Shown here: positions 1 through 64,000 of the stretch, piece after piece | Position numbering within the stretch: the first letter of the stretch is position 1 | How the letters are laid out: the number at the start of each line of letters is the position of its first letter | NCBI GenBank assembly: GCA_000702085.1 | Contig: KL370861.1 | Span: 188,911 to 252,910 of the forward strand | DNA length: 64,000 bases | Direction: 5' to 3' | Source of the DNA: Lachnospiraceae bacterium P6A3 | GTDB lineage: Bacteria > Bacillota > Clostridia > Lachnospirales > Lachnospiraceae | Translations under genes and position numbers: made by a program | Notes under the pieces: generated by a model | The model's database searches: none | What the model was told of the DNA's origin: nothing | The model's input: only the letters and a program-made list of their open reading frames with translations

Positions 1-1
1 T

Positions 2-499
2 GATTTTAAACTTCATCCCAAAAGAGAACGGGAATATATCGTTAATCCTTATCAAATAGTGGCCAATAATGGAAGGTTTTATCTTATCTGTAATTACGAC
101 AAATATGATAACGTGAGCCATTATCGTATTGATCGTATGACAGATGTAAGAGTCCTTGATAAGAAGGTTAAGCCAATGAAAGAAGTTCCGGAACTGGCTC
201 ATGGTTTAAAGCTTCCCAAACATATGGCTGAGCATGTCTATATGTTTAGTGGGGAGAGCGTGGATGTAACTATACAGGTTGAAAAGTTCCTTATGGATGA
301 CCTAGTGGACTGGTTTGGATCGGATTTTCATATTGTTGAGGAGAATGATGATATGCTTAAAATCAGAGTCAGAATGAATCCTCAGGCTATGAGATTCTGG
401 GCTCTGCAGTATGGACCATATGCAGAGGTACTTAAACCGGAAAGTCTTAGGGAACAGATAAAAGAAGATGTTATAAAAATGTCAAAAAAATATAAATGA
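2..499 (+). CDS. WYL-domain protein, C-terminal part (5' truncated by window edge)
   Basis: The reading frame is open from base 2, and the residues before the first GTG (position 59) continue a typical WYL-domain stretch ending in NPYQIVANNGRFYLIC, so this is the tail of a longer gene whose start lies outside the window. Visible WYL-type signatures are YHYRIDRM-like residues (here HYRIDRM) and a C-terminal WCX-like segment. WYL proteins are usually transcription regulators with an N-terminal winged helix and a ligand or nucleic-acid sensing WYL domain, often next to defence genes. The DNA-binding half cannot be seen here. The next gene begins 17 bases downstream and may be co-transcribed. Confidence 0.8.
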   Translation, partial: DFKLHPKREREYIVNPYQIVANNGRFYLICNYDKYDNVSHYRIDRMTDVRVLDKKVKPMKEVPELAHGLKLPKHMAEHVYMFSGESVDVTIQVEKFLMDDLVDWFGSDFHIVEENDDMLKIRVRMNPQAMRFWALQYGPYAEVLKPESLREQIKEDVIKMSKKYK

Positions 500-516
500 T
501 AAAGGAGGAGAATACT

Positions 517-1209
517 ATGCGCAAACAATACGAAGAATATGATTCTGAACTTAAGAAAAATGGATTCATAAAGCGGCACTATGAATGCCTTCCTTTTATT
601 GGTGAAAAGTATAAAAAAAGTAGATTATTGCTAATTGGCGAGAGTCATTATGTTCCAGAAAAAGAGATTCATTGCGTTAATAGAAATGATTTCTATGATG
701 TTTCATTTGATGATTTATCAGATGGAGATTATAAGACCTGGATTAATACAAGGAATGTCTTTGAGTATCGTGTATATGACAGAGGAGATTTTAAGAACTT
801 TTTCTCAGGACCTGCTACTGAAATTGCCAGAGTTATTAATAAAACTGATGACTTGACGAAGGATCAAAGAATAGATGCTATGCATCAGTATGCCTTTATG
901 AATTATTTTAAAAGACCCTCATACGATGAAGGTAAAACTATAAAAGGCTTAACAGAAAAGGATTATAAATATGCATATGACATTTCTTGTTATATTATTG
1001 ATGTTTTGAAACCATCTCTCATTATTTTTCTTTCAAAGAAGGCATATGATGCCTTCTATAGCAGTGATAATGAGCATGATTTTGGTTCAAAATACAATAT
1101 AAAATGTGTTAGTCATCCTAGTAGTTGTTGGTGGAATAGAATGAGAACCAGTGATAACAGATGTGCTAGGCAGGATTTCCACGATTATGTAGAAACTCTT
1201 TTAGGATGA
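517..1209 (+). CDS. Unknown protein, possible uracil-DNA-glycosylase-like fold
   Basis: Start ATG 517 is chosen over the upstream in-frame ATG 496 because AAAGGAGGAG at 501-510 sits directly before it; the protein is then 230 aa. Near the N terminus is LLLIGESHY and near the C terminus SHPSSCWWN. A hydrophobic strand followed by GES/GEx and a late HPS motif is the layout of the uracil-DNA glycosylase superfamily (motif 1 water-activating loop, motif 2 HPS minor-groove loop), so a UDG-like fold is inferred. No activity can be asserted. It lies directly downstream of the WYL-domain gene in AT-rich DNA and could be a DNA-acting accessory or defence protein. Confidence 0.6.
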   Translation: MRKQYEEYDSELKKNGFIKRHYECLPFIGEKYKKSRLLLIGESHYVPEKEIHCVNRNDFYDVSFDDLSDGDYKTWINTRNVFEYRVYDRGDFKNFFSGPATEIARVINKTDDLTKDQRIDAMHQYAFMNYFKRPSYDEGKTIKGLTEKDYKYAYDISCYIIDVLKPSLIIFLSKKAYDAFYSSDNEHDFGSKYNIKCVSHPSSCWWNRMRTSDNRCARQDFHDYVETLLG

Positions 1210-1242
1210 TATGTTAGACAAGATCGCAAGGAGTACAACCAG

Positions 1243-2181
1243 ATGAACTCAAGTAAGAAACCAAATGTATGGACCGTGGTTGTTCTTATCTCGCTAGCAA
1301 TTTTATTGCTGATGGGGCTTATTAGTAATGCATTGGAGATAGGTGAAAGATTAGGGAATGTCCATATCTCTTTGGAAATTCTGTTTTATGTATTGATTGC
1401 TGTTGTTTTGTTCGGCGGGGTAATCTATCCGATTGTTGGAGTGTTCTTTGCACCTATCTTTTCGTTAAAAGATCTTCACAATGCTGAGGGAAAGGCACGC
1501 CAGAAATGGTGCAAGAAACTGGTAAATAATCTTCTTGAAAACGTAGAATTGACTCCTGAAGAGCAGGAAGAAGTGAAAGGATTTCTGAAGTTTGAAGATC
1601 AAACCGATGATAAACTTATAGAATTTTTTGATAGAAAAATAACTCCGAGATTGAATGCAGAGATATACGATACTGCTAAAAAGGTATTTATTGTTACAGC
1701 AGTATCTCAGAATTCTGTATATGATATGCTCGGAATGGCTTCAGCAAACTTTAGCTTGATAAAAAGGATTGTAGAAATTTGTGGATTTAGACCCAATAAC
1801 TTACAGGTATTCAGATTATACATAAGGGTATTGTCTATAACCCTTGTGGCTGGAAATTTGGAAGATATGAATATTGAGGAATTGATTCCAGAAGTGACGG
1901 AGGGTGCTCTAGGGAAAACTTTAGGCATTGTAGCCGCTTCGGCTACTCAGGGTATAGTAAATGCGTTAACCACGCTCAGAATGGCAGCAATATGTAAGAA
2001 TTATCTTTTGAATGCTGATGTATCTCAAACACGAAAAGAACTTAGGAGAAAATCATTTGCTGAGGCTTTTGAAATAATGAAATCTATTGCTAAACAGGGT
2101 ATGGAAGAAAAAGTAAAGAATCCGGTTAAGAGCTTTTTTGGAAGGAAGAAAGAAAAAACTCAGGATTTTGACGTGGAATGA
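1243..2181 (+). CDS. Unknown membrane-anchored protein with two N-terminal helices
   Basis: 312 aa. Two hydrophobic segments at about residues 10-29 and 41-65 are followed by a long charged, largely helical cytoplasmic part (KFEDQTDDKLIEFFDRKITPR) that contains a small-residue stretch near residues 220-250 (GALGKTLGIVAASATQG). The tail is basic (KSFFGRKKEK). This resembles the DUF697/EcsC-like architecture in general appearance but no family can be named with confidence. It is 30 bases downstream of the UDG-like gene, same strand, probably the same transcript. No catalytic motif is recognised. Confidence 0.6.
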   Translation: MNSSKKPNVWTVVVLISLAILLLMGLISNALEIGERLGNVHISLEILFYVLIAVVLFGGVIYPIVGVFFAPIFSLKDLHNAEGKARQKWCKKLVNNLLENVELTPEEQEEVKGFLKFEDQTDDKLIEFFDRKITPRLNAEIYDTAKKVFIVTAVSQNSVYDMLGMASANFSLIKRIVEICGFRPNNLQVFRLYIRVLSITLVAGNLEDMNIEELIPEVTEGALGKTLGIVAASATQGIVNALTTLRMAAICKNYLLNADVSQTRKELRRKSFAEAFEIMKSIAKQGMEEKVKNPVKSFFGRKKEKTQDFDVE

Positions 2182-2225
2182 TAGCTTAATTCTTTATGAT
2201 TACCTAGATTATTGGGGAGATATAA

Positions 2226-2648
2226 ATGGGCATAATTAAAAAACTTATTAGGGATTATAAAGAGTATGTTAATTCTCTTCCTGAAAAACCTGAGTTGGTT
2301 TTAGAACCGGGATATACTTCAATACGTGACTATATCACTGATGAGAAGAAAAGTTTGTTTTATTCAAATTTCAAAATGATTGTCAAAGGGTCACCTTATG
2401 TTGAAAACAATAAATCATTACAAGGTTTGCCGTTGACTAAACAGTGGATTAGCTTTGTCAGATATGATGATAAGAAAAGTATTGGGTTTTACGGTTATTA
2501 CATTGTATATATGTATGGAAAACCAATTGGAATAGTGAAGGAAAATCAAATTTTTAAAAATATTGATATATGTAAAGTGCATAGTGTATACGCATATTAC
2601 AAAAAGGATCGCGTGTTTTTAAAAGTTTTTCTTAGCGGTTCGGGTTGA
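2226..2648 (+). CDS. Unknown small protein
   Basis: 140 aa, preceded by a weak purine-rich GGGGAGAT at 2215-2222. No recognised domain. It is rich in lysine, tyrosine and aromatic residues and has no signal peptide or membrane segment. It closes the AT-rich gene cluster that starts before base 1 and is followed by a strong terminator. Function not assigned. Confidence 0.5.
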   Translation: MGIIKKLIRDYKEYVNSLPEKPELVLEPGYTSIRDYITDEKKSLFYSNFKMIVKGSPYVENNKSLQGLPLTKQWISFVRYDDKKSIGFYGYYIVYMYGKPIGIVKENQIFKNIDICKVHSVYAYYKKDRVFLKVFLSGSG

Positions 2649-2684
2649 TGTAAGGTTCAGTTAAATGACGATGTTGATGGACTT

Positions 2685-2708
2685 AGGGGAGCATTTGCTC
2701 CCCTTTTT
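2685..2708 (+). terminator. Rho-independent terminator
   Basis: Arms AGGGGAGCA (2685-2693) and TGCTCCCCT (2696-2704) form a perfect stem, followed by a T run. It ends the accessory cluster of region 1 and separates it from the promoter of the next gene. Confidence 0.85.
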
Positions 2709-2714
2709 CATGCC

Positions 2715-2743
2715 TTGACACACACGCACTGCGTATATATAAT
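2715..2743 (+). promoter_or_regulatory. Consensus sigma-A promoter of the element's first regulator
   Basis: TTGACA (2715-2720), a 17-base spacer and TATAAT (2738-2743) match the vegetative consensus at all twelve positions. Just downstream an inverted repeat CACTG (2763-2767) / CAGTG (2774-2778) could be an operator for the small HTH protein encoded next, suggesting autoregulation (inference). Confidence 0.85.
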
Positions 2744-2790
2744 CAAATCATACATATATACACACTGACTACACAGTGAAAGGAGCCACC

Positions 2791-3063
2791 ATGAAAACAA
2801 CCATCGTAAATATAGAAGGTATCGAATTGGAAGTTGAAACTGCTAAAGCTGATGATAAGGAAGCACAGCGCAGGATCATGGCCTATGAATTCAAGTGCAT
2901 CCGAGAGATGTCTGGGATGAATCGCGTTGAATTTGCCAATTGGCTTGGGATTCCTTACAGGACCATGCAGGAGTGGGAACTGAAGAGACGGGTAATGCCG
3001 GAATATGTCCTCAGACTCATTGCCTACAAGGTCAGGATGGAGAAGGCTGCAGGCCGTATCTGA
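2791..3063 (+). CDS. XRE-type helix-turn-helix protein
   Basis: Start ATG 2791 is preferred over GTG 2776 because the ribosome binding site AAAGGAG (2779-2785) overlaps the latter; the product is 90 aa. The HTH is visible in residues about 36-75: REMSGMNRVEFANWLGIPYRTMQEWE, the usual helix 2-turn-recognition helix layout of XRE/Cro proteins. Small proteins of this kind are frequent at the edge of Tn1549-like conjugative elements, where they set expression of the transfer genes. It is transcribed from a consensus promoter with a nearby inverted repeat. Confidence 0.8.
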   Translation: MKTTIVNIEGIELEVETAKADDKEAQRRIMAYEFKCIREMSGMNRVEFANWLGIPYRTMQEWELKRRVMPEYVLRLIAYKVRMEKAAGRI

Positions 3064-3156
3064 TTTGAATAAACGTCGTCATCACGAAAGCAGACCTACG
3101 AAACTATCAAATCCTCTAAAGTGCACGTTCTTGCACTTTATATACAGGTGATAATC

Positions 3157-3471
3157 ATGCTTAGATTCTTTGGAAGATTAATAATTAAAATATTATCCGG
3201 TTTATTATCGCTGGCCCTTGGAATAGTTCAGCTGATCTTTTCCATAGCTTTAGAACTGGCTACTAAGGTACTTTCCTACGTGCTGTTTCCCATAGCTTTT
3301 TTTATTGTATTTTGCTTGATTCAAAAGAATATTCCGGCTGCAGAGGTGCTGGGCATTATGCTTGGAGCAGCTTATCTGGTTATTTTCATCATAGCCGGGA
3401 TTATGATGCATATCGGTTATATAAGGGAAGGTTTACTGGATATTTACTTTGGAAAGCTCTTCCGAAGGTGA
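3157..3471 (+). CDS. Small integral membrane protein of the conjugative element
   Basis: Start ATG 3157 is favoured over the upstream in-frame GTG 3121 because CAGGTG lies just upstream; length 104 aa. Nearly the whole protein is hydrophobic, with about three membrane helices (residues 8-35, 38-60, 68-90 counted from this start) and a basic C terminus (YFGKLFRR). Unnamed membrane proteins of this size occur at this place in Lachnospiraceae ICEs. Its role is unknown. Confidence 0.55.
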   Translation: MLRFFGRLIIKILSGLLSLALGIVQLIFSIALELATKVLSYVLFPIAFFIVFCLIQKNIPAAEVLGIMLGAAYLVIFIIAGIMMHIGYIREGLLDIYFGKLFRR

Positions 3472-3474
3472 TGT

Positions 3475-3551
3475 TTACCGCTGAGTTACCGCTGGATTAC
3501 CGCTCAGTTACCGCTCAATTACCGCTGGATTACCGCTCAATTACCGCTCGC
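3475..3551. repeat. Seven tandem 11-bp repeats (TTACCGCTNNN)
   Basis: Seven head-to-tail copies of an 11-base unit begin at 3475, 3486, 3497, 3508, 3519, 3530 and 3541. The first eight bases TTACCGCT are invariant; the last three are GAG, GGA, CAG, CAA, GGA, CAA and CGC. The period is about one helical turn, so a protein could bind each copy on one face of the DNA (inference). The array lies in a 310-base gap without a convincing gene, upstream of the DUF5688 gene. Confidence 0.95.
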
Positions 3552-3586
3552 GTACCTTTTCAAACGGTTTTTCCTGTGATAATCTC

Positions 3587-3592
3587 TATAAT
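3587..3592 (+). promoter_or_regulatory. Possible -10 element downstream of the 11-bp repeats
   Basis: TATAAT at 3587-3592 lies 36 bases after the last repeat. No good -35 is seen at the expected distance, so the promoter would need activation or is spurious. A transcript from here would run through 3600-3660 into the terminator at 3665-3691, which would give a short RNA of about 90 bases. Confidence 0.3.
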
Positions 3593-3664
3593 GGACAAAG
3601 CAAAACGCCAAGGGAAACCCGCAAAGCTTTGTCCTTTTCTTTTGCAAGAGAATATGGCAACGAA

Positions 3665-3691
3665 CGTCTGACTAAAGTCAGGCGTTTTTTT
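3665..3691 (+). terminator. Rho-independent terminator
   Basis: Stem CGTCTGAC (3665-3672) with GTCAGGCG (3677-3684), one G-T pair, four-base loop, followed by seven T (3685-3691). Confidence 0.8.
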
Positions 3692-3781
3692 GTGCCATAA
3701 ACAACCCAGAGCCGGGATGACGATTCCGTCTCTTAACTAATTATTGCACCGTAGGCCTGCGGTGCTGCACAGGAGAAAAAT

Positions 3782-4888
3782 ATGGATTATACCGAATTTA
3801 AAGATCAGATCACAGAAGACCTGAGGGAGTTCTTTTCCGAGCGCGGCAGTGAGATGGATGTCAGCATTAATACCGTAAATAAGCTCAATGACAGTTATGA
3901 GGCTCTTACGGTCAAGCCCATGGACGGGAACATCGGAGTTAATATTCCGATTTCCAAGTTCTACGATCAGCTTGAGGGCGGTAAGGAGTATGACGATGTC
4001 GTTGGCAAGCTGATCGATGTCATCGACAAGGGACTTGAGAATAAGCCGGACATCGATACCGCCTCCCTCACCGATTACTCACAGATGAAGGAAAAGCTGG
4101 CGATGGAAGTCGTATCTTCCAAGACTAATGCCGAGATGCTCGATAAGATTCCTCATGAGAACATCGAGGATATGGCCGTTGTTTACCGCTTTGTTCTTCA
4201 GAGCGATGAGGAAGGCAGGGCTTCGATCCTTGTTACCAATCAGATGCTTGATGCCATGGGGGTTACCCATGATCAGCTTCGTCAGGATGCACTTGAGAAT
4301 GCACCCAAGCTTAAGCCTCTCGTAATCAGTGGCATGAGCGAGGTTATGATGGAGCTTGTCGGCATCGAGCAGGCTGAGATGATGGGAATTGTCCCTGTGG
4401 ATCCCAAGGACGAGCAGATGTATGTCGCTACCGTTCCCGATAAGGTTCACGGTGCCGGAGTTCTTGCTTACAAGGATTTCCTCGAACAGGCTGCTGAGCG
4501 TGCAGGCGGTGATTTCTTCATCATTCCTTCGTCTATACACGAACTGCTCATTGTTCCTGACAACGGGCAGATGGATCTTTCCAGTCTTGAATCTATGGTA
4601 AAGGAAGTCAATGCTACTCAGGTTGCTCCCGAGGATAAGCTTACCGATTCTGTTTATCATTACGATTCCAGGGAAAAGATCTTCGAGCTGGGCGAGAAAT
4701 TCGTTGAGCGCCAGGCTCTGCAGAATGCCCGTGAAGAGCATGATCCGGATAAGGAGATGAGAGATTCTCTTGATGAGAAAAGCTCCGTTCTGGGGGATCT
4801 GGAGGCCAAGAAGGAAGAGACTGCCCGTGCTCCCAAGAAGGAGAGCGTGGACCGCGGAACCAAATCTAAGGGCGGTGAGGCTATCTGA
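3782..4888 (+). CDS. DUF5688 family protein
   Basis: 368 aa with ribosome binding site AGGAG (3771-3775). The protein matches the pattern of DUF5688 proteins: an N-terminal MDYTEFKDQI segment, a central NVPISKFY-like motif (NIGVNIPISKFYDQ), and the late FIIPSSIHELLIVP motif around residues 245-260, followed by a charged, low-complexity C-terminal tail. DUF5688 proteins are common in Lachnospiraceae ICEs and phage-like elements; their function is unknown. It has its own terminator at 4925-4961. Confidence 0.8.
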   Translation: MDYTEFKDQITEDLREFFSERGSEMDVSINTVNKLNDSYEALTVKPMDGNIGVNIPISKFYDQLEGGKEYDDVVGKLIDVIDKGLENKPDIDTASLTDYSQMKEKLAMEVVSSKTNAEMLDKIPHENIEDMAVVYRFVLQSDEEGRASILVTNQMLDAMGVTHDQLRQDALENAPKLKPLVISGMSEVMMELVGIEQAEMMGIVPVDPKDEQMYVATVPDKVHGAGVLAYKDFLEQAAERAGGDFFIIPSSIHELLIVPDNGQMDLSSLESMVKEVNATQVAPEDKLTDSVYHYDSREKIFELGEKFVERQALQNAREEHDPDKEMRDSLDEKSSVLGDLEAKKEETARAPKKESVDRGTKSKGGEAI

Positions 4889-4924
4889 GATCTGAAGTCT
4901 TAATGATCATATTGTAACTATCAT

Positions 4925-4961
4925 AAGCGCCGGTCGGAGAATATCCGACTTGGCGCTTTTT
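4925..4961 (+). terminator. Rho-independent terminator with long two-part stem
   Basis: Outer arms AAGCGCC (4925-4931) / GGCGCTT (4952-4958) and inner arms GTCGGA (4933-4938) / TCCGAC (4944-4949), then a short T run. Confidence 0.8.
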
Positions 4962-4975
4962 CTTTGGAGGAATAA

Positions 4976-5182
4976 ATGGACCAGAAAAAGCTCATAAAGC
5001 TGACTACCAATAAATATGAATCCGCAATCGGGAAGACGCCGCCTCTTGCACATCCCTGCAACTGTCCGGACAAGACATGCCCTTATGGGAGAGGCCATTC
5101 ATTTTGTTTTCCCTGCTATGCGGAGATCATGAAGAGCATACGACACCCTAAGGCTGTGGAGAGCCCGGATAATGCAGTTTGA
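4976..5182 (+). CDS. Small cysteine-rich protein, probable metal-binding knuckle
   Basis: 68 aa, ribosome binding site GGAGG (4966-4970). Between residues 26 and 47 it reads C-N-C-P-D-K-T-C-P-Y-G-R-G-H-S-F-C-F-P-C, giving five cysteines and one histidine that could bind zinc. It overlaps the next gene by 11 bases, which implies translational coupling with the replication initiator. Function unknown. Confidence 0.65.
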   Translation: MDQKKLIKLTTNKYESAIGKTPPLAHPCNCPDKTCPYGRGHSFCFPCYAEIMKSIRHPKAVESPDNAV

Positions 5183-6038
5183 CTACTTCTACAACGAAGA
5201 ATCGCAAAGCTATGCCTTCTACAGAACGCCAAAGCTTCTGTTCACGGATGAACGCTTCAGGACACTTTCCAGGGATGCGAGATTCCTGTACGGGATCCTG
5301 CTGGACCGTGTTGAACTTTCAGCCAGGAATAACTGGAAGGATGATGCCGGAAGAGTCTACATCTATATGACCATAACGGGCATTGAGGAGTCTTTTGGCG
5401 TATGCCATCAGAAAGCTTGCAAGCTTATGGATGAGCTGGAGGATTTCGGACTTATTGAACGTAAGAAACAGGGCCTCGGAAAGCCTGCGATGATCTATGT
5501 GAAGAAGTTCATACCGGTATGTGAATCATACTTACAGAAGTATGAAAATCATACTCCAAGAAGTATGAAAAACATACCTGCAGAAGTATGTGATTCATAC
5601 CCTAATAAGACTTATATAAACAATACTGAGAATAACAATACCGATCTTATCTTATCTGATGAGATGAGAAAAGAAAGAGCATATCTGGAAAAGCAGCTGT
5701 CTTACAGTTCTCTTATTCTGGACAATCCGGGAGATATAGATTCGCTTGAAGCGATATTTGATCTGATCCTGGACGTTCTCTGTACGACTAAAGAGAAGAT
5801 CCTGATTGAGGGAGACTATAAGCCTGCGGTTGTTGTTAAATCCCAGTTCAAGAAACTAACATCCGAGCATATCGAGTATGTGCTGGATTGCCTGAACCAG
5901 TGTGCTTCGAGAGTTCGAAACACCAAGCAATATATGTTGGCTGCTCTGTATAATGCCCCGTTTACGATGCAAGGGTATATCAGAAATCTGGTCAACTATA
6001 ACGAATCTATCGGAAAACATCATAAGGAGAATTCATGA
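5172..6038 (+). CDS. Replication initiator protein A (RepA_N family)
   Basis: 288 aa. The N-terminal 120 residues (QFDYFYNEESQSYAFYRTPK..LSRDARFLYGILLDRVELS..GRVYIYMTITGIEESFG) are the RepA_N winged-helix domain found in initiators of many Firmicute plasmids and ICEs. The C-terminal half is variable, as in the family. The linker (about residues 116-143) is encoded by four palindromes spaced exactly 23 bases apart, described separately. It overlaps the upstream small gene by 11 bases and the downstream gene by 4. The protein probably lets the excised circular element replicate. Confidence 0.9.
   Translation: MQFDYFYNEESQSYAFYRTPKLLFTDERFRTLSRDARFLYGILLDRVELSARNNWKDDAGRVYIYMTITGIEESFGVCHQKACKLMDELEDFGLIERKKQGLGKPAMIYVKKFIPVCESYLQKYENHTPRSMKNIPAEVCDSYPNKTYINNTENNNTDLILSDEMRKERAYLEKQLSYSSLILDNPGDIDSLEAIFDLILDVLCTTKEKILIEGDYKPAVVVKSQFKKLTSEHIEYVLDCLNQCASRVRNTKQYMLAALYNAPFTMQGYIRNLVNYNESIGKHHKENS
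5517..5600. repeat. Four GTATG-N5-CATAC palindromes at 23-bp period (candidate origin)
   Basis: Copies start at 5517, 5540, 5563 and 5586; each is GTATG, five variable AT-rich bases, CATAC. The eight-base spacers are similar (all but the second end in AGAA, the second being TCCAAGAA). They lie inside the repA coding sequence between the DNA-binding domain and the C-terminal domain. In RepA_N plasmids the origin is known to lie within the rep gene, so these are likely initiator binding sites (inference). Confidence 0.9.
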
Positions 6039-6445
6039 AGAAAATAGAACTCAAAATAGAACTTGATCCTGTCACTGACGGAGCGACTATCACATCGGAT
6101 AATCCGGTCAGTAAGGAGGATGGGGCGCTTGTTATTTCAACTACCGGTGAGTCCAGGATTGTTGATCAGGATGAGGCTAATGAGATCCTCGAAAGACTGA
6201 CCGGTAAGTCTACCTGCGAATATCTCGGCAGTACGGATTATCTGATGATCTATAACAGGGACAAGATCATTAATGCTGATGACGGAAGATATTTTATGGG
6301 ATCTGCGATCATTTTCAACGGAACCATCAGAGGTATCGAGATGCTCACAGAAGATGATTATTCATCTGCAGCCACGGAATTCGAATCAAGGCTTGTAACC
6401 CTGGCAGCTGACGGAGAACGCTTTAAAGCATTTCCTATCCCCTGA
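6035..6445 (+). CDS. Unknown ICE protein
   Basis: 136 aa, starting in an ATGA overlap with the repA stop codon. It begins MKKIELKIELDP and has a central DYLMIYNRDKIINADDGRYFMGSAIIFN region that resembles conserved small proteins of clostridial ICEs (DUF3846-like in appearance, not certain). No membrane segment or signal peptide. Position between repA and the coupling-protein genes suggests a role in element maintenance or control. Confidence 0.6.
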   Translation: MKKIELKIELDPVTDGATITSDNPVSKEDGALVISTTGESRIVDQDEANEILERLTGKSTCEYLGSTDYLMIYNRDKIINADDGRYFMGSAIIFNGTIRGIEMLTEDDYSSAATEFESRLVTLAADGERFKAFPIP

Positions 6446-6472
6446 TGAACCTGCAGGAAAGGAGGTGGTGAC

Positions 6473-6991
6473 ATGCAGGAAGAAGTAGAGAACCGGACAG
6501 TGCAGTTTGCAATCAGAACGGCAAAGCTCAGTATTGAAATGATGCTTAAGGGAATGAAAACCTGGCACAATCTATATCAGCGCATGAAGCAGCAGAAACA
6601 GTACAAAAAGCTTTATCAGAAAAAAGACGACCATGTTCACGGCAAGCAGTCCGTTAAGGAACTGATCGGCCAGGGGGATGGAGTCAAAAGCGTACCGGTT
6701 ACCGATGAGGGCATCAGAGAGTTCAAGAAGATCGCCGGAAAGTATGGTGTGGATTTCGCAATCGTAAAGGACAAACAGGCGGAGAATCCTCAGTACACGG
6801 TATTCTTTAAAGCTAAGGATGAGGATGCGATACTGTCTATCCTAAGGGACTATGCGGCTAAGAGGATGAAAGGCAAGGATAAGCCTGATATAGAACGCCC
6901 CAGCATTCTTGAACAGCTCAAAGCCCTGAAAGAGATGATCTCCAAGGTGCCGCATAAGATCAGGGACAGATGGAAGGAGCCTGAAAGATGA
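6473..6991 (+). CDS. PcfB family protein (DUF3801)
   Basis: 172 aa, ribosome binding site AAAGGAGGTGG (6459-6469). The N-terminal MQEEVENRTVQFAIRTAKLSIEMMLKGM and the central VPVTDEGIREFKKIAGKYGVDFAIVKD segments are typical for PcfB, the accessory protein that works with the VirD4-like coupling protein PcfC in pCF10-type and Tn1549-type transfer. It overlaps the coupling-protein gene by four bases (ATGA), which supports their co-production. Confidence 0.88.
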   Translation: MQEEVENRTVQFAIRTAKLSIEMMLKGMKTWHNLYQRMKQQKQYKKLYQKKDDHVHGKQSVKELIGQGDGVKSVPVTDEGIREFKKIAGKYGVDFAIVKDKQAENPQYTVFFKAKDEDAILSILRDYAAKRMKGKDKPDIERPSILEQLKALKEMISKVPHKIRDRWKEPER

Positions 6992-8760
6992 AGAAAAACA
7001 TCAAGAAGCTCATCATCCTGAACATCCCGTATTTTGTGATCGGAGCGGTTTCGACGAACTTCGGTGAGGCTTTTAGAATAGCCGGAGGATCGAATGTATC
7101 CGAGAGGATCCGAAGCGTTATAGTGGACGGTTTCTTTAAGCAGGCTTTCAGTAATCCATTGCCGAGTCTCCACCCTGTAGATATCGTTACCGGAATATCC
7201 ATAGGCGCTCTGATAAGACTTGTGGTTTATATCAAGTCCAAGAATGCCAAGACCTTTCGGCATAACATAGAATACGGATCTGCTAGGTGGGGGAAGCCTG
7301 AGGATATAGAACCTTTCATTGATCCCGACTTTCGGAATAATGTGATCCTGTCACAGACGGAGAGAATAACGCTGAATTCCAGACCGGCAAATCCCAAGTA
7401 TGCCCGTAATAAGAATGTCCTTGTTGTCGGAGGCTCCGGATCCGGAAAGACCAGATTTTTTATTAAACCCAACCTGCTTCAGATGAGTACATCAGTTGTA
7501 CTTACTGATCCAAAAGGAACTCTCATAGAAGAGACCGGTAACGCATTTTTGAAGAACGGATATAGGATAAAGGTTTTCAATACCATCAATTTCAAGAAGT
7601 CTATGCATTATAACCCTTTTGAGTATATCCACAGCGAGAAGGATATCCTGAAGCTGGTTACGACTCTTATCGCCAATACCAAGGGAGAGGGTAAAGCAAA
7701 TGATGAATTCTGGGAGAAAGCAGAACGTCTCCTGTATACGGCTCTGATAGGCTACATACATTACGAGGCACCTCCCCAGGAGCAGAACTTCAATACGCTT
7801 CTTGCAATGCTCAATTCCATGGAAGTCCGGGAAGAAGATGAGGAATTCAAAAATGCCGTGGACAGGCTCTTTGAAAAGCTGGAAAAAAGAGACCCGAATC
7901 ATTTCGCGGTAAGGCAATATGCCAAATTTAAGATTGCGGCGGGCAAGACCCTGAAGAGCATATTAGTGAGCTGTGGAGCGAGGTTATCGCCCTTTGATAT
8001 CAGTGAGCTAAGAGAGATCACATCTTATGATGAGCTGGAGCTGGATACACTTGGAGATAAGAGGACGATTCTGTATCTGATAATGTCAGATACAGATCCT
8101 ACATTCAATTTCCTTATCAGCATGATCTACACTCAGCTCTTCAACCTGCTCTGTGAAAAGGCAGATGATGTGTATCATGGAAGACTGCCGGTGCATGTGA
8201 GGTGCCTTATAGATGAGGCGGCCAACATCGGGCAGCTTCCGAATCTTGAAAAGCTCATGGCGACAATACGAAGCCGCGAGATATCTGCGGCCCTTGTGCT
8301 GCAGGCTAAGTCCCAGCTTAAGGCCTTATACAAGGATAATGCTGAAACGATAATCGGAAACTGTGATTCGCAGATCTTCCTCGGAGGTTCGGAACAGACT
8401 ACCCTCAAGGATCTCAATACCGCTCTCGGAAAAGAGACCATAGATATGTACAACACCGGAGAGACCAGAGGCAGCAGTCAGTCCTATAATCTCAATTATC
8501 AGAAGCTTGGCCGTGACCTTATGAGTATTGATGAACTGCAGGTGATGGATGGAAATAAATGTATCGTACAGGTAAGAGGCGTCAGACCTTTCCTGTCAGA
8601 TAAATATGATCTCACAAAGCATCCATCCTATAACCTGACATCGGACTACGACGAAAGGAACTACTTCGATGTGGAGAAGTTCCTTGATCACAAGTTAATA
8701 CTGAAACCTGATGACAAATACGAAGTCATCGACATGACTACTGAAGAGACAGCCTCGTAA
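6988..8760 (+). CDS. VirD4/TraG-type coupling protein (PcfC-like)
   Basis: 590 aa. Two N-terminal membrane segments (about residues 8-28 and 58-78), Walker A GGSGSGKT at about residues 148-155, and Walker B LIDEAANIG at about 405. The phrase TDPKGTL after the P-loop and the MATIRSREISAALVLQ region are hallmarks of VirD4/TraG/TraD ATPases, which bring the relaxase-DNA complex to the secretion channel at the inner membrane. Full length for the family. It follows pcfB with a four-base overlap. Confidence 0.93.
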   Translation: MKKNIKKLIILNIPYFVIGAVSTNFGEAFRIAGGSNVSERIRSVIVDGFFKQAFSNPLPSLHPVDIVTGISIGALIRLVVYIKSKNAKTFRHNIEYGSARWGKPEDIEPFIDPDFRNNVILSQTERITLNSRPANPKYARNKNVLVVGGSGSGKTRFFIKPNLLQMSTSVVLTDPKGTLIEETGNAFLKNGYRIKVFNTINFKKSMHYNPFEYIHSEKDILKLVTTLIANTKGEGKANDEFWEKAERLLYTALIGYIHYEAPPQEQNFNTLLAMLNSMEVREEDEEFKNAVDRLFEKLEKRDPNHFAVRQYAKFKIAAGKTLKSILVSCGARLSPFDISELREITSYDELELDTLGDKRTILYLIMSDTDPTFNFLISMIYTQLFNLLCEKADDVYHGRLPVHVRCLIDEAANIGQLPNLEKLMATIRSREISAALVLQAKSQLKALYKDNAETIIGNCDSQIFLGGSEQTTLKDLNTALGKETIDMYNTGETRGSSQSYNLNYQKLGRDLMSIDELQVMDGNKCIVQVRGVRPFLSDKYDLTKHPSYNLTSDYDERNYFDVEKFLDHKLILKPDDKYEVIDMTTEETAS

Positions 8761-8786
8761 GAGACTGTTTTTTTGTGCGCACATAC

Positions 8787-8819
8787 CGCATATCAGTCGA
8801 CGGGTATGCGGAACGAACA
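8787..8819 (+). other. Leader hairpin before the pilin-like gene
   Basis: CCGCATA and TATGCGG arms in the 98-base gap between the coupling-protein gene and the small membrane protein gene can pair across a 12-base loop. No T run follows, so it looks like an mRNA structure and not a terminator. Confidence 0.4.
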
Positions 8820-8858
8820 TCAACTTTTTCAACAATCATTTTATGGAGGAATTTTATT

Positions 8859-9074
8859 ATGGCATTTTTTAACAGCGCAGTTGCAGTACTTCAGACTCTT
8901 GTTATCGCACTCGGAGCCGGTCTCGGCATCTGGGGAGCCATCAACCTCATGGAGGGCTATGGCAATGATAACCCCGGAGCCAAGTCCCAGGGAATGAAGC
9001 AGTTTGTTGCAGGCGGCGGAGTTGCCCTTATCGGCATCACCCTTGTGCCCCTTCTTTCCGGACTCTTCGGATGA
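8859..9074 (+). CDS. Maff2 family small membrane protein (VirB2-like)
   Basis: Start ATG 8859 is fixed by GGAGGA at 8845-8850; an in-frame upstream ATG-like start (8775) would only add an untypical N terminus. The 71-aa product begins MAFFNSAVAVLQTLVIALGAG, has two hydrophobic helices around a GNDNPGAKSQGMKQ loop, and ends in LLSGLFG. This is the Maff2/VirB2-like family that stands between the coupling protein and VirB6 in Tn1549-type elements and is thought to be the pilin-like or channel subunit. A strong GC hairpin follows. Confidence 0.88.
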   Translation: MAFFNSAVAVLQTLVIALGAGLGIWGAINLMEGYGNDNPGAKSQGMKQFVAGGGVALIGITLVPLLSGLFG

Positions 9075-9086
9075 TACTTGCATATG

Positions 9087-9116
9087 CCCTGCCGCCACTT
9101 GGCGGCAGGGTGGTTT
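9087..9116 (+). terminator. GC-rich hairpin, probable attenuator inside the transfer operon
   Basis: CCCTGCCGCC (9087-9096) pairs perfectly with GGCGGCAGGG (9101-9110) across a four-base loop, followed by TGGTTTTAT. Its place just after the pilin-like gene would cap transcription or protect the mRNA 3' end, giving more of this subunit than of downstream proteins (inference). Confidence 0.65.
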
Positions 9117-9135
9117 TATAAGAAGGAGGTAAACA

Positions 9136-10002
9136 TTGGACAGCGTTCTTGAATCGATGGATGCCTGGTTTAAAGAGGCATTGATTTCGGGAATACTCAG
9201 GCTTCTGAATAATATATTCGGTTCGGTGAACTTTCAGGTCGGAAGGATAGCGACAGAGGTTGGAACCTCACCTTCGGATTTTATGCCGGGTGTTTTTAAC
9301 CTGATAACGAATCTTACGCAGAATGTGATAACACCGATCGCCGGTATAATACTTACCTTTATTGCCTGTTATGAGCTTATAGATCTGGTCATCGGTCATA
9401 ACAATCTGGCGAACTTTGAGACTTTTATCTTCTGGAAATGGATCTTTAAGACTTTCGTAGCCGTTTTGCTCATCACCAATACCATGAATATCACAATGGC
9501 AATATTTGATGTGGCACAAAGTGTGGTTGCGGATGCCGGAGGGATTATCTCGGATGAAACCTCAATAGATCTCGGTTCGATATCAGACATGGAAGATACA
9601 CTTATGGATATGGATCTGGGTGAGCTCATAGCGGTCTTTTCTATGGCAATTATAGTTAATTTATTGATCTATATCATATCAGCACTCATATATGTGATCG
9701 TGTACGGAAGGATGATCGAGATATACCTGATGGTCAGTCTGGCTCCCATACCGTTTTCAACTTTCGGAAACAGGGAACAGGGCAGGATTGGCCAGAACTA
9801 CTTAAGATCACTTATGGCATTAGGACTACAGGGATTTCTTATTATGGTCTGCGTAGGTATATATGCCGTGCTTATACAGAATGTATCGCTTTCATCAGAT
9901 CTGATCGGATCGCTTTGGGCGGTTCTGAGCCATACCATTCTGTTATGCTTCACACTCTTTAAGACAGGCAGTGTGGCTAAGTCAATCTTACATGCACACT
10001 AG
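9136..10002 (+). CDS. VirB6/TrbL-like polytopic membrane protein
   Basis: 288 aa from a TTG start, chosen because AAGGAGG (9123-9129) lies just upstream and no ATG is suitably placed. About six membrane helices (for example ITPIAGIILTFIACYELIDLVIG, FVAVLLITNTMNITMAIFDVAQ, IYIISALIYVIVYGRMIEIYLMVSLAPIPF). The order after Maff2 and before PrgI, and the YLMVSLAPIPFSTFGNRE motif, identify the VirB6-like channel protein of Tn1549-type type IV secretion. Confidence 0.88.
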   Translation: MDSVLESMDAWFKEALISGILRLLNNIFGSVNFQVGRIATEVGTSPSDFMPGVFNLITNLTQNVITPIAGIILTFIACYELIDLVIGHNNLANFETFIFWKWIFKTFVAVLLITNTMNITMAIFDVAQSVVADAGGIISDETSIDLGSISDMEDTLMDMDLGELIAVFSMAIIVNLLIYIISALIYVIVYGRMIEIYLMVSLAPIPFSTFGNREQGRIGQNYLRSLMALGLQGFLIMVCVGIYAVLIQNVSLSSDLIGSLWAVLSHTILLCFTLFKTGSVAKSILHAH

Positions 10003-10013
10003 AAAGGAATCAT

Positions 10014-10541
10014 ATGGCAGCATCTTATATATCTGTTCCGAGAGACCTTACCAAAGTTAAGAGTAAGGTCTTTTTTAATCTTACAAAAAGACAGCTTATC
10101 TGCTTTTCGCTGGCAGCTCTTTTGGGGCTTCCGGTGTTTTTCTTTGTGAAGCAGATAGCAAGTGCCAGTACGAGCACTATGGCGATGATGGTGGTCATGA
10201 TGCCGCTCTTTTTCATAGCTATGTATGAGAAGAACGGCCAGACTCCCGAGGTGATACTTGATCATTTCATCAAGGCCACGTTCGTCAGGCCGAAAGAACG
10301 TCCCTACAAGACGGACAACTTCTATTCAAAGCTTCACAGGTATGCTCAGGCAAATGACGAGATCATGGAGCTTGTTATGTACAACCTGGCCATGGAACCT
10401 GAAAGGAATAAAAACAATAAGGAGGAAATAGATTTTGATAAGTATTTTCGGGAAAAAGAAGGAATACGCGGTTCCCGCAAATCTCACTCTCGCAGAGAAA
10501 AAAGAAGTAAAGAGGATAATTCAGAGAGCAAAGAAGTATGA
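10014..10541 (+). CDS. PrgI family protein (VirB3-like)
   Basis: 175 aa. It starts MAASYISVPRDLTKVKSKVFFNLTKRQ, the PrgI signature, then has two membrane helices (about residues 28-50 and 52-68) and the TPEVILDHFIKATFVRPKERPYKT motif. PrgI proteins supply the VirB3 function that is sometimes fused to VirB4. The last 36 codons overlap the start of the VirB4 gene in another frame by 107 bases and encode a basic-acidic low-complexity tail. Confidence 0.88.
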   Translation: MAASYISVPRDLTKVKSKVFFNLTKRQLICFSLAALLGLPVFFFVKQIASASTSTMAMMVVMMPLFFIAMYEKNGQTPEVILDHFIKATFVRPKERPYKTDNFYSKLHRYAQANDEIMELVMYNLAMEPERNKNNKEEIDFDKYFREKEGIRGSRKSHSRREKRSKEDNSESKEV

Positions 10542-12858
10542 CGACATACCTAGGACCGCGCAGCAGAGTATTCCGTTTGAAAGGATGTTCAGGGACGGGA
10601 TCTGCAGGGTGGAGGGTGATTATTACTCCAAGACCATAGAATTCAATGATATCAATTATCAGCTTGCCAGACAGGATGATAAGACAGAGATCTTTGAAGA
10701 GTGGTGTTCTTTTTTGAACTTCTTTGATTCGTCTGTAAGTTTCGAATTGTCATTCATGAACATGGCAACCGATGCGGAGGATTTCCGTGAGAGCATCGCC
10801 ATTCCTCATAAAGATGACGGTTTCGATGATATCAGGGATGAATACAGCAACATGCTCTTTTCACGTATGGAAGCCGGAAATAACGGTCTGACCAAGACAA
10901 AGTATTTGACATTCGGCATCCATGCCGAGTCGGTAAGAGCGGCCCGTCCCAGGCTGATCCATCTTGAAACAGATATCCTCAACAATTTCAGAAAGCTTGG
11001 AGTAAGAGCAGAGGTCCTGGACGGAAAACAGCGTCTTGCTCTGATGCACAGACAGTTCCATATGAATAATGATGACCGGTTCAGCTTTGACTGGAAGTAT
11101 CTTGTGGAGACCGGGCTCGATGTGAAGGATTTCATTGCTCCCAGCAGCTTTAAGTTTATCAATGGCAAGAAATTCATGGTTGGGGATACCTACTGTGCCA
11201 TGAGCTTTCTTTCCATCGATGCAGCGGATATAAGTGACAGGCTTCTTGCCGATTTCCTGGAAATGGAATCCACACAGGTGGTTACGATCCATATCAGATC
11301 GGTTGATCAGAATGAGGCGATTAAGACAGTCAAGCATACCATAACTGAACTTGACCGGAGCAAGATCGAAGAGCAGAAGAAAGCGGTCAAGGCGGGATAC
11401 GACATGGACATAATCCCGTCAGACCTTGCGACCTATGGTAAAGATGCCAAGTCTCTTCTTAAGGAACTTCAGAGTCAGAACGAGAGAATGTTCCTTATGA
11501 CATTCCTTGTTATGAGCACCGGCAAAACAGAGAGTGAGCTTGACAACAATCTGTTCCATGCAAGCTCTATTGCCCAGAAGCATAACTGCAATCTAGTCCG
11601 GCTTGATTTCCAGCAGGAAGAAGGCCTTATGAGCTCGTTGCCCCTTGCCAATAACCTTATCGATATCAGACGCGGGATGACTACGAGTTCGACTGCAATA
11701 CTTGTTCCTTTCACCACACAGGAACTGTTTCAGACGGGAAATGAGAGCCTTTACTATGGACTTAATGCCTTATCCAACAACCTGATCATGGTGGACAGAA
11801 AGCAGCTTAAGAACCCCAACGGTCTGATCCTTGGAACTCCCGGAAGCGGTAAGAGCTTTGCTGCTAAGAGGGAGATAGCGAATGCTTTCCTTGTTACGGA
11901 TGATGACGTGATCATATCGGATCCCGAATCCGAATACAGTGCTCTGGTGGACTGTTTCGGTGGTCAGGTCATCAAGATCAGTCCCACATCAACGCAGTAT
12001 ATCAACCCCATGGATATCAACATGAACTATTCGGATGATGATAATCCCGTGGCTCTTAAGGCTGACTTTATCCTTTCACTCTGCGAACTTATCGTTGGCG
12101 GAAAAGAAGGACTTCAGCCTGTCGAAAAAACTGTGATAGACAGATGTATCCATCAGATATACAGAAAGTATTTCCAGGATCCTGTTCCGGAGAAAATGCC
12201 GCTGCTTGAAGATCTGTACAATGAACTCTTAAAACAGGCAGAACCCGAAGCAAGACATGTGGCTACAGCGCTTGAGATCTATGTTACCGGTTCCCTTAAT
12301 GTATTCAACCACAGGACAAATGTTGATATTACAAACAGGCTTGTCTGTTATGACATTAAGGATCTGGGAAAGCAGCTCAAGAAGATCGGCATGCTGGTAG
12401 TTCAGGATCAGGTCTGGGGAAGAGTTACGGAAAACAGATCCCTCGGAAAGAGTACCAGGTACTACATGGATGAAATGCATCTGCTCCTGAGAGAAGAACA
12501 GACTGCAGCATATACCGTAGAAATCTGGAAGAGATTCAGAAAGTGGGGTGGTATTCCGACAGGTATAACCCAGAACGTGAAGGATCTCCTTTCATCAAAA
12601 GAAGTCGAGAATATCTTCGAAAACTCCGACTTCATATACATGCTTAATCAGGCTGTCGGAGACAGACAGATCCTTGCCGGCCAGCTCAATATAAGTCCTC
12701 ACCAGCTTTCCTATGTAACGCATTCGGGAGCAGGTGAAGGGCTTATTTTTTACGGAAATGTGATCCTGCCCTTTGTAGACAGGTTTCCGACCGATATCGG
12801 CCTTTACAAGATCATGACTACAAAGCTGTCTGAGGTAACGGAGGCAAATGATGAATGA
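10435..12858 (+). CDS. VirB4-type conjugation ATPase
   Basis: 807 aa from a TTG start placed by AAGGAGG (10418-10424). Walker A GTPGSGKS at about residues 467-474 and Walker B YYMDEMHLL at about 675. The N-terminal half has the VirB4/TraE features KFINGKKFMVGDTYCAMSFLSIDA and the late MSTGKTESELDNN region. This ATPase powers substrate transfer and pilus assembly at the membrane. Full length. The start lies inside the 3' end of prgI, and it overlaps the next gene by 11 bases. Confidence 0.93.
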   Translation: MISIFGKKKEYAVPANLTLAEKKEVKRIIQRAKKYDDIPRTAQQSIPFERMFRDGICRVEGDYYSKTIEFNDINYQLARQDDKTEIFEEWCSFLNFFDSSVSFELSFMNMATDAEDFRESIAIPHKDDGFDDIRDEYSNMLFSRMEAGNNGLTKTKYLTFGIHAESVRAARPRLIHLETDILNNFRKLGVRAEVLDGKQRLALMHRQFHMNNDDRFSFDWKYLVETGLDVKDFIAPSSFKFINGKKFMVGDTYCAMSFLSIDAADISDRLLADFLEMESTQVVTIHIRSVDQNEAIKTVKHTITELDRSKIEEQKKAVKAGYDMDIIPSDLATYGKDAKSLLKELQSQNERMFLMTFLVMSTGKTESELDNNLFHASSIAQKHNCNLVRLDFQQEEGLMSSLPLANNLIDIRRGMTTSSTAILVPFTTQELFQTGNESLYYGLNALSNNLIMVDRKQLKNPNGLILGTPGSGKSFAAKREIANAFLVTDDDVIISDPESEYSALVDCFGGQVIKISPTSTQYINPMDINMNYSDDDNPVALKADFILSLCELIVGGKEGLQPVEKTVIDRCIHQIYRKYFQDPVPEKMPLLEDLYNELLKQAEPEARHVATALEIYVTGSLNVFNHRTNVDITNRLVCYDIKDLGKQLKKIGMLVVQDQVWGRVTENRSLGKSTRYYMDEMHLLLREEQTAAYTVEIWKRFRKWGGIPTGITQNVKDLLSSKEVENIFENSDFIYMLNQAVGDRQILAGQLNISPHQLSYVTHSGAGEGLIFYGNVILPFVDRFPTDIGLYKIMTTKLSEVTEANDE

Positions 12859-13768
12859 GGAAAACAGACTTCACGGGTATAGTGAGAAGCTCCATGAGAT
12901 TCATAATACCAAGCTTAAAACAAAGGACGAGAAGGAGGAGAGGGAAAGCTCCTCCAATTCCCAGTCAAGGGAGTATCAGAAGAAACAGACAAAGCGTGAT
13001 ATTCAGAGTCGTGCCAAATCCGGAGATTCTTACATTGAAACTGGGGCACCAAAAGGGATATTCGGTAAATTAAGCAATGCAGCAAAAGAGAATGTATCAA
13101 GTGCCGCAGAAGATGCTGTAAAGTTCGTGGCCGATCATCCGCTGGCGATAATGGCAATATTATTGAATCTCATAGTGGCATCCCTTATTACCTGTTTGTT
13201 TAATTCGTGTTCCTTGGCTGCCGGCGGGGTGAACCCGGCAATTGGTGCAACAACCTTTACGGCAGATGACAGTACGATCCTTGCAGTGGATGAAAACTAC
13301 AGCGATCTGGAGGAAGGCATTAATGATTCCATTGAAAATATCGAATCGGATTATCCCGGATACGACGAATATGTTTATGATCTGGCAGACATCGAACATG
13401 ATCCGGTCCGGCTTGCCGCACTTTTGACCGTACTCTATGACGATTATTCGGAGCACGAAGTGTCGGATGAACTTCAATCGATCCTCAATCTGCAGTATTC
13501 ACTGACTCTTAATCCGGTAACAGAGATAAGGACCAGAACTGTTACAAGATGGCACTGGGTCACTTATACAACAGCATCCGGAAGAAGACGGAGGAGATAT
13601 GAATCCTACGAAGATGAAGAGGAATATGAGTACAAGATACTGAATGTGACTCTGACAAACAGCGGTATCGATGCGGCTGTACAAAACAGCAGTCTCACAG
13701 ATGACCAGCTGGAGATCTACGAGATACTTCTGATAACCCAGGGTAATAAAGAATATCTATTTGAATAG
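12848..13768 (+). CDS. CD1108-like mobile element protein, without a visible hydrolase domain
   Basis: 306 aa (ATG 12848 or 12851). A long charged N terminus is followed by one membrane helix (about residues 97-118, AIMAILLNLIVASLITCLF) and then an extracytoplasmic part (PVTEIRTRTVTRWHWVTYTT..LTDDQLEIYEILLITQGNKEYLF) matching the non-catalytic part of CD1108-type conjugation proteins. In many relatives this region is followed by, or adjacent to, CHAP or NlpC/P60 wall-hydrolase domains; none is seen here. It probably spans the envelope in the transfer machine. Confidence 0.75.
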   Translation: MMNEENRLHGYSEKLHEIHNTKLKTKDEKEERESSSNSQSREYQKKQTKRDIQSRAKSGDSYIETGAPKGIFGKLSNAAKENVSSAAEDAVKFVADHPLAIMAILLNLIVASLITCLFNSCSLAAGGVNPAIGATTFTADDSTILAVDENYSDLEEGINDSIENIESDYPGYDEYVYDLADIEHDPVRLAALLTVLYDDYSEHEVSDELQSILNLQYSLTLNPVTEIRTRTVTRWHWVTYTTASGRRRRRYESYEDEEEYEYKILNVTLTNSGIDAAVQNSSLTDDQLEIYEILLITQGNKEYLFE

Positions 13769-13790
13769 CTGAAATGCGGAAAGGAGAAAT

Positions 13791-14105
13791 ATGGACGCAA
13801 GATATGAAAGACTTGAAAGGATGCGTGAGGATATACGCAAGGACAGGGACAAGATCTCCCGTATCCAGGATCAGATCAAAGTAAAGGAGGCAAAGCTCAA
13901 GCAGGCAGAATCCGGAGTGATACTTGCGGATGTCGGTTCCTACAACATGACTCCCGAGGAGCTTGCGGGATTCCTTAAGCTCATTAAGAGCGGGCAGCTC
14001 GGGCTTAAGAACATTGTTGATGCTGTCGGAACCCCTGTCCCGGAACCTAATTTTACCGAAGATGATTTTGAAAAGAATGAGGAGGAAGATAACAGTGAAG
14101 ATTAA
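13791..14105 (+). CDS. DUF4315 family protein
   Basis: 104 aa with GGAGAA before the start. A charged coiled-coil N terminus (about residues 1-42, [25 protein letters not shown]) is followed by a [17 protein letters not shown] motif and an acidic tail, the usual DUF4315 layout in Tn1549-like transfer operons. Function unknown. It overlaps the next gene by 11 bases. Confidence 0.85.
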
Positions 14106-14859
14106 AAATCTCAGATTATCCCTTAAAGCCGTGGCGGTTGCTGCGGCTTTTATTATTCCCACTATTCCCATGACGGTGTTTGCAAAGCCTGCAGATGAGG
14201 AACCTGAAGAAGTTGTTGTTGAGATCTCCGAAGAGGAATTCGATGCCCTGGATGAGGAACAGGAAGAGGAGCTTTCCAATGAGGATGTTACGGATGAGGA
14301 GGTGACAGAAGAGCCTGAAGAGGAAGTTCTTCAGTATGGCCCACTTACTCCAGATGGAAATATGGAGCTTGTTGATGATTACGGTGATCCGACAGGCGCC
14401 GGCAAACAGTTCATTACCGTAGAGACCAAATCCGGGAATTACTTCTACATCATCATTGACCGTGATGATAACGGAACCGAGAATGTCCACTTTCTGAATA
14501 TGGTTGATGAAGCAGACATTCTTGCTCTGATGGATGAAGAGGAAGCGGAAAGCTATATGGCAGAGATAGAAGAAAGGGAAGCGGCCAAAGCAGACTCTGA
14601 TCCCGGACAGGAGGTGTCGGAGACTTCCGGTGACGATGAGACTTCGCCTTCAATCGAACTTCCTGAGATCAAGGATAAGGAGGCAAAGAAGAGGACATTA
14701 TCCAGGGTGATGCTGATGGTATTTGTCGCAACAGTCCTCGGAATATTTGCATTCTTCAAGATTAAGCAGTCTAAGGGAAAGAACAAACCCAAGAACGGTC
14801 CGGATCCTGATGCGGATTATTACGAAGGCGATGACTTTTCTATAGACGATGAAAACTGA
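14095..14859 (+). CDS. DUF4366 family exported membrane protein
   Basis: Start GTG 14095 follows GAGGAGG (14079-14085); longer in-frame starts lie inside the DUF4315 gene and lack a ribosome binding site. The 254-aa product has a signal sequence ([29 protein letters not shown]), a very acidic segment, a conserved [33 protein letters not shown] domain at about residues 75-130, and a C-terminal membrane helix (about residues 204-223). DUF4366 proteins accompany the type IV secretion genes of Tn1549-like ICEs; the exact role is unknown. Confidence 0.87.
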
Positions 14860-14881
14860 TCAGAAATAAGGAGGAAAACTA

Positions 14882-15703
14882 ATGGCTGATTTTGAAAACA
14901 AGGAATTTGATCCCAAGGCAGCGGCTGAAGCAAGAAAGGCTGAGATGACCGGCATGAACGAGCAGATTGATCAGAGACTTAAGGAGATCTTCTCAGGAGA
15001 AAGGTTTAGGGAGTATCTGGAGCTTAGCTCAAGACTTCCCAGGTATTCCGTTAATAACCAGCTTCTCATAATGTCACAGAAGCCTGATGCGGTCATGTGT
15101 CAGTCTTTTGAGAAGTGGAAGGATGCCGGAAGGTTTGTTAAGAAGGGAGAAAAGGGAATCAGGATTATGGCTCCCTATAAGTACAAGGACATCACCGCAT
15201 TTAAGCCTTCAAGCATCTTCGATATATCTCAGACTGACGGTGAAACCAAGCCCTTTATCGGAGGCCCTGAGCTTTCAGATGACCAGGTTAAGGTTATGAA
15301 TGATCTCGTGTGTGAACTGACCGGCAAGGAACTCAAGGATTTCGAGAAGGCATCTGCGGTGTTTATTGTGAGTGCCTATTTCAGACAGGATACTCAGGAT
15401 GTGCCCATTGACTCCGTAAAGGAGTGGGCAGAAGGTAAAGACAATGTGGATCTCAGATCCTGCCTTGATGTGATACGCCGTGCAGCTACAGATATCATTT
15501 CTCAGGTTGAAGAGAAGATGGAAAACAGGGACGTCGATAAGGAGATTCAGGATTTTGTATCCGAATACGGAGATGAACTCCCTTTTGACGTAAACCCCGG
15601 TAAGACTTCCTTGATCGCAGATCTTGCAAAAAACAAGGAATGTGCTGATGCGGAAAAGAGTGAAAATAAAGGAATCACTTTTACTGACCGGGGTGCAATA
15701 TGA
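14882..15703 (+). CDS. ArdC-like ssDNA-binding domain protein
   Basis: 273 aa, AGGAGG at 14869-14874. Residues about 25-105 (IFSGERFREYLELSSRLPRYSVNNQLLIMSQKP..WKDAGRFVKKGEKGIRIMAP) form the ArdC N-terminal, LtrC-like domain, which binds single-stranded DNA and in plasmids can protect incoming DNA from restriction. No metallopeptidase HExxH motif of full ArdC is seen. It sits between the secretion genes and mobC, fitting a role in handling transferred strands. Confidence 0.82.
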   Translation: MADFENKEFDPKAAAEARKAEMTGMNEQIDQRLKEIFSGERFREYLELSSRLPRYSVNNQLLIMSQKPDAVMCQSFEKWKDAGRFVKKGEKGIRIMAPYKYKDITAFKPSSIFDISQTDGETKPFIGGPELSDDQVKVMNDLVCELTGKELKDFEKASAVFIVSAYFRQDTQDVPIDSVKEWAEGKDNVDLRSCLDVIRRAATDIISQVEEKMENRDVDKEIQDFVSEYGDELPFDVNPGKTSLIADLAKNKECADAEKSENKGITFTDRGAI

Positions 15704-15716
15704 CAAAGGAGCATAA

Positions 15717-16049
15717 GTGCAGATATTAACTGACAGGGTTGATGTGAGGCTCAAGCCGGGAGATAAAAAGAAGATTCTTAGACGGATGGACGAGGCAGGC
15801 ATAGTCAGTATGTCTGCCTTTATCCGTAAGATGGCTTTGGAGGGATATATCATCAAGCTCGATCTGAGTGAAATGAATGAATTCGTTCGGCTTCTCCGTA
15901 TCAATTCCAATAACCTGAATCAGTATGCAAAGAAAGCAAATGAGACCGGAAACATCTATCTGGCTGATATAAAGGAACTCCAGAAGCAGCAGGATGAACT
16001 CTGGAATGCCATGAAGGAGTTCCTGAAACCATTATCAAATCTGACGTAA
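15717..16049 (+). CDS. MobC-type relaxosome accessory protein
   Basis: 110 aa from GTG 15717 (AAAGGAG at 15705-15711). It has a ribbon-helix-helix-like start (VDVRLKPGDKKKILRRMDEAGI-VSMSAFIRKMALEGY) and the MobC motif INSNNLNQYAKKANETG at about residues 62-80. MobC proteins bind near oriT and help the relaxase open the DNA. The relaxase gene starts 11 bases downstream. Confidence 0.87.
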   Translation: MQILTDRVDVRLKPGDKKKILRRMDEAGIVSMSAFIRKMALEGYIIKLDLSEMNEFVRLLRINSNNLNQYAKKANETGNIYLADIKELQKQQDELWNAMKEFLKPLSNLT

Positions 16050-16060
16050 AGGAGAACAAA

Positions 16061-17203
16061 ATGGCTGCAACCAAACTGATCGCGATGCATAAGAGACAGG
16101 GTAAAAGTACATTTCAGAGCATCAAGGACAGACTTGATTATGCGAAGAACCCGGATAAGACGGATCACGGTCAGTTGGTCAGCAGCTATGAATGTGATCC
16201 GAGGCTGGTTGAGGAACAGTTCGCCATATCAAAGAGGGATTATATTCAAAATACCGGAAGAAAGTATGGCGGGGATGTGATTGCCTATCAGATCAGGCAA
16301 TCTTTCGTGCCGGGGGAGATTACTCCCGAAGAGGCTAACCGAATCGGATATGAAACCGCGATGAGATGGACTAAGGGAAATTACGCTTTTATCGTAGCAA
16401 CCCATATCGACAGGGCGCATATTCATAACCATATCATCTATAATGCCGTGAACCTGAATTGTACCGGCAAGTATCGTAACTTCCTTCGCTCCGGGCTTGC
16501 CCTTCAGAAAGTCAGTGATCTGGTATGTATCGAAAACGGATTATCCGTAATCACACCAAAGCCAAGGTATCAGCGAAATGCTCAGCCCGAAAAGAATGTC
16601 GTTTCTGATAAGAAGCTGGATCTGCTTCTGAACATTCAGGAAATTATTTCCAAGGGTAAAGGAAGAGGGTATGAAATATGGGCTAAAAGACATAATATCA
16701 AGCAGATTGCTCAGACCCTGCTCATCTTGGAAGAACGTGGAATCCGGGATATGGAGACTTTGGAAAAGAAAGCATCGGAAGCCTCTGACAGGTTTGATGA
16801 AAATGCCGTAAAACTCAAAAACCTGCAGGCCAAACTTAATGACCTTAAGGAATTGAAGATGCATATCATAAATTATTCCCGGACAAAAGAGACCTATGTC
16901 CAGTATCGCAAGAAGGGCTACAGTAAGAAGTTCTTCGAGGAGCACAGGGAGGATATATTACTCCATAAGGCGGCCAAAGAGGCGTTCGAAAAACTGTCCA
17001 GTCCCGTCCCGAAGATCCGGGAAATAAATGCTCAGATCAAAGAAATCTCAGCTGAGAAATCCAACGTATATACAGAATATCGTAGAACCAGAGATGAGAT
17101 GAAAGAGCTCCAGACAGCAAAATATAATGTCGAGCAGCTGCTCAGAGAAGAGGATAGGGGCACTGACCGAAGGCATAGAAAAGACAGGAATCCGATTCTA
17201 TAA
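16061..17203 (+). CDS. Relaxase / mobilization nuclease (MOB-P type)
   Basis: 380 aa. The N-terminal 200 residues form the relaxase domain: LDYAKNPDKT near residue 26 supplies a candidate catalytic tyrosine and ATHIDRAHIHNHIIYNAVN at about residues 112-130 is the HxDxxHxHNH metal site. The C-terminal part (about 225-370) is predicted coiled coil. It nicks oriT and pilots the DNA through the secretion channel. It is on the short side for this family. A strong terminator follows directly. Confidence 0.92.
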   Translation: MAATKLIAMHKRQGKSTFQSIKDRLDYAKNPDKTDHGQLVSSYECDPRLVEEQFAISKRDYIQNTGRKYGGDVIAYQIRQSFVPGEITPEEANRIGYETAMRWTKGNYAFIVATHIDRAHIHNHIIYNAVNLNCTGKYRNFLRSGLALQKVSDLVCIENGLSVITPKPRYQRNAQPEKNVVSDKKLDLLLNIQEIISKGKGRGYEIWAKRHNIKQIAQTLLILEERGIRDMETLEKKASEASDRFDENAVKLKNLQAKLNDLKELKMHIINYSRTKETYVQYRKKGYSKKFFEEHREDILLHKAAKEAFEKLSSPVPKIREINAQIKEISAEKSNVYTEYRRTRDEMKELQTAKYNVEQLLREEDRGTDRRHRKDRNPIL

Positions 17204-17208
17204 GTAAA

Positions 17209-17253
17209 GGGAGATCTTACCGTTTTGAAAGCGGTGAGGTCTCCCGATTTTTT
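17209..17253 (+). terminator. Strong terminator after the relaxase gene
   Basis: A 14-base stem, 17209-17222 with 17232-17245 (GGGAGATCTTACCG against CGGTGAGGTCTCCC, two G-T pairs), followed by six T. It ends the transfer operon that starts near 3.8-6.5 kb. Confidence 0.9.
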
Positions 17254-17341
17254 GCGTTTTGAGGATTTTTCCAAAGGGCCATTTTTCTGAAAAGCGTCGG
17301 CTCCGGCGATGCGCAGATCCGAACGAAGTGAGGTTTTGGGG

Positions 17342-17410
17342 GCTTGGGGTATTCTCCCCAACAAGCGGTTTTGCATCTGTGTACACACAGATGCCCTGCT
17401 TGCCAAGGAC
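17342..17410. other. Candidate origin of transfer (oriT)
   Basis: Two structured elements lie next to each other 140 bases after the relaxase stop. A hairpin TTGGGG (17344-17349) / CCCCAA (17356-17361) is followed by a perfect 22-base palindrome at 17373-17394 (arms GCATCTGTGTA), then CCTGCTTGCC. A relaxase-adjacent inverted repeat followed by a CCTG-containing stretch is the general layout of MOB-P nick regions. No nick site is proven. Confidence 0.55.
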
Positions 17411-17504
17411 GGAAAAGGCAAATACACGTCCATTTTTTTGGACATGAAACGTGGATGATGGATGGTAGAATGAAGGATGAAATGATGGGTATATAAAATA
17501 TAGG

Positions 17505-17582
17505 ACAACTACATAATTATGATGATAAACTATAAGTAGTTGTAGTTTTGCGTAGAATATACTGTAAAGAAAATGATATAAT
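17505..17582 (+). promoter_or_regulatory. Promoter region with inverted repeat before the HTH-hsdM operon
   Basis: ACAACTAC (17505-17512) and GTAGTTGT (17536-17543) form an 8-base inverted repeat. TATAAT at 17577-17582 is a good -10, but no clear -35 is present at 17 bases. The repeat could be bound by the small XRE protein encoded just downstream (inference). The rest of 17254-17504 holds the oriT candidate and nothing else recognised. Confidence 0.5.
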
Positions 17583-17630
17583 CACAATTGGGATGTATAT
17601 CCGTTTATATTTTTTTTGAAAGGAATGAGT

Positions 17631-17852
17631 ATGACAATATCTTATAACGGATTGTGGAAACTATTAATTGATAAAAATCTGCAACGTAAAGATCTTGAAC
17701 AGGAACTAAAGCTTAGTCCGAGTACCATTGCAAAAATGGGACGCGGAGAAGCTGTCTCTATGTCTGTGTTGATTAAGATATGCAACTACTTAGATTGTGA
17801 TTTTGGAGATGTGGTTAATTTAATAAAAGAACGGGAGAAAGATAATGGCTGA
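17631..17852 (+). CDS. Small XRE-type HTH regulator of the restriction operon
   Basis: Start ATG 17631 is set by AAGGA (17620-17624); TTG 17616 and ATG 17625 overlap the ribosome binding site. The 73-aa protein reads MTISYNGLWKLLIDKNLQRKDLEQELKLSPSTIAKMGRGEAVSMSVLIKIC and is almost entirely one HTH domain. Such proteins often precede hsdM and may delay restriction when the element enters a new host. It overlaps hsdM by eight bases. Confidence 0.85.
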   Translation: MTISYNGLWKLLIDKNLQRKDLEQELKLSPSTIAKMGRGEAVSMSVLIKICNYLDCDFGDVVNLIKEREKDNG

Positions 17853-19953
17853 GAAGACAGTAATTGATGCAATGTGGGACGATTCCCCGATTGATGTTTC
17901 AACAGAGGTGAATTTTATATGGTCTATCGCAAACAAATTACGCGGTACATACCAAAGCGACAAGTATAAAGATGTAATCATACCAATGGTGATTATCCGT
18001 AGATTTGAGTGTGCATTGGCACCAACAAAACAGAAGGTGGTTGATCAGTTTAAGGCTAATCCTAAATATCCTGCTAAGGCTATGTATAAAATTTCTGGCT
18101 ACCAGTTTTACAATACTAGCGAATTTGATCTCGCGGAATTGGTTAATGATTCTGATCATTTGGCTGCTAATTTCAAAGCATATTTAGAGAGTTTTTCAAC
18201 TAATGTTCAGGATATTATCGTTTCTTCAGAAAAGGGATTAGACTTCTACAAACAGATTGACAAGATGGACAAGAACAATCGACTGTTTAGTGTTGTTAAG
18301 GCCTTCTCAGAATTAGATCTAAATCCTAGAACTATTGATAATGTAAAGATGGGATATATTTTCGAGGACCTTATCAGAAGATTTTCTGAAAATGCAGAAG
18401 CTGGTGATCATTACACTGGGCGAGATATCATTAAGCTCATGGTTAACATTCTTCTTGCGGAAGGCTGTGATGATATTTTTGATGATGGAAAAGTAATAAC
18501 TGTTTTGGATCAGGCTTGTGGAACTGGTGGTATGTTGTCGACAAGCTATAATTTTATTAAGAGATATAATCCAACTGCAGACGTTCGATTATTTGGTCAG
18601 GAAATTAACCCTGAATCCTATGCAATTTGTTTAGCAGAGATGATGATTAAAGGCCAGAATGCAGAGAACATCTGCTATCAGGATACAATGAGAAAAGACC
18701 GTTTCAAAGGGACTAAGATGCGCTTCGTAATAGAAAATCCACCTTTTGGTACACCTTGGGGAGGAAAGGACGCTGCTGAGGGTGTTGAAAAAGATGTAAT
18801 TGATGAATATAAAAAAGGATTTGATGGACGTTGGGGCGCTGGGCTTCCGGGTTCCGGCGATATGCAGATGCTTTTTCTTCAATCTGCCATTGATAAGATG
18901 GATGATAATTTGGGACGTGCGGCAATTATTGAACATGGGGGGCCATTGTATACAGGCAGTACTGCTTCTGGTGAAAGTCAGATTAGAAAATGGATGCTCG
19001 AAAATGATTTGATTGAAGCAATAATCGCTTTGCCTACTGACTTGTTTTATAACACCCCTTTGACAACTTATATTTGGGTTCTTTCAAAAAATAAACGACC
19101 TGAACGAAAAAGAAAAGTTCAGCTTATTGATGCATCATCTTTTTATCACAAGTTAAGAAAGGGATTGGGTGATAAGAAAAACGAGATTTCCCCAGAAGAT
19201 AGAAGTGCAATCACGAAAGTGTATTCTGAATTTGAAGAATGCGAATTTTGTAAAATATTTGATATAGAGGAATTTTTGTATAAAGAATATGTGGTAATGC
19301 AACCATTGCAGAGGAGCTATTCTATTACCGATGAGAGTATTGAAAACATGGTTCAAACAGGAACACTTAGTTCATTATATGATGCCTCAAAAGTTGCTGA
19401 GCTAGAGACGGCAGAAGAACTCACTGGTAAAGAACTAAAGAAACTGCAAGCTTATCAGAAAAATAAGCCTTTGTATGATGCAATTGTTAAAACATTGGGA
19501 GATGCTACATCTTCAAAGATTTACCTTTCCCCAGAAGATTTTATGCCTGTTTTGTCTGCAATACTGGAAGACGTAACTACCGACAAAAACCTTCTTGAAA
19601 AGATAGCAGATGGATTATCTGTAATGAATAAAAATGCTGTAATTCAGCGTGATAAAAAAGGCAATATTATTTATGATAAGGCATCAAAGGATATAGAGTA
19701 TGTCAAATACCGTGAAAGTATTGATGACTATATGCAGAGAGAGGTTCTTCCATACATCCCTGATGCAAAAGCATTTTTTGAAGAAAAACTAGATGTAAAA
19801 AAGCCGGTTATAAAAACAGGAGCAGAAATAGCTTTTACAAGGTATTTTTACAAGTATCAAAATCCAACACCAAGTGATGAGCTTGAAAAACAATTTGTTG
19901 AATTAGAAAAAACAATTAGCGAGCGTATTACTCATCTTTTTAAGGGGGAGTGA
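17845..19953 (+). CDS. hsdM: Type I restriction-modification methyltransferase subunit
   Basis: 702 aa. An N-terminal HsdM helical domain (STEVNFIWSIANKLRGTYQSDKYKDVIIPMVIIRRFE) precedes the N6-adenine methylase core with motif I DQACGTGGM at about residues 221-229 and motif IV NPPFG at about residues 298-302. It transfers a methyl group from S-adenosylmethionine to adenine in the target set by HsdS. Complete. hsdS starts three bases after its stop codon. Confidence 0.95.
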   Translation: MAEKTVIDAMWDDSPIDVSTEVNFIWSIANKLRGTYQSDKYKDVIIPMVIIRRFECALAPTKQKVVDQFKANPKYPAKAMYKISGYQFYNTSEFDLAELVNDSDHLAANFKAYLESFSTNVQDIIVSSEKGLDFYKQIDKMDKNNRLFSVVKAFSELDLNPRTIDNVKMGYIFEDLIRRFSENAEAGDHYTGRDIIKLMVNILLAEGCDDIFDDGKVITVLDQACGTGGMLSTSYNFIKRYNPTADVRLFGQEINPESYAICLAEMMIKGQNAENICYQDTMRKDRFKGTKMRFVIENPPFGTPWGGKDAAEGVEKDVIDEYKKGFDGRWGAGLPGSGDMQMLFLQSAIDKMDDNLGRAAIIEHGGPLYTGSTASGESQIRKWMLENDLIEAIIALPTDLFYNTPLTTYIWVLSKNKRPERKRKVQLIDASSFYHKLRKGLGDKKNEISPEDRSAITKVYSEFEECEFCKIFDIEEFLYKEYVVMQPLQRSYSITDESIENMVQTGTLSSLYDASKVAELETAEELTGKELKKLQAYQKNKPLYDAIVKTLGDATSSKIYLSPEDFMPVLSAILEDVTTDKNLLEKIADGLSVMNKNAVIQRDKKGNIIYDKASKDIEYVKYRESIDDYMQREVLPYIPDAKAFFEEKLDVKKPVIKTGAEIAFTRYFYKYQNPTPSDELEKQFVELEKTISERITHLFKGE

Positions 19954-19956
19954 GAA

Positions 19957-21228
19957 ATGCAAGAAAAGATAGATAGCGGAATTGATTGGGTTGGTTATAT
20001 ACCTAAAAACTGGAGAGTTTTAAGGAATAAACATAACTTCTTGCTCGAGAAGGTAGTGGTTGGGACTGAGTGGGAAGATACTCAATTATTGTCATTAACT
20101 AAGAATGGAATAAAGGCAATAAACGATGGGGAGCAAACAGGAAAAGTGCCTACGTCTTTTGCAACCTATCAAAAAGTAAAAAAAAATGATCTTGTAATGT
20201 GTCTCTTCGATTTGGATTGTTCGGCAGTTTTCTCGGGATTGAGTTCAATTGATGGCATGATTTCGCCTGCCTATAAATGCTTTAAGTGTAAATCTCATAT
20301 CTATCCTCAGTATGTAGACTATTATTTTCAGACAGTTTTTGAAGGAAGAAAATATATGAGATATTCAAAGAATGTCAGGTATTCTATTTCCGCAGATGAG
20401 TTTTTGAGTCTACCTATAATAGTACCATCAATGGAAGAACAAGTTATAATAGCATCATTTTTAAAGCAGCGTTGTGAAGAAATTGATGAGTTAACTTCGA
20501 ATATTGAAAAGCAATTGGCTTTGCTCGACGAATACAGAAAATCGGTGATAACTGAATGCGTCACGCGTGGAATTGATGATTCTAAAGAAATGAAAGATAG
20601 TGGAGTTGCGTGGTGCCCGGTGATTCCCACGGATTGGACTGTTACAAATCCTAAGGCAATGTTTAAACTTCGTAATCAGAAAGCAAGCGAGGGCGAACGT
20701 CAATTAACTGCAAGCCAAGAATATGGAATAATATATCAAGATGATTATATGGAGATAACAGGAAGTAAGGTTGTTACTGTTGAAAAGGATTTTAGCATAT
20801 TAAAGCATGTAGAACCTAACGACTTTGTAATTAGCATGAGAAGTTTTCAAGGTGGGTTAGAATTTAGCGAACTAAGCGGAAGCATTAGTTCTGCATACGT
20901 CATGCTAATTCCTGATGAGCAGCGGGTTTATCCACCGTTTTTTCGGTGGTTCTTTAAATCAAGTAAGTACATTAATGCTATTCAGAGCACGACAAACCTT
21001 GTTCGTGATGGACAGGCAATGAGATATGCTAACTTTATAAAAGTACCACTTTTTATTATACCAATGGATGAACAGAAAAGAATTGCTGAATACCTTGATG
21101 TAACTGTAAAAGAAATAGATGATATAAGAGCTAAAAAACAGGAGCAGTTAGATGATTTACTCCAATATAAAAAATCTATGATTTTTGAATATGTAACTGG
21201 TAAGAAGGAGGTGCCGGTCAATGGATGA
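19957..21228 (+). CDS. hsdS: Type I restriction specificity subunit
   Basis: 423 aa with the two-repeat HsdS layout. The first target-recognition domain starts at DSGIDWVGYIPKNW and ends in a conserved helix (MEEQVIIASFLKQRCEEIDELTSNIEKQ, about residues 148-185). The second starts DSGVAWCPVIPTDW near residue 212 and ends in MDEQKRIAEYLDVTVKEIDDIRAKK at about 368-395. Each domain reads half of a bipartite DNA target. Overlaps hsdR by eight bases. Confidence 0.94.
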   Translation: MQEKIDSGIDWVGYIPKNWRVLRNKHNFLLEKVVVGTEWEDTQLLSLTKNGIKAINDGEQTGKVPTSFATYQKVKKNDLVMCLFDLDCSAVFSGLSSIDGMISPAYKCFKCKSHIYPQYVDYYFQTVFEGRKYMRYSKNVRYSISADEFLSLPIIVPSMEEQVIIASFLKQRCEEIDELTSNIEKQLALLDEYRKSVITECVTRGIDDSKEMKDSGVAWCPVIPTDWTVTNPKAMFKLRNQKASEGERQLTASQEYGIIYQDDYMEITGSKVVTVEKDFSILKHVEPNDFVISMRSFQGGLEFSELSGSISSAYVMLIPDEQRVYPPFFRWFFKSSKYINAIQSTTNLVRDGQAMRYANFIKVPLFIIPMDEQKRIAEYLDVTVKEIDDIRAKKQEQLDDLLQYKKSMIFEYVTGKKEVPVNG

Positions 21229-24200
21229 AAAAAAGCCGATTGATATAATCAAAATAAACGAATCTCAAATTTCAGAAAGGACTGCAAAGAGAGTTTCGGC
21301 TTATTGCGATAGGCTTATTCATCATGCATCTATTGTTTCTGAAAAGGAGTATCAGAAGTTCCTTCTTGAAAGGCTTAATAAAGATAACGGATATATTATC
21401 CGTAAAGCTAATGATTTTGATCGCTATTTTGCTGTTGATCGAGAAATGCTTTTTAAATTTTTAAGTTATACTCAAGCTGATACGATGGAGTACCTTAGAA
21501 AAATATACAAAGCAGATCTGGAAGAGACGATTGTAAACCTTATAAATACAGAAACTACAAAAGCGAGAGGCAGTCTTATTGAAGCTTTAAAGCATGGCAT
21601 AGAGATTTCCAACCAAAAACTTGAGCTAATGTATACTAAGCCAGCAACTACATACAATCCAGAGCTTACAAAAAAATATGGACAGAATATTTTTTCTGTT
21701 ATGGAAGAAGTATGGGCTAGTGATAAGGAGAGGGTAGATGTTGTAATATTCTTAAATGGACTAGCGATTATGTCTTTTGAATTGAAATGCAATGCAGCTG
21801 GCCAGTCTTACCAGGATGCAATTTATCAGTTTAGAACAGATAGAAATCCAAATACAAGACTTTTTTTATTCAAGGCAGGTACACTTGTTAATTTTGCTAT
21901 GGATTTAGAAAAAGTTTATATGACTACGAAACTTGATGGCGAAGCCACGTTCTTCCTCCCTTTCAACATGGGGAATGGGGAGGGGATTGCGGCAGGTGCA
22001 GGCAATCCAATCTTTGAAGATAAGTATAGTGTGTCATATATGTGGGAAGATATTCTTAAGAAAGACACTGTACTTGATTTGATTAGCAAGTTTATCTTCG
22101 TAGAAACAAAAGAAAAAGTAGATGAACTGACTGGAAAAACGAAAAGGTCTGAAAATATTATTTTTCCTCGATATCACCAGTTGGATGTTATAAGAAAAAC
22201 GTTAGCTGATGTTAAAGAGAATGGAACAGCACAGAACTATTTGATTCAGCATAGTGCTGGTTCTGGCAAAACAAATTCCATAGCTTGGCTTGCACACAGA
22301 CTTACTTCTTTGCATGATGAAAATAATAAGATTATTTTTAACAACGTTGTCATAGTGACAGATAGAGTAGTAGTAGATCGCCAGCTTCAAAAGGCAATCA
22401 TGGGAATGGAACATAAAGCAGGTCTTATTAGGGTGATGGATGATAAGTGTAATTCTGCAGATTTGGCTATTGCATTAAATGGTAATACAAAAATAATTGC
22501 AACGACAATTCAGAAGTTCCCATATATTGTTGACAGTGTTGCTGGACTTAAAGAAAAGCGCTTTGCTGTAATTATAGATGAGGCGCATTCTTCTACGGCT
22601 GGTAAAGATATGGCTGCTATTACGATGACTCTGGGCTCCGGAGAAGAGGTTGAAGCGGATGCGGAAGATCTAATCTCAAGTGAGATTAAGCGAAATGGAA
22701 AACAGGAAAATGTTTCTATGTTTGCATTTACCGCTACACCCAAGCCCACTACTATTCAGCTTTTTGGTAGATTGAATAAAAATGGACAGCGTGAAGCATT
22801 CCATGTTTATTCAATGAAGCAAGCTATAGAAGAAGGTTTTATTCTTGATGTATTGCAAAACTATACTGAGTATTCCACTTTTTATCAACTCAATAAGGAG
22901 ATAGAAGAAGATCCAAGGTGTAAGACAAATGAGGCCAAACGACAGATTGCTCGTTTTATTGAACTTCATGACACTAATATTGCACAACGAGTAGAGGTGA
23001 TTGTCGAGCATTTTAGAACATCTGTAATGCAAGAGCTTGGTGGACAGGCCAAAGCAATGGTAATTACCGCTTCTCGTCAAGGCGCTGTGAAGTATAGGCA
23101 GGCGTTTGAGAATTATATTACAAAGAAAGGATATGAGGATATCCATGCTCTTGTAGCTTTTTCAGGAAAAGTTAAATTGCCAGATGATGCTACTGAATAT
23201 ACAGAGACTTCTATGAATGGATTCTCTGAAGATAGATTGACGAGAGAGTTTGATACGGATGCATACCAAGTTTTATTGGTTGCAAATAAATATCAAACAG
23301 GATTTGATCAGCCTAAACTTTGTGGAATGTACGTGTTAAAAAAACTCAAAGGCGTTAATGCTGTACAGACTCTATCAAGGCTTAATCGTATATGCGCACC
23401 GTATGATAAAAAGACATTTGTATTGGACTTTGTTAATACATATGAGGAAATAAAAGCTGCGTTTGCACCATATTATACGACCACTTTATTGTCTAATTCC
23501 GTAACACCAAGTGCAGTATATGATCTTGAAGCCAAAATTGATGCTTATTCAATCCTTGATCCAGCGGATATTGATGCGACAAATGAGATTTTATATTCGC
23601 CAAAAGCCTCTGGAAAAGATAAGCAGCGATTGACGTTCTTTCTCCAGAAAAGTAAGAAGTTGCTAGAAAACTATAATTATGAAGAACAGAGAAATTGTGT
23701 GGCTGCAATGCGTAGTTTTGTAAGATTTTATGAGTTTTTATTACAAGCATCATGTTTTGAAGATACTGAACTTCATAAAAAATACAATTATGTATCATAC
23801 TTGCTAGCATATATAAACATTAAGCATCCGGGAAGTGGATTTAATTTGGATGGAAAGATTAAAGCTACAAATTTTGTTCAGAAAAAAGGCGAAGAGCATA
23901 AAATATCGAAACTCGTAGCTGATCCTGTACTGAAGTTACCGATAGCGGATCATTTTGGATTGACGGAAGACAAAGAGAAACGACTTTCCGAAATAATAGA
24001 TGAGATTAATAGTAGAACTGGAAAAAACTATGACAATGATGTTGTGGTCAAGGCTATGCTCCAGATTCGAGATATTTTGATGAAATCTGAAAAGCTCAAG
24101 ACAAGCGCGAAGAATAACACTCAAAAAGACTTCGAGTTTTCTTACTTCGATGATATTGATGACGCGCTAATTGAGGGCTTGTCACAAAACCAGGATTTCT

Positions 24201-24289
24201 TTTCGTTGATGCTTTCAAATGAAGAAATGAAAAGAGAAGTGCTAGGTATTTTTTCAGATGAAATATATAAGAGCTTAAGAAATGCATAA
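21221..24289 (+). CDS. hsdR: Type I restriction endonuclease/translocase subunit
   Basis: 1022 aa, AAGGAGG at 21207-21213. The N-terminal PD-(D/E)XK nuclease is visible as RVDVVIFLNGLAIMSFELK (about residues 171-190). Walker A SAGSGKT at about 345-351 and the DEAH box IIDEAHSS at about 452-458 mark the SF2 translocase, with FAFTATP and QTGFDQP further on. It cuts unmodified DNA after translocation, with HsdM and HsdS. Complete and apparently intact. Confidence 0.95.
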   Translation: MDEKKPIDIIKINESQISERTAKRVSAYCDRLIHHASIVSEKEYQKFLLERLNKDNGYIIRKANDFDRYFAVDREMLFKFLSYTQADTMEYLRKIYKADLEETIVNLINTETTKARGSLIEALKHGIEISNQKLELMYTKPATTYNPELTKKYGQNIFSVMEEVWASDKERVDVVIFLNGLAIMSFELKCNAAGQSYQDAIYQFRTDRNPNTRLFLFKAGTLVNFAMDLEKVYMTTKLDGEATFFLPFNMGNGEGIAAGAGNPIFEDKYSVSYMWEDILKKDTVLDLISKFIFVETKEKVDELTGKTKRSENIIFPRYHQLDVIRKTLADVKENGTAQNYLIQHSAGSGKTNSIAWLAHRLTSLHDENNKIIFNNVVIVTDRVVVDRQLQKAIMGMEHKAGLIRVMDDKCNSADLAIALNGNTKIIATTIQKFPYIVDSVAGLKEKRFAVIIDEAHSSTAGKDMAAITMTLGSGEEVEADAEDLISSEIKRNGKQENVSMFAFTATPKPTTIQLFGRLNKNGQREAFHVYSMKQAIEEGFILDVLQNYTEYSTFYQLNKEIEEDPRCKTNEAKRQIARFIELHDTNIAQRVEVIVEHFRTSVMQELGGQAKAMVITASRQGAVKYRQAFENYITKKGYEDIHALVAFSGKVKLPDDATEYTETSMNGFSEDRLTREFDTDAYQVLLVANKYQTGFDQPKLCGMYVLKKLKGVNAVQTLSRLNRICAPYDKKTFVLDFVNTYEEIKAAFAPYYTTTLLSNSVTPSAVYDLEAKIDAYSILDPADIDATNEILYSPKASGKDKQRLTFFLQKSKKLLENYNYEEQRNCVAAMRSFVRFYEFLLQASCFEDTELHKKYNYVSYLLAYINIKHPGSGFNLDGKIKATNFVQKKGEEHKISKLVADPVLKLPIADHFGLTEDKEKRLSEIIDEINSRTGKNYDNDVVVKAMLQIRDILMKSEKLKTSAKNNTQKDFEFSYFDDIDDALIEGLSQNQDFFSLMLSNEEMKREVLGIFSDEIYKSLRNA

Positions 24290-24308
24290 ATTAGGAGGTG
24301 CTAGCGCA

Positions 24309-27140
24309 ATGTTTGAAAAATATCGCTTAAAATCAGTGCTGGTTGAATATAAAAAGAGTTTTGAAACACGCTGGAAAGAAGAAAAATACAAGTGGGAAGC
24401 AGTTCAATGCTTTCAGGTTAATTGGGAAATAAATGCTGGTAATTTCAGTGAGATGTTAACAAAGGCACTTTCTCAGACAGGAAATCTTTTGGTGTCTACT
24501 AACTATTTTCCTGCAAAAATGATTATTAAATTTGCGGAAATAGTTCCAGAAGAAGTTCGAGCTATGTTTATTAACTTATATGATGAAAGTAAAGATGTCT
24601 ATCAGCGAATTGACGATTTTAAGCAAAAATCAAACAGCCTTCTAGAACGATACGGAAATGGAGCGGCTCAGCACTATCAGTATGAGAATACGATTACTAC
24701 ATACTTATGGCTCAGATATCCGGATAAGTATTATATTTTCAAACTGACGGAAATAAAGGCTGTTTCAAATGAATTAGAGAGTGACTATCAGTTTAAAAAA
24801 GGTGCTTACGCCGACAATATTCGTAATTTTTTATCATTCTATAATGAAATATGTGAGGAGCTTAAGCGGGATGATGAACTCAAGAATATGTTGACATCAC
24901 AACTTACTGGTACGTGCTATCCTGACCAGGAGCTTAAGACTCTCACTATAGACGTTGGGTTCTATATTAGCAGATATATCAGCAGTGATAATCAGTCCGC
25001 TTCTACAGATGAATGGTGGCCTCAAGATTATACACCTGCCCTTTCAGTTGATGATTGGGAAGCTTTATTAAATGATAATGACATCTTTATCGATAGTAGT
25101 TTGGAAATAATGAAGCGAATGCTTGATTATGGAGGAAAAGCTACATGTACTCAGCTTTCCATAAAATACGGTGAGAGCAAGAATTTTTACAATGTTGGAT
25201 CTTCAGCATTAGCAAAGAGAATTGTACAAAAGACGGGTTGCCCGGTTATACCACGAGATGAGGAGAATAGCAGATATTGGCCTGTCCTTTATGTAGGAAA
25301 GCCTGCAAGGAAAGATGAAGATGGAGCATATGTTTGGAAACTTCGAGATGAGCTACTTGAAGCGCTTCAGAGAGTTGATTTATCAAAAGTTAAGCTTTAT
25401 GCAAATCTAACACCTCGATTTTGGAAAATTAGCCATGGAAACGATTGTATTAGTGATGCGGAAGCAATCGCTTTTGATAAGAGAAGAGTAATCGTGGTTC
25501 ATAAAGACACTGCAGCGATGGCTAAATCAAGTGTTAGTCAGGGAGATGATTTTACCGCAAACATGAAGAAGGGGGATTACTTCTACATGTGCAGAGGTAA
25601 CAGCGTAAGACTGCTCGGCAGAATTGATACGGATGAAGTTGAAGAAAATCCTGAAAAGCTAGATGGATGGTGTGAACGGAGCTACACTGTGATTGCAGAA
25701 TCACGAGATAAGAACGCATATTCGGGAGAAAAAAAGTGGTGGACACCCAACTTCAATTCTACATGCATTCCCGTTCCAGAAGCTGATTATACATTGTTTG
25801 AGAAAAATATATTAAAACCATATTTTGGAGTGACTAAAGAAGATTTGCTTAAAGGTGATACTTCTGGCATCAACTATTGGTTTTTAAATGCTAATCCTAA
25901 AATTTGGAGTATGTCCAGTATGCCTGTAGGAGAGGTGCAGGATTATACTCTTTACAATGACAATGGAAATAAGCGACGCATTTTTCAAAACTTCCTTGAT
26001 GCCAAAGCGGGTGATATGGTAATTGGTTATGAATCCACTCCTGTAAAGCAGATTGTCGCCATTCTAAGAATCAGTGCTGAACAAGATGGCGAAAAAATAT
26101 ATTTTGAGAAACTGGAGGGACTGACTTCTCCTATAGATTTCTCGACGTTGAAAGAGTGCTCTGAACTCGAAAAGATGGAGTACTTTGGCATGCAGCAAGG
26201 TAGCCTTTTTAAGCTTACCAAAGGAGAATATGAATTTATTCTCGATATGATACGCGAAGAAAATCCGGCTCCTGCTACAAAAGGTAATACTCCATATACA
26301 AAAGAGGATTTTCTTAATCAGGTTTATATGACTGAAGCCAAGTATGATAGATTGGCTGCGGTATTAAAAAAGAAGAAGAATGTAATCCTTCAAGGCGCTC
26401 CTGGTGTTGGTAAGACCTTCGCAGCCAAAAGACTGGCTTACTCAATTATGGGAGAAGTAGATGAGGATCGCATTGAATTTATTCAATTCCATCAGAATTA
26501 TTCATATGAAGATTTTATGATGGGATATAAGCCTGTTGATGATGGATTTAAGCTTAAATTTGGAATCTTTTACAGATTTTGCAAAAAAGCAGAAAATCAT
26601 CCAGATAAAGATTTCTTCTTCATAATTGATGAAATCAATCGCGGAAATATGAGCAAGATTTTTGGTGAATTGCTTATGCTTATTGAGTCTGATTACCGTG
26701 ATAAAAAGGCTACTTTAGCTTATAACGGATTAGAGTTTACGGTACCAAAAAGATTGCATATCATTGGTATGATGAATACAGCGGATCGAAGCCTTGCGAT
26801 GATCGATTATGCTCTTCGTAGAAGATTCAGTTTTTTTGATATGGAACCGGGATTTGATTCGGAAGGTTTTTTAAACTATCAGAAAGGATTTAACAGCGTA
26901 ACATTTGATACATTAGTTGAGAAGATAAAAGAACTGAATGGAGATATCTTAAAAGATCCATCTTTAGGAAAAGGATTCTGCATCGGACATAGTTATTTCT
27001 GTAATATAGATCAGTGCACTGACGATGTGCTGAAAGATATTGTTGATTTTGATATCATTCCTATGCTCAGCGAATATTGGTTCGACGATAATGCAAAGCT
27101 TCAGAAGTGGGAAAATATTCTACATGGGGTGTTTCAATGA
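24309..27140 (+). CDS. mcrB: McrB-type AAA+ restriction NTPase with EVE/PUA-like domains
   Basis: Start ATG 24309 follows AGGAGG (24293-24298); the upstream ATG 24282 lacks a ribosome binding site. 943 aa. An N-terminal region of unknown fold (1-365) is followed by a possible PUA-like segment (about 380-500) and a clear EVE domain (WFLNANPKIWSMSSM..DYTLYNDNGNKRRI, about 522-625). The McrB AAA+ module has Walker A GAPGVGKT (about 695-702), FFFIIDEINRGN (about 766) and the McrB signature MMNTADRS (about 820). EVE domains bind modified cytosine, so the target is probably modified DNA. Stop overlaps the mcrC start (ATGA). Confidence 0.92.
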   Translation: MFEKYRLKSVLVEYKKSFETRWKEEKYKWEAVQCFQVNWEINAGNFSEMLTKALSQTGNLLVSTNYFPAKMIIKFAEIVPEEVRAMFINLYDESKDVYQRIDDFKQKSNSLLERYGNGAAQHYQYENTITTYLWLRYPDKYYIFKLTEIKAVSNELESDYQFKKGAYADNIRNFLSFYNEICEELKRDDELKNMLTSQLTGTCYPDQELKTLTIDVGFYISRYISSDNQSASTDEWWPQDYTPALSVDDWEALLNDNDIFIDSSLEIMKRMLDYGGKATCTQLSIKYGESKNFYNVGSSALAKRIVQKTGCPVIPRDEENSRYWPVLYVGKPARKDEDGAYVWKLRDELLEALQRVDLSKVKLYANLTPRFWKISHGNDCISDAEAIAFDKRRVIVVHKDTAAMAKSSVSQGDDFTANMKKGDYFYMCRGNSVRLLGRIDTDEVEENPEKLDGWCERSYTVIAESRDKNAYSGEKKWWTPNFNSTCIPVPEADYTLFEKNILKPYFGVTKEDLLKGDTSGINYWFLNANPKIWSMSSMPVGEVQDYTLYNDNGNKRRIFQNFLDAKAGDMVIGYESTPVKQIVAILRISAEQDGEKIYFEKLEGLTSPIDFSTLKECSELEKMEYFGMQQGSLFKLTKGEYEFILDMIREENPAPATKGNTPYTKEDFLNQVYMTEAKYDRLAAVLKKKKNVILQGAPGVGKTFAAKRLAYSIMGEVDEDRIEFIQFHQNYSYEDFMMGYKPVDDGFKLKFGIFYRFCKKAENHPDKDFFFIIDEINRGNMSKIFGELLMLIESDYRDKKATLAYNGLEFTVPKRLHIIGMMNTADRSLAMIDYALRRRFSFFDMEPGFDSEGFLNYQKGFNSVTFDTLVEKIKELNGDILKDPSLGKGFCIGHSYFCNIDQCTDDVLKDIVDFDIIPMLSEYWFDDNAKLQKWENILHGVFQ

Positions 27141-28222
27141 CAAGAGATAGAAGGATACTGATAAAAAACATATATCATATGCTTTCTTATGCTTTCAATT
27201 CTCTTAATCATGAAGGCTTTCAGAATGTTGCTAAAGAGGAATTTGATAATATTCAAAATATGTTTGCCGCTATCCTGTGTAGAGGTGTAAATCTCCAACT
27301 TAAACACGGCCTTTATAAAGAATATGTCGAAAAAACAGAGGATTTATCTGTCATACATGGAAAGATAAATCTTCAAGAAACTATCAAAAATAAGATTGAA
27401 AAACGAAAACTTGTAACATGTGATTTTGATGAATTATCCGAGAATAATCTTTTCAATCAGATTATTAAATCCTCAATGATATTGCTGTTAGGTAGTAGTG
27501 AAGTTGAAGAACAGTACAAAAAGGAAATGAAGAAATCGTTGCTGTTCTTTTCGACCATTGATGAAGTTGTCGATATAAAAAACATACAATGGTCGTCTAT
27601 AAGATTTCAACGCAACAATCAGAGTTATAGATTGCTTCTTGGAATTTGTCAACTAATGATCGAAGGAATGATTATCACCACGGAGAAAGGTGTTTATAAG
27701 ATTGCGACATTTGTTGATGATCAAAGGATGTGGCATTTATTCCAAAATTTCATCCTGGAATATTACAAGAAACACTATCCAGAATTGAGACCGCATTCAC
27801 CTCAGATACCTTGGGATGTACCGGAGTCAACTGATATGACTTTGTTGCCAGCAATGCAAACAGACATTGTGCTGCATAATAAACCTAAGACATTGATTAT
27901 CGATGCCAAGTATTACTCGAAAAGTTCTTTTCAAAAGCAGTTTGATAAACAGACGATAATGTCTGGTAATCTTTATCAAATTTATACATACGTAAAGAAC
28001 TGTGATAGTAATAATACAGGTGATGTTTCGGGGCTATTGTTATACGCAAAGACTGATGAGGAGCTTGAACCTAGGGGCGATTATATGATGGGGAGGAATC
28101 ATATTGGAGTTGATTATCTTGATTTAAGTGTTGAATTTGAAGATATAAGAGACAAACTTGACTCTATTGTAGAGCGGGAGTTGGGATATATCATCAGAAT
28201 TAAAAAAATGCAAAATCAATAG
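27137..28222 (+). CDS. mcrC: McrC-type nuclease subunit of the McrBC system
   Basis: 361 aa from ATG 27137, which overlaps the mcrB stop as ATGA. It belongs to the 5-methylcytosine restriction McrC/LlaJI.2 type: an N-terminal VIHGKINLQETI and SENNLFNQIIK motif, and a C-terminal PD-(D/E)XK nuclease seen as MQTDIVLHNKPKTLIIDAKYY (about residues 238-258). It cuts DNA when activated by the McrB ring. Confidence 0.92.
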   Translation: MTRDRRILIKNIYHMLSYAFNSLNHEGFQNVAKEEFDNIQNMFAAILCRGVNLQLKHGLYKEYVEKTEDLSVIHGKINLQETIKNKIEKRKLVTCDFDELSENNLFNQIIKSSMILLLGSSEVEEQYKKEMKKSLLFFSTIDEVVDIKNIQWSSIRFQRNNQSYRLLLGICQLMIEGMIITTEKGVYKIATFVDDQRMWHLFQNFILEYYKKHYPELRPHSPQIPWDVPESTDMTLLPAMQTDIVLHNKPKTLIIDAKYYSKSSFQKQFDKQTIMSGNLYQIYTYVKNCDSNNTGDVSGLLLYAKTDEELEPRGDYMMGRNHIGVDYLDLSVEFEDIRDKLDSIVERELGYIIRIKKMQNQ

Positions 28223-28254
28223 TAGCTATTAGACATAAAGAGGAACGCCGAAAT

Positions 28255-29319
28255 ATGAATAATAGTTTTTCTGTTATGACTGATAAAATGCAAATGTTAT
28301 ATATGGATATAGTAGCTTCGTTGGGACAGCTGCCGGAAGAACAGAAGGGTTTTATTTTTGGCTATGAGGGAGAGGAAGACTACGATTGGATTCATGCGGT
28401 GGCTTGTTATATAGCACTGGAATTCGTAAAGTATTCGTTTGATTATTCGGATCCGCAATTTCCGCTACGACATTTCCTACAAGATGTTGATGATGATAGT
28501 GAACGTATGCTGCAGCAAAGAATCATGCAGTACGTTTTAAAGTACAAAAAACAAGAAATAGAAATGAAAGGCGGAGATATTTCTCCAAATGATAAATTTG
28601 CAAATTTGAATATGGATGAGATAGACAGTAAACTTAAAGGCTATCGCATCACAGAGATGAATTATTTTGAACAACAAAACATCCATGATCTTGAGATAAT
28701 AAAATCCATTGTGGAAAGACGAATTGTTAGCTCAAAAAAGGTTTCTAATGCTCGTTTTGTTGAAATCATGGAACAGTATGATGAATTTGTGGAATCTTTG
28801 ATAGAACGATCCAAAAAGAGTGATAAAGATATGGTATTTGCATCTTTAGCATTCTTTACACTTGAATGGCATTATCCAATCGAATTTTTTTATTTCCTGG
28901 CAAACATTATGGAAGAAGAGAGAATAGATGCCATTGATCAGGATGCTCTTGTTCTTTTGTGTGGATATGTAAACATTGAATCGAGATTTGGTGGATGGTT
29001 TTCCACAGAAAGTCGAATGATAAAGGGGCGGATTTTAGTATCGCCATTATTGTTCGGAAGAGAGGCCGATAGGTTTTCTCGTGAGACTATGAAGGATCTA
29101 TTGAAGGAAATTCTGGTATTAATTACAAAATATACTGAGGTAGTGGAGGTTGAAGACGGGCGGCTTTATAAGGATTGGTTTAGGGAGGAGTCTTCTTTGA
29201 CTGATTGGGCGTCTTTCTTTAGGTTTTATGATGTTTTCGCTATATGGCAGAGAAAGGAATGGACGCCTAAGCGAATACAAAAGATGAGATATTTGTTTGA
29301 GTCAACTTTGAGTAAATAG
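28255..29319 (+). CDS. Unknown protein next to McrBC
   Basis: 354 aa, AGAGGAA before the start. Not recognised. It is acidic and helical, with an N-terminal domain containing DYDWIHAVACYIALEFVKYSFDY and a C-terminal region DWFREESSLTDWASFFRFYDVFAIWQRKEWTPKRIQKMR. No signal peptide or membrane helix. It is 32 bases downstream of mcrC, on the same strand, and its composition matches the restriction genes, so it may be an accessory or partner of the defence block. Confidence 0.7.
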   Translation: MNNSFSVMTDKMQMLYMDIVASLGQLPEEQKGFIFGYEGEEDYDWIHAVACYIALEFVKYSFDYSDPQFPLRHFLQDVDDDSERMLQQRIMQYVLKYKKQEIEMKGGDISPNDKFANLNMDEIDSKLKGYRITEMNYFEQQNIHDLEIIKSIVERRIVSSKKVSNARFVEIMEQYDEFVESLIERSKKSDKDMVFASLAFFTLEWHYPIEFFYFLANIMEEERIDAIDQDALVLLCGYVNIESRFGGWFSTESRMIKGRILVSPLLFGREADRFSRETMKDLLKEILVLITKYTEVVEVEDGRLYKDWFREESSLTDWASFFRFYDVFAIWQRKEWTPKRIQKMRYLFESTLSK

Positions 29320-29348
29320 GTAAATCCCAAAAATCGTTCTTAGAAGAG

Positions 29349-29389
29349 TGAGTTTTCACATGATACCTTATTCATGTAAGGAAAACTCA
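29349..29389 (+). other. Hairpin just before the ribosome binding site of a 38-codon gene
   Basis: TGAGTTTTC plus ACATGA pair with TCATGT and GAAAACTCA across an 8-base loop, leaving a small bulge. The 3' arm ends a few bases before AAAGGAGG (29393-29400), so it can act as a leader structure or partial terminator. Confidence 0.5.
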
Positions 29390-29410
29390 GAGAAAGGAGG
29401 ACGATTGAAA

Positions 29411-29527
29411 ATGGATGCGACTGATCGTTGCTGGGAAACCGGTACATATACCGATGAATGTATTTGCGAAATGTGTGAACACAAAAACGAATGTAGTGGA
29501 TACGAAGATCATGATGATGAGGATTAA
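29411..29527 (+). CDS. 38-aa cysteine-rich acidic micropeptide
   Basis: ATG 29411 follows a near-perfect AAAGGAGG at 29393-29400 (a TTG at 29405 is an alternative start). The peptide has five cysteines and a CW pair: C-W-E, then C-I-C-E-M-C-E-H-K-N-E-C, and ends in an acidic HDDED tail. The CxCxxC-x5-C spacing with a histidine suggests a zinc or iron binding knuckle. It is followed after 26 bases by the 138-aa gene. A strong ribosome binding site and neat spacing argue that it is a real gene. Confidence 0.6.
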   Translation: MDATDRCWETGTYTDECICEMCEHKNECSGYEDHDDED

Positions 29528-29553
29528 TTGTAAAAAGAAAGAGGGTGCTGCTT

Positions 29554-29970
29554 ATGGAAGTGCGAGATTTAGGCGGCTGGAGATTTTTTATCGGTGACGA
29601 TAGTGGATTTGTAAAAGAAAAAGTAGGAAAGTGGATGTATTTCTTTAGGGATTATGAAGGAAGGAAATTCACGGAAGAGCGGTGTCGCGAGGTCGTCGAA
29701 CAAGAAATTGTTTGGGAATCTAAGTGTTCTGATAGTAATGAGGGAGTAGCTTGTTTTTATTTGAATATTGATGACATTGAACGACATAAGCAAATCCTAC
29801 AATATTTTGTTGACCATGATATGATTCGTCGAACCAAAGCTGGAAAGCTATATAATATTTCTTTCAAACTAGACAATCAAACTAGAGCGGGTGCTTATGG
29901 AAATGATTTTAACGCAGAACTGAAATTGGAAGATTTTATGGATTTAACAACTGGGAAATGGTATGTGTAG
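29554..29970 (+). CDS. Conserved hypothetical protein of unknown function
   Basis: Start ATG 29554 with GAAAGAGGG at 29537-29545; 138 aa. It begins MEVRDLGGWRFFIGDDSGFVKEKVGKWMYFF and has a central C-x-C-free YLNIDDIERHKQILQYFVDHDMIRRTKAGKLYNISFK stretch. I recall similar proteins in other clostridia but know no function for them. It is the last gene of the cargo block and has a terminator-like hairpin behind it. Confidence 0.65.
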   Translation: MEVRDLGGWRFFIGDDSGFVKEKVGKWMYFFRDYEGRKFTEERCREVVEQEIVWESKCSDSNEGVACFYLNIDDIERHKQILQYFVDHDMIRRTKAGKLYNISFKLDNQTRAGAYGNDFNAELKLEDFMDLTTGKWYV

Positions 29971-29997
29971 ATGCCATAACAGGTCTCCTTTCACATA

Positions 29998-30038
29998 TGG
30001 AGCATAGGCTGTACTTCGGCTTATGCTCCATTTGTTTG
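29998..30038 (+). terminator. Terminator-like hairpin at the end of the cargo block
   Basis: TGGAGCATAGGC (29998-30009) pairs with GCTTATGCTCCA (30019-30030), one G-T pair, followed by TTTGTTTG. Confidence 0.7.
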
Positions 30039-30173
30039 GGGATTATTGTCTTATCATTAATAGGTAATAGCAAATGATTATCAAGAAATTGTTCATTGAA
30101 TTTTTCAAAACATGTTTGTTGATTTTTACCAATTGAAAAAGTCACTTAAGCGTAATATATTATATCCATAAAG

Positions 30174-30194
30174 CAAACATACGTTCGATATAAT
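30174..30194 (+). promoter_or_regulatory. LexA/DinR-box-like palindrome overlapping a -10 element
   Basis: The sequence CAAACATACGTTCG (30174-30187), read on the minus strand, matches the Firmicute LexA (DinR) consensus CGAACRNRYGTTYC at 13 of 14 positions. TATAAT follows at 30189-30194. No good -35 is seen. The 528-base gap 29971-30498 otherwise holds a terminator, a cruciform-prone segment (CAGACG 30211-30216 / CGTCTG 30250-30255) and only short doubtful reading frames. Confidence 0.5.
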
Positions 30195-30498
30195 TCAAGC
30201 GTTGGGAGGCATACCGCAGACGGCACTAAGCCTCAGTGTAAACGGAAAACGTCTGTATATCTTTGAGGGAGGAAATGAACATATGGAGAAGGATGTTTAT
30301 ACGCGTAGGGGAGGGTGATATATCCGGCACCTGCGCAATTTATTACAGAGGATTTTAGTGAGCTGCTCGGACCTCGGAGATTTATAGTCGGCTTGCTTCC
30401 ACAATTAAATAATCATTGTTCCATAGTAACTTGTAAAGGTGACTTTCCCTTTCCTTTTCAAGCCGGTATCTCTTATGAAACGGGGGTGAATAGTCACG

Positions 30499-30705
30499 AT
30501 GGATAAGATTGATTTTTACTGCAGGAAATGCAGAAAATCATTTAAGATGTCCTATGAGATTAGCGGTAATGATGATGCAGCCGCTATGAACGGCATCATG
30601 ATCAGGTGTCACACCAATAAATGTACCAGAGTAGTGACCCTCAAGAATTTCACTGAGGGGCAGATAATAGCAAGAACAGATTCTTGCGGTAAGTGCTACT
30701 TATAA
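30499..30705 (+). CDS. Small zinc-ribbon-like protein
   Basis: 68 aa, GGGGGTGA upstream. Cysteines are arranged as CRKC near residues 8-11 and C-H-T-N-K-C at about 37-42, a two-knuckle zinc ribbon, with a further CGKC at the C terminus. Small proteins of this kind are common in the regulatory end of clostridial ICEs. Role unknown. Confidence 0.65.
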   Translation: MDKIDFYCRKCRKSFKMSYEISGNDDAAAMNGIMIRCHTNKCTRVVTLKNFTEGQIIARTDSCGKCYL

Positions 30706-30713
30706 TCAAAGAA

Positions 30714-30725
30714 TACACGCGTGTA
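30714..30725. promoter_or_regulatory. 12-bp perfect palindrome TACACGCGTGTA
   Basis: It lies between the zinc-ribbon gene and the sigma-like regulator, in otherwise asymmetrical DNA, and could be an operator for the regulatory module (inference). Confidence 0.35.
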
Positions 30726-30785
30726 AATCATGCATAACAAACAATTAAACAGGGCTTCATGATATGGGGGCACAGACCCACCGCG

Positions 30786-30836
30786 GACGCATGAAAAGAT
30801 GATCAGTTAAAGGCTGAGTCTTTTTATGCGTCTTTT
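30786..30836 (+). terminator. Leader terminator/attenuator before the sigma-like gene
   Basis: GACGCATGAAAAGA (30786-30799) pairs with TCTTTTTATGCGTC (30819-30832) with one G-T pair, followed by TTTTCGTTTTG. It lies 50 bases before the sigma-like regulator and so may control read-through into the regulator-xis-int unit. Confidence 0.65.
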
Positions 30837-30887
30837 CGTTTTGCTTCCTTTTTCCGGTCATCATCCTGAGAGAGGAGACAAAATACG

Positions 30888-31466
30888 TTGAAAAAAGACA
30901 AAACAGATTTTCTTACGCTGTACAGACAGGCTGATGCAGACGGCAGGTTTGATCTGATGATGGCTAATTTCACCAAATTTCCGGGAATTATCAAAAATGC
31001 AGAGGTCAAGACTATGTACAGGATCCGGTCTGAAAGGGAATATCTTCGGAGCAGATCCAGGGATGAACTTGGTGTTCGGGTACAGGGATCCGGCATGGCT
31101 GACAGCACTTCGGAAGAAGCGATGGACATAGCTGCCATTAAAGAGTCCTTTATTACCGGAAAGCTGCCTAAAGCAATGCTTAAGGGCGTAGAAGGGGCAG
31201 ATGATTACCTGGAGGATATCAGGACGATAAGCCTGATGCACATGGACTATGAGCTGTTACAGGGGATTGTGGCGACACTTGAAGAAAATGAGGCAAAGCT
31301 CTTCAGAATGCATGTGGTTGAGGGTCAGTTTTTCAAGGAAATCGGAGATGAGGATGGCCGGAACATGGAAACTGTCAGAAAACGAATGCAAAAGCTTCGT
31401 AACAGGCTTCGGGACGACATGGTGGAACTGCTTGAGATCAACTGTAGAAAGGATAGAAGAAAATGA
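30888..31466 (+). CDS. Sigma-70 region 4-like regulator
   Basis: 192 aa from TTG 30888 with AGAGGAG at 30871-30877. The C-terminal part (TLEENEAKLFRMHVVEGQFFKEIGDEDGRNMETVRKRMQKLRNRLRDDM, about residues 126-175) has the helix-turn-helix of sigma region 4. Proteins like this precede xis and int in Tn916/Tn1549-type elements and are thought to switch the element's gene expression. ATGA overlap with xis. Confidence 0.75.
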   Translation: MKKDKTDFLTLYRQADADGRFDLMMANFTKFPGIIKNAEVKTMYRIRSEREYLRSRSRDELGVRVQGSGMADSTSEEAMDIAAIKESFITGKLPKAMLKGVEGADDYLEDIRTISLMHMDYELLQGIVATLEENEAKLFRMHVVEGQFFKEIGDEDGRNMETVRKRMQKLRNRLRDDMVELLEINCRKDRRK

Positions 31467-31681
31467 ATGAAAAAGAGCATGAAGAAATAAAGGTACCCAT
31501 ATCGGAGTCTTATACCCTTTCTATAGAAGAGGCTGCTGAATACTTCGGAATCGGGCAGACGAGACTTCGCAGACTTATCAAGCTGAATCCGGGTGCAGAC
31601 TATTTGATTTCCATAGGAAACCGTACCCGGATAAAACGCATTAAATTCGAGCATTTTATTGATTCTGCTTCAGTTCTCTGA
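31463..31681 (+). CDS. xis: Excisionase (Tn916 Xis-like)
   Basis: 72 aa. YTLSIEEAAEYFGIGQTRLRRLIKLNP is the winged-helix/MerR-like DNA-binding domain of Tn916-family excisionases; a basic RTRIKRIKFEHFID wing follows. Xis bends the element ends and drives integrase toward excision. It lies between the sigma-like regulator and the integrase gene, as usual. Confidence 0.88.
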   Translation: MNEKEHEEIKVPISESYTLSIEEAAEYFGIGQTRLRRLIKLNPGADYLISIGNRTRIKRIKFEHFIDSASVL

Positions 31682-31782
31682 CGTGGCAGACAAATGCTTT
31701 TCAATGGCAGATTATGGCCCGATATGCTATGATTATCAGTGCATATCGGAGCTGAAATTTTCGAAAAATGGAGGTTTTCGAT

Positions 31783-33006
31783 ATGAGCGAAAAAAGAAGA
31801 GACAGCCGCGGAAGGATTCTTCGCAGCGGCGAGATTCAGGAAAGCAACGGAAGATACAGATTTAAGTACAAGGATACTCTTGGAAGGGAAAGATGTGTCA
31901 GGTCCTGGAGGCTTGATGCATCCGATCCGGTACCGGCCGGAGAAAAGCCGGATGTGCCGCTTAGGGAACTGGAAAAGAGGATCAGCAAGGATCTGGACGA
32001 TCTTGTTGCACCTGAGGGAGGAGGGTTTAAGGTTGTTGATCTGGTAGAGAGATATGTCTCATTGAGAAGAGGAGGAGTACGTCCCAGCACGCAGGCCGGA
32101 TACAGGACGGTAATGAAGCTTTTGAATAATGATCCGTTCGGATCCGTTCCGGTGGATAAAGTCAGAAAAATTGATGCCCAGAGATGGCTTATCAAGCTCC
32201 AGGCGGAAGGCAAAGGCTATAGTTCCATACACGTGATAAGAGGAGTGCTCAGACCTGCTTTCGAAATGGCTGTAGATAATGATTTTATAAGGAAGAACCC
32301 TTTTGAGTTCGATCTTGGAAGTGTTATCTACAACGATAGTGTCAAGAGAGAGGCGCTCTCCCGTGAAGATGAAAGAAAGTTCATGACTTTCGTCAGGGAA
32401 GATTCCTATTTCAGAAGGCACTATGATGCGTTCTATATCCTGTTCAATACAGGCCTCAGAATATCTGAGTTTGCCGGACTGACCCTTAAGGATGTAGATA
32501 TCGAAAACAGGAAGATCAATGTTGACCATCAGCTCCAGAGAGATATTGGCATCGGTTATAACATCAGAGAGACTAAGACTCGTGCGGGAGCAAGGATTGT
32601 CCCCATGACGGAGGAAGTCAGCGAGTGTTTTAAACGCATTATTGCTAAGCGTAAGAAACTCAAAGTTGAACCCATGGTCGACGGCTATTCGGGATTTATA
32701 TTTATAGACAAAGACGGTCATCCTATGGTTGCCATGCACTTTGAGAACTTTTTCAGGCATGCGGTAGCAAAATACAACTCCATTTATAAGGTTCAGCTTC
32801 CGAATATCACGCCACATATTGCACGTCATACTTTCTGCAGTCGTATGGCTGCGGCGAGAATGAATCCCAAAACTTTGCAGTATATTATGGGGCACTCAGA
32901 TATCGGAGTTACGCTTAATACCTACACTCACATGGGGGTCGAGGATGCCTGTGAAGAGATGTCTCAGATTGATAAAACCGGTACCGCAATCAGGTCAATT
33001 TCATAA
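31783..33006 (+). CDS. int: Tyrosine recombinase (ICE integrase)
   Basis: ATG 31783 follows TGGAGG at 31769-31774; the in-frame ATG 31768 overlaps that site. 407 aa. An N-terminal arm-binding domain (KRRDSRGRILRSGEIQESNGRYRFKY), a SAM-like core-binding domain and the catalytic domain with R226 (GLRISEF), H345-x-x-R348 (HIARH), H371 (MGHSD) and nucleophile Y381 (NTYTH). All five catalytic residues are present, so the enzyme is probably active. It inserts and excises the element. Confidence 0.95.
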   Translation: MSEKRRDSRGRILRSGEIQESNGRYRFKYKDTLGRERCVRSWRLDASDPVPAGEKPDVPLRELEKRISKDLDDLVAPEGGGFKVVDLVERYVSLRRGGVRPSTQAGYRTVMKLLNNDPFGSVPVDKVRKIDAQRWLIKLQAEGKGYSSIHVIRGVLRPAFEMAVDNDFIRKNPFEFDLGSVIYNDSVKREALSREDERKFMTFVREDSYFRRHYDAFYILFNTGLRISEFAGLTLKDVDIENRKINVDHQLQRDIGIGYNIRETKTRAGARIVPMTEEVSECFKRIIAKRKKLKVEPMVDGYSGFIFIDKDGHPMVAMHFENFFRHAVAKYNSIYKVQLPNITPHIARHTFCSRMAAARMNPKTLQYIMGHSDIGVTLNTYTHMGVEDACEEMSQIDKTGTAIRSIS

Positions 33007-33169
33007 ATTTGCACCTTTTTTGCACCTTTTTGTATTTTTGTATACAATACACCTTTTTTGGGGGTGAAGGGCCGGTTATAAAAATGGACGAAATTACAAG
33101 AAGTGGCTTAAATACTGGATTTGACCGAGGTGCAAATTTTTTCGGATTTGCACCTTTTTTGCACCTTTT
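33007..33169. repeat. Direct 24-bp repeats with paired GCACC boxes (integrase arm sites)
   Basis: An identical 24-base sequence occurs at 33007-33030 and 33146-33169. Each copy holds two TTTGCACC boxes 11 bases apart, and an inverted copy AGGTGCAAAT is at 33128-33137. Direct repeats of this kind beside a Tn916-family integrase gene usually are arm-type binding sites (DR-2-like). They mark the right end of the ICE, which lies between here and the ATG at 33251. No other feature was seen in 33031-33127. Confidence 0.8.
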
Positions 33170-33250
33170 GCCCATCAAAATACGTCAAATTACATCAACT
33201 TTTGGCACAATCAAAAATCAAGAAATCCAGTAAAATCAAGGGTTTGAGGC

Positions 33251-33706
33251 ATGTTTAGAATACTATTCATCTGCTGGGGCAACATCTGCCGTTCCCCGAT
33301 GGCAGAATTTGTTATGAAAGATCTGGTTGAGAAAAGAGGACTATCCGACATGTTTGAAATAGCCTCGGCAGCGACCAGTACCGAGGAAATCGGAAATCCC
33401 GTATATCCTCCCGCAAGAGCAGAACTTGCCCGTCACGGAATATCCTGCGAAGGAAAAAGAGCAAGACAGCTCAGACGGGATGATTATGAAAAGTACGACT
33501 ACATAATCGGAATGGAGAACCTGAACTTGAGCTACATGAACAGGATTCTCGGAGGAGACCCGGAAGGAAAAGTATCACTTCTTATGGATTTCACCACACA
33601 TCCGGAAGATATAGACGATCCCTGGTACACGGGAGATTTTGGGGGAGTATACAAACAGATAACGGAAGGGTGCGAAGCTCTTCTGAACAAGTGCATTAAC
33701 AATTAA
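33251..33706 (+). CDS. Low-molecular-weight protein tyrosine phosphatase
   Basis: 151 aa. The active-site loop C8-W-G-N-I-C13-R14-S is the CX5R motif of this family, and DDPWY near residue 117 supplies the general acid aspartate. It removes phosphate from tyrosine residues. Its upstream region is occupied by the ICE end, so its native promoter and perhaps ribosome binding site (only a weak AAGGG is seen) were replaced on insertion. A good terminator follows. Confidence 0.92.
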   Translation: MFRILFICWGNICRSPMAEFVMKDLVEKRGLSDMFEIASAATSTEEIGNPVYPPARAELARHGISCEGKRARQLRRDDYEKYDYIIGMENLNLSYMNRILGGDPEGKVSLLMDFTTHPEDIDDPWYTGDFGGVYKQITEGCEALLNKCINN

Positions 33707-33712
33707 TAGGGG

Positions 33713-33752
33713 AAACATCGGAATTCGATACAACGGATTCCGATGTTTTTTT
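33713..33752 (+). terminator. Rho-independent terminator after the phosphatase gene
   Basis: AAACATCGGAAT (33713-33724) pairs with ATTCCGATGTTT (33737-33748), followed by a T run. Confidence 0.9.
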
Positions 33753-33775
33753 GTGCTAAAAAAGATTTTTAAAAA

Positions 33776-33840
33776 TAAGTATTGCAATAATACTTAAAAT
33801 GTGTATAATGAATTTAGATTAAGTATTGTCGCAATACTTA
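33776..33840 (+). promoter_or_regulatory. NAD operon promoter with two 21-bp palindromic operators
   Basis: Operator 1 (33776-33796) has arms TAAGTATT/AATACTTA around GCAAT; operator 2 (33820-33840) has arms TAAGTATTG/CAATACTTA around TCG. Between them is TATAAT (33804-33809), with TTGCAA (33782-33787) inside operator 1 as -35. One site covers the -35 and the other the transcript start, the classic layout for repression. NAD genes in Firmicutes are controlled by NiaR or NrtR; which regulator fits is not known. Confidence 0.8.
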
Positions 33841-33944
33841 AACAAAGATTCACATTCATACGAATTGTAAGATTACTGAAACAGATTGTGCTTTACTAAA
33901 CTAAAGTCTATTATTGAGTTATGGCGGAAGCGGAGGAACATATT

Positions 33945-34502
33945 ATGGCTAGGAAAATCGTTGTAGTAGTTGATATGCAGAAGGATTTTATCGACGGAGC
34001 ACTTGGATCTGCGGAAGCAGTAAAGATCGTTGACCGCTGCGCAGAAAAGATTAAGGCAGCTAAAGCTAACGGTGATACCGTTATTTTCACAAGGGATACT
34101 CACTTTGATAACTACATGAATACCGAAGAGGGAAAGAACCTTCCCGTTCCTCACTGCATCAAGGGAAGCGACGGATGGCAGATAACCGGGGCACTTGCAG
34201 ATATTATCGATAATCCTGTTATCCTCGACAAAGAAACCTTCGGAAGTAGGGATCTGGGAAAGCTTGTTGCCGAGAAACTTGCTGAAGGTGATTACGACGG
34301 AATCGAGCTCTTCGGACTTTGCACCGATATCTGCGTCATCAGCAATGCACTTCTCATCAAAGCATTCTGTCCCGATATTCCCATATATGTAGATGCATCC
34401 TGCAGCGCGGGTGTGTCTCCCGAAAGCCACGACACAGCGCTTAAAGCAATGGAAACCTGTCAGATTCACGTAACCGGAAAGGGTGAGGAACCTTGGAGAT
34501 AA
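33945..34502 (+). CDS. pncA: Nicotinamidase (isochorismatase family)
   Basis: ATG 33945 follows GGAGGA (33932-33937); the earlier in-frame ATG 33921 has no site. 185 aa. Asp in VVVDMQKDF (about residue 10) and catalytic Cys130 in GLCTDICVISNA, plus the H residues of RDTHFDNY, fit the isochorismatase-fold nicotinamidase. It converts nicotinamide to nicotinate, the first salvage step. It overlaps nadD by 10 bases. The neighbours make PncA much more likely than another hydrolase of the fold. Confidence 0.9.
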   Translation: MARKIVVVVDMQKDFIDGALGSAEAVKIVDRCAEKIKAAKANGDTVIFTRDTHFDNYMNTEEGKNLPVPHCIKGSDGWQITGALADIIDNPVILDKETFGSRDLGKLVAEKLAEGDYDGIELFGLCTDICVISNALLIKAFCPDIPIYVDASCSAGVSPESHDTALKAMETCQIHVTGKGEEPWR

Positions 34503-35140
34503 CCAGGATCTACAACATAGCATTGTTCGGAGGAACCTTCGATCCGTTACATATGGGACATTACGAGCTTCTGAAGAATTTCAATGAAGAGATAAAACCG
34601 GATAAGATTTATGTCATTCCTGCCGGGCACCCTTATTTTAAGGAAAATGAAGGCAAGAAGGTAAGCTCTGCCGAGGACCGCATCGAGATGACCAAAGCCG
34701 GTTTGAAAGGACTTGATATTCCCTGGGAGATCTCGACAGTTGAAACAGACAAAGATACTCCGAGCTATTCCATAGAGACTATCAGGTATTTCCGCAAAAA
34801 AGGAATTCCTAAAGAGTCGGGAGCCGGACATTTAAAGATATGGTTCCTTTGCGGAAGTGACCTTTTGTTTGAAATAGACAAATGGTTTAAATTCGAAGAG
34901 ATTCTTTCATCCGTAACTCTTGCGGTCATTCCCAGAGGTGACGATGATATTAATGAAATTCTCGTGCGAAAAAAGGAACTGGAAGAAAAGTACGATGCCA
35001 AAATCTACATTTCCGAGTACCGCGGAAGGAAAATTTCCTCTACAATGATAAGAGAAAATCCGGATAAGTATAAAGATCTTATCCCGGAAGGAACATATGA
35101 GTATATCCGTGATCACGGATTATACCAAGCCCACAATTAA
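34493..35140 (+). CDS. nadD: Nicotinate mononucleotide adenylyltransferase
   Basis: 215 aa from TTG 34493 inside the end of pncA. Motifs: GGTFDPLHMGH (about residues 13-23, nucleotide-binding), the CGSD segment near 121 and ISSTMIR near 185. It joins ATP and nicotinate mononucleotide to give deamido-NAD. Some alternative starts exist, but the family needs the GTFDP motif close to the N terminus, which this start satisfies. Confidence 0.93.
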   Translation: MEITRIYNIALFGGTFDPLHMGHYELLKNFNEEIKPDKIYVIPAGHPYFKENEGKKVSSAEDRIEMTKAGLKGLDIPWEISTVETDKDTPSYSIETIRYFRKKGIPKESGAGHLKIWFLCGSDLLFEIDKWFKFEEILSSVTLAVIPRGDDDINEILVRKKELEEKYDAKIYISEYRGRKISSTMIRENPDKYKDLIPEGTYEYIRDHGLYQAHN

Positions 35141-35180
35141 TGGTTTGCCTTCGCGTGAAGGTTTTTGAAAGGAGTTATAT

Positions 35181-36380
35181 ATGGAACAGATCATCAACAG
35201 CCTGCTTGAAACAGATCTTTACAAGTTTTCCATGGGACAGGCAATCTATCATCAGTTCCCCAGCTACACCACAACCTGGACATTCAGATGCAGAAACACC
35301 GATGTGCGCTTTACTCCGGAAATGGTTGAGGAGATCAAGCGTCAGATCAAGCTTTATTGCGAGCTGAAGTTCAACGAAGAGGAACTCGAGTATCTCGGAA
35401 ACATTACCTGGTTCCGGAGATCATACGTAGATTTCTTAAGGCTCTGGCATCCCAGATTTGAAGACTTTGAGATCGGCACCAAGTCTCCCTGCGGACTTAC
35501 CATTGAGACCAAGGGAACCTGGCTTAACACTTCCATGTATGAGATTCCCACCCTTGCTATTGTAAACGGTGTTTATTTCCGTATGGGCTTTGATTATGAC
35601 AAGCTTCTTGCAAGCTTTAAGGAGCGTCTTGACGACAAAGTCAAAAAGCTTGAAGAAGGAACCTGGAAGATCGGTGCTTTCTCCGAATTCGGTATCAGAA
35701 GAAGACTTTCCGCAGAGGCTCAGGAACTGGCTGTTTCGGAACTGGCTAAGGCAAAACTCGACGGTTCTCTTTTCGTAGGAACTTCCAATGTATATCTGGC
35801 CAAGAAGTTCGGACTTAAGCCCGTAGGAACCATGGCTCATGAGTGGATCATGTGCGTAGGTCAGGGCAATCACAAGCACAATCCCGCATACTCCAACTGG
35901 TATGCTCTTGATGCCTGGGTCAAAGAGTACGGCGTCCTCAACGGAACCGCACTTACCGATGCAATTACCACCGACTGTTTCCTCAAGGATTTCCAGCTTA
36001 CCTATGCGACTCTCTTCTCAGGCGTAAGACAGGACAGCGGAGATCCCATGAAATGGGGAGATAAGATGATCAGACACTATGAAAATCTTGGCATCGATCC
36101 TAAGACCAAGACCCTTCTTTTCTCGGATTCACTTGATTTTGAGAAAGCTAATAATATCAACGCATATTTCAAAGACAGAGCTAAGGTAGCATTCGGTATC
36201 GGAACTTATGTTGCAAATGACACTGAGGTTCCCGCACTCAATATTGTAATGAAGACCACAGAGTGTAACGGTCAGGATGTTGCGAAGATCTCCGACAGCG
36301 AAGGAAAGGGGATGTGCAAAAATCCCGATTATGTTGATTATCTGCAGCGTACCATTGACTGGAGAATGAAGCATGAATAA
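35181..36380 (+). CDS. pncB: Nicotinate phosphoribosyltransferase
   Basis: 399 aa, AAAGGAG upstream. It starts with TDLYKFSMGQAIYHQFP and carries GAFSEFGIRRRLS (about residues 172-184), MAHEW and FSGVRQDSGDP (about 274-284), all PncB signatures. It makes nicotinate mononucleotide from nicotinate and PRPP with ATP. It is 40 bases after nadD in the NAD operon; a small CCTTC/GAAGG hairpin lies in the gap. Confidence 0.95.
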   Translation: MEQIINSLLETDLYKFSMGQAIYHQFPSYTTTWTFRCRNTDVRFTPEMVEEIKRQIKLYCELKFNEEELEYLGNITWFRRSYVDFLRLWHPRFEDFEIGTKSPCGLTIETKGTWLNTSMYEIPTLAIVNGVYFRMGFDYDKLLASFKERLDDKVKKLEEGTWKIGAFSEFGIRRRLSAEAQELAVSELAKAKLDGSLFVGTSNVYLAKKFGLKPVGTMAHEWIMCVGQGNHKHNPAYSNWYALDAWVKEYGVLNGTALTDAITTDCFLKDFQLTYATLFSGVRQDSGDPMKWGDKMIRHYENLGIDPKTKTLLFSDSLDFEKANNINAYFKDRAKVAFGIGTYVANDTEVPALNIVMKTTECNGQDVAKISDSEGKGMCKNPDYVDYLQRTIDWRMKHE

Positions 36381-36390
36381 GAGGTGAATT

Positions 36391-37128
36391 ATGCTTACAA
36401 ATGTTGAAAAGACCGTAAATGATGTAACCGAATGGATCAAGGAATATTTTGAAAAAAACGGCAAGGGCTGCAAAGCGGTTCTCGGAATATCCGGAGGTAA
36501 GGATTCCTGCATCACCGCAGCTCTTCTTGCAAGAGCTCTCGGAAAGGAAAGAGTAATCGGAGTCCTTATGCCCAACGGAGTTCAGCCCGATATCAGTGAT
36601 TCTGAAGCCGTTGTTGAATTCCTTGGAATCGAGCACTTGGTTGTAAATATCGGAGAGGCTGTTGAAGCGCTTAAGAAGGCACTTACTGAAGCAGGCTCCA
36701 ACGTTTCCAAAGATACTATCATAAACATCCCGCCCAGAGTCAGAATGACCACACTTTATGCCGTAGCTCAGGGTCTTGAATGCGGCGGAAGAGTCATCAA
36801 CACCTGCAATAAGTCCGAGGATTATATCGGATACAGTACCAAGTTCGGTGATGCTGCGGGAGATATGTCCATACTTGCGGGCTTTACGGTTGAAGAGGTT
36901 CTTCAGATGGGTGAGTTCTTGGGGCTTCCCGAGCATCTCGTCCACAAGACACCTTCCGACGGATTAAGCGGAATGAGTGATGAGGATAAGATCGGATTTA
37001 CCTATAAGGTCCTGGACAGATACATCGCAACGGGAGAGTGCGATGATCCTGACATCAAGGCCAAGATCGACAGGATGCATGTCATGAATCTTCATAAGCT
37101 TGAACTCATGCCACATTTTGAGCCTTAA
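36391..37128 (+). CDS. nadE: Ammonia-dependent NAD synthetase
   Basis: 245 aa. The PP-loop SGGKDS is at about residues 34-39 and the NTCNKSEDYIGYSTKFGDAAGDM region is typical of NadE. No glutaminase domain is fused, so it uses ammonia. It turns deamido-NAD into NAD, the last step of the pathway coded by this operon. It starts 10 bases after pncB and is followed by a terminator. Confidence 0.95.
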   Translation: MLTNVEKTVNDVTEWIKEYFEKNGKGCKAVLGISGGKDSCITAALLARALGKERVIGVLMPNGVQPDISDSEAVVEFLGIEHLVVNIGEAVEALKKALTEAGSNVSKDTIINIPPRVRMTTLYAVAQGLECGGRVINTCNKSEDYIGYSTKFGDAAGDMSILAGFTVEEVLQMGEFLGLPEHLVHKTPSDGLSGMSDEDKIGFTYKVLDRYIATGECDDPDIKAKIDRMHVMNLHKLELMPHFEP

Positions 37129-37146
37129 TACCATAAATATGTATCA

Positions 37147-37177
37147 AAAAAACGTCCCGATTTTGGGACGTTTTTTT
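37147..37177 (+). terminator. Rho-independent terminator of the NAD operon
   Basis: CGTCCC (37153-37158) pairs with GGGACG (37165-37170), extended by A6/T6 flanks, ending in seven T. Confidence 0.92.
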
Positions 37178-37214
37178 ATATGAAGAACCCTGTGTATGTG
37201 GTAGTATTATTACA

Positions 37215-37229
37215 ATGTAAACGCTTTCA
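37215..37229 (+). promoter_or_regulatory. Catabolite-responsive element (cre) / LacI-type operator
   Basis: ATGTAAACGCTTTCA matches the CcpA cre consensus WTGNNARCGNWWWCA at all defined positions. It lies 40 bases before the GH115 gene, where CcpA or a LacI-family repressor would block transcription. Confidence 0.75.
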
Positions 37230-37268
37230 TAAAACTCTGACACATTAATACATAAAGGGGTATGAATT

Positions 37269-40208
37269 ATGAGTTTTAACATTAATAAAGATTCTGTAAT
37301 AGTTGTGGACACAAACGACTGGCCCGGAGTGGCACGTGTTGCAGGTAAGGTATCGGAAGACTTTGAGCGTGTCTTCGGTTCATGCAAAGCATCTGAGAAG
37401 ATTTCTTTTTCCGGAGATGTAAATTCTATTGCGGGTAAGATTGCAGCGGGATGCATCGGAAAATCCGCGATTATCGATGCACTTGAGAAGGCAGGGCTTA
37501 TAGATCTTTCACAGGTTCGCGGTAAGAACGAAGTATATCTGTTCACCGTGGTTGAAATCTCAGGTCAGTCCACGCTTGTTATCGCCGGAAGCGATAAGAG
37601 AGGAACCATATACGGACTGTTCCATATCTCCGAGCTTATGGGAGTAAGCCCCTGGGTATGGTTCGCTGATGTGACTCCCGAGGGAAAAGACAGCGTGGAA
37701 GTTTCGGATAAAGATATTCTTATCAGCAAGGAGCCTTCGGTTAAGTACAGAGGCTTTTTCATAAACGACGAGTGGCCTTCATACGGAAACTGGACCATGA
37801 ACAATTTCGGTGGTTTTAATGCCGATATGTACGATCATGTATTCGAACTTCTGCTTCGTATGAAGGGCAATTACATGTGGCCGGCCATGTGGTCTTCATG
37901 TTTTTCGGATGACGGCCCCGGAATAGAAAATGCAAGGCTTGCGGATGAGTACGGAGTTGTAATGGGAACCTCACATCATGAGCCCTGTATGAGACAGGGT
38001 GAGGAATTCTCGCACGTAAAGGGACCCGATTCTGTTTACGGAAATGACTGGAACTTCAACAGAAACAGAGAAGGGCTTATCAATTTCTGGAGAGACGGCC
38101 TTAAGAGAAATGCTCCTTTTGAGGATATCGTAACCGTAGGTATGAGAGGCGAAGCCGATTCCGAAATGCTGGGAAGAGAGTGCACTACTCTTGATAATAT
38201 CAATTACCTCAAGGATGTTATTACTACTCAGCAGAAGCTTATCGAAGAAGTACACGGCGATAGGGCTTCCGAGATAAAAAAGGTATTTGCGGTTTATAAA
38301 GAAGTAGAGAAGTTCTATTACGGAGATGAGGAAAATGAAGGCTTAAGAACCTGGGAAGGCCTTGACGGAACCATCATCCTGCTTTCTGATGACAATCACG
38401 GAAATATGAGACTGCTTCCTCCCGCTTGTGACAGAGACCATAACGGCGGATTCGGTATGTATTATCATCTGGATTATCACGGCGGTCCCGTATCCTATGA
38501 ATGGGTCAATTCCAGCTACATCGCTACCGTTGCGGAGCAGATGGGACAGGCATATGAGTGTGGAGTTAAGGATCTCTGGATCGTAAATGTCGGTGATATC
38601 AAACCCGTCGAGTTCCCTCTTAATTTTTTCATGGATCTTGCTTACGACTACGACAAGTGGAGCGTTGATTATCCCGAATATACCAAGGCATGGGCTGAAA
38701 AGCAGTTCGGAAAAGCCGGAAAAGACAGTGTTTCCGAAGCTGTAAACATTCTTGAAGACTATACACGTATCAATTCCGCAAGACGTCCCGAGAGCATTTC
38801 TCCCTTCACGTACAGTCCGGTTTATTTTGATGAAGGCAGGAAAATGCTTGCCAAGGCAGGAAGGGTTATGGCTCAGGCCGATGCAGCATTTGAGAAGTTT
38901 AAGGGAAGTGACCTGGAAGATGCTTTCTTCCAGCTTGTTTATTTCCCTGCCAAGGCTTCCATGAATCTTCTTACCATGCAGCTGTACAGCGGGCTTAATA
39001 AGATGCTTGCGGGGGCCGGATGTCCCTCTGCGAATTATTTTGCCGAAGGTATTAAGCAGTGCTATACGCTTGACCGCATCCTTGAAAAAGAATACAACGC
39101 CCTGGGCAGCGGCAAGTGGAACGGCATGATGCTTTCCGAGCACATCGGATTCACCAACTGGAACGAAGAAGAACATATGGTTCCCACAAGGGAATATGTG
39201 ATCCCTTATGAGAATGACAGAGTATGCGTAAGCGTAACCGGAAGCCCCAAGTTTACAATGGGCGGTGACTGGACGAAAAAAGAGCTTCTTGTTTACGATC
39301 TTCTTGCACCCGGTGCATCGGGCGAAATAAGAGCAGAGAACTGCTGCGGGAAGGATGCGGAGTGGAAAGCCGAATGTGACTGCGATTGGATAGTTCTTTC
39401 CAAAACTTCGGGTACATTAAAGGGCGCTGCCGATGAGAATCATTTAAGTGCGGAGGGCCCCGATGCAAGTGTGGTTTATATCACCGTAACCGCAGATGCC
39501 GGTAAGCTTCACAAAGCGTGTGCCGAAAAAGAAACCGCGACCGGATACGTAAATTTTTCATCGGGCAGAAATAAAACAAAGATTAAGGTTGTGGCGAGAG
39601 ACTTTACCGAGGAAGAATTAAAGGCATCACACTATGTTCCCGTTCTTCCCGAAGAAGTTGCGGTTCCCACGGACGGAATCTCACTGGGTTGTGCGATTGA
39701 AGCAGCTGATTTTGAGAAGATTAATAACGGAAAAGAGTGCGACTTCAGAGTATATGCCCCTTACGGAAAGTTTGAGAGCGGACTCAGAGTATATCCTACC
39801 GATGGCGGAAACAAGGATCCTAAAGATATGCCCTCTGCAGATTACAGCTTCTATTTACCTGAGAGCGGTGAATGTGAGATAATAATCTCTGAGGCTCCCG
39901 GAGGACCTGTTTTCAAAGAGACTTATTCATCACTTGCGATTGCCGTAAACGGCGGAGATATCGTTAAGGTTCCCATGGTATCCGCCGGTTATAAGGCGGG
40001 TGAGAACAGCAGTGCAGAGTGGTGCAATGTGGCTCTTGTCCATGAGAAGGTCAAGTCTGTTAAGGTAAATGCCGTAAAGGGTAAGAATACTCTTACCGTG
40101 TACGGATATGAACCCGGCGCTGTACTTATGAGAATGGTTATAAGAAGCGCCCGCGGAAAAATGACGGATTCCTTCTTCGGACCCGTTCCGGGATTTGTTT
40201 TAAGCTAA
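37269..40208 (+). CDS. Glycoside hydrolase family 115 alpha-glucuronidase
   Basis: 979 aa, AAAGGGGT upstream. GH115 signatures: GTIYGLFHISELMGVSPWVWFADVTP (about residues 113-140), KYRGFFINDEW (about 160-170), LLLRMKGNYMWPAMWSSCF (about 195-213) and TSHHEPCMR. The C-terminal third has a beta-sandwich and a GH115 C-terminal domain. It removes (4-O-methyl)glucuronic acid from xylan or its fragments. No signal peptide, so it works in the cytoplasm on imported oligosaccharides. It is preceded by a cre site. Confidence 0.94.
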   Translation: MSFNINKDSVIVVDTNDWPGVARVAGKVSEDFERVFGSCKASEKISFSGDVNSIAGKIAAGCIGKSAIIDALEKAGLIDLSQVRGKNEVYLFTVVEISGQSTLVIAGSDKRGTIYGLFHISELMGVSPWVWFADVTPEGKDSVEVSDKDILISKEPSVKYRGFFINDEWPSYGNWTMNNFGGFNADMYDHVFELLLRMKGNYMWPAMWSSCFSDDGPGIENARLADEYGVVMGTSHHEPCMRQGEEFSHVKGPDSVYGNDWNFNRNREGLINFWRDGLKRNAPFEDIVTVGMRGEADSEMLGRECTTLDNINYLKDVITTQQKLIEEVHGDRASEIKKVFAVYKEVEKFYYGDEENEGLRTWEGLDGTIILLSDDNHGNMRLLPPACDRDHNGGFGMYYHLDYHGGPVSYEWVNSSYIATVAEQMGQAYECGVKDLWIVNVGDIKPVEFPLNFFMDLAYDYDKWSVDYPEYTKAWAEKQFGKAGKDSVSEAVNILEDYTRINSARRPESISPFTYSPVYFDEGRKMLAKAGRVMAQADAAFEKFKGSDLEDAFFQLVYFPAKASMNLLTMQLYSGLNKMLAGAGCPSANYFAEGIKQCYTLDRILEKEYNALGSGKWNGMMLSEHIGFTNWNEEEHMVPTREYVIPYENDRVCVSVTGSPKFTMGGDWTKKELLVYDLLAPGASGEIRAENCCGKDAEWKAECDCDWIVLSKTSGTLKGAADENHLSAEGPDASVVYITVTADAGKLHKACAEKETATGYVNFSSGRNKTKIKVVARDFTEEELKASHYVPVLPEEVAVPTDGISLGCAIEAADFEKINNGKECDFRVYAPYGKFESGLRVYPTDGGNKDPKDMPSADYSFYLPESGECEIIISEAPGGPVFKETYSSLAIAVNGGDIVKVPMVSAGYKAGENSSAEWCNVALVHEKVKSVKVNAVKGKNTLTVYGYEPGAVLMRMVIRSARGKMTDSFFGPVPGFVLS

Positions 40209-40238
40209 GCAGATTCAGAAACGAAAAGAGGATTTCCC

Positions 40239-41894
40239 ATGCAGGCAGATCAGTCACGTCCCATTTATGTCATAGGACATAAGAATCCCGATACTGATGC
40301 CATTTGCTCCGCAATAGGATATGCGGATCTTAAGAGGCGTCTGACAGGCGGAGATTACAGAGCGGTCAGATGCGGGCATCTTAATGACGAAACGAAATTT
40401 GTTCTGTCCAAATTCGGAGTAAAGGCTCCCGAGTATGTCAAGGATATCAGAACCCAGGTGATGGATATGGATATCAAAAGACTCCCGGGCGCATCTCCTT
40501 TGATGTCGCTTAAGAACGCATGGAAGGTTATGCAGGATGCGGAGACGGTTACTCTTTGTATTACCGAGGGCAAGACTTTAAAAGGTCTCATCACTCTCGG
40601 AGATATTGTTGAATCCTACATGGATACGGATGACTGCGGAATTCTTGCGTTATCCAAAACTCCTTATTCAAATATAGTAGAAACTCTTGAAGGAACGCTG
40701 GTTGCGGGAGAAGAAGAGGGTGTTGTCGAACGCGGCAAGGTTGTTGTGTCCCAGATAGGGGCAGCAGGCGTTTCAAAAGGCGATATCGTAATATTGCCCG
40801 ACGGAACGGAAGATGCCGCAGAATGCCTCGAAGCCGGTGCGTCCTGTCTTATAACATGTTCGGGAACAAGACCCGATGACGAAGTGAGAAATAAAGCCTC
40901 CGACAGGGGAGTCCGCATCATAGTGACCAAGTATGATGCCTTCTCAGTTGCAAGGCTTGTGGATCAGGCAATCCCCGTTGTGCATTTCATGAAGTCCCAG
41001 GATCTTGTTACTTTCAGAATGACGGATTATGTGGATGATGTAAGACCTGTCATGGCCTCTGCCCACCACAGATATTTCCCCGTACTTGATGATAAAGGCG
41101 AATATGTCGGAATGATCTCCAGAAGAAACCTTCTGGGTGCTAAGAAAAAGCAGGTCATTCTGATGGATCATAATGAAAAGAATCAGGCCGTTACAGGCAT
41201 TGATTCTGCTTCAATTCTCGAGATAATCGATCATCACAGACTTAGTGCGGTAGAAACCATCTCTCCCGTATTTTTCAGAAACCAGCCTCTCGGTTCAGCA
41301 TCCACGATCGTATATCTGATGTATAAGGAAGCTCATGTTGAAGTTAAGCCGGAGATAGCGGGACTCCTTTGCGCCGCAATTCTTTCCGATACACTTATCT
41401 ACAAGAGCCCTACCTGCACCGATGTTGATATTCAGTGCGGTAACGAGCTTGCTCACATTGCGGGTATTCTTCAGGATGAATTCGCTCGTGAGATGTTCAG
41501 GGCGGGAAGCGACTTTGAGCATAAGACAGGTGAAGAACTACTGAAGAGAGATTTCAAGAAGTTTACTATAGAGGGTTATTCCGTAGGTATCTCCCAGGTC
41601 AATGCCATGATGAAGGAAGAGACCGAGATTGCGGAGAAGAAAGCGAAGGAAGCTATCAACGCATTCCTTGCCAAGGAAAAACTGGATATGGCATTTTTCC
41701 TGGTAACTCTTATTCCTTCCGAATCTTCGGGCGTTATCTGGGCCGGAGAGGGTGCCAAGGAAGTCATGAAGTCCGGATTCCAGACTGACATTTCCGAGGG
41801 CGAAGAGAGAGTTTTCTTAAGCGGAATAGTATCCAGAAAGCAGCAGTTCCTTCCGGCGGTTGTCGAAGGTATTTCTGTACTGTCCCAGGGATGA
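40239..41894 (+). CDS. Manganese-dependent inorganic pyrophosphatase with CBS and DRTGG domains
   Basis: 551 aa. The DHH phosphoesterase part begins IGHKNPDTDAICSAIGY (residues 9-25) and continues after an insert with DHNEKNQ and IIDHHRL (about 310-335); a DHHA2 domain ends the protein. The insert has two CBS motifs around a DRTGG domain (about 70-300), as in adenine-nucleotide-regulated family II pyrophosphatases. It hydrolyses pyrophosphate to phosphate and thus pulls biosynthesis forward. Confidence 0.93.
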   Translation: MQADQSRPIYVIGHKNPDTDAICSAIGYADLKRRLTGGDYRAVRCGHLNDETKFVLSKFGVKAPEYVKDIRTQVMDMDIKRLPGASPLMSLKNAWKVMQDAETVTLCITEGKTLKGLITLGDIVESYMDTDDCGILALSKTPYSNIVETLEGTLVAGEEEGVVERGKVVVSQIGAAGVSKGDIVILPDGTEDAAECLEAGASCLITCSGTRPDDEVRNKASDRGVRIIVTKYDAFSVARLVDQAIPVVHFMKSQDLVTFRMTDYVDDVRPVMASAHHRYFPVLDDKGEYVGMISRRNLLGAKKKQVILMDHNEKNQAVTGIDSASILEIIDHHRLSAVETISPVFFRNQPLGSASTIVYLMYKEAHVEVKPEIAGLLCAAILSDTLIYKSPTCTDVDIQCGNELAHIAGILQDEFAREMFRAGSDFEHKTGEELLKRDFKKFTIEGYSVGISQVNAMMKEETEIAEKKAKEAINAFLAKEKLDMAFFLVTLIPSESSGVIWAGEGAKEVMKSGFQTDISEGEERVFLSGIVSRKQQFLPAVVEGISVLSQG

Positions 41895-41910
41895 TGCGGG
41901 AGTTTAAAAG

Positions 41911-43437
41911 GTGCAAAAGATCCTGAAGGCTTCAAACATAATCATATGTGTGTTTGGGCTTGTCATATTTTCATATCTGACATTTCATTCCATGACATCA
42001 ACATGGTATATGATACCTGCATCAAGCCTGGAGATTCCGGTATCCGTTCCGGATTCCTTTGCGGGTAATCTTTTTGTGCTTGCATTGTTTTTGGCGCTGC
42101 TTATTTTTCTTACGTATCTTTTTAAGAAAAAAGATTTTCACAAAAAAACCGTTCTGAATATTGTTCTGTTTTTATCCTTATCTTTCCAGTTTATTCTCGG
42201 AATTCTCCATGTGTTCGGTGCAGACAGGGTTCCCGGAGGGGATCAGGCTGCGATCATAAATGCTGCAGAGTCTTTTATGAACGGAGAGTATTCTCTTCTT
42301 CTTCCGGAGAATTACATGGGAATATATCCTCAGCAATTGGGACAGGTTGTTTTTATCAGAGCGATCCTGACGGTATTTAAAAGTGCGGATTATCATTTGC
42401 TGCAATTTATCCTGGTACTGATAAATACCTGCAGTGTATATGTGATCTTCCGCATTATTAAGGAACTGACGGAAAGTGACGTTCTGACAATGATCGGAAC
42501 GCTTATTGCAGGTTTTAATCCTCTTACTGTTTTCTATACGACCTGGGTATACGGAGATCTTCCGAGTATCTTTTTTATGCTGTCCGCATCTTTGATGCTT
42601 ATCAGATATTCACGCAAAAAAAAGATATCCTATCTGATCGCAGGTATAGTTTTTATCACGCTTGGTTTTCTCGTCAGAAAAAATACGCTGATCTTTATGA
42701 TCGCGTTTTTCATTCTGTCTGTCATCAAAGGTATTTGTTCCAAGGATAAGAAGCTCATTATCGCAGGTGTTTGCGCCGTTTTGATTCCGCTTCTTGTTTT
42801 CCGTGGAATCAGCCTGAAATATGAGAAGGTTTCCGGTATTCCTCATTCTGACGGTCTTCCCACTGCAAGTTTTCTCTACATCGGTTTGTCTGAGAATAAC
42901 GGTCATTGCGGATGGTATTCTACTTTTCCGATGGAATATTATAACAACGGATGCGATACGGATAAGACATCCGAAGTTATCATGGAGAAGGTAAAAAGCC
43001 GTTTTGACGGTATGGTTCATGAGCCGGGATATCTGAAAGTGTTCTACAGATATAAGATACTGTCCCAGTGGAACGAGCCGCTTTATCAGGCGGTATACTA
43101 TAACCTGGGGCACGGCGAAGTTCATATGGAAAAAGTGGTATCCTTAGTGGATCGCATCATGGCTTTCCATTTTGATAAATATGTATTATTCGAAGATAAG
43201 ATCCAAATGATCATCTTTGCCGGAATGCTGTTTTATTTCCTGTTTTCGATAGGGAAAAAAGGTGACCTTACGTGGCATATATTTGCGGTGACCATAATAG
43301 GCGGATTTTTGTTCAGCGTCATCTGGGAAGCAAAAGCAAGATACATTCTGCCTTATTATATTCTGATGTTCACCGCTTCCATGAGAGGGTATCGCATGCT
43401 CCTGGATGTGTTTCGGGGCCTTCGCGAAAAAGATTGA
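41911..43437 (+). CDS. Polytopic membrane glycosyltransferase-like protein (GT39/GT-C type)
   Basis: 508 aa from GTG 41911. About eleven hydrophobic helices; after the first, a luminal GADRVPGGDQAAIINAAESFMNGEYSLLLPENYMGIYPQQLG loop resembles the GT-C/PMT family loop with an acidic residue. Such enzymes move sugars from a lipid carrier to proteins or cell wall polymers outside the membrane. Substrate unknown. The C-terminal helices contain ARYILPYYILMFT. Confidence 0.75.
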   Translation: MQKILKASNIIICVFGLVIFSYLTFHSMTSTWYMIPASSLEIPVSVPDSFAGNLFVLALFLALLIFLTYLFKKKDFHKKTVLNIVLFLSLSFQFILGILHVFGADRVPGGDQAAIINAAESFMNGEYSLLLPENYMGIYPQQLGQVVFIRAILTVFKSADYHLLQFILVLINTCSVYVIFRIIKELTESDVLTMIGTLIAGFNPLTVFYTTWVYGDLPSIFFMLSASLMLIRYSRKKKISYLIAGIVFITLGFLVRKNTLIFMIAFFILSVIKGICSKDKKLIIAGVCAVLIPLLVFRGISLKYEKVSGIPHSDGLPTASFLYIGLSENNGHCGWYSTFPMEYYNNGCDTDKTSEVIMEKVKSRFDGMVHEPGYLKVFYRYKILSQWNEPLYQAVYYNLGHGEVHMEKVVSLVDRIMAFHFDKYVLFEDKIQMIIFAGMLFYFLFSIGKKGDLTWHIFAVTIIGGFLFSVIWEAKARYILPYYILMFTASMRGYRMLLDVFRGLREKD

Positions 43438-43514
43438 TAATCCCAAGTTTTTATTTGGGATTATCGTGCAATTGTGGTAATATCATGTGGTGGCTTTTAT
43501 GCCGCATTATATAC

Positions 43515-43594
43515 GCGGATGTGATGGAATTGGTAGACATGCAAGATTTAGGTTCTTGTGCGCAAGCGTGTGGGTTCGAGTCCCTTCATCCGCA
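43515..43594 (+). tRNA. tRNA-Leu (anticodon TAG)
   Basis: The acceptor stem GCGGATG pairs with CATCCGC (43587-43593), the anticodon stem CAAGA/TCTTG holds loop TTTAGGT with anticodon TAG at 43549-43551, a long variable arm (GCGCAAGCG) marks a class II tRNA, and GGTTCGAGTCC is the T loop. CCA is not encoded. Confidence 0.95.
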
Positions 43595-43748
43595 TTCAAG
43601 AAAAAGAAAGACCCCGGGATAAATCCCGAGGTCTTTCTTTTTCGGGAACGCAGATGCGTTCCCGAACCCATGGTTCGATCTTCGCTCTGCTCCGGTCGGC
43701 GCAATTCTGACGTCCACAGGACGTCATGCGCCCCTTCATCCGCATTCA
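43582..43748. repeat. 17-bp direct repeat of the tRNA-Leu 3' end, 150 bp apart
   Basis: CCCTTCATCCGCATTCA occurs at 43582-43598, inside and just beyond the tRNA 3' end, and again at 43732-43748. The segment between has three hairpins: the tRNA terminator, CGGGAACGC/GCGTTCCCG (43643-43664) and GACGTCC/GGACGTC (43709-43725). A repeat of the 3' end of a tRNA gene is the usual trace of an attachment site. No recombinase is in the segment. Confidence 0.85.
43601..43642 (+). terminator. Rho-independent terminator after tRNA-Leu
   Basis: The arms AAAAAGAAAGACC (43601-43613) and GGTCTTTCTTTTT (43630-43642) pair fully, with an inner GGGA/TCCC pairing. Confidence 0.92.
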
Positions 43749-43836
43749 GAAAAATATCCTTGGGTATGTGCTTAAGGATATTTTTATAGTATAGTTTGAT
43801 AGCGACGACATGAGTTTTCCGTAAAGGGAATAGAAG

Positions 43837-44367
43837 ATGAAAACATATTTTGATGACGGCAGGATTAAAATACGTAGTATGGTGCCGGAGGATGCAAAGG
43901 TACTGTATGATACGTATTTGTCTTATGGATGGCATCCAGAGATAGAAACTTACGAGAGCTATTACAGGGAGCAGGAGGAAGGCGTTAGACTTGTATTTAT
44001 CGCCGAGTATGATGGTGATGTGAAGGGTCAGTGCACGCTGGTTCTGCATCCATCGGAAGGACCTTGGGCTGGGAAGGATATTCCTGAGATCGTGGATCTG
44101 ACGGTTTTCTTTGATATCCATGGGAAGGGTATCGGAACGAAACTTCTTGATTTTGCTGAAAGTGAAGCATCCAAAATCTCAGATACTGTTTTTTTGGCTG
44201 TGGGAGTTCATTCGGGTTACGGTCCGGCGCAGCGGATATACGTAAAGCGCGGATACATTCCGGATGGAAGCGGAGTGTGGTATCAGGGGAAGGTATTGGA
44301 TCAGTATGCGCCCTGCGTTAACGATGATGACCTGCTGTTGTTTATGTCCAAGAGTTTGAAGAATTAA
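43837..44367 (+). CDS. GNAT family N-acetyltransferase
   Basis: 176 aa. Residues about 1-160 form a GNAT domain: IRSMVPEDAKVLYDTY, VDLTVFFDIHGKGIGTKLLDFAESEA (motif A, acetyl-CoA binding, about 89-114) and YVKRGYIPDG (motif B). Substrate unknown. It is in the gap between the tRNA-Leu terminator and a hairpin array. Confidence 0.85.
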   Translation: MKTYFDDGRIKIRSMVPEDAKVLYDTYLSYGWHPEIETYESYYREQEEGVRLVFIAEYDGDVKGQCTLVLHPSEGPWAGKDIPEIVDLTVFFDIHGKGIGTKLLDFAESEASKISDTVFLAVGVHSGYGPAQRIYVKRGYIPDGSGVWYQGKVLDQYAPCVNDDDLLLFMSKSLKN

Positions 44368-44400
44368 ACGCGGTTCCAATCTGAAACAATGTCCGGGGGA

Positions 44401-44628
44401 AAAGCATCGAAAACTGCGGAAATCATAGGAATTGATGCTTTTGCTCGAAGGATCCTAGAGAAAAAGCATCGAAACAGCGAGAAAATACGGGAATTGATGC
44501 TTCCGGAGGAAGAATCCATGGTAAAAAGCATCAAAACCGCGGGAAATCGTGGAAATTGATGCTTCTGCCCGATTGCGCATAGGAAAAAGGCATCAAAAGT
44601 TAAGAATAACGTGACTTTTGATGCCTTT
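44401..44628. repeat. Tandem array of four hairpins, 61-62 bp period
   Basis: Units at about 44401, 44462, 44524 and 44585. The first three read (A)AAAGCATC, a GCG-containing loop and AATTGATGCTT; the fourth, AAAAAGGCATCAAAAG ... CTTTTGATGCCTTT, has a longer stem. Each is separated by 20 bases of unrelated sequence. A partial fifth (ATTTTGATGCCTTTG) is at 44651-44665. The array fills the 341-base gap between the convergent acetyltransferase and channel genes and may work as terminators or be a mobile palindromic repeat. Confidence 0.85.
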
Positions 44629-44708
44629 ACTGTTATATGAAGCCTATGCTATTTTGATGCCTTTGCTGCTATATGGTGCTCCGCTTTCCCGGAGAATACG
44701 GAGACAGC

Positions 44709-45695
44709 TTAATCTGTTCTTCTGCAGACGAGGATGTCGCCGGATTTTAAGATGATGTTTCTAGTGGGGACTCCCGTGACTCCGTCCCTTATGAGTACCA
44801 GGATGTCTGTGTCTTCGTTATCCTCCAGGTATCCGATGCTCTTGTTAACATAGGGCATGTCGGGATTGACGGTGATGGTGATGAGACCGGCTCTTTCTTC
44901 GCCCTTTGCCTGGTTTCTTCTGATAGCTGTATATTTCTCAACGAATCCTGCAGAGATGATGCCGGTGGGAATGGCGACCACTGCCATGGCAAGGAAGTCG
45001 ATAAAGACACCGATTGTTTTACCGATTAATGTGATGGGATAGACGTCTCCGTATCCTACGGTAAATATGGTTGTCGCAGCCCACCACAGTCCGGAGAGTG
45101 CATTGGGAAAAGCATCGGGCTGAATTTCATGTTCTACGGAATACATACACAAACTTGATGAGAGCATAAGGATCAGGATTATCAGGACCGAGGATAATAT
45201 CTGATCTATTCTGTCTTTGAATACGGACAGGATAACGTGAAATGAATCGTAAGTGGAATTGATCTTGAACAGTCTCAGGATTCTTGCAACTCTCAGTAGT
45301 CTGAATACTACGAATCCGGACAGATAGTAGAAAGGGAGTATGGTAAGAAGCTCTATGATTCCGTCGAGACTTGTTACAAACTTCCATACAGCCTTAGGTT
45401 TTGATTCACCGGGATACAGATAATCAGCAGTAAATATTCTCAGGAAATACTCGATCATAAAAAAGACAATGCTTATAACGTCCAGGAAGTCAAATACTCC
45501 CTTCATGAATGCCAGCTGTTCAAAGGATTCGAGTATGAGAGAGAGGATATTCAGTATGACAATCGTGATAAGAAGCGCATCGAATAAGAAGCTGGGCACA
45601 TCGGACCTGCTTCCTATCTGAATTATCTCGAAGATTCTCTTTCTTGAAGATACAGACTTTGCGGTCTGTTTTTTCTTTTTGGATTGTGAACTCAT
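44709..45695 (-). CDS. Voltage-gated potassium channel
   Basis: 328 aa. Six membrane segments with an S4-type helix (VFRLLRVARILRLFKINS, arginines every third residue, about residues 128-145), the pore helix and selectivity filter TVGYGD (about 211-216), and a cytoplasmic tail (about 250-328) with a TrkA-C-like fold (VTVNPDMPYVNKSIGYLED..GDILVCRR). It passes potassium across the membrane under voltage control. Full Kv-type channel length. GAAAGGAAA precedes the start on the minus strand. Confidence 0.9.
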   Translation of the reverse strand: MSSQSKKKKQTAKSVSSRKRIFEIIQIGSRSDVPSFLFDALLITIVILNILSLILESFEQLAFMKGVFDFLDVISIVFFMIEYFLRIFTADYLYPGESKPKAVWKFVTSLDGIIELLTILPFYYLSGFVVFRLLRVARILRLFKINSTYDSFHVILSVFKDRIDQILSSVLIILILMLSSSLCMYSVEHEIQPDAFPNALSGLWWAATTIFTVGYGDVYPITLIGKTIGVFIDFLAMAVVAIPTGIISAGFVEKYTAIRRNQAKGEERAGLITITVNPDMPYVNKSIGYLEDNEDTDILVLIRDGVTGVPTRNIILKSGDILVCRRTD

Positions 45696-45706
45696 CTGTT
45701 TCCTTT

Positions 45707-45726
45707 CGGTCCCTTTATGAGGGACC
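45707..45726 (-). other. Leader hairpin beside the channel gene's ribosome binding site
   Basis: CGGTCCCT and AGGGACCG form a stem with a four-base loop. In the minus-strand transcript it ends directly before the AAAGGAAA ribosome binding site, so it may affect translation; on the plus strand it is followed by T7 and could act as a terminator. Not resolved. Confidence 0.4.
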
Positions 45727-45894
45727 GTATATTTTTTTATTAAAAAAATTTTACCTTTCGAAAGAATTTATGTCAAAAAACTTTAATAAAATAAAGCACT
45801 CGGTTTTCCGCGAAAATAGTGAATTTGTCTTCGTTTCGGGAACGGAATGCCGGTTATGAGTTTCCAAGTTCGTCAAAATTCATAAAAAAATTTT

Positions 45895-45964
45895 CAAAAA
45901 AACGTTTTCTTTTTGTTTTTTATGTGATATATTCGTGACTGTAAAGGCGCGAAAACGTTTTTCG
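45895..45964 (+). promoter_or_regulatory. Promoter and two LacI-type operators of the sugar ABC transporter genes
   Basis: Two AACGTT-centred sites, 45895-45915 (CAAAAAA...TTTTTG flanks) and 45950-45964 (CGAAAACGTTTTTCG), straddle TATATT (45928-45933); a weak -35 TTTTCT (45905-45910) lies in the first. AACGTT-centred palindromes are bound by LacI-family repressors such as MalR or by CcpA. They would control the transporter. No regulator gene is nearby. Confidence 0.6.
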
Positions 45965-46011
45965 GAGTGGTTCCGAAAGGTCACGCCGGATAATGAAACG
46001 GAGGAAAAATT

Positions 46012-47223
46012 ATGAAAAGAAAGTTACTTAGTCTTGCTCTCAGCGCGGGACTCGTAGCAAGCTCTCTCACCTCACTCGCAGGATGCGGTAAGGCAACAGG
46101 AGAGATCAAGATTTGGGTTGCTGATAATGTAGTTGAGTTTACCAAGACTCAGGTTGCTGCATTCCAGCAGGCAAATCCCCAGTACTCAGGTTACACCATT
46201 ATCGTCGAGCCCGTCGGTGAGGGCGATGCAGCTACCAACATGCTTACTGACGTTGAAGCAGGTGCTGACATCTACGGATTCCCTCAGGATCAGCTTTCCC
46301 GTCTCGTTGCAGCACAGGCTATCACCCCTATCGGTGATGCAGATGCAGCTTGGGTAGCAGAGCAGAACGATGCAGGATCTGTAGGAGCAGCTAAGGTTGG
46401 CGATATCACCTATGCTTATCCCATCACTTCCGACAACGGATATTTCCTTTATTATGACAAGTCTGTAATTTCCGATCCTTCCACCCTTGAGGGAATCGTT
46501 AAGGATTGTGAGAACGCAGGCAAGAGCTTCTACATGGAGATCAACTCAGGCTGGTATCAGCCCGCTTTCTTCTTCGGAGACAACGGATGTACCCTTACCT
46601 ATGATACCGATGCTACCGGTGCTTTCACCGCATGCAACTCCAACTATGCATCAGAGGCAGGCGTTGTTGCTCTTAAGAACATCATCGCTCTTCACAAGTC
46701 TCCCGCATTCGTAAACGGATCATCCATCAGCAACGCTACCAATGTTGGTGCGATCGTTGACGGAACCTGGGATTCAGGCGCAGCTAAGGATCTCTTCGGA
46801 GATAACTATGCAGCAGCTAAGCTTCCTACCGTAGGCGGCGTTCAGCTTTCCGGATTCGGCGGATTTAAGCTTCTTGGTGTTAAGCCTCAGACCGACAAGG
46901 ACAAGCTCGAGGCTTGCAAGGAAATCGCTAAGTATCTCTCATCCGCAGAAGTTCAGCTCGCTCGTTACGACGAGGTAGGCTGGGGACCTTCAAACCTTAC
47001 TGCTCAGGCATCTGACAAGGTTACCTCCGACGCAGCTCTTTCAGCTCTCGGACAGCAGCTTGCATTTACCGTACCTCAGGGACAGTATCCCGGAGATTAC
47101 TGGTCACTTGCTACCGCTCTCGGCGATTCCATCATCGCAGGTGATTATGACAATGCCAGTGATGCAGAGCTTTTACAGGTGCTTCAGGACTTCCAGGATA
47201 CCTGTTCAAGTTATTGCCAGTAA
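46012..47223 (+). CDS. Sugar ABC transporter substrate-binding lipoprotein
   Basis: 403 aa, ACGGAGGAAAA upstream. Signal peptide ends in LTSLAGCGK, a lipobox with the lipid-modified cysteine at about residue 25. The rest is a MalE-type (family 1) binding protein: EIKIWVADNVVEFTKTQVAAFQQANP, ADIYGFPQDQLSRL and GGFKLLGVKP. It binds an oligosaccharide outside the membrane. Proximity to a GH53 galactanase suggests beta-1,4-galacto-oligosaccharides (inference); maltose/maltodextrin is the other option. Confidence 0.9.
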   Translation: MKRKLLSLALSAGLVASSLTSLAGCGKATGEIKIWVADNVVEFTKTQVAAFQQANPQYSGYTIIVEPVGEGDAATNMLTDVEAGADIYGFPQDQLSRLVAAQAITPIGDADAAWVAEQNDAGSVGAAKVGDITYAYPITSDNGYFLYYDKSVISDPSTLEGIVKDCENAGKSFYMEINSGWYQPAFFFGDNGCTLTYDTDATGAFTACNSNYASEAGVVALKNIIALHKSPAFVNGSSISNATNVGAIVDGTWDSGAAKDLFGDNYAAAKLPTVGGVQLSGFGGFKLLGVKPQTDKDKLEACKEIAKYLSSAEVQLARYDEVGWGPSNLTAQASDKVTSDAALSALGQQLAFTVPQGQYPGDYWSLATALGDSIIAGDYDNASDAELLQVLQDFQDTCSSYCQ

Positions 47224-47274
47224 GTATTGAAATAAGCGGATACGTTTCAGACGACCGGTTTTAGTATTTATCGG

Positions 47275-47304
47275 GGCAGGGGACCTTCGGCTCCCTGCCT
47301 CTTT
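47275..47304 (+). terminator. Partial terminator between the binding-protein and permease genes
   Basis: GGCAGGG (47275-47281) pairs with CCCTGCC (47293-47299) across a GC-rich loop, followed by TCTTTT. Such hairpins in the MalE-MalF gap commonly raise the binding protein level relative to the permeases (inference). Confidence 0.65.
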
Positions 47305-47343
47305 TAGAAAAGACTAGTGTATTTTTCCCGGAGGGATTCACCT

Positions 47344-48738
47344 ATGGAAAAGCTTGATAAAACAAAAAAAGCCTTTCAGGAATTCGGGCAGATTGTATCC
47401 CGGAACGGAAAGGGAATCGGAGAAGCAATAACCCATAGCAGCTGGAAGACCAAGGTTTCCATGGTCATATTCGGTTTTGCACATTTCCTCAGAAAGCAGT
47501 TCCTGAGGGGATTTGCTTTTCTTGCGGGTGAAGCTGCTCTCCTTTATGTAATATTCGGTTTCGGCTGGCAGTATCTTACCAAGCTCGGAACACTCGGAAC
47601 TTCCAGCGGAGGCTATAATCCCGACGGAACCATTTCCTACGGCGATAACAGCTTCTTCATATTGTTATACGGTATACTCACTATTTTTGCGGTTATCGGA
47701 CTGATCATACTGTGGTGCCTGAATGTCACAGACAGCTACAAGTGCGAGAAGAGACTTGCCGAGGGCAGAACTCTTCCCAAGAATATCGAAGACTGGAGAA
47801 ATCTCTTCGATAAGAATTTTGCACAGACCATCCTTACAATTCCCGTAATCGGAATTTTCGTTTTCACCGTAATTCCGATAATCTTCATGATCTGTGTTGC
47901 ATTCACCAACTATGATAAAGAACATACTCCTCCCGCAGCTCTTTTCCACTGGGTAGGATTTGATAACTTCAAGGAACTCCTCAACTTCGGAGGAGGCGGA
48001 CTCGGATCCACTTTCTTCAGGGTACTGGGCTGGACACTCATCTGGGCATTCTTTGCAACATTCCTCAATTACTTCCTGGGAATGGCAGTAGCGATCCTTA
48101 TCAACCGTAAAGGTATCAAGCTGAAGAAATTATGGAGAACCATTCTGGTAACCACCATCGCGGTTCCTCAGATCGTAAGCCTTCTGTACATTGGAAAGCT
48201 TTTCGCGGCAGACGGTCTTATCAACCTCTTCCTCATGGATCACGGAATAATCGAAAGGGCAATTCCTTTCTGGACGGATGCAAACTATGCGAGAGTATTG
48301 ATCATAATCATCAATCTCTGGGTCGGTATCCCTTATATGATGCTCATTACCACAGGCCTTTTGATGAACATCCCCGCAGACCTTTATGAATCCGCAAGGA
48401 TCGACGGAGCAAGCGCTTTCCAGAGCTTCAGGAAGATCACTCTTCCTTATATGATGTTCATTACCGGTCCTTACCTTCTTACCAGCTACATCGGTAACCT
48501 GAACAACTTCAACATTATCTTCCTGCTCAACAAAGGACAGCCCAAGAGCATGGGTCTTGCCAAGGCGGCAGGATCTACGGACCTTCTTGTTACATGGCTT
48601 TATACCGTTACCGTTACGAACAACGACTATAAGACCGCAGCGGTCATCGGTATCATGGTATTCCTGGTTACGGCAGTCGTTTCCCTTGTCGTATACGGTA
48701 TGTTGCCTTCGGTTAAAGATGAGGAGGGCTTCCAATAA
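47344..48738 (+). CDS. Sugar ABC transporter permease (MalF/GanP type)
   Basis: ATG 47344 is fixed by GGAGGG (47330-47335); an upstream ATG 47317 lacks a site. 464 aa, long N-terminal region with two helices and a periplasmic-type loop as in MalF/GanP, then the typical permease core with the EAA motif ESARIDGASAFQSFRKITLP at about residues 347-366. It forms the channel with the second permease. Its stop codon overlaps the next start (TAATG). Confidence 0.9.
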   Translation: MEKLDKTKKAFQEFGQIVSRNGKGIGEAITHSSWKTKVSMVIFGFAHFLRKQFLRGFAFLAGEAALLYVIFGFGWQYLTKLGTLGTSSGGYNPDGTISYGDNSFFILLYGILTIFAVIGLIILWCLNVTDSYKCEKRLAEGRTLPKNIEDWRNLFDKNFAQTILTIPVIGIFVFTVIPIIFMICVAFTNYDKEHTPPAALFHWVGFDNFKELLNFGGGGLGSTFFRVLGWTLIWAFFATFLNYFLGMAVAILINRKGIKLKKLWRTILVTTIAVPQIVSLLYIGKLFAADGLINLFLMDHGIIERAIPFWTDANYARVLIIIINLWVGIPYMMLITTGLLMNIPADLYESARIDGASAFQSFRKITLPYMMFITGPYLLTSYIGNLNNFNIIFLLNKGQPKSMGLAKAAGSTDLLVTWLYTVTVTNNDYKTAAVIGIMVFLVTAVVSLVVYGMLPSVKDEEGFQ

Positions 48739-49589
48739 TGAGTAAAAAACAGAAAATAGGAAATTTCTTCACATATATAGCTTTGATACTTATCAGCGTA
48801 ATCTGGCTGTTCCCGTTTGTGGGACTTGTTCTGCAGTCCTTCAGATCATACAAGACCGAGTTCGGCGGAATGGTCGGATACCTTGTGCCTAAGCAGTTTT
48901 CGCTTGATTCATATATCTTCCTGTTTAACGGCGAGTGCCAGTTCCCCAGATGGTATATGAACTCATTTATCATTGCACTCAGCCTTGCGGTGCTTCAGAC
49001 CATCATAGTTATCTGTGTCGCATATGCTCTTTCCAGATTCAGATTCACCGGAAGAGAGTTCCTTATGAAGACATGGCTGATCCTCGGAATGTTCCCCGGA
49101 TTCTTAACTATGATCTGTCTGTACTTCCTGCTTAAGATCATGGGACTGACCCAGGCAGGCGCCGTTCCCGGACTCATCCTTATCGGTATGGCATCATCCG
49201 GAATGGGTTATTATGTATGTAAAGGTTACTTCGATACCGTTCCCAAATCACTCGATGAAGCGGCACGTATCGACGGAGCTACAAGAGCACAGATCATGTT
49301 CCAGATGATCCTTCCTCTTTCCAAGCCCATCGTAATCTATACCGCACTGGTTGCATTCATGGCTCCCTGGTGTGATTACATCTTTGCTTCATATGTTGCC
49401 TTCGGACACAGCGCAAGCTACAATGTAGCAGTATCCCTTCAGAACTGGGTATGGACCAATGACTATCAGGGATTCTTCACCAGATTCTGCGCAGGCGGTA
49501 TTGTAGTAGCAATCCCCGTAACCGTACTGTTCATGTTCCTTCAGAAGTACTACGTCGAAGGAATCACCGGCGGTGCAGTCAAGGGCTGA
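48738..49589 (+). CDS. Sugar ABC transporter permease (MalG/GanQ type)
   Basis: 283 aa. Six helices and the EAA motif DEAARIDGATRAQIMFQMILP at about residues 175-195. It starts in a TAATG overlap with the first permease gene, so the two are translationally coupled. No ATPase gene lies here; a shared MsmK-like ATPase elsewhere would energise it, as is common in Firmicutes (inference). Confidence 0.92.
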   Translation: MSKKQKIGNFFTYIALILISVIWLFPFVGLVLQSFRSYKTEFGGMVGYLVPKQFSLDSYIFLFNGECQFPRWYMNSFIIALSLAVLQTIIVICVAYALSRFRFTGREFLMKTWLILGMFPGFLTMICLYFLLKIMGLTQAGAVPGLILIGMASSGMGYYVCKGYFDTVPKSLDEAARIDGATRAQIMFQMILPLSKPIVIYTALVAFMAPWCDYIFASYVAFGHSASYNVAVSLQNWVWTNDYQGFFTRFCAGGIVVAIPVTVLFMFLQKYYVEGITGGAVKG

Positions 49590-49604
49590 AACTTATCCGA
49601 ATTC

Positions 49605-49640
49605 AAAAGACCGTGCGTTTTATGCGTACGGTCTTTTTTG
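49605..49640 (+). terminator. Rho-independent terminator after the transporter genes
   Basis: AAAAGACCGTGCG pairs with TGCGTACGGTCTTTT across a short loop, followed by TTTTTTG. Confidence 0.85.
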
Positions 49641-49666
49641 AAAATAAACTATTTTGGTGGATCATT

Positions 49667-51691
49667 ATGAAAAGAAAACTGGCTGCTTTATTATGTTCCG
49701 TTCTTCTGCTTACGGGATGCGGAAATGACAACACGCTTCCCAAGTGTGCGGATCTGATCACAACGACCGACAGGGAAATATCCGTATCGGTTTCAAGAAT
49801 TGATAATCTGCCCTCTGATTTCCTCATGGGGGCGGATGTTAGTTCGTACCTGTCCATAGATAAGAGCGGGGCTGTTTATTACGATTATGACGGCAATAAG
49901 CTCGATATGGACGGTTTCTTTGCGCTTTTGAAAAGCAGCGGAATGGACATCGTCAGGTTCAGGGTCTGGAATGATCCTTATGATGACAAAGGAAGAGGAT
50001 ACGGCGGAGGAAACTGTGACACTCAGGCGGCAGTTACCATGGGACAAAGCGCTACAAAAGCCGGACTTCAGGTAATGATAGATTTTCACTATTCCGACTT
50101 TTGGGCTGATCCAAACAAGCAGATGACACCCAAGGCATGGCTTGTCATGTCCGACGATGAGAAGGAAGCCGCGCTGGAGAGCTTTACCAGAGAATCACTT
50201 ACAAAGCTTAAGGATGCCGGAGTCAACGTGACCATTGTTTCCGTGGGAAATGAAACCGACAACGGAATGAGCGGTGAAACGGGATGGGCCGAAAGATGTT
50301 CTCTTTACAACGCAGGAAGCAGAGCCATAAGAGAAGTATTTTCCGACGCCCTGATCGCGGTTCACTATTCTAATCCTGAACACGATTACGTTACATACGC
50401 AAAACATCTTGCGGATTACAATGTGGACTACGATATTTTCGGAACCTCTTATTATCCCTGTTGGCACGGAAGTCTCGAGAATCTTACTTCTGTCATGAAG
50501 GAGATTGCTGACATTACCGGAAAGCGTGTAATGGTTCTCGAAACCTCCTGGGCATATACTCTTGAAGACGGTGACGGAAACGGCAATACGGTTTCTCATG
50601 AAGAGAATTCTGATAATCCTTATTACAGCTTCAGTGTTCAGGGACAGGCCGATGAAATATCTTCCGTAACTCAGGCTATCGCGGATGTAGGTGATGCCGC
50701 TCTCGGGTGTTTATACTGGGAACCTGCATGGATTCCCGTCAACTATTACAATCCCCAGGGACGTGATGCTGATAAGGTGCTTGAAGCCAACAGAAAGGCA
50801 TGGGAAAAGTACGGCTCCGGTTGGGCATCAAGCTATGCTTCCGTTTACGATCCTGCGGACGCCGGAGTTTATTACGGAGGAAGCGCTGTCGATAATCAGG
50901 CATTGTTTGATTTTGCGGGATATGCACTGGATTCGCTCAATACCTTCAGATATATGAGAGAGGGTCATGAAGCTGAGGGACTTACTCTATCCCAGATAAT
51001 CATGCCTGCGCCCATTTCTCTTGAATACGGAGAGGATATACACGATTACCTGCCCATGACGGTAAGAGGAGAGCTTGATAACAAGCAGAGACTTACTTTT
51101 AACGTCGAATGGGATGAAGAAGAACTTGCCGGAATTACGGAAGTCGGAGAGTATACCGCCCATTGCACGATAACCGATGAGATACCCGGCAGCGACGGAA
51201 CTCCCAGAAAAGTAATGATCAAGGTAAATATACTTCCGGAAAATCTTCTTATTAACGGTGATATGGAAAGAGGAGATGCGACCGGATGGACCATAAGCGA
51301 TCCGATGGCAGGAATTACGACAGACGATCCGTACAGAGGGGATTATTCGCTTCATTTCTGGAGTGAGGGTCAGGTTTCTTTTACCGCTTCCCAGAGTATT
51401 ACAGCAGGTGCTGACGGAGAACTGGTCTTTTCAATGAAGGCACAGGGCGGCGATATGGGAGACGGTCACATAGTTAAGATCGTTGTCACGAACGAATCCA
51501 CGGGCGCATCCGTCGAAGGAAGCGTAACACTTGCGGGATGGCAGAAATGGCAGGAGACAGGTTCAATAGGTGATTCCGGCATACCTTCCCTGGAGGCCGG
51601 TGCAGGAGATAAGATCACTCTTGAGATCGTTGTATCGGGCGCAGCAGGCGGCTGGGGAACGATAGATGATGTGTTCTTGGCATATAAGTAA
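49667..51691 (+). CDS. ganB: Secreted GH53 endo-beta-1,4-galactanase with C-terminal carbohydrate-binding module
   Basis: ATG 49667 starts a lipoprotein signal (MKRKLAALLCSVLLLTGCG), giving 674 aa. The GH53 domain (about residues 48-430) has GADVSSYLSI, FRVWNDPYDD, the acid/base Glu196 in VGNETDNGM and the nucleophile Glu292 in VLETSW. A bacterial Ig-like linker domain (about 455-530) and a galactan-binding CBM61-like module (NLLINGDMERGDATGW..GTIDDVFLAYK, about 530-674) follow. It cleaves beta-1,4-galactan outside the cell; the fragments suit the neighbouring transporter. Confidence 0.92.
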   Translation: MKRKLAALLCSVLLLTGCGNDNTLPKCADLITTTDREISVSVSRIDNLPSDFLMGADVSSYLSIDKSGAVYYDYDGNKLDMDGFFALLKSSGMDIVRFRVWNDPYDDKGRGYGGGNCDTQAAVTMGQSATKAGLQVMIDFHYSDFWADPNKQMTPKAWLVMSDDEKEAALESFTRESLTKLKDAGVNVTIVSVGNETDNGMSGETGWAERCSLYNAGSRAIREVFSDALIAVHYSNPEHDYVTYAKHLADYNVDYDIFGTSYYPCWHGSLENLTSVMKEIADITGKRVMVLETSWAYTLEDGDGNGNTVSHEENSDNPYYSFSVQGQADEISSVTQAIADVGDAALGCLYWEPAWIPVNYYNPQGRDADKVLEANRKAWEKYGSGWASSYASVYDPADAGVYYGGSAVDNQALFDFAGYALDSLNTFRYMREGHEAEGLTLSQIIMPAPISLEYGEDIHDYLPMTVRGELDNKQRLTFNVEWDEEELAGITEVGEYTAHCTITDEIPGSDGTPRKVMIKVNILPENLLINGDMERGDATGWTISDPMAGITTDDPYRGDYSLHFWSEGQVSFTASQSITAGADGELVFSMKAQGGDMGDGHIVKIVVTNESTGASVEGSVTLAGWQKWQETGSIGDSGIPSLEAGAGDKITLEIVVSGAAGGWGTIDDVFLAYK

Positions 51692-51707
51692 AATACATGA
51701 TATTATC

Positions 51708-51739
51708 ATGGGGACGGCTTTCCGGCCGTCCCCATTTTT
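51708..51739 (+). terminator. Rho-independent terminator after the galactanase gene
   Basis: ATGGGGACGGC (51708-51718) pairs with GCCGTCCCCAT (51725-51735), followed by TTTTT. Confidence 0.92.
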
Positions 51740-51756
51740 GGGCGGAGGAAAAATAA

Positions 51757-51936
51757 ATGTTTACTTTACTTGTTATCTTTATAGTTCTGGCGATAATCTG
51801 GACAATACTTAAACTCCTTGCAAAGGCCATAAAGCTGCCTTTTAAGATACTGGGAGTTTTATTAAGCCAGCCTTTTGCTACGATATTCTGGATAATCGTA
51901 ATTGTGTATATCGTATATTATGTGATAGGCCACTAA
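51757..51936 (+). CDS. 59-aa small membrane protein
   Basis: ATG 51757 follows GCGGAGGAAAA (51742-51752). The product is 59 aa with two hydrophobic helices (FTLLVIFIVLAIIWTILKLLA and ATIFWIIVIVYIVYYVIGH). The next gene begins 16 bases later after AGGAGGAG, so they form a pair. Function unknown. Confidence 0.7.
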   Translation: MFTLLVIFIVLAIIWTILKLLAKAIKLPFKILGVLLSQPFATIFWIIVIVYIVYYVIGH

Positions 51937-51952
51937 GGAGGAGAACTGATAA

Positions 51953-52858
51953 ATGAGCTATTCATCATCGTTTCAGTTGGAGAGATTTCTTGAGGAATTT
52001 TCGAGTGCTGCAGAGGGTTGGACTTATGCATCCAGCTTCTTTAATTTCCTGAGATTTGCAATGGGCGTTCTTACAATAGTCGGAATGTGGGCTATGTTTG
52101 AAAAGGCGGGTGAGAACGGATGGGGGTCTCTTATTCCTTATTACAGAACATACCTGCTTTATAAGATTGCGGATATGAAGAAGCTTTTCTGGCTGTATCT
52201 GGTCACTGCACTTACCTCTACATTAATGGTCTTTATCCTTATTATTACTTTCTTTTATTCGATCTTTACTATGATCAGTAATTTTGAAACCGGCCTGTAC
52301 GGTTCGGCAGGCTCGATCTTTGCAATGCTGGTGATCATCGGCGTGGCTTCGGTCATCGGTCTGGTACTCAGGATAATCAATGCGGTAAACCTTACCAAGA
52401 CATTTAACATCAGCGGAGGATATGCGGTAGGTATATTTTTCCTTCCCGCGATTTTCTACATGATAATCGGTCTTTCCAAGAATATTCATCACAAGAACGG
52501 TTTATCCGCTACGCAGGGCTATAACGGACAGGGCGGTCAGGCTCAGGATCCTTACAGACAGAATCCTTATCAGCAGAACCCCTACCAGCAGAACCCCTAC
52601 CAGCAGAACCCCTACCAGCAGAACCCCTATCAGCAGAACCCCTATCAGCAGAACCCCTATCAGCAAACCAACTATCAGCAGAACAATTACGCACAGAATA
52701 ATTATCAGCAAAATCCCTATTCCGAGACGACATATGCACAGAATGCATATGATCAGAGTGCGGCTTCTGCATCCGCTCAGAATCCCTATGCAAATCCTCC
52801 CAGGGACGAAGCGTGGAAGACTATTTACGACGACAGCGTGAACAATATCGATAATTAA
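51953..52858 (+). CDS. DUF5684-like membrane protein with NPYQQ repeats
   Basis: 301 aa. The N-terminal 180 residues have about four helices and the MFEKAGENGWGSLIPYYRTYLLYKIA motif typical of DUF5684. The C-terminal 115 residues are rich in Asn, Gln, Pro and Tyr, with seven NPYQQ copies in tandem followed by degenerate ones. The tail is probably extracytoplasmic or cytoplasmic disordered. Function unknown. It is co-transcribed with the 59-aa protein. Confidence 0.75.
   Translation: MSYSSSFQLERFLEEFSSAAEGWTYASSFFNFLRFAMGVLTIVGMWAMFEKAGENGWGSLIPYYRTYLLYKIADMKKLFWLYLVTALTSTLMVFILIITFFYSIFTMISNFETGLYGSAGSIFAMLVIIGVASVIGLVLRIINAVNLTKTFNISGGYAVGIFFLPAIFYMIIGLSKNIHHKNGLSATQGYNGQGGQAQDPYRQNPYQQNPYQQNPYQQNPYQQNPYQQNPYQQNPYQQTNYQQNNYAQNNYQQNPYSETTYAQNAYDQSAASASAQNPYANPPRDEAWKTIYDDSVNNIDN
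52562..52666 (+). repeat. 15-bp tandem coding repeat (seven NPYQQ units)
   Basis: The unit AACCCCTA(T/C)CAGCAG is repeated seven times almost exactly, flanked by weaker copies. Third-base identity between copies shows recent expansion by slippage. Confidence 0.9.
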
Positions 52859-52912
52859 TTTTCCTGAGGGAAAAATGTCTTTGAAAAAAGTAAAAAATCA
52901 TTGTTTTTTTCC

Positions 52913-52944
52913 TTGACATGACGATTCATTTTGGATAATATAAT
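52913..52944 (+). promoter_or_regulatory. Promoter of the tRNA cluster
   Basis: TTGACA at 52913-52918 is followed after 17 bases by TAATAT (52936-52941), or after 20 by TATAAT (52939-52944), just ahead of the tRNA-Arg gene. Confidence 0.7.
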
Positions 52945-52957
52945 CGTTGTCTGTTTT

Positions 52958-53031
<74 letters not shown>

Positions 53032-53035
53032 TTAT

Positions 53036-53110
53036 GGTGGGTGTAGCACAGTTGGTTAGCGCGTCAGATTGTGGTTCTGAAGGTCGAGGGTTCGAGTCCC
53101 TCTACCCACC
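53036..53110 (+). tRNA. tRNA-His (anticodon GTG)
   Basis: It begins with the extra G at -1, which pairs with the C at 53110, typical of tRNA-His. Anticodon stem TCAGA/TCTGA with loop TTGTGGT (GTG), T arm GGGTTCGAGTCCC. Confidence 0.95.
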
Positions 53111-53112
53111 CT

Positions 53113-53131
53113 CGCCAACAGGCGTTTTTTT
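53113..53131 (+). terminator. Short terminator between tRNA-His and tRNA-Gln
   Basis: CGCC (53113-53116) and GGCG (53121-53124) with loop AACA, followed by seven T. The stem is short but the U tract is good; partial read-through is likely. Confidence 0.55.
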
Positions 53132-53163
53132 ATGACCGCAGGTAACTAGTTCGGACCGGCCGT

Positions 53164-53235
53164 AGGGCTATCGCCAAGCGGTAAGGCACAGCACTTTGAC
53201 TGCTGCACTCGTGGGTTCGAATCCCGCTAGCCCTG
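53164..53235 (+). tRNA. tRNA-Gln (anticodon TTG)
   Basis: Acceptor AGGGCTA/TAGCCCT, D arm GCC/GGC, anticodon stem CAGCA/TGCTG with loop CTTTGAC (TTG), T arm GGGTTCGAATCCC. Confidence 0.95.
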
Positions 53236-53240
53236 TATAT

Positions 53241-53313
53241 GAGACACTAGCTCAGTCGGTAGAGCACTTGACTTTTAATCAAGTTGTCGAGGGTTCGATT
53301 CCCTCGTGTCTCA
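53241..53313 (+). tRNA. tRNA-Lys (anticodon TTT)
   Basis: Acceptor GAGACAC/GTGTCTC, anticodon stem CTTGA/TCAAG with loop CTTTTAA (TTT), T arm GGGTTCGATTCCC. Confidence 0.95.
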
Positions 53314-53319
53314 CTGGGA

Positions 53320-53346
53320 AACCCCGAATTTTTCGGGGTTTTTTGT
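53320..53346 (+). terminator. Rho-independent terminator of the tRNA cluster
   Basis: AACCCCGAA and TTCGGGGTT pair perfectly across a short loop, followed by TTTTTG. Confidence 0.9.
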
Positions 53347-53383
53347 TTATAACGGAGTTTTGCAGTTTTAGCGGTACCCTAAA

Positions 53384-53770
53384 ATGAATATCAATAAGAC
53401 CAGAGTTATTAAGACCATCATTTACATCCTTGCAATAACAGGGCTTTTAATGGCTTTGTTACCGCTTGCGCCCGCCAATGATTTTTTCTGGCATGCGGTT
53501 CTTCCCTGGGATAGGGAGACAATCGCTGTTGTCGCTTCGTCTTTTCTCCTCATGTACGGACTGATTCTCGGTTTTGCAAACCGCGCTTTGTGTAAGCTTC
53601 TGGTAAGCAGAGCATCCTTTTTATGCGGTTCGATCACCTGTATTGTTTTTGATCTTATATATCTAATTTATACCCATAAAAAGTATGGCGGATTTTATTT
53701 CGTGATAGTTAATCTTCTGGCACTGCTTCTGCCGATACGCGCAAGATACAGAAAATTACGCGGTAAATAA
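53384..53770 (+). CDS. Small polytopic membrane protein, unknown function
   Basis: 128 aa from ATG 53384, weak ribosome binding site. Four hydrophobic segments (about residues 8-25, 44-62, 68-90 and 97-117) and a basic C terminus (RARYRKLRGK). No family recognised. A terminator hairpin follows at 53809-53840. Confidence 0.55.
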   Translation: MNINKTRVIKTIIYILAITGLLMALLPLAPANDFFWHAVLPWDRETIAVVASSFLLMYGLILGFANRALCKLLVSRASFLCGSITCIVFDLIYLIYTHKKYGGFYFVIVNLLALLLPIRARYRKLRGK

Positions 53771-53808
53771 ATTGTCCGGGTTACATTTTCATTAAACGCA
53801 TAAACAAT

Positions 53809-53838
53809 AGGAAGTCGCATTATATGCGGCTTCTTTTT
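53809..53838 (+). terminator. Rho-independent terminator
   Basis: GAAGTCGCA and TGCGGCTTC pair (one G-T pair) around TTATA, followed by TTTTTATTT. Confidence 0.85.
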
Positions 53839-53894
53839 ATTTATGGTATTATGTACTGGGTCATTTACAGAATAAATTCAGGGAAGATTCAGTC

Positions 53895-55559
53895 ATGAAC
53901 AAAGTCAGGGACTTTATAAAAAAGAATTATCACTTCAGCCGCAGAACTGCGGTTTTTTCCGGCATATACGGATTTCTGGTCGGTCTTTCATATGTTCTCG
54001 GATATCAGCTTGAAAAATATAACATGACACTTCCGGGAATTTCGGGGAAGTTTAAGATCTTTCTGCTTGCTCTTCTTATCATGATTCCTGCGGGACTGAT
54101 AGCTTATTCCGCATTCATGTTTATGGAAAAATCAGGCGCATCAAAGGGCAAGACCGGTGACAAGCCGAAAGCCGGATCACGCAAAGTATTTTTGATTTCA
54201 TTTATCGCTATCTTAATTTGCCGCATTCCCGTATTTCTCGCATATTACCCTGCGGTAATGTCCTATGATTTCGGAAGACAGTATATAGAGGCTTCAAGGG
54301 GACATGTTTGGTTTTATGATTATCAGCCTCTTATCCATACGGAAGTTATCAGGATCTTTTATCTGATAGGAACAAAGCTCGGAAGCGTTGAAACCGGAAT
54401 GGCACTGCTTTGCATTTTCCAGGTTGCGGTTACGTCCGCTATTTTGGCGTACACGATTTCTTTTATGGTAAGAGTCACCGGCAGGACTTTCCTTTTCCCC
54501 GTTTTTGCGGTTCTTTATGCACTTCTTCCCATGCATGAACTTATATCGGTGATTATGACCAAGGATGTTTTCTTTTCCGCATTCTTCGTATTGTTTATAT
54601 GCCTTCTTTACGAAAGGTCGCAGAAGAAATCAATCCCTCTTGATATTGCCATAATCCTTACGGCGGTTTTGAATATAACCTTCAGGAAGAATTCGGTTTA
54701 TGCCATGGTTTTCCTGATCGTCGGATTTCTTATCTATGAGAAAAAAATACGGGATAAGATCCTGTCCGCGGTTCTTATCATCATCTGTATCGCATCGGGA
54801 CTCGGAGCACACAATGCTATGCTCTACGGTTTCAAATGTATCAAGGGCAACAATTCCGAAATGTACAGCGTTCCCATGATGCAGGTTATGAGAACATATG
54901 TTAATCAGAAAGATAATCTGACACAGGAGCAGTATGAGATGATCTGCAAGCTCCTTCCTCTTGAGATGGACGGCATCGGCTATACGCCTTATTGCTCCGA
55001 CTGTGTCAAGAACTACAGCGGTTACCGTACTGAAGTGTGGGGCGGAGGCGTCAGCGGATTTTTCGAAGAGTGGAAGAGTCTGGGACTTGCTTATCCCAAT
55101 GAATACATCGATGCGTTCCTGTTCCTGAATAAAGGCTACTGGTATCTTCCGGATAAAATGTATGCGGAAGTTTTTGGCGTGGGAGCGGAGACAGGTAAAG
55201 GACTTCTTCATACCTACAACTGTACCTTCGGTCTTGAGGACGGCGTGACGGAAACCTGTTATGCCCCCGGAGTCAGAAGCTATTACGAGCAGGTCATTAA
55301 TGAAAATGCATTCTTTACATGGCCTTTATTGAATCAGCTCTTCAGACCGGCCTTTTATTTCTGGCTTTTTATATTTACGGTATTTGCCGCAATATGGAAG
55401 AAGAACCGCAAGGGATGGCTTCTTCTTACCTATCCTTTGTTTTATATGGCTACGCTTTTCTTCGGACCGCTTGTCTATTTGAGATATATGTATCCGATCA
55501 TATTATCGCTTCCGGTTCTTATGTCTGTGATCCTCTTTGAAAGATCCCGCGAAAAATAA
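53895..55559 (+). CDS. DUF6020 family polytopic membrane protein
   Basis: 554 aa with about ten hydrophobic segments. The order of helices, the long extracytoplasmic loop in the C-terminal third (LPLEMDGIGYTPYCSDCVKNY) and the motifs VMSYDFGRQY and MTKDVFFSAFFVLFICLLYERS resemble DUF6020 and other GT-C-like membrane proteins of Lachnospiraceae, which are probably linked to cell-surface polysaccharide. No ribosome binding site stronger than AGGGAAG is seen. Role not proven. Confidence 0.7.
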   Translation: MNKVRDFIKKNYHFSRRTAVFSGIYGFLVGLSYVLGYQLEKYNMTLPGISGKFKIFLLALLIMIPAGLIAYSAFMFMEKSGASKGKTGDKPKAGSRKVFLISFIAILICRIPVFLAYYPAVMSYDFGRQYIEASRGHVWFYDYQPLIHTEVIRIFYLIGTKLGSVETGMALLCIFQVAVTSAILAYTISFMVRVTGRTFLFPVFAVLYALLPMHELISVIMTKDVFFSAFFVLFICLLYERSQKKSIPLDIAIILTAVLNITFRKNSVYAMVFLIVGFLIYEKKIRDKILSAVLIIICIASGLGAHNAMLYGFKCIKGNNSEMYSVPMMQVMRTYVNQKDNLTQEQYEMICKLLPLEMDGIGYTPYCSDCVKNYSGYRTEVWGGGVSGFFEEWKSLGLAYPNEYIDAFLFLNKGYWYLPDKMYAEVFGVGAETGKGLLHTYNCTFGLEDGVTETCYAPGVRSYYEQVINENAFFTWPLLNQLFRPAFYFWLFIFTVFAAIWKKNRKGWLLLTYPLFYMATLFFGPLVYLRYMYPIILSLPVLMSVILFERSREK

Positions 55560-55568
55560 AAAAAATTC

Positions 55569-55623
55569 TTGCTTAAATCAAAACGGTAGACTACAATAGC
55601 AAATAGGAAAACGGTTTCCTATT
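55569..55623 (+). promoter_or_regulatory. malQ promoter with a LacI-type operator
   Basis: TTGCTT (55569-55574), 17 bases, TACAAT (55592-55597). Immediately downstream a 22-base palindrome with arms AATAGGAAA (55602-55610) and TTTCCTATT (55615-55623) around ACGG overlies the transcript start; GGAAAACGGTTTCC resembles sites bound by CcpA/LacI-family regulators. Confidence 0.75.
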
Positions 55624-55637
55624 TTGGGAGAATAATT

Positions 55638-57158
55638 ATGGCTAAACAGGAACATATCAGAAGAGCGGGTATACTTCTTCCGGTTTCGTCACTTCCTTCG
55701 GAATACGGCATCGGAACATTCGGAAAAGCGGCATATGACTGGATCGATTATCTGAAAGCATCGGGTCAGTCTTATTGGCAGATCCTGCCACTTGGCCCCA
55801 CCGGATACGGAGATTCTCCTTATCAGAGTTTCTCTACATTTGCGGGTAACCCGTATTTCATAGATCTCAATGTCCTTATCGAAAAAGGCCTCATAAGAAA
55901 GTCCGAATGCGATGCACTCGACTGGGGCGGAAGCGTCAGATATGTGGACTACGAGAAGATGTTCACTTCCCGTTTTGCAATCCTCAGAAAGGCTTATACG
56001 AGGGCTGTTAAGGCAGGACTTTTACAGGATAAGGACTTTATGTCTTTCTGCAAGAAGAATAAATCCTGGCTGAATGATTATGCTCTCTACATGGCTCTTA
56101 AGAATCATTTCGGAGGAAAGAGTTATCTTCTCTGGGACGACGATATAAGACTCCGTGATAAGAAGGCTATGGAGAAGTACACCAAGCTTCTTGCTTCCGA
56201 TATCGGATTCTATATGTTCCAGCAGTTCGAATTTGATTCACAGTGGAAGAAGCTTAAAAAGTATGCCAATGACAACGGCATTTTGATCATCGGAGATATC
56301 CCGATATATGTTGCTCCCGACGGAGCGGACACCTGGTCGGATCCTAAACTGTTCCAGCTTGATGAAAAGGGTTATCCTACTGCGGTTGCGGGATGTCCTC
56401 CCGATTGTTTTACAGAAGACGGCCAGCTCTGGGGCAATCCGCTTTATGACTGGGATTATCACAAGAAGACGGAATATAAGTGGTGGATGAGAAGGCTTAA
56501 AGCCTGTTTTGATATGTATGATATCGTCCGTATAGACCACTTCAGAGGTTTTTATTCATACTGGTCGGTGCCTTACGGAGATAAGAATGCACGCGGAGGC
56601 AAGTGGGTAAAGGGTCCCGGATTTGAATTCTTTGCGGAGATGAAACGTCAGCTCGGCGACAGACCCGTTATCGCAGAGGATCTTGGATTCTTAACCGACG
56701 GAGTTATCAGGATGGTTGAGAAGACGGGATTCCCGGGAATGAAGATCGCACAATTCGGTTTTGACCCTTCCGCAAACAGTGAACATGCTCCTCACAATTA
56801 CGACAGGAATTTCGTTGTATATACCGGAACTCATGACAACGATACCATTCTTCACTGGTCACTTAACTGTGAAAAGAAGACAGCGAAGTATGCGATGAAA
56901 TATACCGGAGTCAAGAAGAGAAGCGATCTTCCCACAGCTATCATCAGAGAGTGCTTTGCATCTGTTGCGGACACCTGCATAATTCCCATTCAGGATTATC
57001 TGGAACTTGATAACGAAGCAAGGACCAACACTCCTTCAACTCTCGGAGATAACTGGAAGTGGAGATGCACCTACTCCGACTGGAGCGAAAAGCTTTCGAA
57101 GAGAATGAACAAGCTGGTTAAGCTCTACGGAAGAGACAATATGACAGCACCCAGATAA
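55638..57158 (+). CDS. malQ: 4-alpha-glucanotransferase (amylomaltase)
   Basis: 506 aa, GGAGAA upstream. GH77 signatures: RRAGILLPVSSLPSEYGIGTFG (N terminus), SYWQILPLGPTGYGDSPYQS (about residues 48-67), DIPIYVAPDGADTW (about 220), IVRIDHFRGF (nucleophile region, about 296-305) and IAEDLGF (about 350). Conserved YTGTHDNDT (about 396). It moves glucan chains between maltodextrins in glycogen and maltose metabolism. Confidence 0.96.
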   Translation: MAKQEHIRRAGILLPVSSLPSEYGIGTFGKAAYDWIDYLKASGQSYWQILPLGPTGYGDSPYQSFSTFAGNPYFIDLNVLIEKGLIRKSECDALDWGGSVRYVDYEKMFTSRFAILRKAYTRAVKAGLLQDKDFMSFCKKNKSWLNDYALYMALKNHFGGKSYLLWDDDIRLRDKKAMEKYTKLLASDIGFYMFQQFEFDSQWKKLKKYANDNGILIIGDIPIYVAPDGADTWSDPKLFQLDEKGYPTAVAGCPPDCFTEDGQLWGNPLYDWDYHKKTEYKWWMRRLKACFDMYDIVRIDHFRGFYSYWSVPYGDKNARGGKWVKGPGFEFFAEMKRQLGDRPVIAEDLGFLTDGVIRMVEKTGFPGMKIAQFGFDPSANSEHAPHNYDRNFVVYTGTHDNDTILHWSLNCEKKTAKYAMKYTGVKKRSDLPTAIIRECFASVADTCIIPIQDYLELDNEARTNTPSTLGDNWKWRCTYSDWSEKLSKRMNKLVKLYGRDNMTAPR

Positions 57159-57165
57159 ATACAAA

Positions 57166-57200
57166 ATACCCCCCGCAACTGATTGGCTGCGGGGGTATTA
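57166..57200. terminator. Bidirectional terminator between malQ and the CYTH gene
   Basis: ATACCCCCCGCA pairs with TGCGGGGGTAT (one bulged C) in the 42-base gap between two convergent genes, flanked by A and T on either side, so it can serve both. Confidence 0.85.
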
Positions 57201-57722
57201 TTATGCTTCTTCTTCGGTATCGTCTAAATTGAAATTATCCGTCATTGCCATATCAGAGTTGTGATACTTGGGCTCATATGTTACGTCGCGGCCGAACCAT
57301 TCGGGAGGAAGGAAGTTCTGAGCGGCTTCTATACTTCCGAATTCGACCTCTGCGATCATGAGAGGTGCAAAGGGCTTATCAAATACGTCCAGCTCTATGA
57401 GGAGTGAATACTCATCGGGGGGCTTGGGAGTTCCTTCGATTACCTGGGGATGCTCCAGGGGGATGAGATATCTTTTCTTGGAAATGACATTGCCGTCAGC
57501 TTTTGTAAGGAGATGGTAATAGCCTTCCGATGTAAGCGGAAGATTTGCTTCTTCTCTCTGCATGAGTCCGGATCCTTTGTATGTGAGAATGAAGTCATCA
57601 TCCTCACGTCTGATCCTGACTACGGGATTGGTACACAGATAAGCCTGCTCTATTAAGTGAAACGGATAACTTTCAATATCATCCGGTAATTTGTCTATTA
57701 AGAATTTTCTTTCTATTTCCAT
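57201..57722 (-). CDS. CYTH domain phosphohydrolase
   Basis: 173 aa. MEIERKFLI is the EXEXK motif at the N terminus; RIRREDDDFILTYKG (about residues 38-52) and EEANLPLT give the other basic and acidic residues of the triphosphate tunnel, ending with EVEFGSIEAAQNF. The enzyme binds inorganic or nucleoside triphosphate with metal; the substrate is unknown. It is transcribed with the DJ-1 gene 16 bases upstream. Confidence 0.9.
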   Translation of the reverse strand: MEIERKFLIDKLPDDIESYPFHLIEQAYLCTNPVVRIRREDDDFILTYKGSGLMQREEANLPLTSEGYYHLLTKADGNVISKKRYLIPLEHPQVIEGTPKPPDEYSLLIELDVFDKPFAPLMIAEVEFGSIEAAQNFLPPEWFGRDVTYEPKYHNSDMAMTDNFNLDDTEEEA

Positions 57723-57738
57723 TTTTATAACTGCCTTA

Positions 57739-58305
57739 TCAGAACGCGGGCGATTGATGAACTATTGCCTTTGCTATCTTTACGGCTTCTTCCCTTCCTG
57801 CACATATTCCTGTGATGGCCAGTGCAAAATCAATTGATGCACCCATTCCCTGACCTGTGATGATCCCCGAGTCGATTTCCACGGGAGAGTGGGTTACTAC
57901 GGCGCCGCCTTCTTCAAGGTGTGATTCAAAAGAAGGATGGCTTGTTGCTTTTCTGCCCCTGAGGTATCCTCTGTGGGCAAAGATGCTGGGTGCCGCGCAG
58001 ATGGCTGCGATGTATTTTCCGGCACCGTAGAAATTTCCGATGATGTCCAGAAGGTCTCCGCAGGCTTCAAGGTTTTCCGTACCCACCTTTCCTCCGGGGA
58101 GAACGAGCATGGTGTATTCATCCTTATTTATATCGGCTATGATCTTGTCAGCCTTTACCTGTATGCCGTGAGATCCGTTTACCTCGAGTCTTCCGTTTAT
58201 TGAGATCATATCGATATCTATTCCGGCACGTCTTACGATGTCTACTACGGTAAGTCCTTCGATTTCTTCAAAACCGTCTGCAAGGAAAATCGCTACTTTA
58301 TTCAT
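57739..58305 (-). CDS. DJ-1/PfpI family protein
   Basis: The start at 58305 (MNKVAIFLADGFEE) is taken because CGGAGG lies just upstream on the minus strand; the longer frame start (58347) overlaps DUF4317. 188 aa. The FEEIEGLTVVDIVRRAG motif, LVLPGG, and the nucleophile elbow AAICAAPSIF identify the YajL/DJ-1 glutamine-amidotransferase-fold group, thought to have glyoxalase or deglycase activity. Confidence 0.9.
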   Translation of the reverse strand: MNKVAIFLADGFEEIEGLTVVDIVRRAGIDIDMISINGRLEVNGSHGIQVKADKIIADINKDEYTMLVLPGGKVGTENLEACGDLLDIIGNFYGAGKYIAAICAAPSIFAHRGYLRGRKATSHPSFESHLEEGGAVVTHSPVEIDSGIITGQGMGASIDFALAITGICAGREEAVKIAKAIVHQSPAF

Positions 58306-58306
58306 A

Positions 58307-59440
58307 TCATGCCTCCGAATCCGATCTAACGTTGATTCCGTTAACAACGACTTCTCCGTTTAATTCGATAACGAGACAATCTTTGCCGTCAACGGACTTT
58401 TCGTTTACAAGGTCTGTTCTGTCGGGCTTTACTTTGACTACGACATCGGGGGTTCTTACATCGAAGGATCTTGAGTTGAAAACATTGCTCATCATAAGGG
58501 GCTTGTCTTCGGGAGAGATCTTTTCGTATTTATCGTTAAAAGAATCCATCTTCTCGTTACTCGATCCGCTTGCTTCGAGAAGGTTCCTGATGTCATGCTT
58601 TTCCATGGTCAGAGGAAGGAGCTGTTCTTTGTTATCTGCGATCATTCTGGACATTTCTTCGTGAATGTTCTTTACACTGCTGAATTTACATTCATCTCCC
58701 AGTGTTTCCTCGACGATGGCTTCAAAGGTTTCCTTCTGGGATACGGCACTCATGGGTTCTCCCGCACCGAGCATAAGCTCGATGAACTGCTCGTTCAGGT
58801 TCTCGGAATCCTTGGAATAATACATTATCGAGTGGATGTCCGCATTTCTGTCGTTAAATGCTGGGAAGAGGTATCCCAGCATGGGAAGCTTTACGATCCA
58901 GTCTCTTTTCCGGTCGTGGAATTCATTGGTCTTCGGATCGTAGGAGAGTCCCGCATCCGTCAGATCCACGGGGCATATGACGGTGAAGATGTAATTATAT
59001 ATATCCTCGGATGCATCTTCGTTAACCGAGCCGTCCCTGGTCTTCTGGGGGATGTCGTAAATATCGTGTGCGACAAGGATGAGATAATTTCCAACATATT
59101 CGAGAGAGGAGATTATGCGGTTGTAGTAATCATCCAGAAGTTCTTCGTCCTGAAGAGCCGAGTCTCTGAGCTTTAACAGGAAATCCTGCTGTCCACCTTC
59201 TTTTTCGGCTTCATTTGTGATGTCCAGCGTAAGTGCGCTTTTTCCGACGGTTCCCGAGAGAGCCTTTTTGAAGATATCGAAATATTTATAGGTCTCTTCC
59301 TCAGGAAGGGAAGTGAACGGTTTTACAAATGTAGCTTTCTTATTCTTTTCTCCGTCAACGTAACAGCCGGCTATTCTGGTTACGGAGCAGTTTTTGGGCG
59401 TATAGAGTTTTTTGATCTCACTTAATTCCGATTTGATCAT
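58307..59440 (-). CDS. DUF4317 family protein
   Basis: The start at 59440 (MIKSELSEIKKLYTPKNCSVTRI) follows AGGAGG on the minus strand. 377 aa. The N-terminal KKLYTPKNCSVTRIAGCYVD and the central YIFTVICPVDLTDAGLSYDP and PMLGYLFPAFNDRNADIHSIMYY motifs match DUF4317, a family of unknown function common in clostridia. Its stop is two bases from the DJ-1 start, so the minus-strand genes form one unit. Confidence 0.88.
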   Translation of the reverse strand: MIKSELSEIKKLYTPKNCSVTRIAGCYVDGEKNKKATFVKPFTSLPEEETYKYFDIFKKALSGTVGKSALTLDITNEAEKEGGQQDFLLKLRDSALQDEELLDDYYNRIISSLEYVGNYLILVAHDIYDIPQKTRDGSVNEDASEDIYNYIFTVICPVDLTDAGLSYDPKTNEFHDRKRDWIVKLPMLGYLFPAFNDRNADIHSIMYYSKDSENLNEQFIELMLGAGEPMSAVSQKETFEAIVEETLGDECKFSSVKNIHEEMSRMIADNKEQLLPLTMEKHDIRNLLEASGSSNEKMDSFNDKYEKISPEDKPLMMSNVFNSRSFDVRTPDVVVKVKPDRTDLVNEKSVDGKDCLVIELNGEVVVNGINVRSDSEA

Positions 59441-59617
59441 GTTAAACCTCCTGTCTGCCATTTTTACGGGCAGTAAAAGATATTTTACCACATATTTGGC
59501 TTTTTCGATATCGGGGAGGGGAAGGGGGCGGAATACTGTTTATTAAGGTTGAAAAGGGCGGCTTTAATTGTTAAAATGTAACACGCAAAAAACAAAAGTC
59601 ACCAAGTGAGGAAGCTA

Positions 59618-60295
59618 ATGGAACAGTATAAGCAGGAATTTATCGATTTTATGATCGAGAGTCAGGTTCTTAAATTCGGAGATTTCACACTCAAGAGCGG
59701 AAGAAAGTCTCCCTTTTTCATGAATGCGGGAGCATATGTTACCGGAAGCCAGCTCTCAAGGCTCGGAGAATACTATGCAAAGGCTATTCATGACAATTTC
59801 GGAGATGATTTCGATGTTCTCTTCGGACCCGCTTACAAGGGAATCCCTCTCGGAGTCGCAACTGCCATCGCTTATTCCAAGCTTTACGGCAAGGACGTAA
59901 GATACTGCTCAAACAGAAAAGAGGTCAAGGATCACGGAGATACCGGAATCCTCCTCGGATCCAAGTTGAATGACGGCGACAAAGTCATCATGATCGAGGA
60001 TGTTACCACTTCGGGAAAATCCATCGAGGAGACTTATCCCATCATCAAGGCTCAGGCAAATGTGGAGATCAAGGGCCTTATCGTATCACTTAACCGTATG
60101 GAAAAAGGACTGCATTCCGATGGAAGCGCCCTCGATGAGATTAAGGCAACCTACGGATTCGACGCTGCAGCCATCGTAACCATGGCCGAAGTAACCGAGT
60201 ACCTGTACAATACCGAGAGACAGGGCAAGGTCTGGATCGATGATGAGCTTAAGAAAGCAATCGACGAATACTACTCACTTTACGGTGCTAAATAA
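59618..60295 (+). CDS. pyrE: Orotate phosphoribosyltransferase
   Basis: ATG 59618 follows GAGGAAG; the GTG 59606 is upstream of this site. 225 aa. The PRPP motif VIMIEDVTTSGKS is at about residues 126-138, with FGPAYKGIPLG near 69. It makes OMP from orotate and PRPP in pyrimidine synthesis. No other pyr gene is here, although the purine genes follow. Confidence 0.95.
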   Translation: MEQYKQEFIDFMIESQVLKFGDFTLKSGRKSPFFMNAGAYVTGSQLSRLGEYYAKAIHDNFGDDFDVLFGPAYKGIPLGVATAIAYSKLYGKDVRYCSNRKEVKDHGDTGILLGSKLNDGDKVIMIEDVTTSGKSIEETYPIIKAQANVEIKGLIVSLNRMEKGLHSDGSALDEIKATYGFDAAAIVTMAEVTEYLYNTERQGKVWIDDELKKAIDEYYSLYGAK

Positions 60296-60319
60296 GAATC
60301 AAGTCTTAAGGAGTTACAT

Positions 60320-60475
60320 ATGGAAGAAGAAAAGATTTACAAAGTAGTCAGAGCAACAGGTGCATGGGATCTTGCCATCGGCATTGCCACCATCATTCTC
60401 GGACTCGGTGCAGGCATTATGCTTGTAGTAAGCGGAGCCAAGCTCCTTTCATCCAGATCCAAGATAATGTTTTAA
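60320..60475 (+). CDS. 51-aa small membrane protein
   Basis: ATG 60320 follows AAGGAG (60308-60313). The peptide has an N-terminal charged start (MEEEKIYKVVRATGAWD) and a long hydrophobic helix (LAIGIATIILGLGAGIMLVVSGAKLL). The next small membrane-protein gene begins four bases later. Function unknown. Confidence 0.65.
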   Translation: MEEEKIYKVVRATGAWDLAIGIATIILGLGAGIMLVVSGAKLLSSRSKIMF

Positions 60476-60478
60476 AAA

Positions 60479-60787
60479 ATGCGCAGATCTTATATGTTTA
60501 CAAACAGACGTCATCCCTATATCGGGATAATGTCTGCAATATTGGGAATCATCGCGCTGATCTCTCTCTTTTACGGGATCGGAAGCAGCTATCTGCTCGG
60601 CGGGGATGTTCCCATGGGATTCGGAGCGGCCTGTCTTCTGGCTACTCTTTATTCCCTGGTGGGATGGTTTATGGGAGTTATGGCAGTCAGGCTTCCCGAC
60701 TGTTTCAGAATTACCGGAATAACGGGGATAATCCTCAATTCCGCGGCACTGATCATATCCGGATTTTTGCTCTGGATACCCACATAG
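60479..60787 (+). CDS. DUF6142-like small membrane protein
   Basis: 102 aa. Three hydrophobic helices (about residues 16-35, 46-72 and 76-98) after a short basic start, with a TNRRHPYIGIMS motif. This resembles small membrane proteins of Lachnospiraceae annotated as DUF6142. Function unknown; co-transcribed with the 51-aa protein. No T run follows the weak stem-loop at 60798-60822. Confidence 0.6.
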   Translation: MRRSYMFTNRRHPYIGIMSAILGIIALISLFYGIGSSYLLGGDVPMGFGAACLLATLYSLVGWFMGVMAVRLPDCFRITGITGIILNSAALIISGFLLWIPT

Positions 60788-60901
60788 ACGTAAACAAAAG
60801 CTTCGGATGATGTCCGGAGCTTTAATCATGTGAAAAAAGTGTTTTAGTACCAAATATTGTTATTATTTCTTTAAGATATTACTAAATATAGATTAACAAA
60901 C

Positions 60902-60930
60902 TTGCACGAATACCCTATTTTTAGTAAAAT
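60902..60930 (+). promoter_or_regulatory. Promoter of the purine operon
   Basis: TTGCAC (60902-60907), a 17-base spacer, TAAAAT (60925-60930). The leader to purE is only about 40 bases, so no guanine riboswitch fits in it and none was seen. Confidence 0.7.
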
Positions 60931-60975
60931 ACCTATGGTTTACTTTCTATTAGGAAAAGACTTAGGAGGACAGTG

Positions 60976-61512
60976 ATGAGTACAGCTAAGAAAAAGCCCG
61001 CAGCAGTGGTCGGCATAGTCATGGGCAGCGATTCCGATATGCCCGTAATGGCTAAGGCGGCGGAAATCCTTGATAAGCTGGGGATAGGCTATGAGATGAC
61101 CATTATCTCAGCTCACAGAGAGCCGGACGTCTTTTTTGAATATGCATCATCTGCGGAGAAGAAGGGATTTAAGGTAATAATCGCAGGTGCCGGAATGGCA
61201 GCTCATCTTCCCGGAATGTGTGCGGCTATCTTCCCCATGCCCGTTATCGGTATTCCCATGCATACCACTTCACTGGGCGGAAGAGATTCGCTCTATTCCA
61301 TCGTTCAGATGCCCAGCGGAATTCCCGTAGCGACAGTTGCCATAAACGGCGGAGCAAATGCGGGACTCCTTGCAGCAAAGATCCTTGCCACATCGGACAA
61401 GAAGATTCTTGCAAAGCTTAAGAAGTATTCCGCTGATCTTAAGAAGCAGGTTCAGGACAAGGATGCCAAGCTTCAGGAGATCGGATACAAAAAATACCTC
61501 GAGAACAAATAA
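60976..61512 (+). CDS. purE: N5-carboxyaminoimidazole ribonucleotide mutase
   Basis: ATG 60976 follows AGGAGG (60964-60969). 178 aa. GSDSDMPVM (about residues 17-25), SAHREPD and GAGMAAHLPGM are class I PurE signatures. It converts N5-CAIR to CAIR. It begins the purine cluster. Confidence 0.95.
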   Translation: MSTAKKKPAAVVGIVMGSDSDMPVMAKAAEILDKLGIGYEMTIISAHREPDVFFEYASSAEKKGFKVIIAGAGMAAHLPGMCAAIFPMPVIGIPMHTTSLGGRDSLYSIVQMPSGIPVATVAINGGANAGLLAAKILATSDKKILAKLKKYSADLKKQVQDKDAKLQEIGYKKYLENK

Positions 61513-61535
61513 ATTATTTTATAAAGGTGGACAAA

Positions 61536-62567
61536 ATGGCACTTGATTACAAGTCAGCAGGCGTTGATATCGAAGCGGGTTACAGATCCGTCGAGCTCAT
61601 CAAAAAATGTGTAAGCGAGACTAACAGACCCGAAGTTATGGGAGGACTCGGAGGATTCTCCGGAGCATTCTCCGCAGCAGCATTTAAGGGGATGGAAGAG
61701 CCCGTACTCCTTTCCGGAACGGACGGAGTCGGAACCAAACTCAAGGCCGCATTTATTCTTGATAAGCATGACACCATCGGTATCGACTGTGTTGCAATGT
61801 GCGTTAATGACGTAGCGTGTGCGGGCGGTGAGCCTCTCTTTTTCCTTGATTACATCGCATGCGGCAAGAATATTCCCGAGAAGATCGCAGAGATCGTTAA
61901 GGGAGTTGCCGAAGGATGTAAGATGGCAGAGTGCTCACTGGTAGGCGGTGAGACTGCAGAACATCCCGGAATGATGCCTGATGAAGAGTATGATATTGCA
62001 GGCTTCTCCGTAGGTGTGGTTGATAAGAAGGACCTCATCACCGGTGAGAGCATCAAGCCCGGCGATGTACTTGTCGGAATCGGATCCAGCGGAATCCATT
62101 CAAACGGATTCTCACTTATCAGAAAAGTATTCGAGATGTCAGAGGAGTCTCTTAAGAAGTATTATGACGAGCTCGGTGAGACTCTCGGCGAAGCTCTTCT
62201 TACTCCCACCAGAATCTATGTAAAGGCGCTCAAGGCTCTTAAGAACGGCGGAGTTAAGGTTAAGGGATGCAGCCACATCACCGGCGGAGGATTCTTTGAG
62301 AATATTCCCAGAATGCTTCCCGAGGGAACCAATGCCAAGATCGATAAGAACAGCTATGACATCCCTCCCATCTTCGGACTTATTCAGAAGACCGGATCCA
62401 TCGAAGAGAATATGATGTACAGCACTTACAATATGGGACTCGGAATGGTTCTTGCACTTGATCCCGCAGATGCGGACAAGGCTGTCGAGCTCCTTAAGGC
62501 TGCCGGAGAGAAGGCTTATATCGTAGGAAGCGTAATCGCCGGAGAAAAGGGTGTGACCTTATGTTAA
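61536..62567 (+). CDS. purM: Phosphoribosylformylglycinamidine cyclo-ligase
   Basis: ATG 61536 with AAAGGTGG upstream. 343 aa. The start DYKSAGVDIEAGYRSVE, GTDGVGTKLKAAF, the KIAEIVKGVAEGCK region and HITGGGF are AIRS/PurM signatures. It makes aminoimidazole ribonucleotide. Its stop overlaps purN by seven bases. Confidence 0.96.
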   Translation: MALDYKSAGVDIEAGYRSVELIKKCVSETNRPEVMGGLGGFSGAFSAAAFKGMEEPVLLSGTDGVGTKLKAAFILDKHDTIGIDCVAMCVNDVACAGGEPLFFLDYIACGKNIPEKIAEIVKGVAEGCKMAECSLVGGETAEHPGMMPDEEYDIAGFSVGVVDKKDLITGESIKPGDVLVGIGSSGIHSNGFSLIRKVFEMSEESLKKYYDELGETLGEALLTPTRIYVKALKALKNGGVKVKGCSHITGGGFFENIPRMLPEGTNAKIDKNSYDIPPIFGLIQKTGSIEENMMYSTYNMGLGMVLALDPADADKAVELLKAAGEKAYIVGSVIAGEKGVTLC

Positions 62568-63187
62568 GAGTTGTCGTCTGTGTAAGCGGAGGGGGAACAA
62601 ACCTCCAGGCAATAATAGACGGAGTTAAAGAAGGTTCCATCACCGGAGCAGAGCTGGTAGGAGTTATCAGCAACAACCCCGGAGTAAAGAGTCTCGAAAG
62701 AGCTGCGAATGCAGGAATCCCCGCATTTGTGGTAAGACCCAAGGATTATGCCGTAAGGGATGATTTCCACAAGGCTTTTATGGATAAACTGGCAGAGCTG
62801 CAGCCCGACCTGATAGTACTTGCAGGATTCCTCGTAAGGATTCCCGAAGAGATGTGCAAGGTCTATCCCGGTAAGATTATCAACATTCATCCTTCGCTCA
62901 TTCCTTCTTTTTGCGGAGTCGGTTACTACGGACTCAAAGTACATGAGAAGGCGCTCGAGAGAGGAGTTAAGATCACCGGAGCTACGGTTCATTTCGTAAA
63001 CGAGGGTATGGACGAAGGCCCCATCATCGATCAGATACCGGTAAGGGTTCTTGACGGCGACACTCCCGAAGTGCTTCAGAGAAGAGTTATGGAAGAAGCG
63101 GAATGGAAGCTGCTTCCCAAGGCTATAGATGATATTGCGAACGGACGCCTGGTCATGGAAAACGGCCGCGCCGTCAGAAAGGCATGA
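62561..63187 (+). CDS. purN: Phosphoribosylglycinamide formyltransferase
   Basis: 208 aa. VCVSGGGTNLQAI (residues 5-17), LAGFLVRIP, NIHPSLIPSF (catalytic Asn-His) and VHFVNEGMDEGPII are PurN signatures. It uses 10-formyltetrahydrofolate to formylate GAR. It overlaps purM by seven bases. Confidence 0.96.
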   Translation: MLRVVVCVSGGGTNLQAIIDGVKEGSITGAELVGVISNNPGVKSLERAANAGIPAFVVRPKDYAVRDDFHKAFMDKLAELQPDLIVLAGFLVRIPEEMCKVYPGKIINIHPSLIPSFCGVGYYGLKVHEKALERGVKITGATVHFVNEGMDEGPIIDQIPVRVLDGDTPEVLQRRVMEEAEWKLLPKAIDDIANGRLVMENGRAVRKA

Positions 63188-63188
63188 T

Positions 63189-64000
63189 ATGAAAATACTT
63201 TTAGTCGGTGGTGGCGGAAGAGAGCATGCGATTGCTTGTGCAATCTCAAAGAGCCCCAAATGCACCAAGCTTTATTGCGCACCCGGAAATGCAGGAATTG
63301 CAGCTATTGCGGAGTGTGTTCCCATCGGTGTGATGGAATTTGACAAGCTCGTTGCTTTCGCCAAGGAAAAAGAGATCGATTTTGTGGTTATAGGACCGGA
63401 CGATCCTCTTGTAGGCGGAATTGTTGATGAGTTTGAAAATGCGGGCTTCAGAACATTCGGTCCCCGCAAGAACGCAGCTATCCTTGAAGGCAGCAAGGCT
63501 TTCTCCAAGGATCTGATGAAAAAGTACAACATTCCCACCGCTGCTTACGAAACTTTCGACGATGCCGAGAAGGCTCTCGAATATCTCAGAACCAAGGCGG
63601 ATTTCCCTATTGTTCTTAAGGCTGACGGACTTGCTCTCGGAAAGGGAGTTCTCATCTGTGAAGACCTTGCCCAGGCTGAAGCCGGAGTTAAGGAGATCAT
63701 GGAGGACAAGAAGTTCGGAAGCGCCGGAAACAGAATGGTCATCGAAGAATTCATGACCGGAAGAGAAGTAAGCGTTCTTTCTTTTGTCGACGGCAAGACA
63801 GTCAAGATCATGTCCTCCGCTCAGGACCACAAGAGAGCGGGAGACGGAGATACCGGACTCAATACCGGAGGAATGGGCAATTTCTCACCCAGCCCCTTCT
63901 ATACCAAAGAAGTTTCGGATTTCTGCGATAAATACATTTTCCAGCCCACGGTTGATGCAATGGCTGCAGAGGGCAGGCCTTTCCACGGAGTTATCTTCTT
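63189..64000 (+). CDS. purD: Phosphoribosylamine-glycine ligase, 3' end cut by window edge
   Basis: Start ATG 63189 lies one base after the purN stop; the frame is open to base 64000, so at least 270 codons are present of about 420. MKILLVGGGGREHAIA, DFVVIGPDDPLVGGIVDEF, FPIVLKADGLALGKGV and the ATP-grasp VIEEFMTGREVSVLSFVDG are PurD signatures. It joins phosphoribosylamine and glycine. PurH, which often lies between purN and purD, is absent here. Confidence 0.95.
   Translation, partial: MKILLVGGGGREHAIACAISKSPKCTKLYCAPGNAGIAAIAECVPIGVMEFDKLVAFAKEKEIDFVVIGPDDPLVGGIVDEFENAGFRTFGPRKNAAILEGSKAFSKDLMKKYNIPTAAYETFDDAEKALEYLRTKADFPIVLKADGLALGKGVLICEDLAQAEAGVKEIMEDKKFGSAGNRMVIEEFMTGREVSVLSFVDGKTVKIMSSAQDHKRAGDGDTGLNTGGMGNFSPSPFYTKEVSDFCDKYIFQPTVDAMAAEGRPFHGVIF

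What the first reader, a model, noticed from the sequence alone, without database searches (positions are those of the whole stretch)
28255..29970. Three unassigned genes behind McrBC: 354 aa, 38-aa Cys-rich peptide, 138 aa
Directly after mcrC come an unknown helical protein, a 38-codon CxCxxC peptide with a near-ideal ribosome binding site, and a conserved unknown. They share strand and composition with the restriction genes and could be a further defence, regulatory or self-protection unit. The micropeptide would be missed by ordinary gene calling.
Basis: inference. Interest (0 to 1): 0.55.

Follow-up and report, generated by a model that had tools for sequence, protein, structure and literature searches.

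The report
Restriction-operon add-on with eIF4E-like fold
Behind a bacterial restriction operon sits a small mobile pair of genes, a cysteine-rich micropeptide and a protein predicted to fold like the mRNA cap-binding factor eIF4E and the human protein BLES03, whose relatives are repeatedly found inside other bacterial DNA-defence operons; the third gene is an unrelated orphan.

Summary
The three genes are real but are not one unit. The 354-aa gene (X) is an orphan: no relative in any collection searched. The 38-aa peptide (pep) and the 138-aa protein (Y) form a mobile pair: a congener carries the same 550-nt pep-Y block behind different genes, and pep evolves as protein (pN/pS 0.17). Pep relatives also lie in phage contigs.

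Y is the interesting part. From 49 homologues AlphaFold2 gives pLDDT 94 and an eIF4E/BLES03-type fold (Z 9.7). Pfam Bles03 is the family most members touch (7 of 49, all below cut-off). Three candidate active-site residues are invariant. Y is rare (4 of 200 family genomes) but recurs in defence operons: between hsdS and hsdR, directly after mcrC or GmrSD, beside AbiH or TIR genes, once fused to an SNF2/ResIII helicase. An Hsd/Mcr gene adjoins Y in 15 of 72 loci, against 1 of 196 control genes. Related restriction cassettes hold Y from different branches at different positions.

Best reading: Y is a portable accessory of restriction systems that acts on, or reads, a phosphorylated ligand. Lyase, sensor or cargo: untested. 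Some Y copies ride in prophages.

The parts
17845..28222 (+). host operon: hsdM 17845-19953, hsdS 19957-21228, hsdR 21221-24289, mcrB with EVE domain 24282-27140, mcrC 27137-28222 (a GTG start at 27107 also exists)
   Evidence: mcrB and mcrC by Pfam and NCBIfam; hsdR and hsdS by PADLOC; hsdM by similarity of its start to the HsdM cluster, not scanned
28255..29319 (+). X, 354-aa orphan gene; variable cargo behind mcrC
29332..29406 (+). hairpin in the X-pep spacer; arm 29332-29341 pairs with 29397-29406 and covers most of the Shine-Dalgarno sequence of pep
   Evidence: z -5.7 against 200 shuffles; lies outside the block shared with AC2028, which starts at 29398
29411..29527 (+). pep, 38-aa Cys-rich acidic peptide, likely zinc-binding (inference)
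29554..29970 (+). Y, 138-aa protein with predicted eIF4E/BLES03-type fold
29398..29939 (+). block shared with AC2028 (L015), 550 nt aligned, 74.7% identity: the pep-Y cassette
29997..30031 (+). terminator-like hairpin after Y, 15 pairs, weak T run
31463..33006 (+). Tn916-type excisionase (31463-31681) and integrase (31768-33006) of the mobile element
   Evidence: Pfam Tn916-Xis, Phage_integrase, Integrase_DNA

Best explanation
pep-Y is a mobile accessory module at the end of a composite type I restriction-McrBC operon on a Tn916-type element; X is a separate orphan cargo gene. Shown here: pep and Y are shared as one block with a congener behind different genes; Y belongs to a family repeatedly found in unrelated restriction and defence operons; Y is confidently predicted to have an eIF4E/BLES03-type fold, and K26, K57 and Y69 are invariant. 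Inferred: these residues line a pocket for a phosphoryl group, and Y helps the nucleases by recognising or erasing a phosphorylated ligand. The most concrete version is a phosphothreonine-type mark on a restriction subunit, or on a protein changed by an infecting phage, so that Y keeps or sets nuclease activity. Pep is inferred to be a zinc-binding partner or regulator of Y. Graded: fold and kinship to BLES03 about 0.85; functional accessory of defence about 0.7; phospho-ligand pocket about 0.45; actual lyase activity about 0.2.
For: Block homology confined to pep-Y. AlphaFold2 pLDDT 94.0, pTM 0.88 from 49 sequences; Foldseek and VIA-align put eIF4E and 1ztp (BLES03) first, BFVD a DUF1917 protein; Pfam Bles03 in 7 of 49 members, same register in the 5 listed singly. 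K26, K57, Y69, H78 and K105 in 49 of 49, K95 in 46 of 49; K26-K57 spacing of 31 equals K128-K159 of BLES03 (PMC4159009). Adjacent Hsd/Mcr gene in 15 of 72 Y loci against 1 of 196 control genes; other restriction or defence neighbours; fusion to an SNF2/ResIII helicase. Closely related cassettes in the window and Absicoccus porci hold Y from different tree branches at different positions. EcoKI HsdR is reported to be phosphorylated on threonine (passages of PMC3874165 and PMC12707154).
Against: The PF08939 cut-off is not reached (best 16.0 bits against 23.1) and only 1 PDB match has E below 0.001; Z 9.7 is only moderately above the 7-8 that the tool calls usual for models without a clear match. 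No activity is shown for BLES03 in what I read. Y is not needed by these systems: of 29 other family genomes with an mcrC match 1 (G116, a weak match) has Y anywhere, and of 44 others with an hsdR match 1 (G106). 25 of 42 Y clusters have no neighbour that I counted as restriction or defence, and some Y genes stand in prophage structural regions. Pep relatives lie in phages.
Confidence: 0.5

Rival explanations
1. Y is a ligand-sensing domain without catalysis, comparable to the WYL domains that accompany many defence systems: it binds a nucleotide, a cap-like base or a phosphorylated signal made during infection and switches a partner nuclease or the operon's transcription.
For: Y is fused to an HTH-like tail in L013/L058 (HTH read by eye) and to a helicase in L020; eIF4E-type folds bind ligands; spread over many defence types is known for WYL regulators (passages of PMC9122601).
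Against: The Lys-Lys-Tyr set of the proposed lyase is strictly kept, though this fits phosphate binding too; most Y proteins have no DNA-binding part; no ligand is known.
Confidence: 0.3
2. Y and pep are genes of phages and mobile elements (morons, or counter-defence genes) that land in variable islands, so their place near restriction genes reflects shared traffic and not joint function.
For: Pep relatives in phage contigs; Y before a tape-measure gene (L022), after tail-fibre genes (L063 group) and beside an endolysin gene (L073); the slot behind mcrC holds changing genes: 10 of 26 mcrC relatives have a same-strand ORF 4-30 nt downstream, of several kinds; 25 of 42 Y clusters without a counted neighbour.
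Against: Y start codons overlap the end of hsdS in L010, L040 and L051 and the end of mcrC in L039; Y is fused to a restriction-type helicase; Hsd/Mcr adjacency is about 40 times more frequent than for control genes in the same loci; several independent captures.
Confidence: 0.2
3. One reading: X, pep and Y together form a further defence, regulatory or self-protection unit.
For: Same strand, short gaps and similar GC; a hairpin between X and pep that could couple their translation; one terminator-like site after Y.
Against: X found nowhere else; the shared block starts inside the pep leader and excludes X; the hairpin lies almost wholly outside that block.
Confidence: 0.05

Closest known systems
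BLES03 / C11orf68 family (Pfam PF08939 Bles03, DUF1917; PDB 1ztp)
   Same: Predicted fold (VIA Z 9.7, 124 residues, 3.1 A, 17% identity); weak Pfam matches in one register; K/K/Y positions with like spacing (PMC4159009).
   Different: About 138 aa against a 255-position profile; below the Pfam cut-off; sits in bacterial restriction and defence operons, whereas PMC4159009 describes archaeal neighbourhoods that resemble lantibiotic clusters.
eIF4E
   Same: Predicted fold (Foldseek E 5e-4, VIA Z 9.7, 115 residues, 3.0 A).
   Different: 7-12% identity; no conserved Trp in the loop 14-23; cap binding not tested.
SpvC/OspF/LanL-type phosthothreonine lyases
   Same: Remote fold kinship and K-K-Y residues proposed for BLES03 in PMC4159009.
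   Different: By that paper the order of the structural segments differs between these lyases and BLES03/eIF4E; the catalytic His (K-x-H) is Met in 48 of 49 Y proteins and Leu in one. Not among the 50 rows shown.
PrrC and WYL/BrxR accessories of defence operons
   Same: Accessory genes embedded in, or travelling with, restriction operons (PrrC: passages of PMC3874165 and PMC12707154; WYL: passages of PMC9122601).
   Different: PrrC is an anticodon nuclease and BrxR a wHTH-WYL repressor; the predicted fold of Y is another one.

Membership tests
BLES03 (PF08939) | Score over the Pfam cut-off of 23.1 bits | tested here: not met
   7 of 49 members match, best E 0.012, 16.0 bits at best in those listed singly; the window's own Y has no match
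BLES03 (PF08939) | Fold of 1ztp | tested here: met
   Predicted model only: VIA Z 9.7, 124 residues aligned, 3.1 A
BLES03 (PF08939) | Putative active-site residues K128, K159, Y175, K204 (PMC4159009) | tested here: inconclusive
   K26, K57, Y69 in 49 of 49; K95 46 of 49 or K105 49 of 49; equivalence inferred from Pfam register and spacing, no residue-level superposition
eIF4E | Cap-binding Trp pair and Glu (recalled) | tested here: inconclusive
   No conserved Trp in loop 14-23; W9 and W27 invariant; equivalent positions not resolved
Phosphothreonine lyases of the SpvC/OspF type | Catalytic His two residues after the first Lys (K104, H106) | tested here: not met
   Position 28 is Met in 48 and Leu in 1 of 49, given that K26 corresponds to K104 (inferred)
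Phosphothreonine lyases | Beta-elimination of phosphate | not testable with these tools
   needs a biochemical assay
Restriction/defence accessory gene | Repeated neighbourhood with restriction genes beyond control genes | tested here: met
   15 of 72 loci against 1 of 196 control genes, Fisher p 1e-8; 10 of 42 clusters at 90% identity
Restriction/defence accessory gene | Effect on phage restriction | not testable with these tools
   needs plating assays
Three-gene unit X-pep-Y | Found together in other genomes | tested here: not met
   X in the own genome only; pep-Y without X in AC2028

The most novel reading that the evidence does not exclude
Y founds a class of defence proteins: a portable eIF4E/BLES03-fold enzyme that irreversibly strips phosphate from a phosphorylated restriction subunit or from a phage-altered host protein, so that restriction systems of several types carry their own phospho-eraser, with pep as its zinc-binding regulator. 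It would be a first biological role for this bacterial BLES03-like branch.
Probability: 0.2. Interest if true: 0.85.

Novelty: new variant of a known kind. Interest (0 to 1): 0.58.

Why it matters
Accessory genes inside restriction operons (PrrC is the classic) have shown how bacteria sense attacks on their restriction enzymes. A family with a phospho-ligand-type fold that recurs beside type I, McrBC, GmrSD and other systems points to a layer of control that may be undescribed, possibly protein phosphorylation in restriction. It also gives bacterial relatives of BLES03, a human protein without proven function, a setting in which function can be tested by phage plating. In nine literature searches, of which I saw listings and passages, I noticed no paper that links BLES03-like proteins with restriction or phage defence; the library holds open-licence papers only, so this is no proof of absence.

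Tried and rejected
X: Pfam, NCBIfam, PADLOC, PHROGs (one PHROG match of unknown function at E 0.004, not pursued), 200 family and 31 genus genomes, genome and viral contigs by six exact peptides, plasmids and phages, PDB sequences (E 0.16 at best), loci at hand, a single-sequence model: nothing usable.

A Cys peptide before Y as a rule: not so. With the criteria it was seen in the window, L015 and perhaps L045 (44 aa, C-x2-C-x-HK-x2-C, about 215 nt before Y). Three of 5 small ORFs with this motif in 1.12 Mb lie within 300 nt upstream of Y; this was counted after L045 had been noticed, and two of the three are homologous.

Direct sequence proof of the BLES03 residues: PDB searches with profiles A2, A3 and A6 did not return 1ztp; PF08939 over 299 Bacillota genomes gave nothing over the cut-off. 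SpvC/OspF did not appear among the 50 rows shown, which is no evidence against.

Rfam on 28200-30900: no match. tRNA genes in 14000-36000: none. E. coli genomes: no match by distant DNA search with a Proteus copy of Y. Pep in annotated phages: no match. Y elsewhere: 2 of 341 class genomes, 1 of 309 phylum genomes, the window's own counted in both. Y loci without any neighbour that I could place in defence include L027, L035, L045, L052-L055, L057, L059 and L061.

Errors of mine: the peptide was given one base out of frame (29412) (and in the failed), so those peptide results are void; correct. NCBIfam and PADLOC were not repeated for pep. In one search, 17 sequence records held as duplicates were dropped before the count, leaving 72 loci; fragments and frame-shifted copies of Y remain among them. 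The 54 genome loci come from two peptide patterns (107 stretches, 54 confirmed), so they are not a random sample. The set of 'recognised' neighbours was made by hand; Fic, kinase, AAA_15 and radical-SAM neighbours were not counted. Pfam scans covered 31 chosen neighbour proteins (30, one of them again and none of the rest), not all neighbours.

Full report
What is there. On one strand the window carries hsdM (17845-19953), hsdS, hsdR, mcrB with an EVE domain, mcrC, then X (28255-29319, 354 aa), pep (29411-29527, 38 aa) and Y (29554-29970, 138 aa), closed by a terminator-like hairpin at 29997-30031; a Tn916-type excisionase and integrase follow. The base composition of X, pep and Y is close to that of the restriction genes and not to that of the integrase.

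X is an orphan. It matches no curated family, only one PHROG of unknown function at E 0.004, and no other sequence: 1 of 200 family genomes and 1 of 31 genus genomes, the window's own in both; none in genome contigs, viral contigs, plasmids or phages at the sensitivity used. A model without relatives failed (pLDDT 38.6). Relatives of mcrC occur in 30 of 200 family genomes; in 10 of 26 such loci inspected a same-strand ORF starts 4-30 nt behind mcrC, and these ORFs are of several kinds. X looks like one item of variable cargo in that slot.

Pep and Y are a pair that moves. Of the stretches compared (window 28201-30700, L015 8001-12000) one block is shared: 550 aligned nt, 74.7% identical, window 29398-29939, from the leader of pep to near the end of Y. 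Upstream there stand an AAA_15 ATPase and a small gene with a sub-threshold Smr match instead of X and mcrC. Pep is under protein-level selection: pN/pS 0.17 with AC2028 and 0.16 with phage contig L109, against 0.30 to 3.0 in the other frames. Relatives lie in phage contigs L109, L110, L111 and L177 (in L177 in a run of genes that I read by eye as RusA, an ArpU-like regulator and HNH) and in genome G188. Six aligned members share C7, G11, C19, E20, C22, H24, C28 and G30, which I read as a zinc knuckle. The X-pep spacer folds into a hairpin that covers most of the Shine-Dalgarno sequence (z -5.7); its left arm starts 12 nt after the X stop, so ribosomes finishing X could open it. That is inference, and the hairpin lies almost wholly outside the block shared with AC2028.

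Y is a rare but scattered family. It occurs in 4 of 200 family genomes, 2 of 341 class genomes and 1 of 309 phylum genomes, the window's own counted each time. A profile scan of genome contigs gave 54 loci, mostly Lachnospiraceae and other Bacillota, with records labelled Collinsella/Olsenella, Treponema, Proteus, Cedecea and Succinivibrionaceae; viral contigs gave 18; Proteus, Serratia and one faecal 'phage' contig came from annotated records.

Fold. With 49 sequences AlphaFold2 gives pLDDT 94.0 and pTM 0.88. The 50 rows that Foldseek shows are, by title, eIF4E entries or complexes and 1ztp; one match has E below 0.001 (5e-4). VIA-align gives Z 9.7 for eIF4E (115 residues, 3.0 A) and Z 9.7 for 1ztp (124 residues, 3.1 A, 17% identity), above but not far above what the tool calls usual for models without a clear match. 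The first viral match is a giant-virus DUF1917 protein. Independently by sequence, Pfam Bles03 is matched by 7 of 49 members, more than any other family, all below the cut-off; in the five listed singly the C-G-K-W motif falls on profile positions 163-166 each time (positions counted by me). Khater and Mohanty (PMC4159009; abstract, passages and sections 11, 13 and 14 read) proposed from structure comparison that BLES03 is a phosphothreonine lyase with K128, K159, Y175 and K204. In Y, K26, K57, Y69 and K105 are found in 49 of 49 and K95 in 46; K26-K57 and K128-K159 are both 31 apart. The counterpart of K204 could be K95 (by the Pfam register) or K105. The His of SpvC is absent, as the paper also reports for BLES03. 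That work is computational; I saw no demonstrated activity for BLES03.

Defence context. Of 72 loci, 15 have an HsdR, HsdM, HsdS, McrB or McrC relative as the directly adjacent gene on the same strand, against 1 of 196 genes of 90-250 aa lying over 4 kb from Y in the same loci (Fisher p 1e-8). After collapsing the 49 good sequences at 90% identity, 10 of 42 clusters have such a neighbour and 17 of 42 a restriction or defence neighbour that I recognised; 25 have none counted. Examples: hsdS-Y-hsdR in L010, L040, L046 and L051, the Y start overlapping the end of hsdS in L010, L040 and L051; mcrC-Y overlapping in L039; GmrSD 13 nt upstream in L029; OLD- and UvrD-type genes (Gabija-like, by recall) upstream and McrBC further downstream in L018; Eco57I methylase, BsuBI/PstI endonuclease and a McrB relative around Y in L033; AbiH 50 nt upstream in L034; a TIR gene upstream in L047; a protein kinase upstream in L024; a gene of the Fic cluster 78-79 nt upstream in six related loci; a fusion to an SNF2/ResIII helicase in L020. 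L030 and L033 have Y proteins at least 90% identical amid different neighbours. Prophage positions also occur: before a tape-measure gene in L022, after tail-fibre genes in L063, beside an endolysin gene in L073.

Two captures. Absicoccus porci (L051) carries hsdM-hsdS-Y-hsdR-mcrB-mcrC, with hsdR 86% identical to the window's, mcrB 83% in its C-terminal and 68% in its N-terminal part and mcrC 53%; but its Y sits between hsdS and hsdR, where the window has none. In the tree the two Y proteins lie in different supported clades: the window with L015 (99/93), L051 with L041 (95/85) inside larger supported groups without the window. So closely related cassettes hold Y of different descent at different positions, at least two captures or a replacement. 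I take this as the strongest single argument for a functional link.

How it might work. The fold and the strict Lys-Lys-Tyr set suggest a pocket for a phosphoryl group. Two versions follow: an eraser of phosphorylated Thr/Ser, or a reader of a phosphorylated signal. For the first: EcoKI HsdR is reported to be phosphorylated on threonine with unknown role (passages of PMC3874165 and PMC12707154; the same passage says that type IB and IC examples were not). For the second: Y is joined to an HTH-like tail in L013/L058 (by eye) and to a helicase in L020, and spreads over many defence types as WYL regulators do (passages of PMC9122601). I lean to a helper acting on a phospho-ligand and leave the chemistry open. 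Against an essential role: of 29 other family genomes with an mcrC match 1 has Y anywhere, and of 44 others with an hsdR match 1. Against a purely defensive role: prophage copies of Y and phage relatives of pep.

Verdict. Y is best described as a defence-associated branch related to BLES03; I do not file it as a member, since the Pfam cut-off is not met.

Noticed in passing
L051 4229-6511; L010 525-2819: An AAA_13 gene (the family of PrrC/RloC-like proteins, by recall) stands upstream of hsdM in L051 (Pfam); L010 has a similar gene by eye.
   Followed up: no
window 33251-33706; L016 16921-17511; L019 15586-16056: The element's integrase end in the window lies next to a gene that I read as a low-molecular-weight protein phosphatase; L016 and L019, which also carry Y, have a relative of that gene downstream. 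A shared integration site is possible.
   Followed up: partly
L058 10001-10777 (same stretch as in L013): Y continues into a C-terminal tail of about 125 aa that looks like a helix-turn-helix domain by eye.
   Followed up: no
L009, L050, L063, L085, L086; L014 9623-9757: Broken copies of Y: reading frame interrupted in Serratia and several Proteus records and in L050, a 51-aa remnant in G116 beside methylase genes.
   Followed up: partly
L009 13693-16431: The Serratia plasmid copy of Y lies some kb from annotated DUF596 and DUF637 genes, which by recall belong to polymorphic-toxin loci.
   Followed up: no
L117, L122-L124, L126-L128, L132, L137, L139: The place directly behind mcrC holds different genes in different genomes, 4-30 nt from the mcrC stop; it may be a useful slot for finding accessory defence genes.
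   Followed up: partly
window 30499-30705: A 68-aa CxxC-bearing ORF between the restriction operon and the element's integration genes, without a family match over a cut-off.
   Followed up: partly
L024 8411-9922: A 503-aa protein-kinase-domain gene directly upstream of Y, of interest for the phospho-eraser idea; a single case.
   Followed up: no
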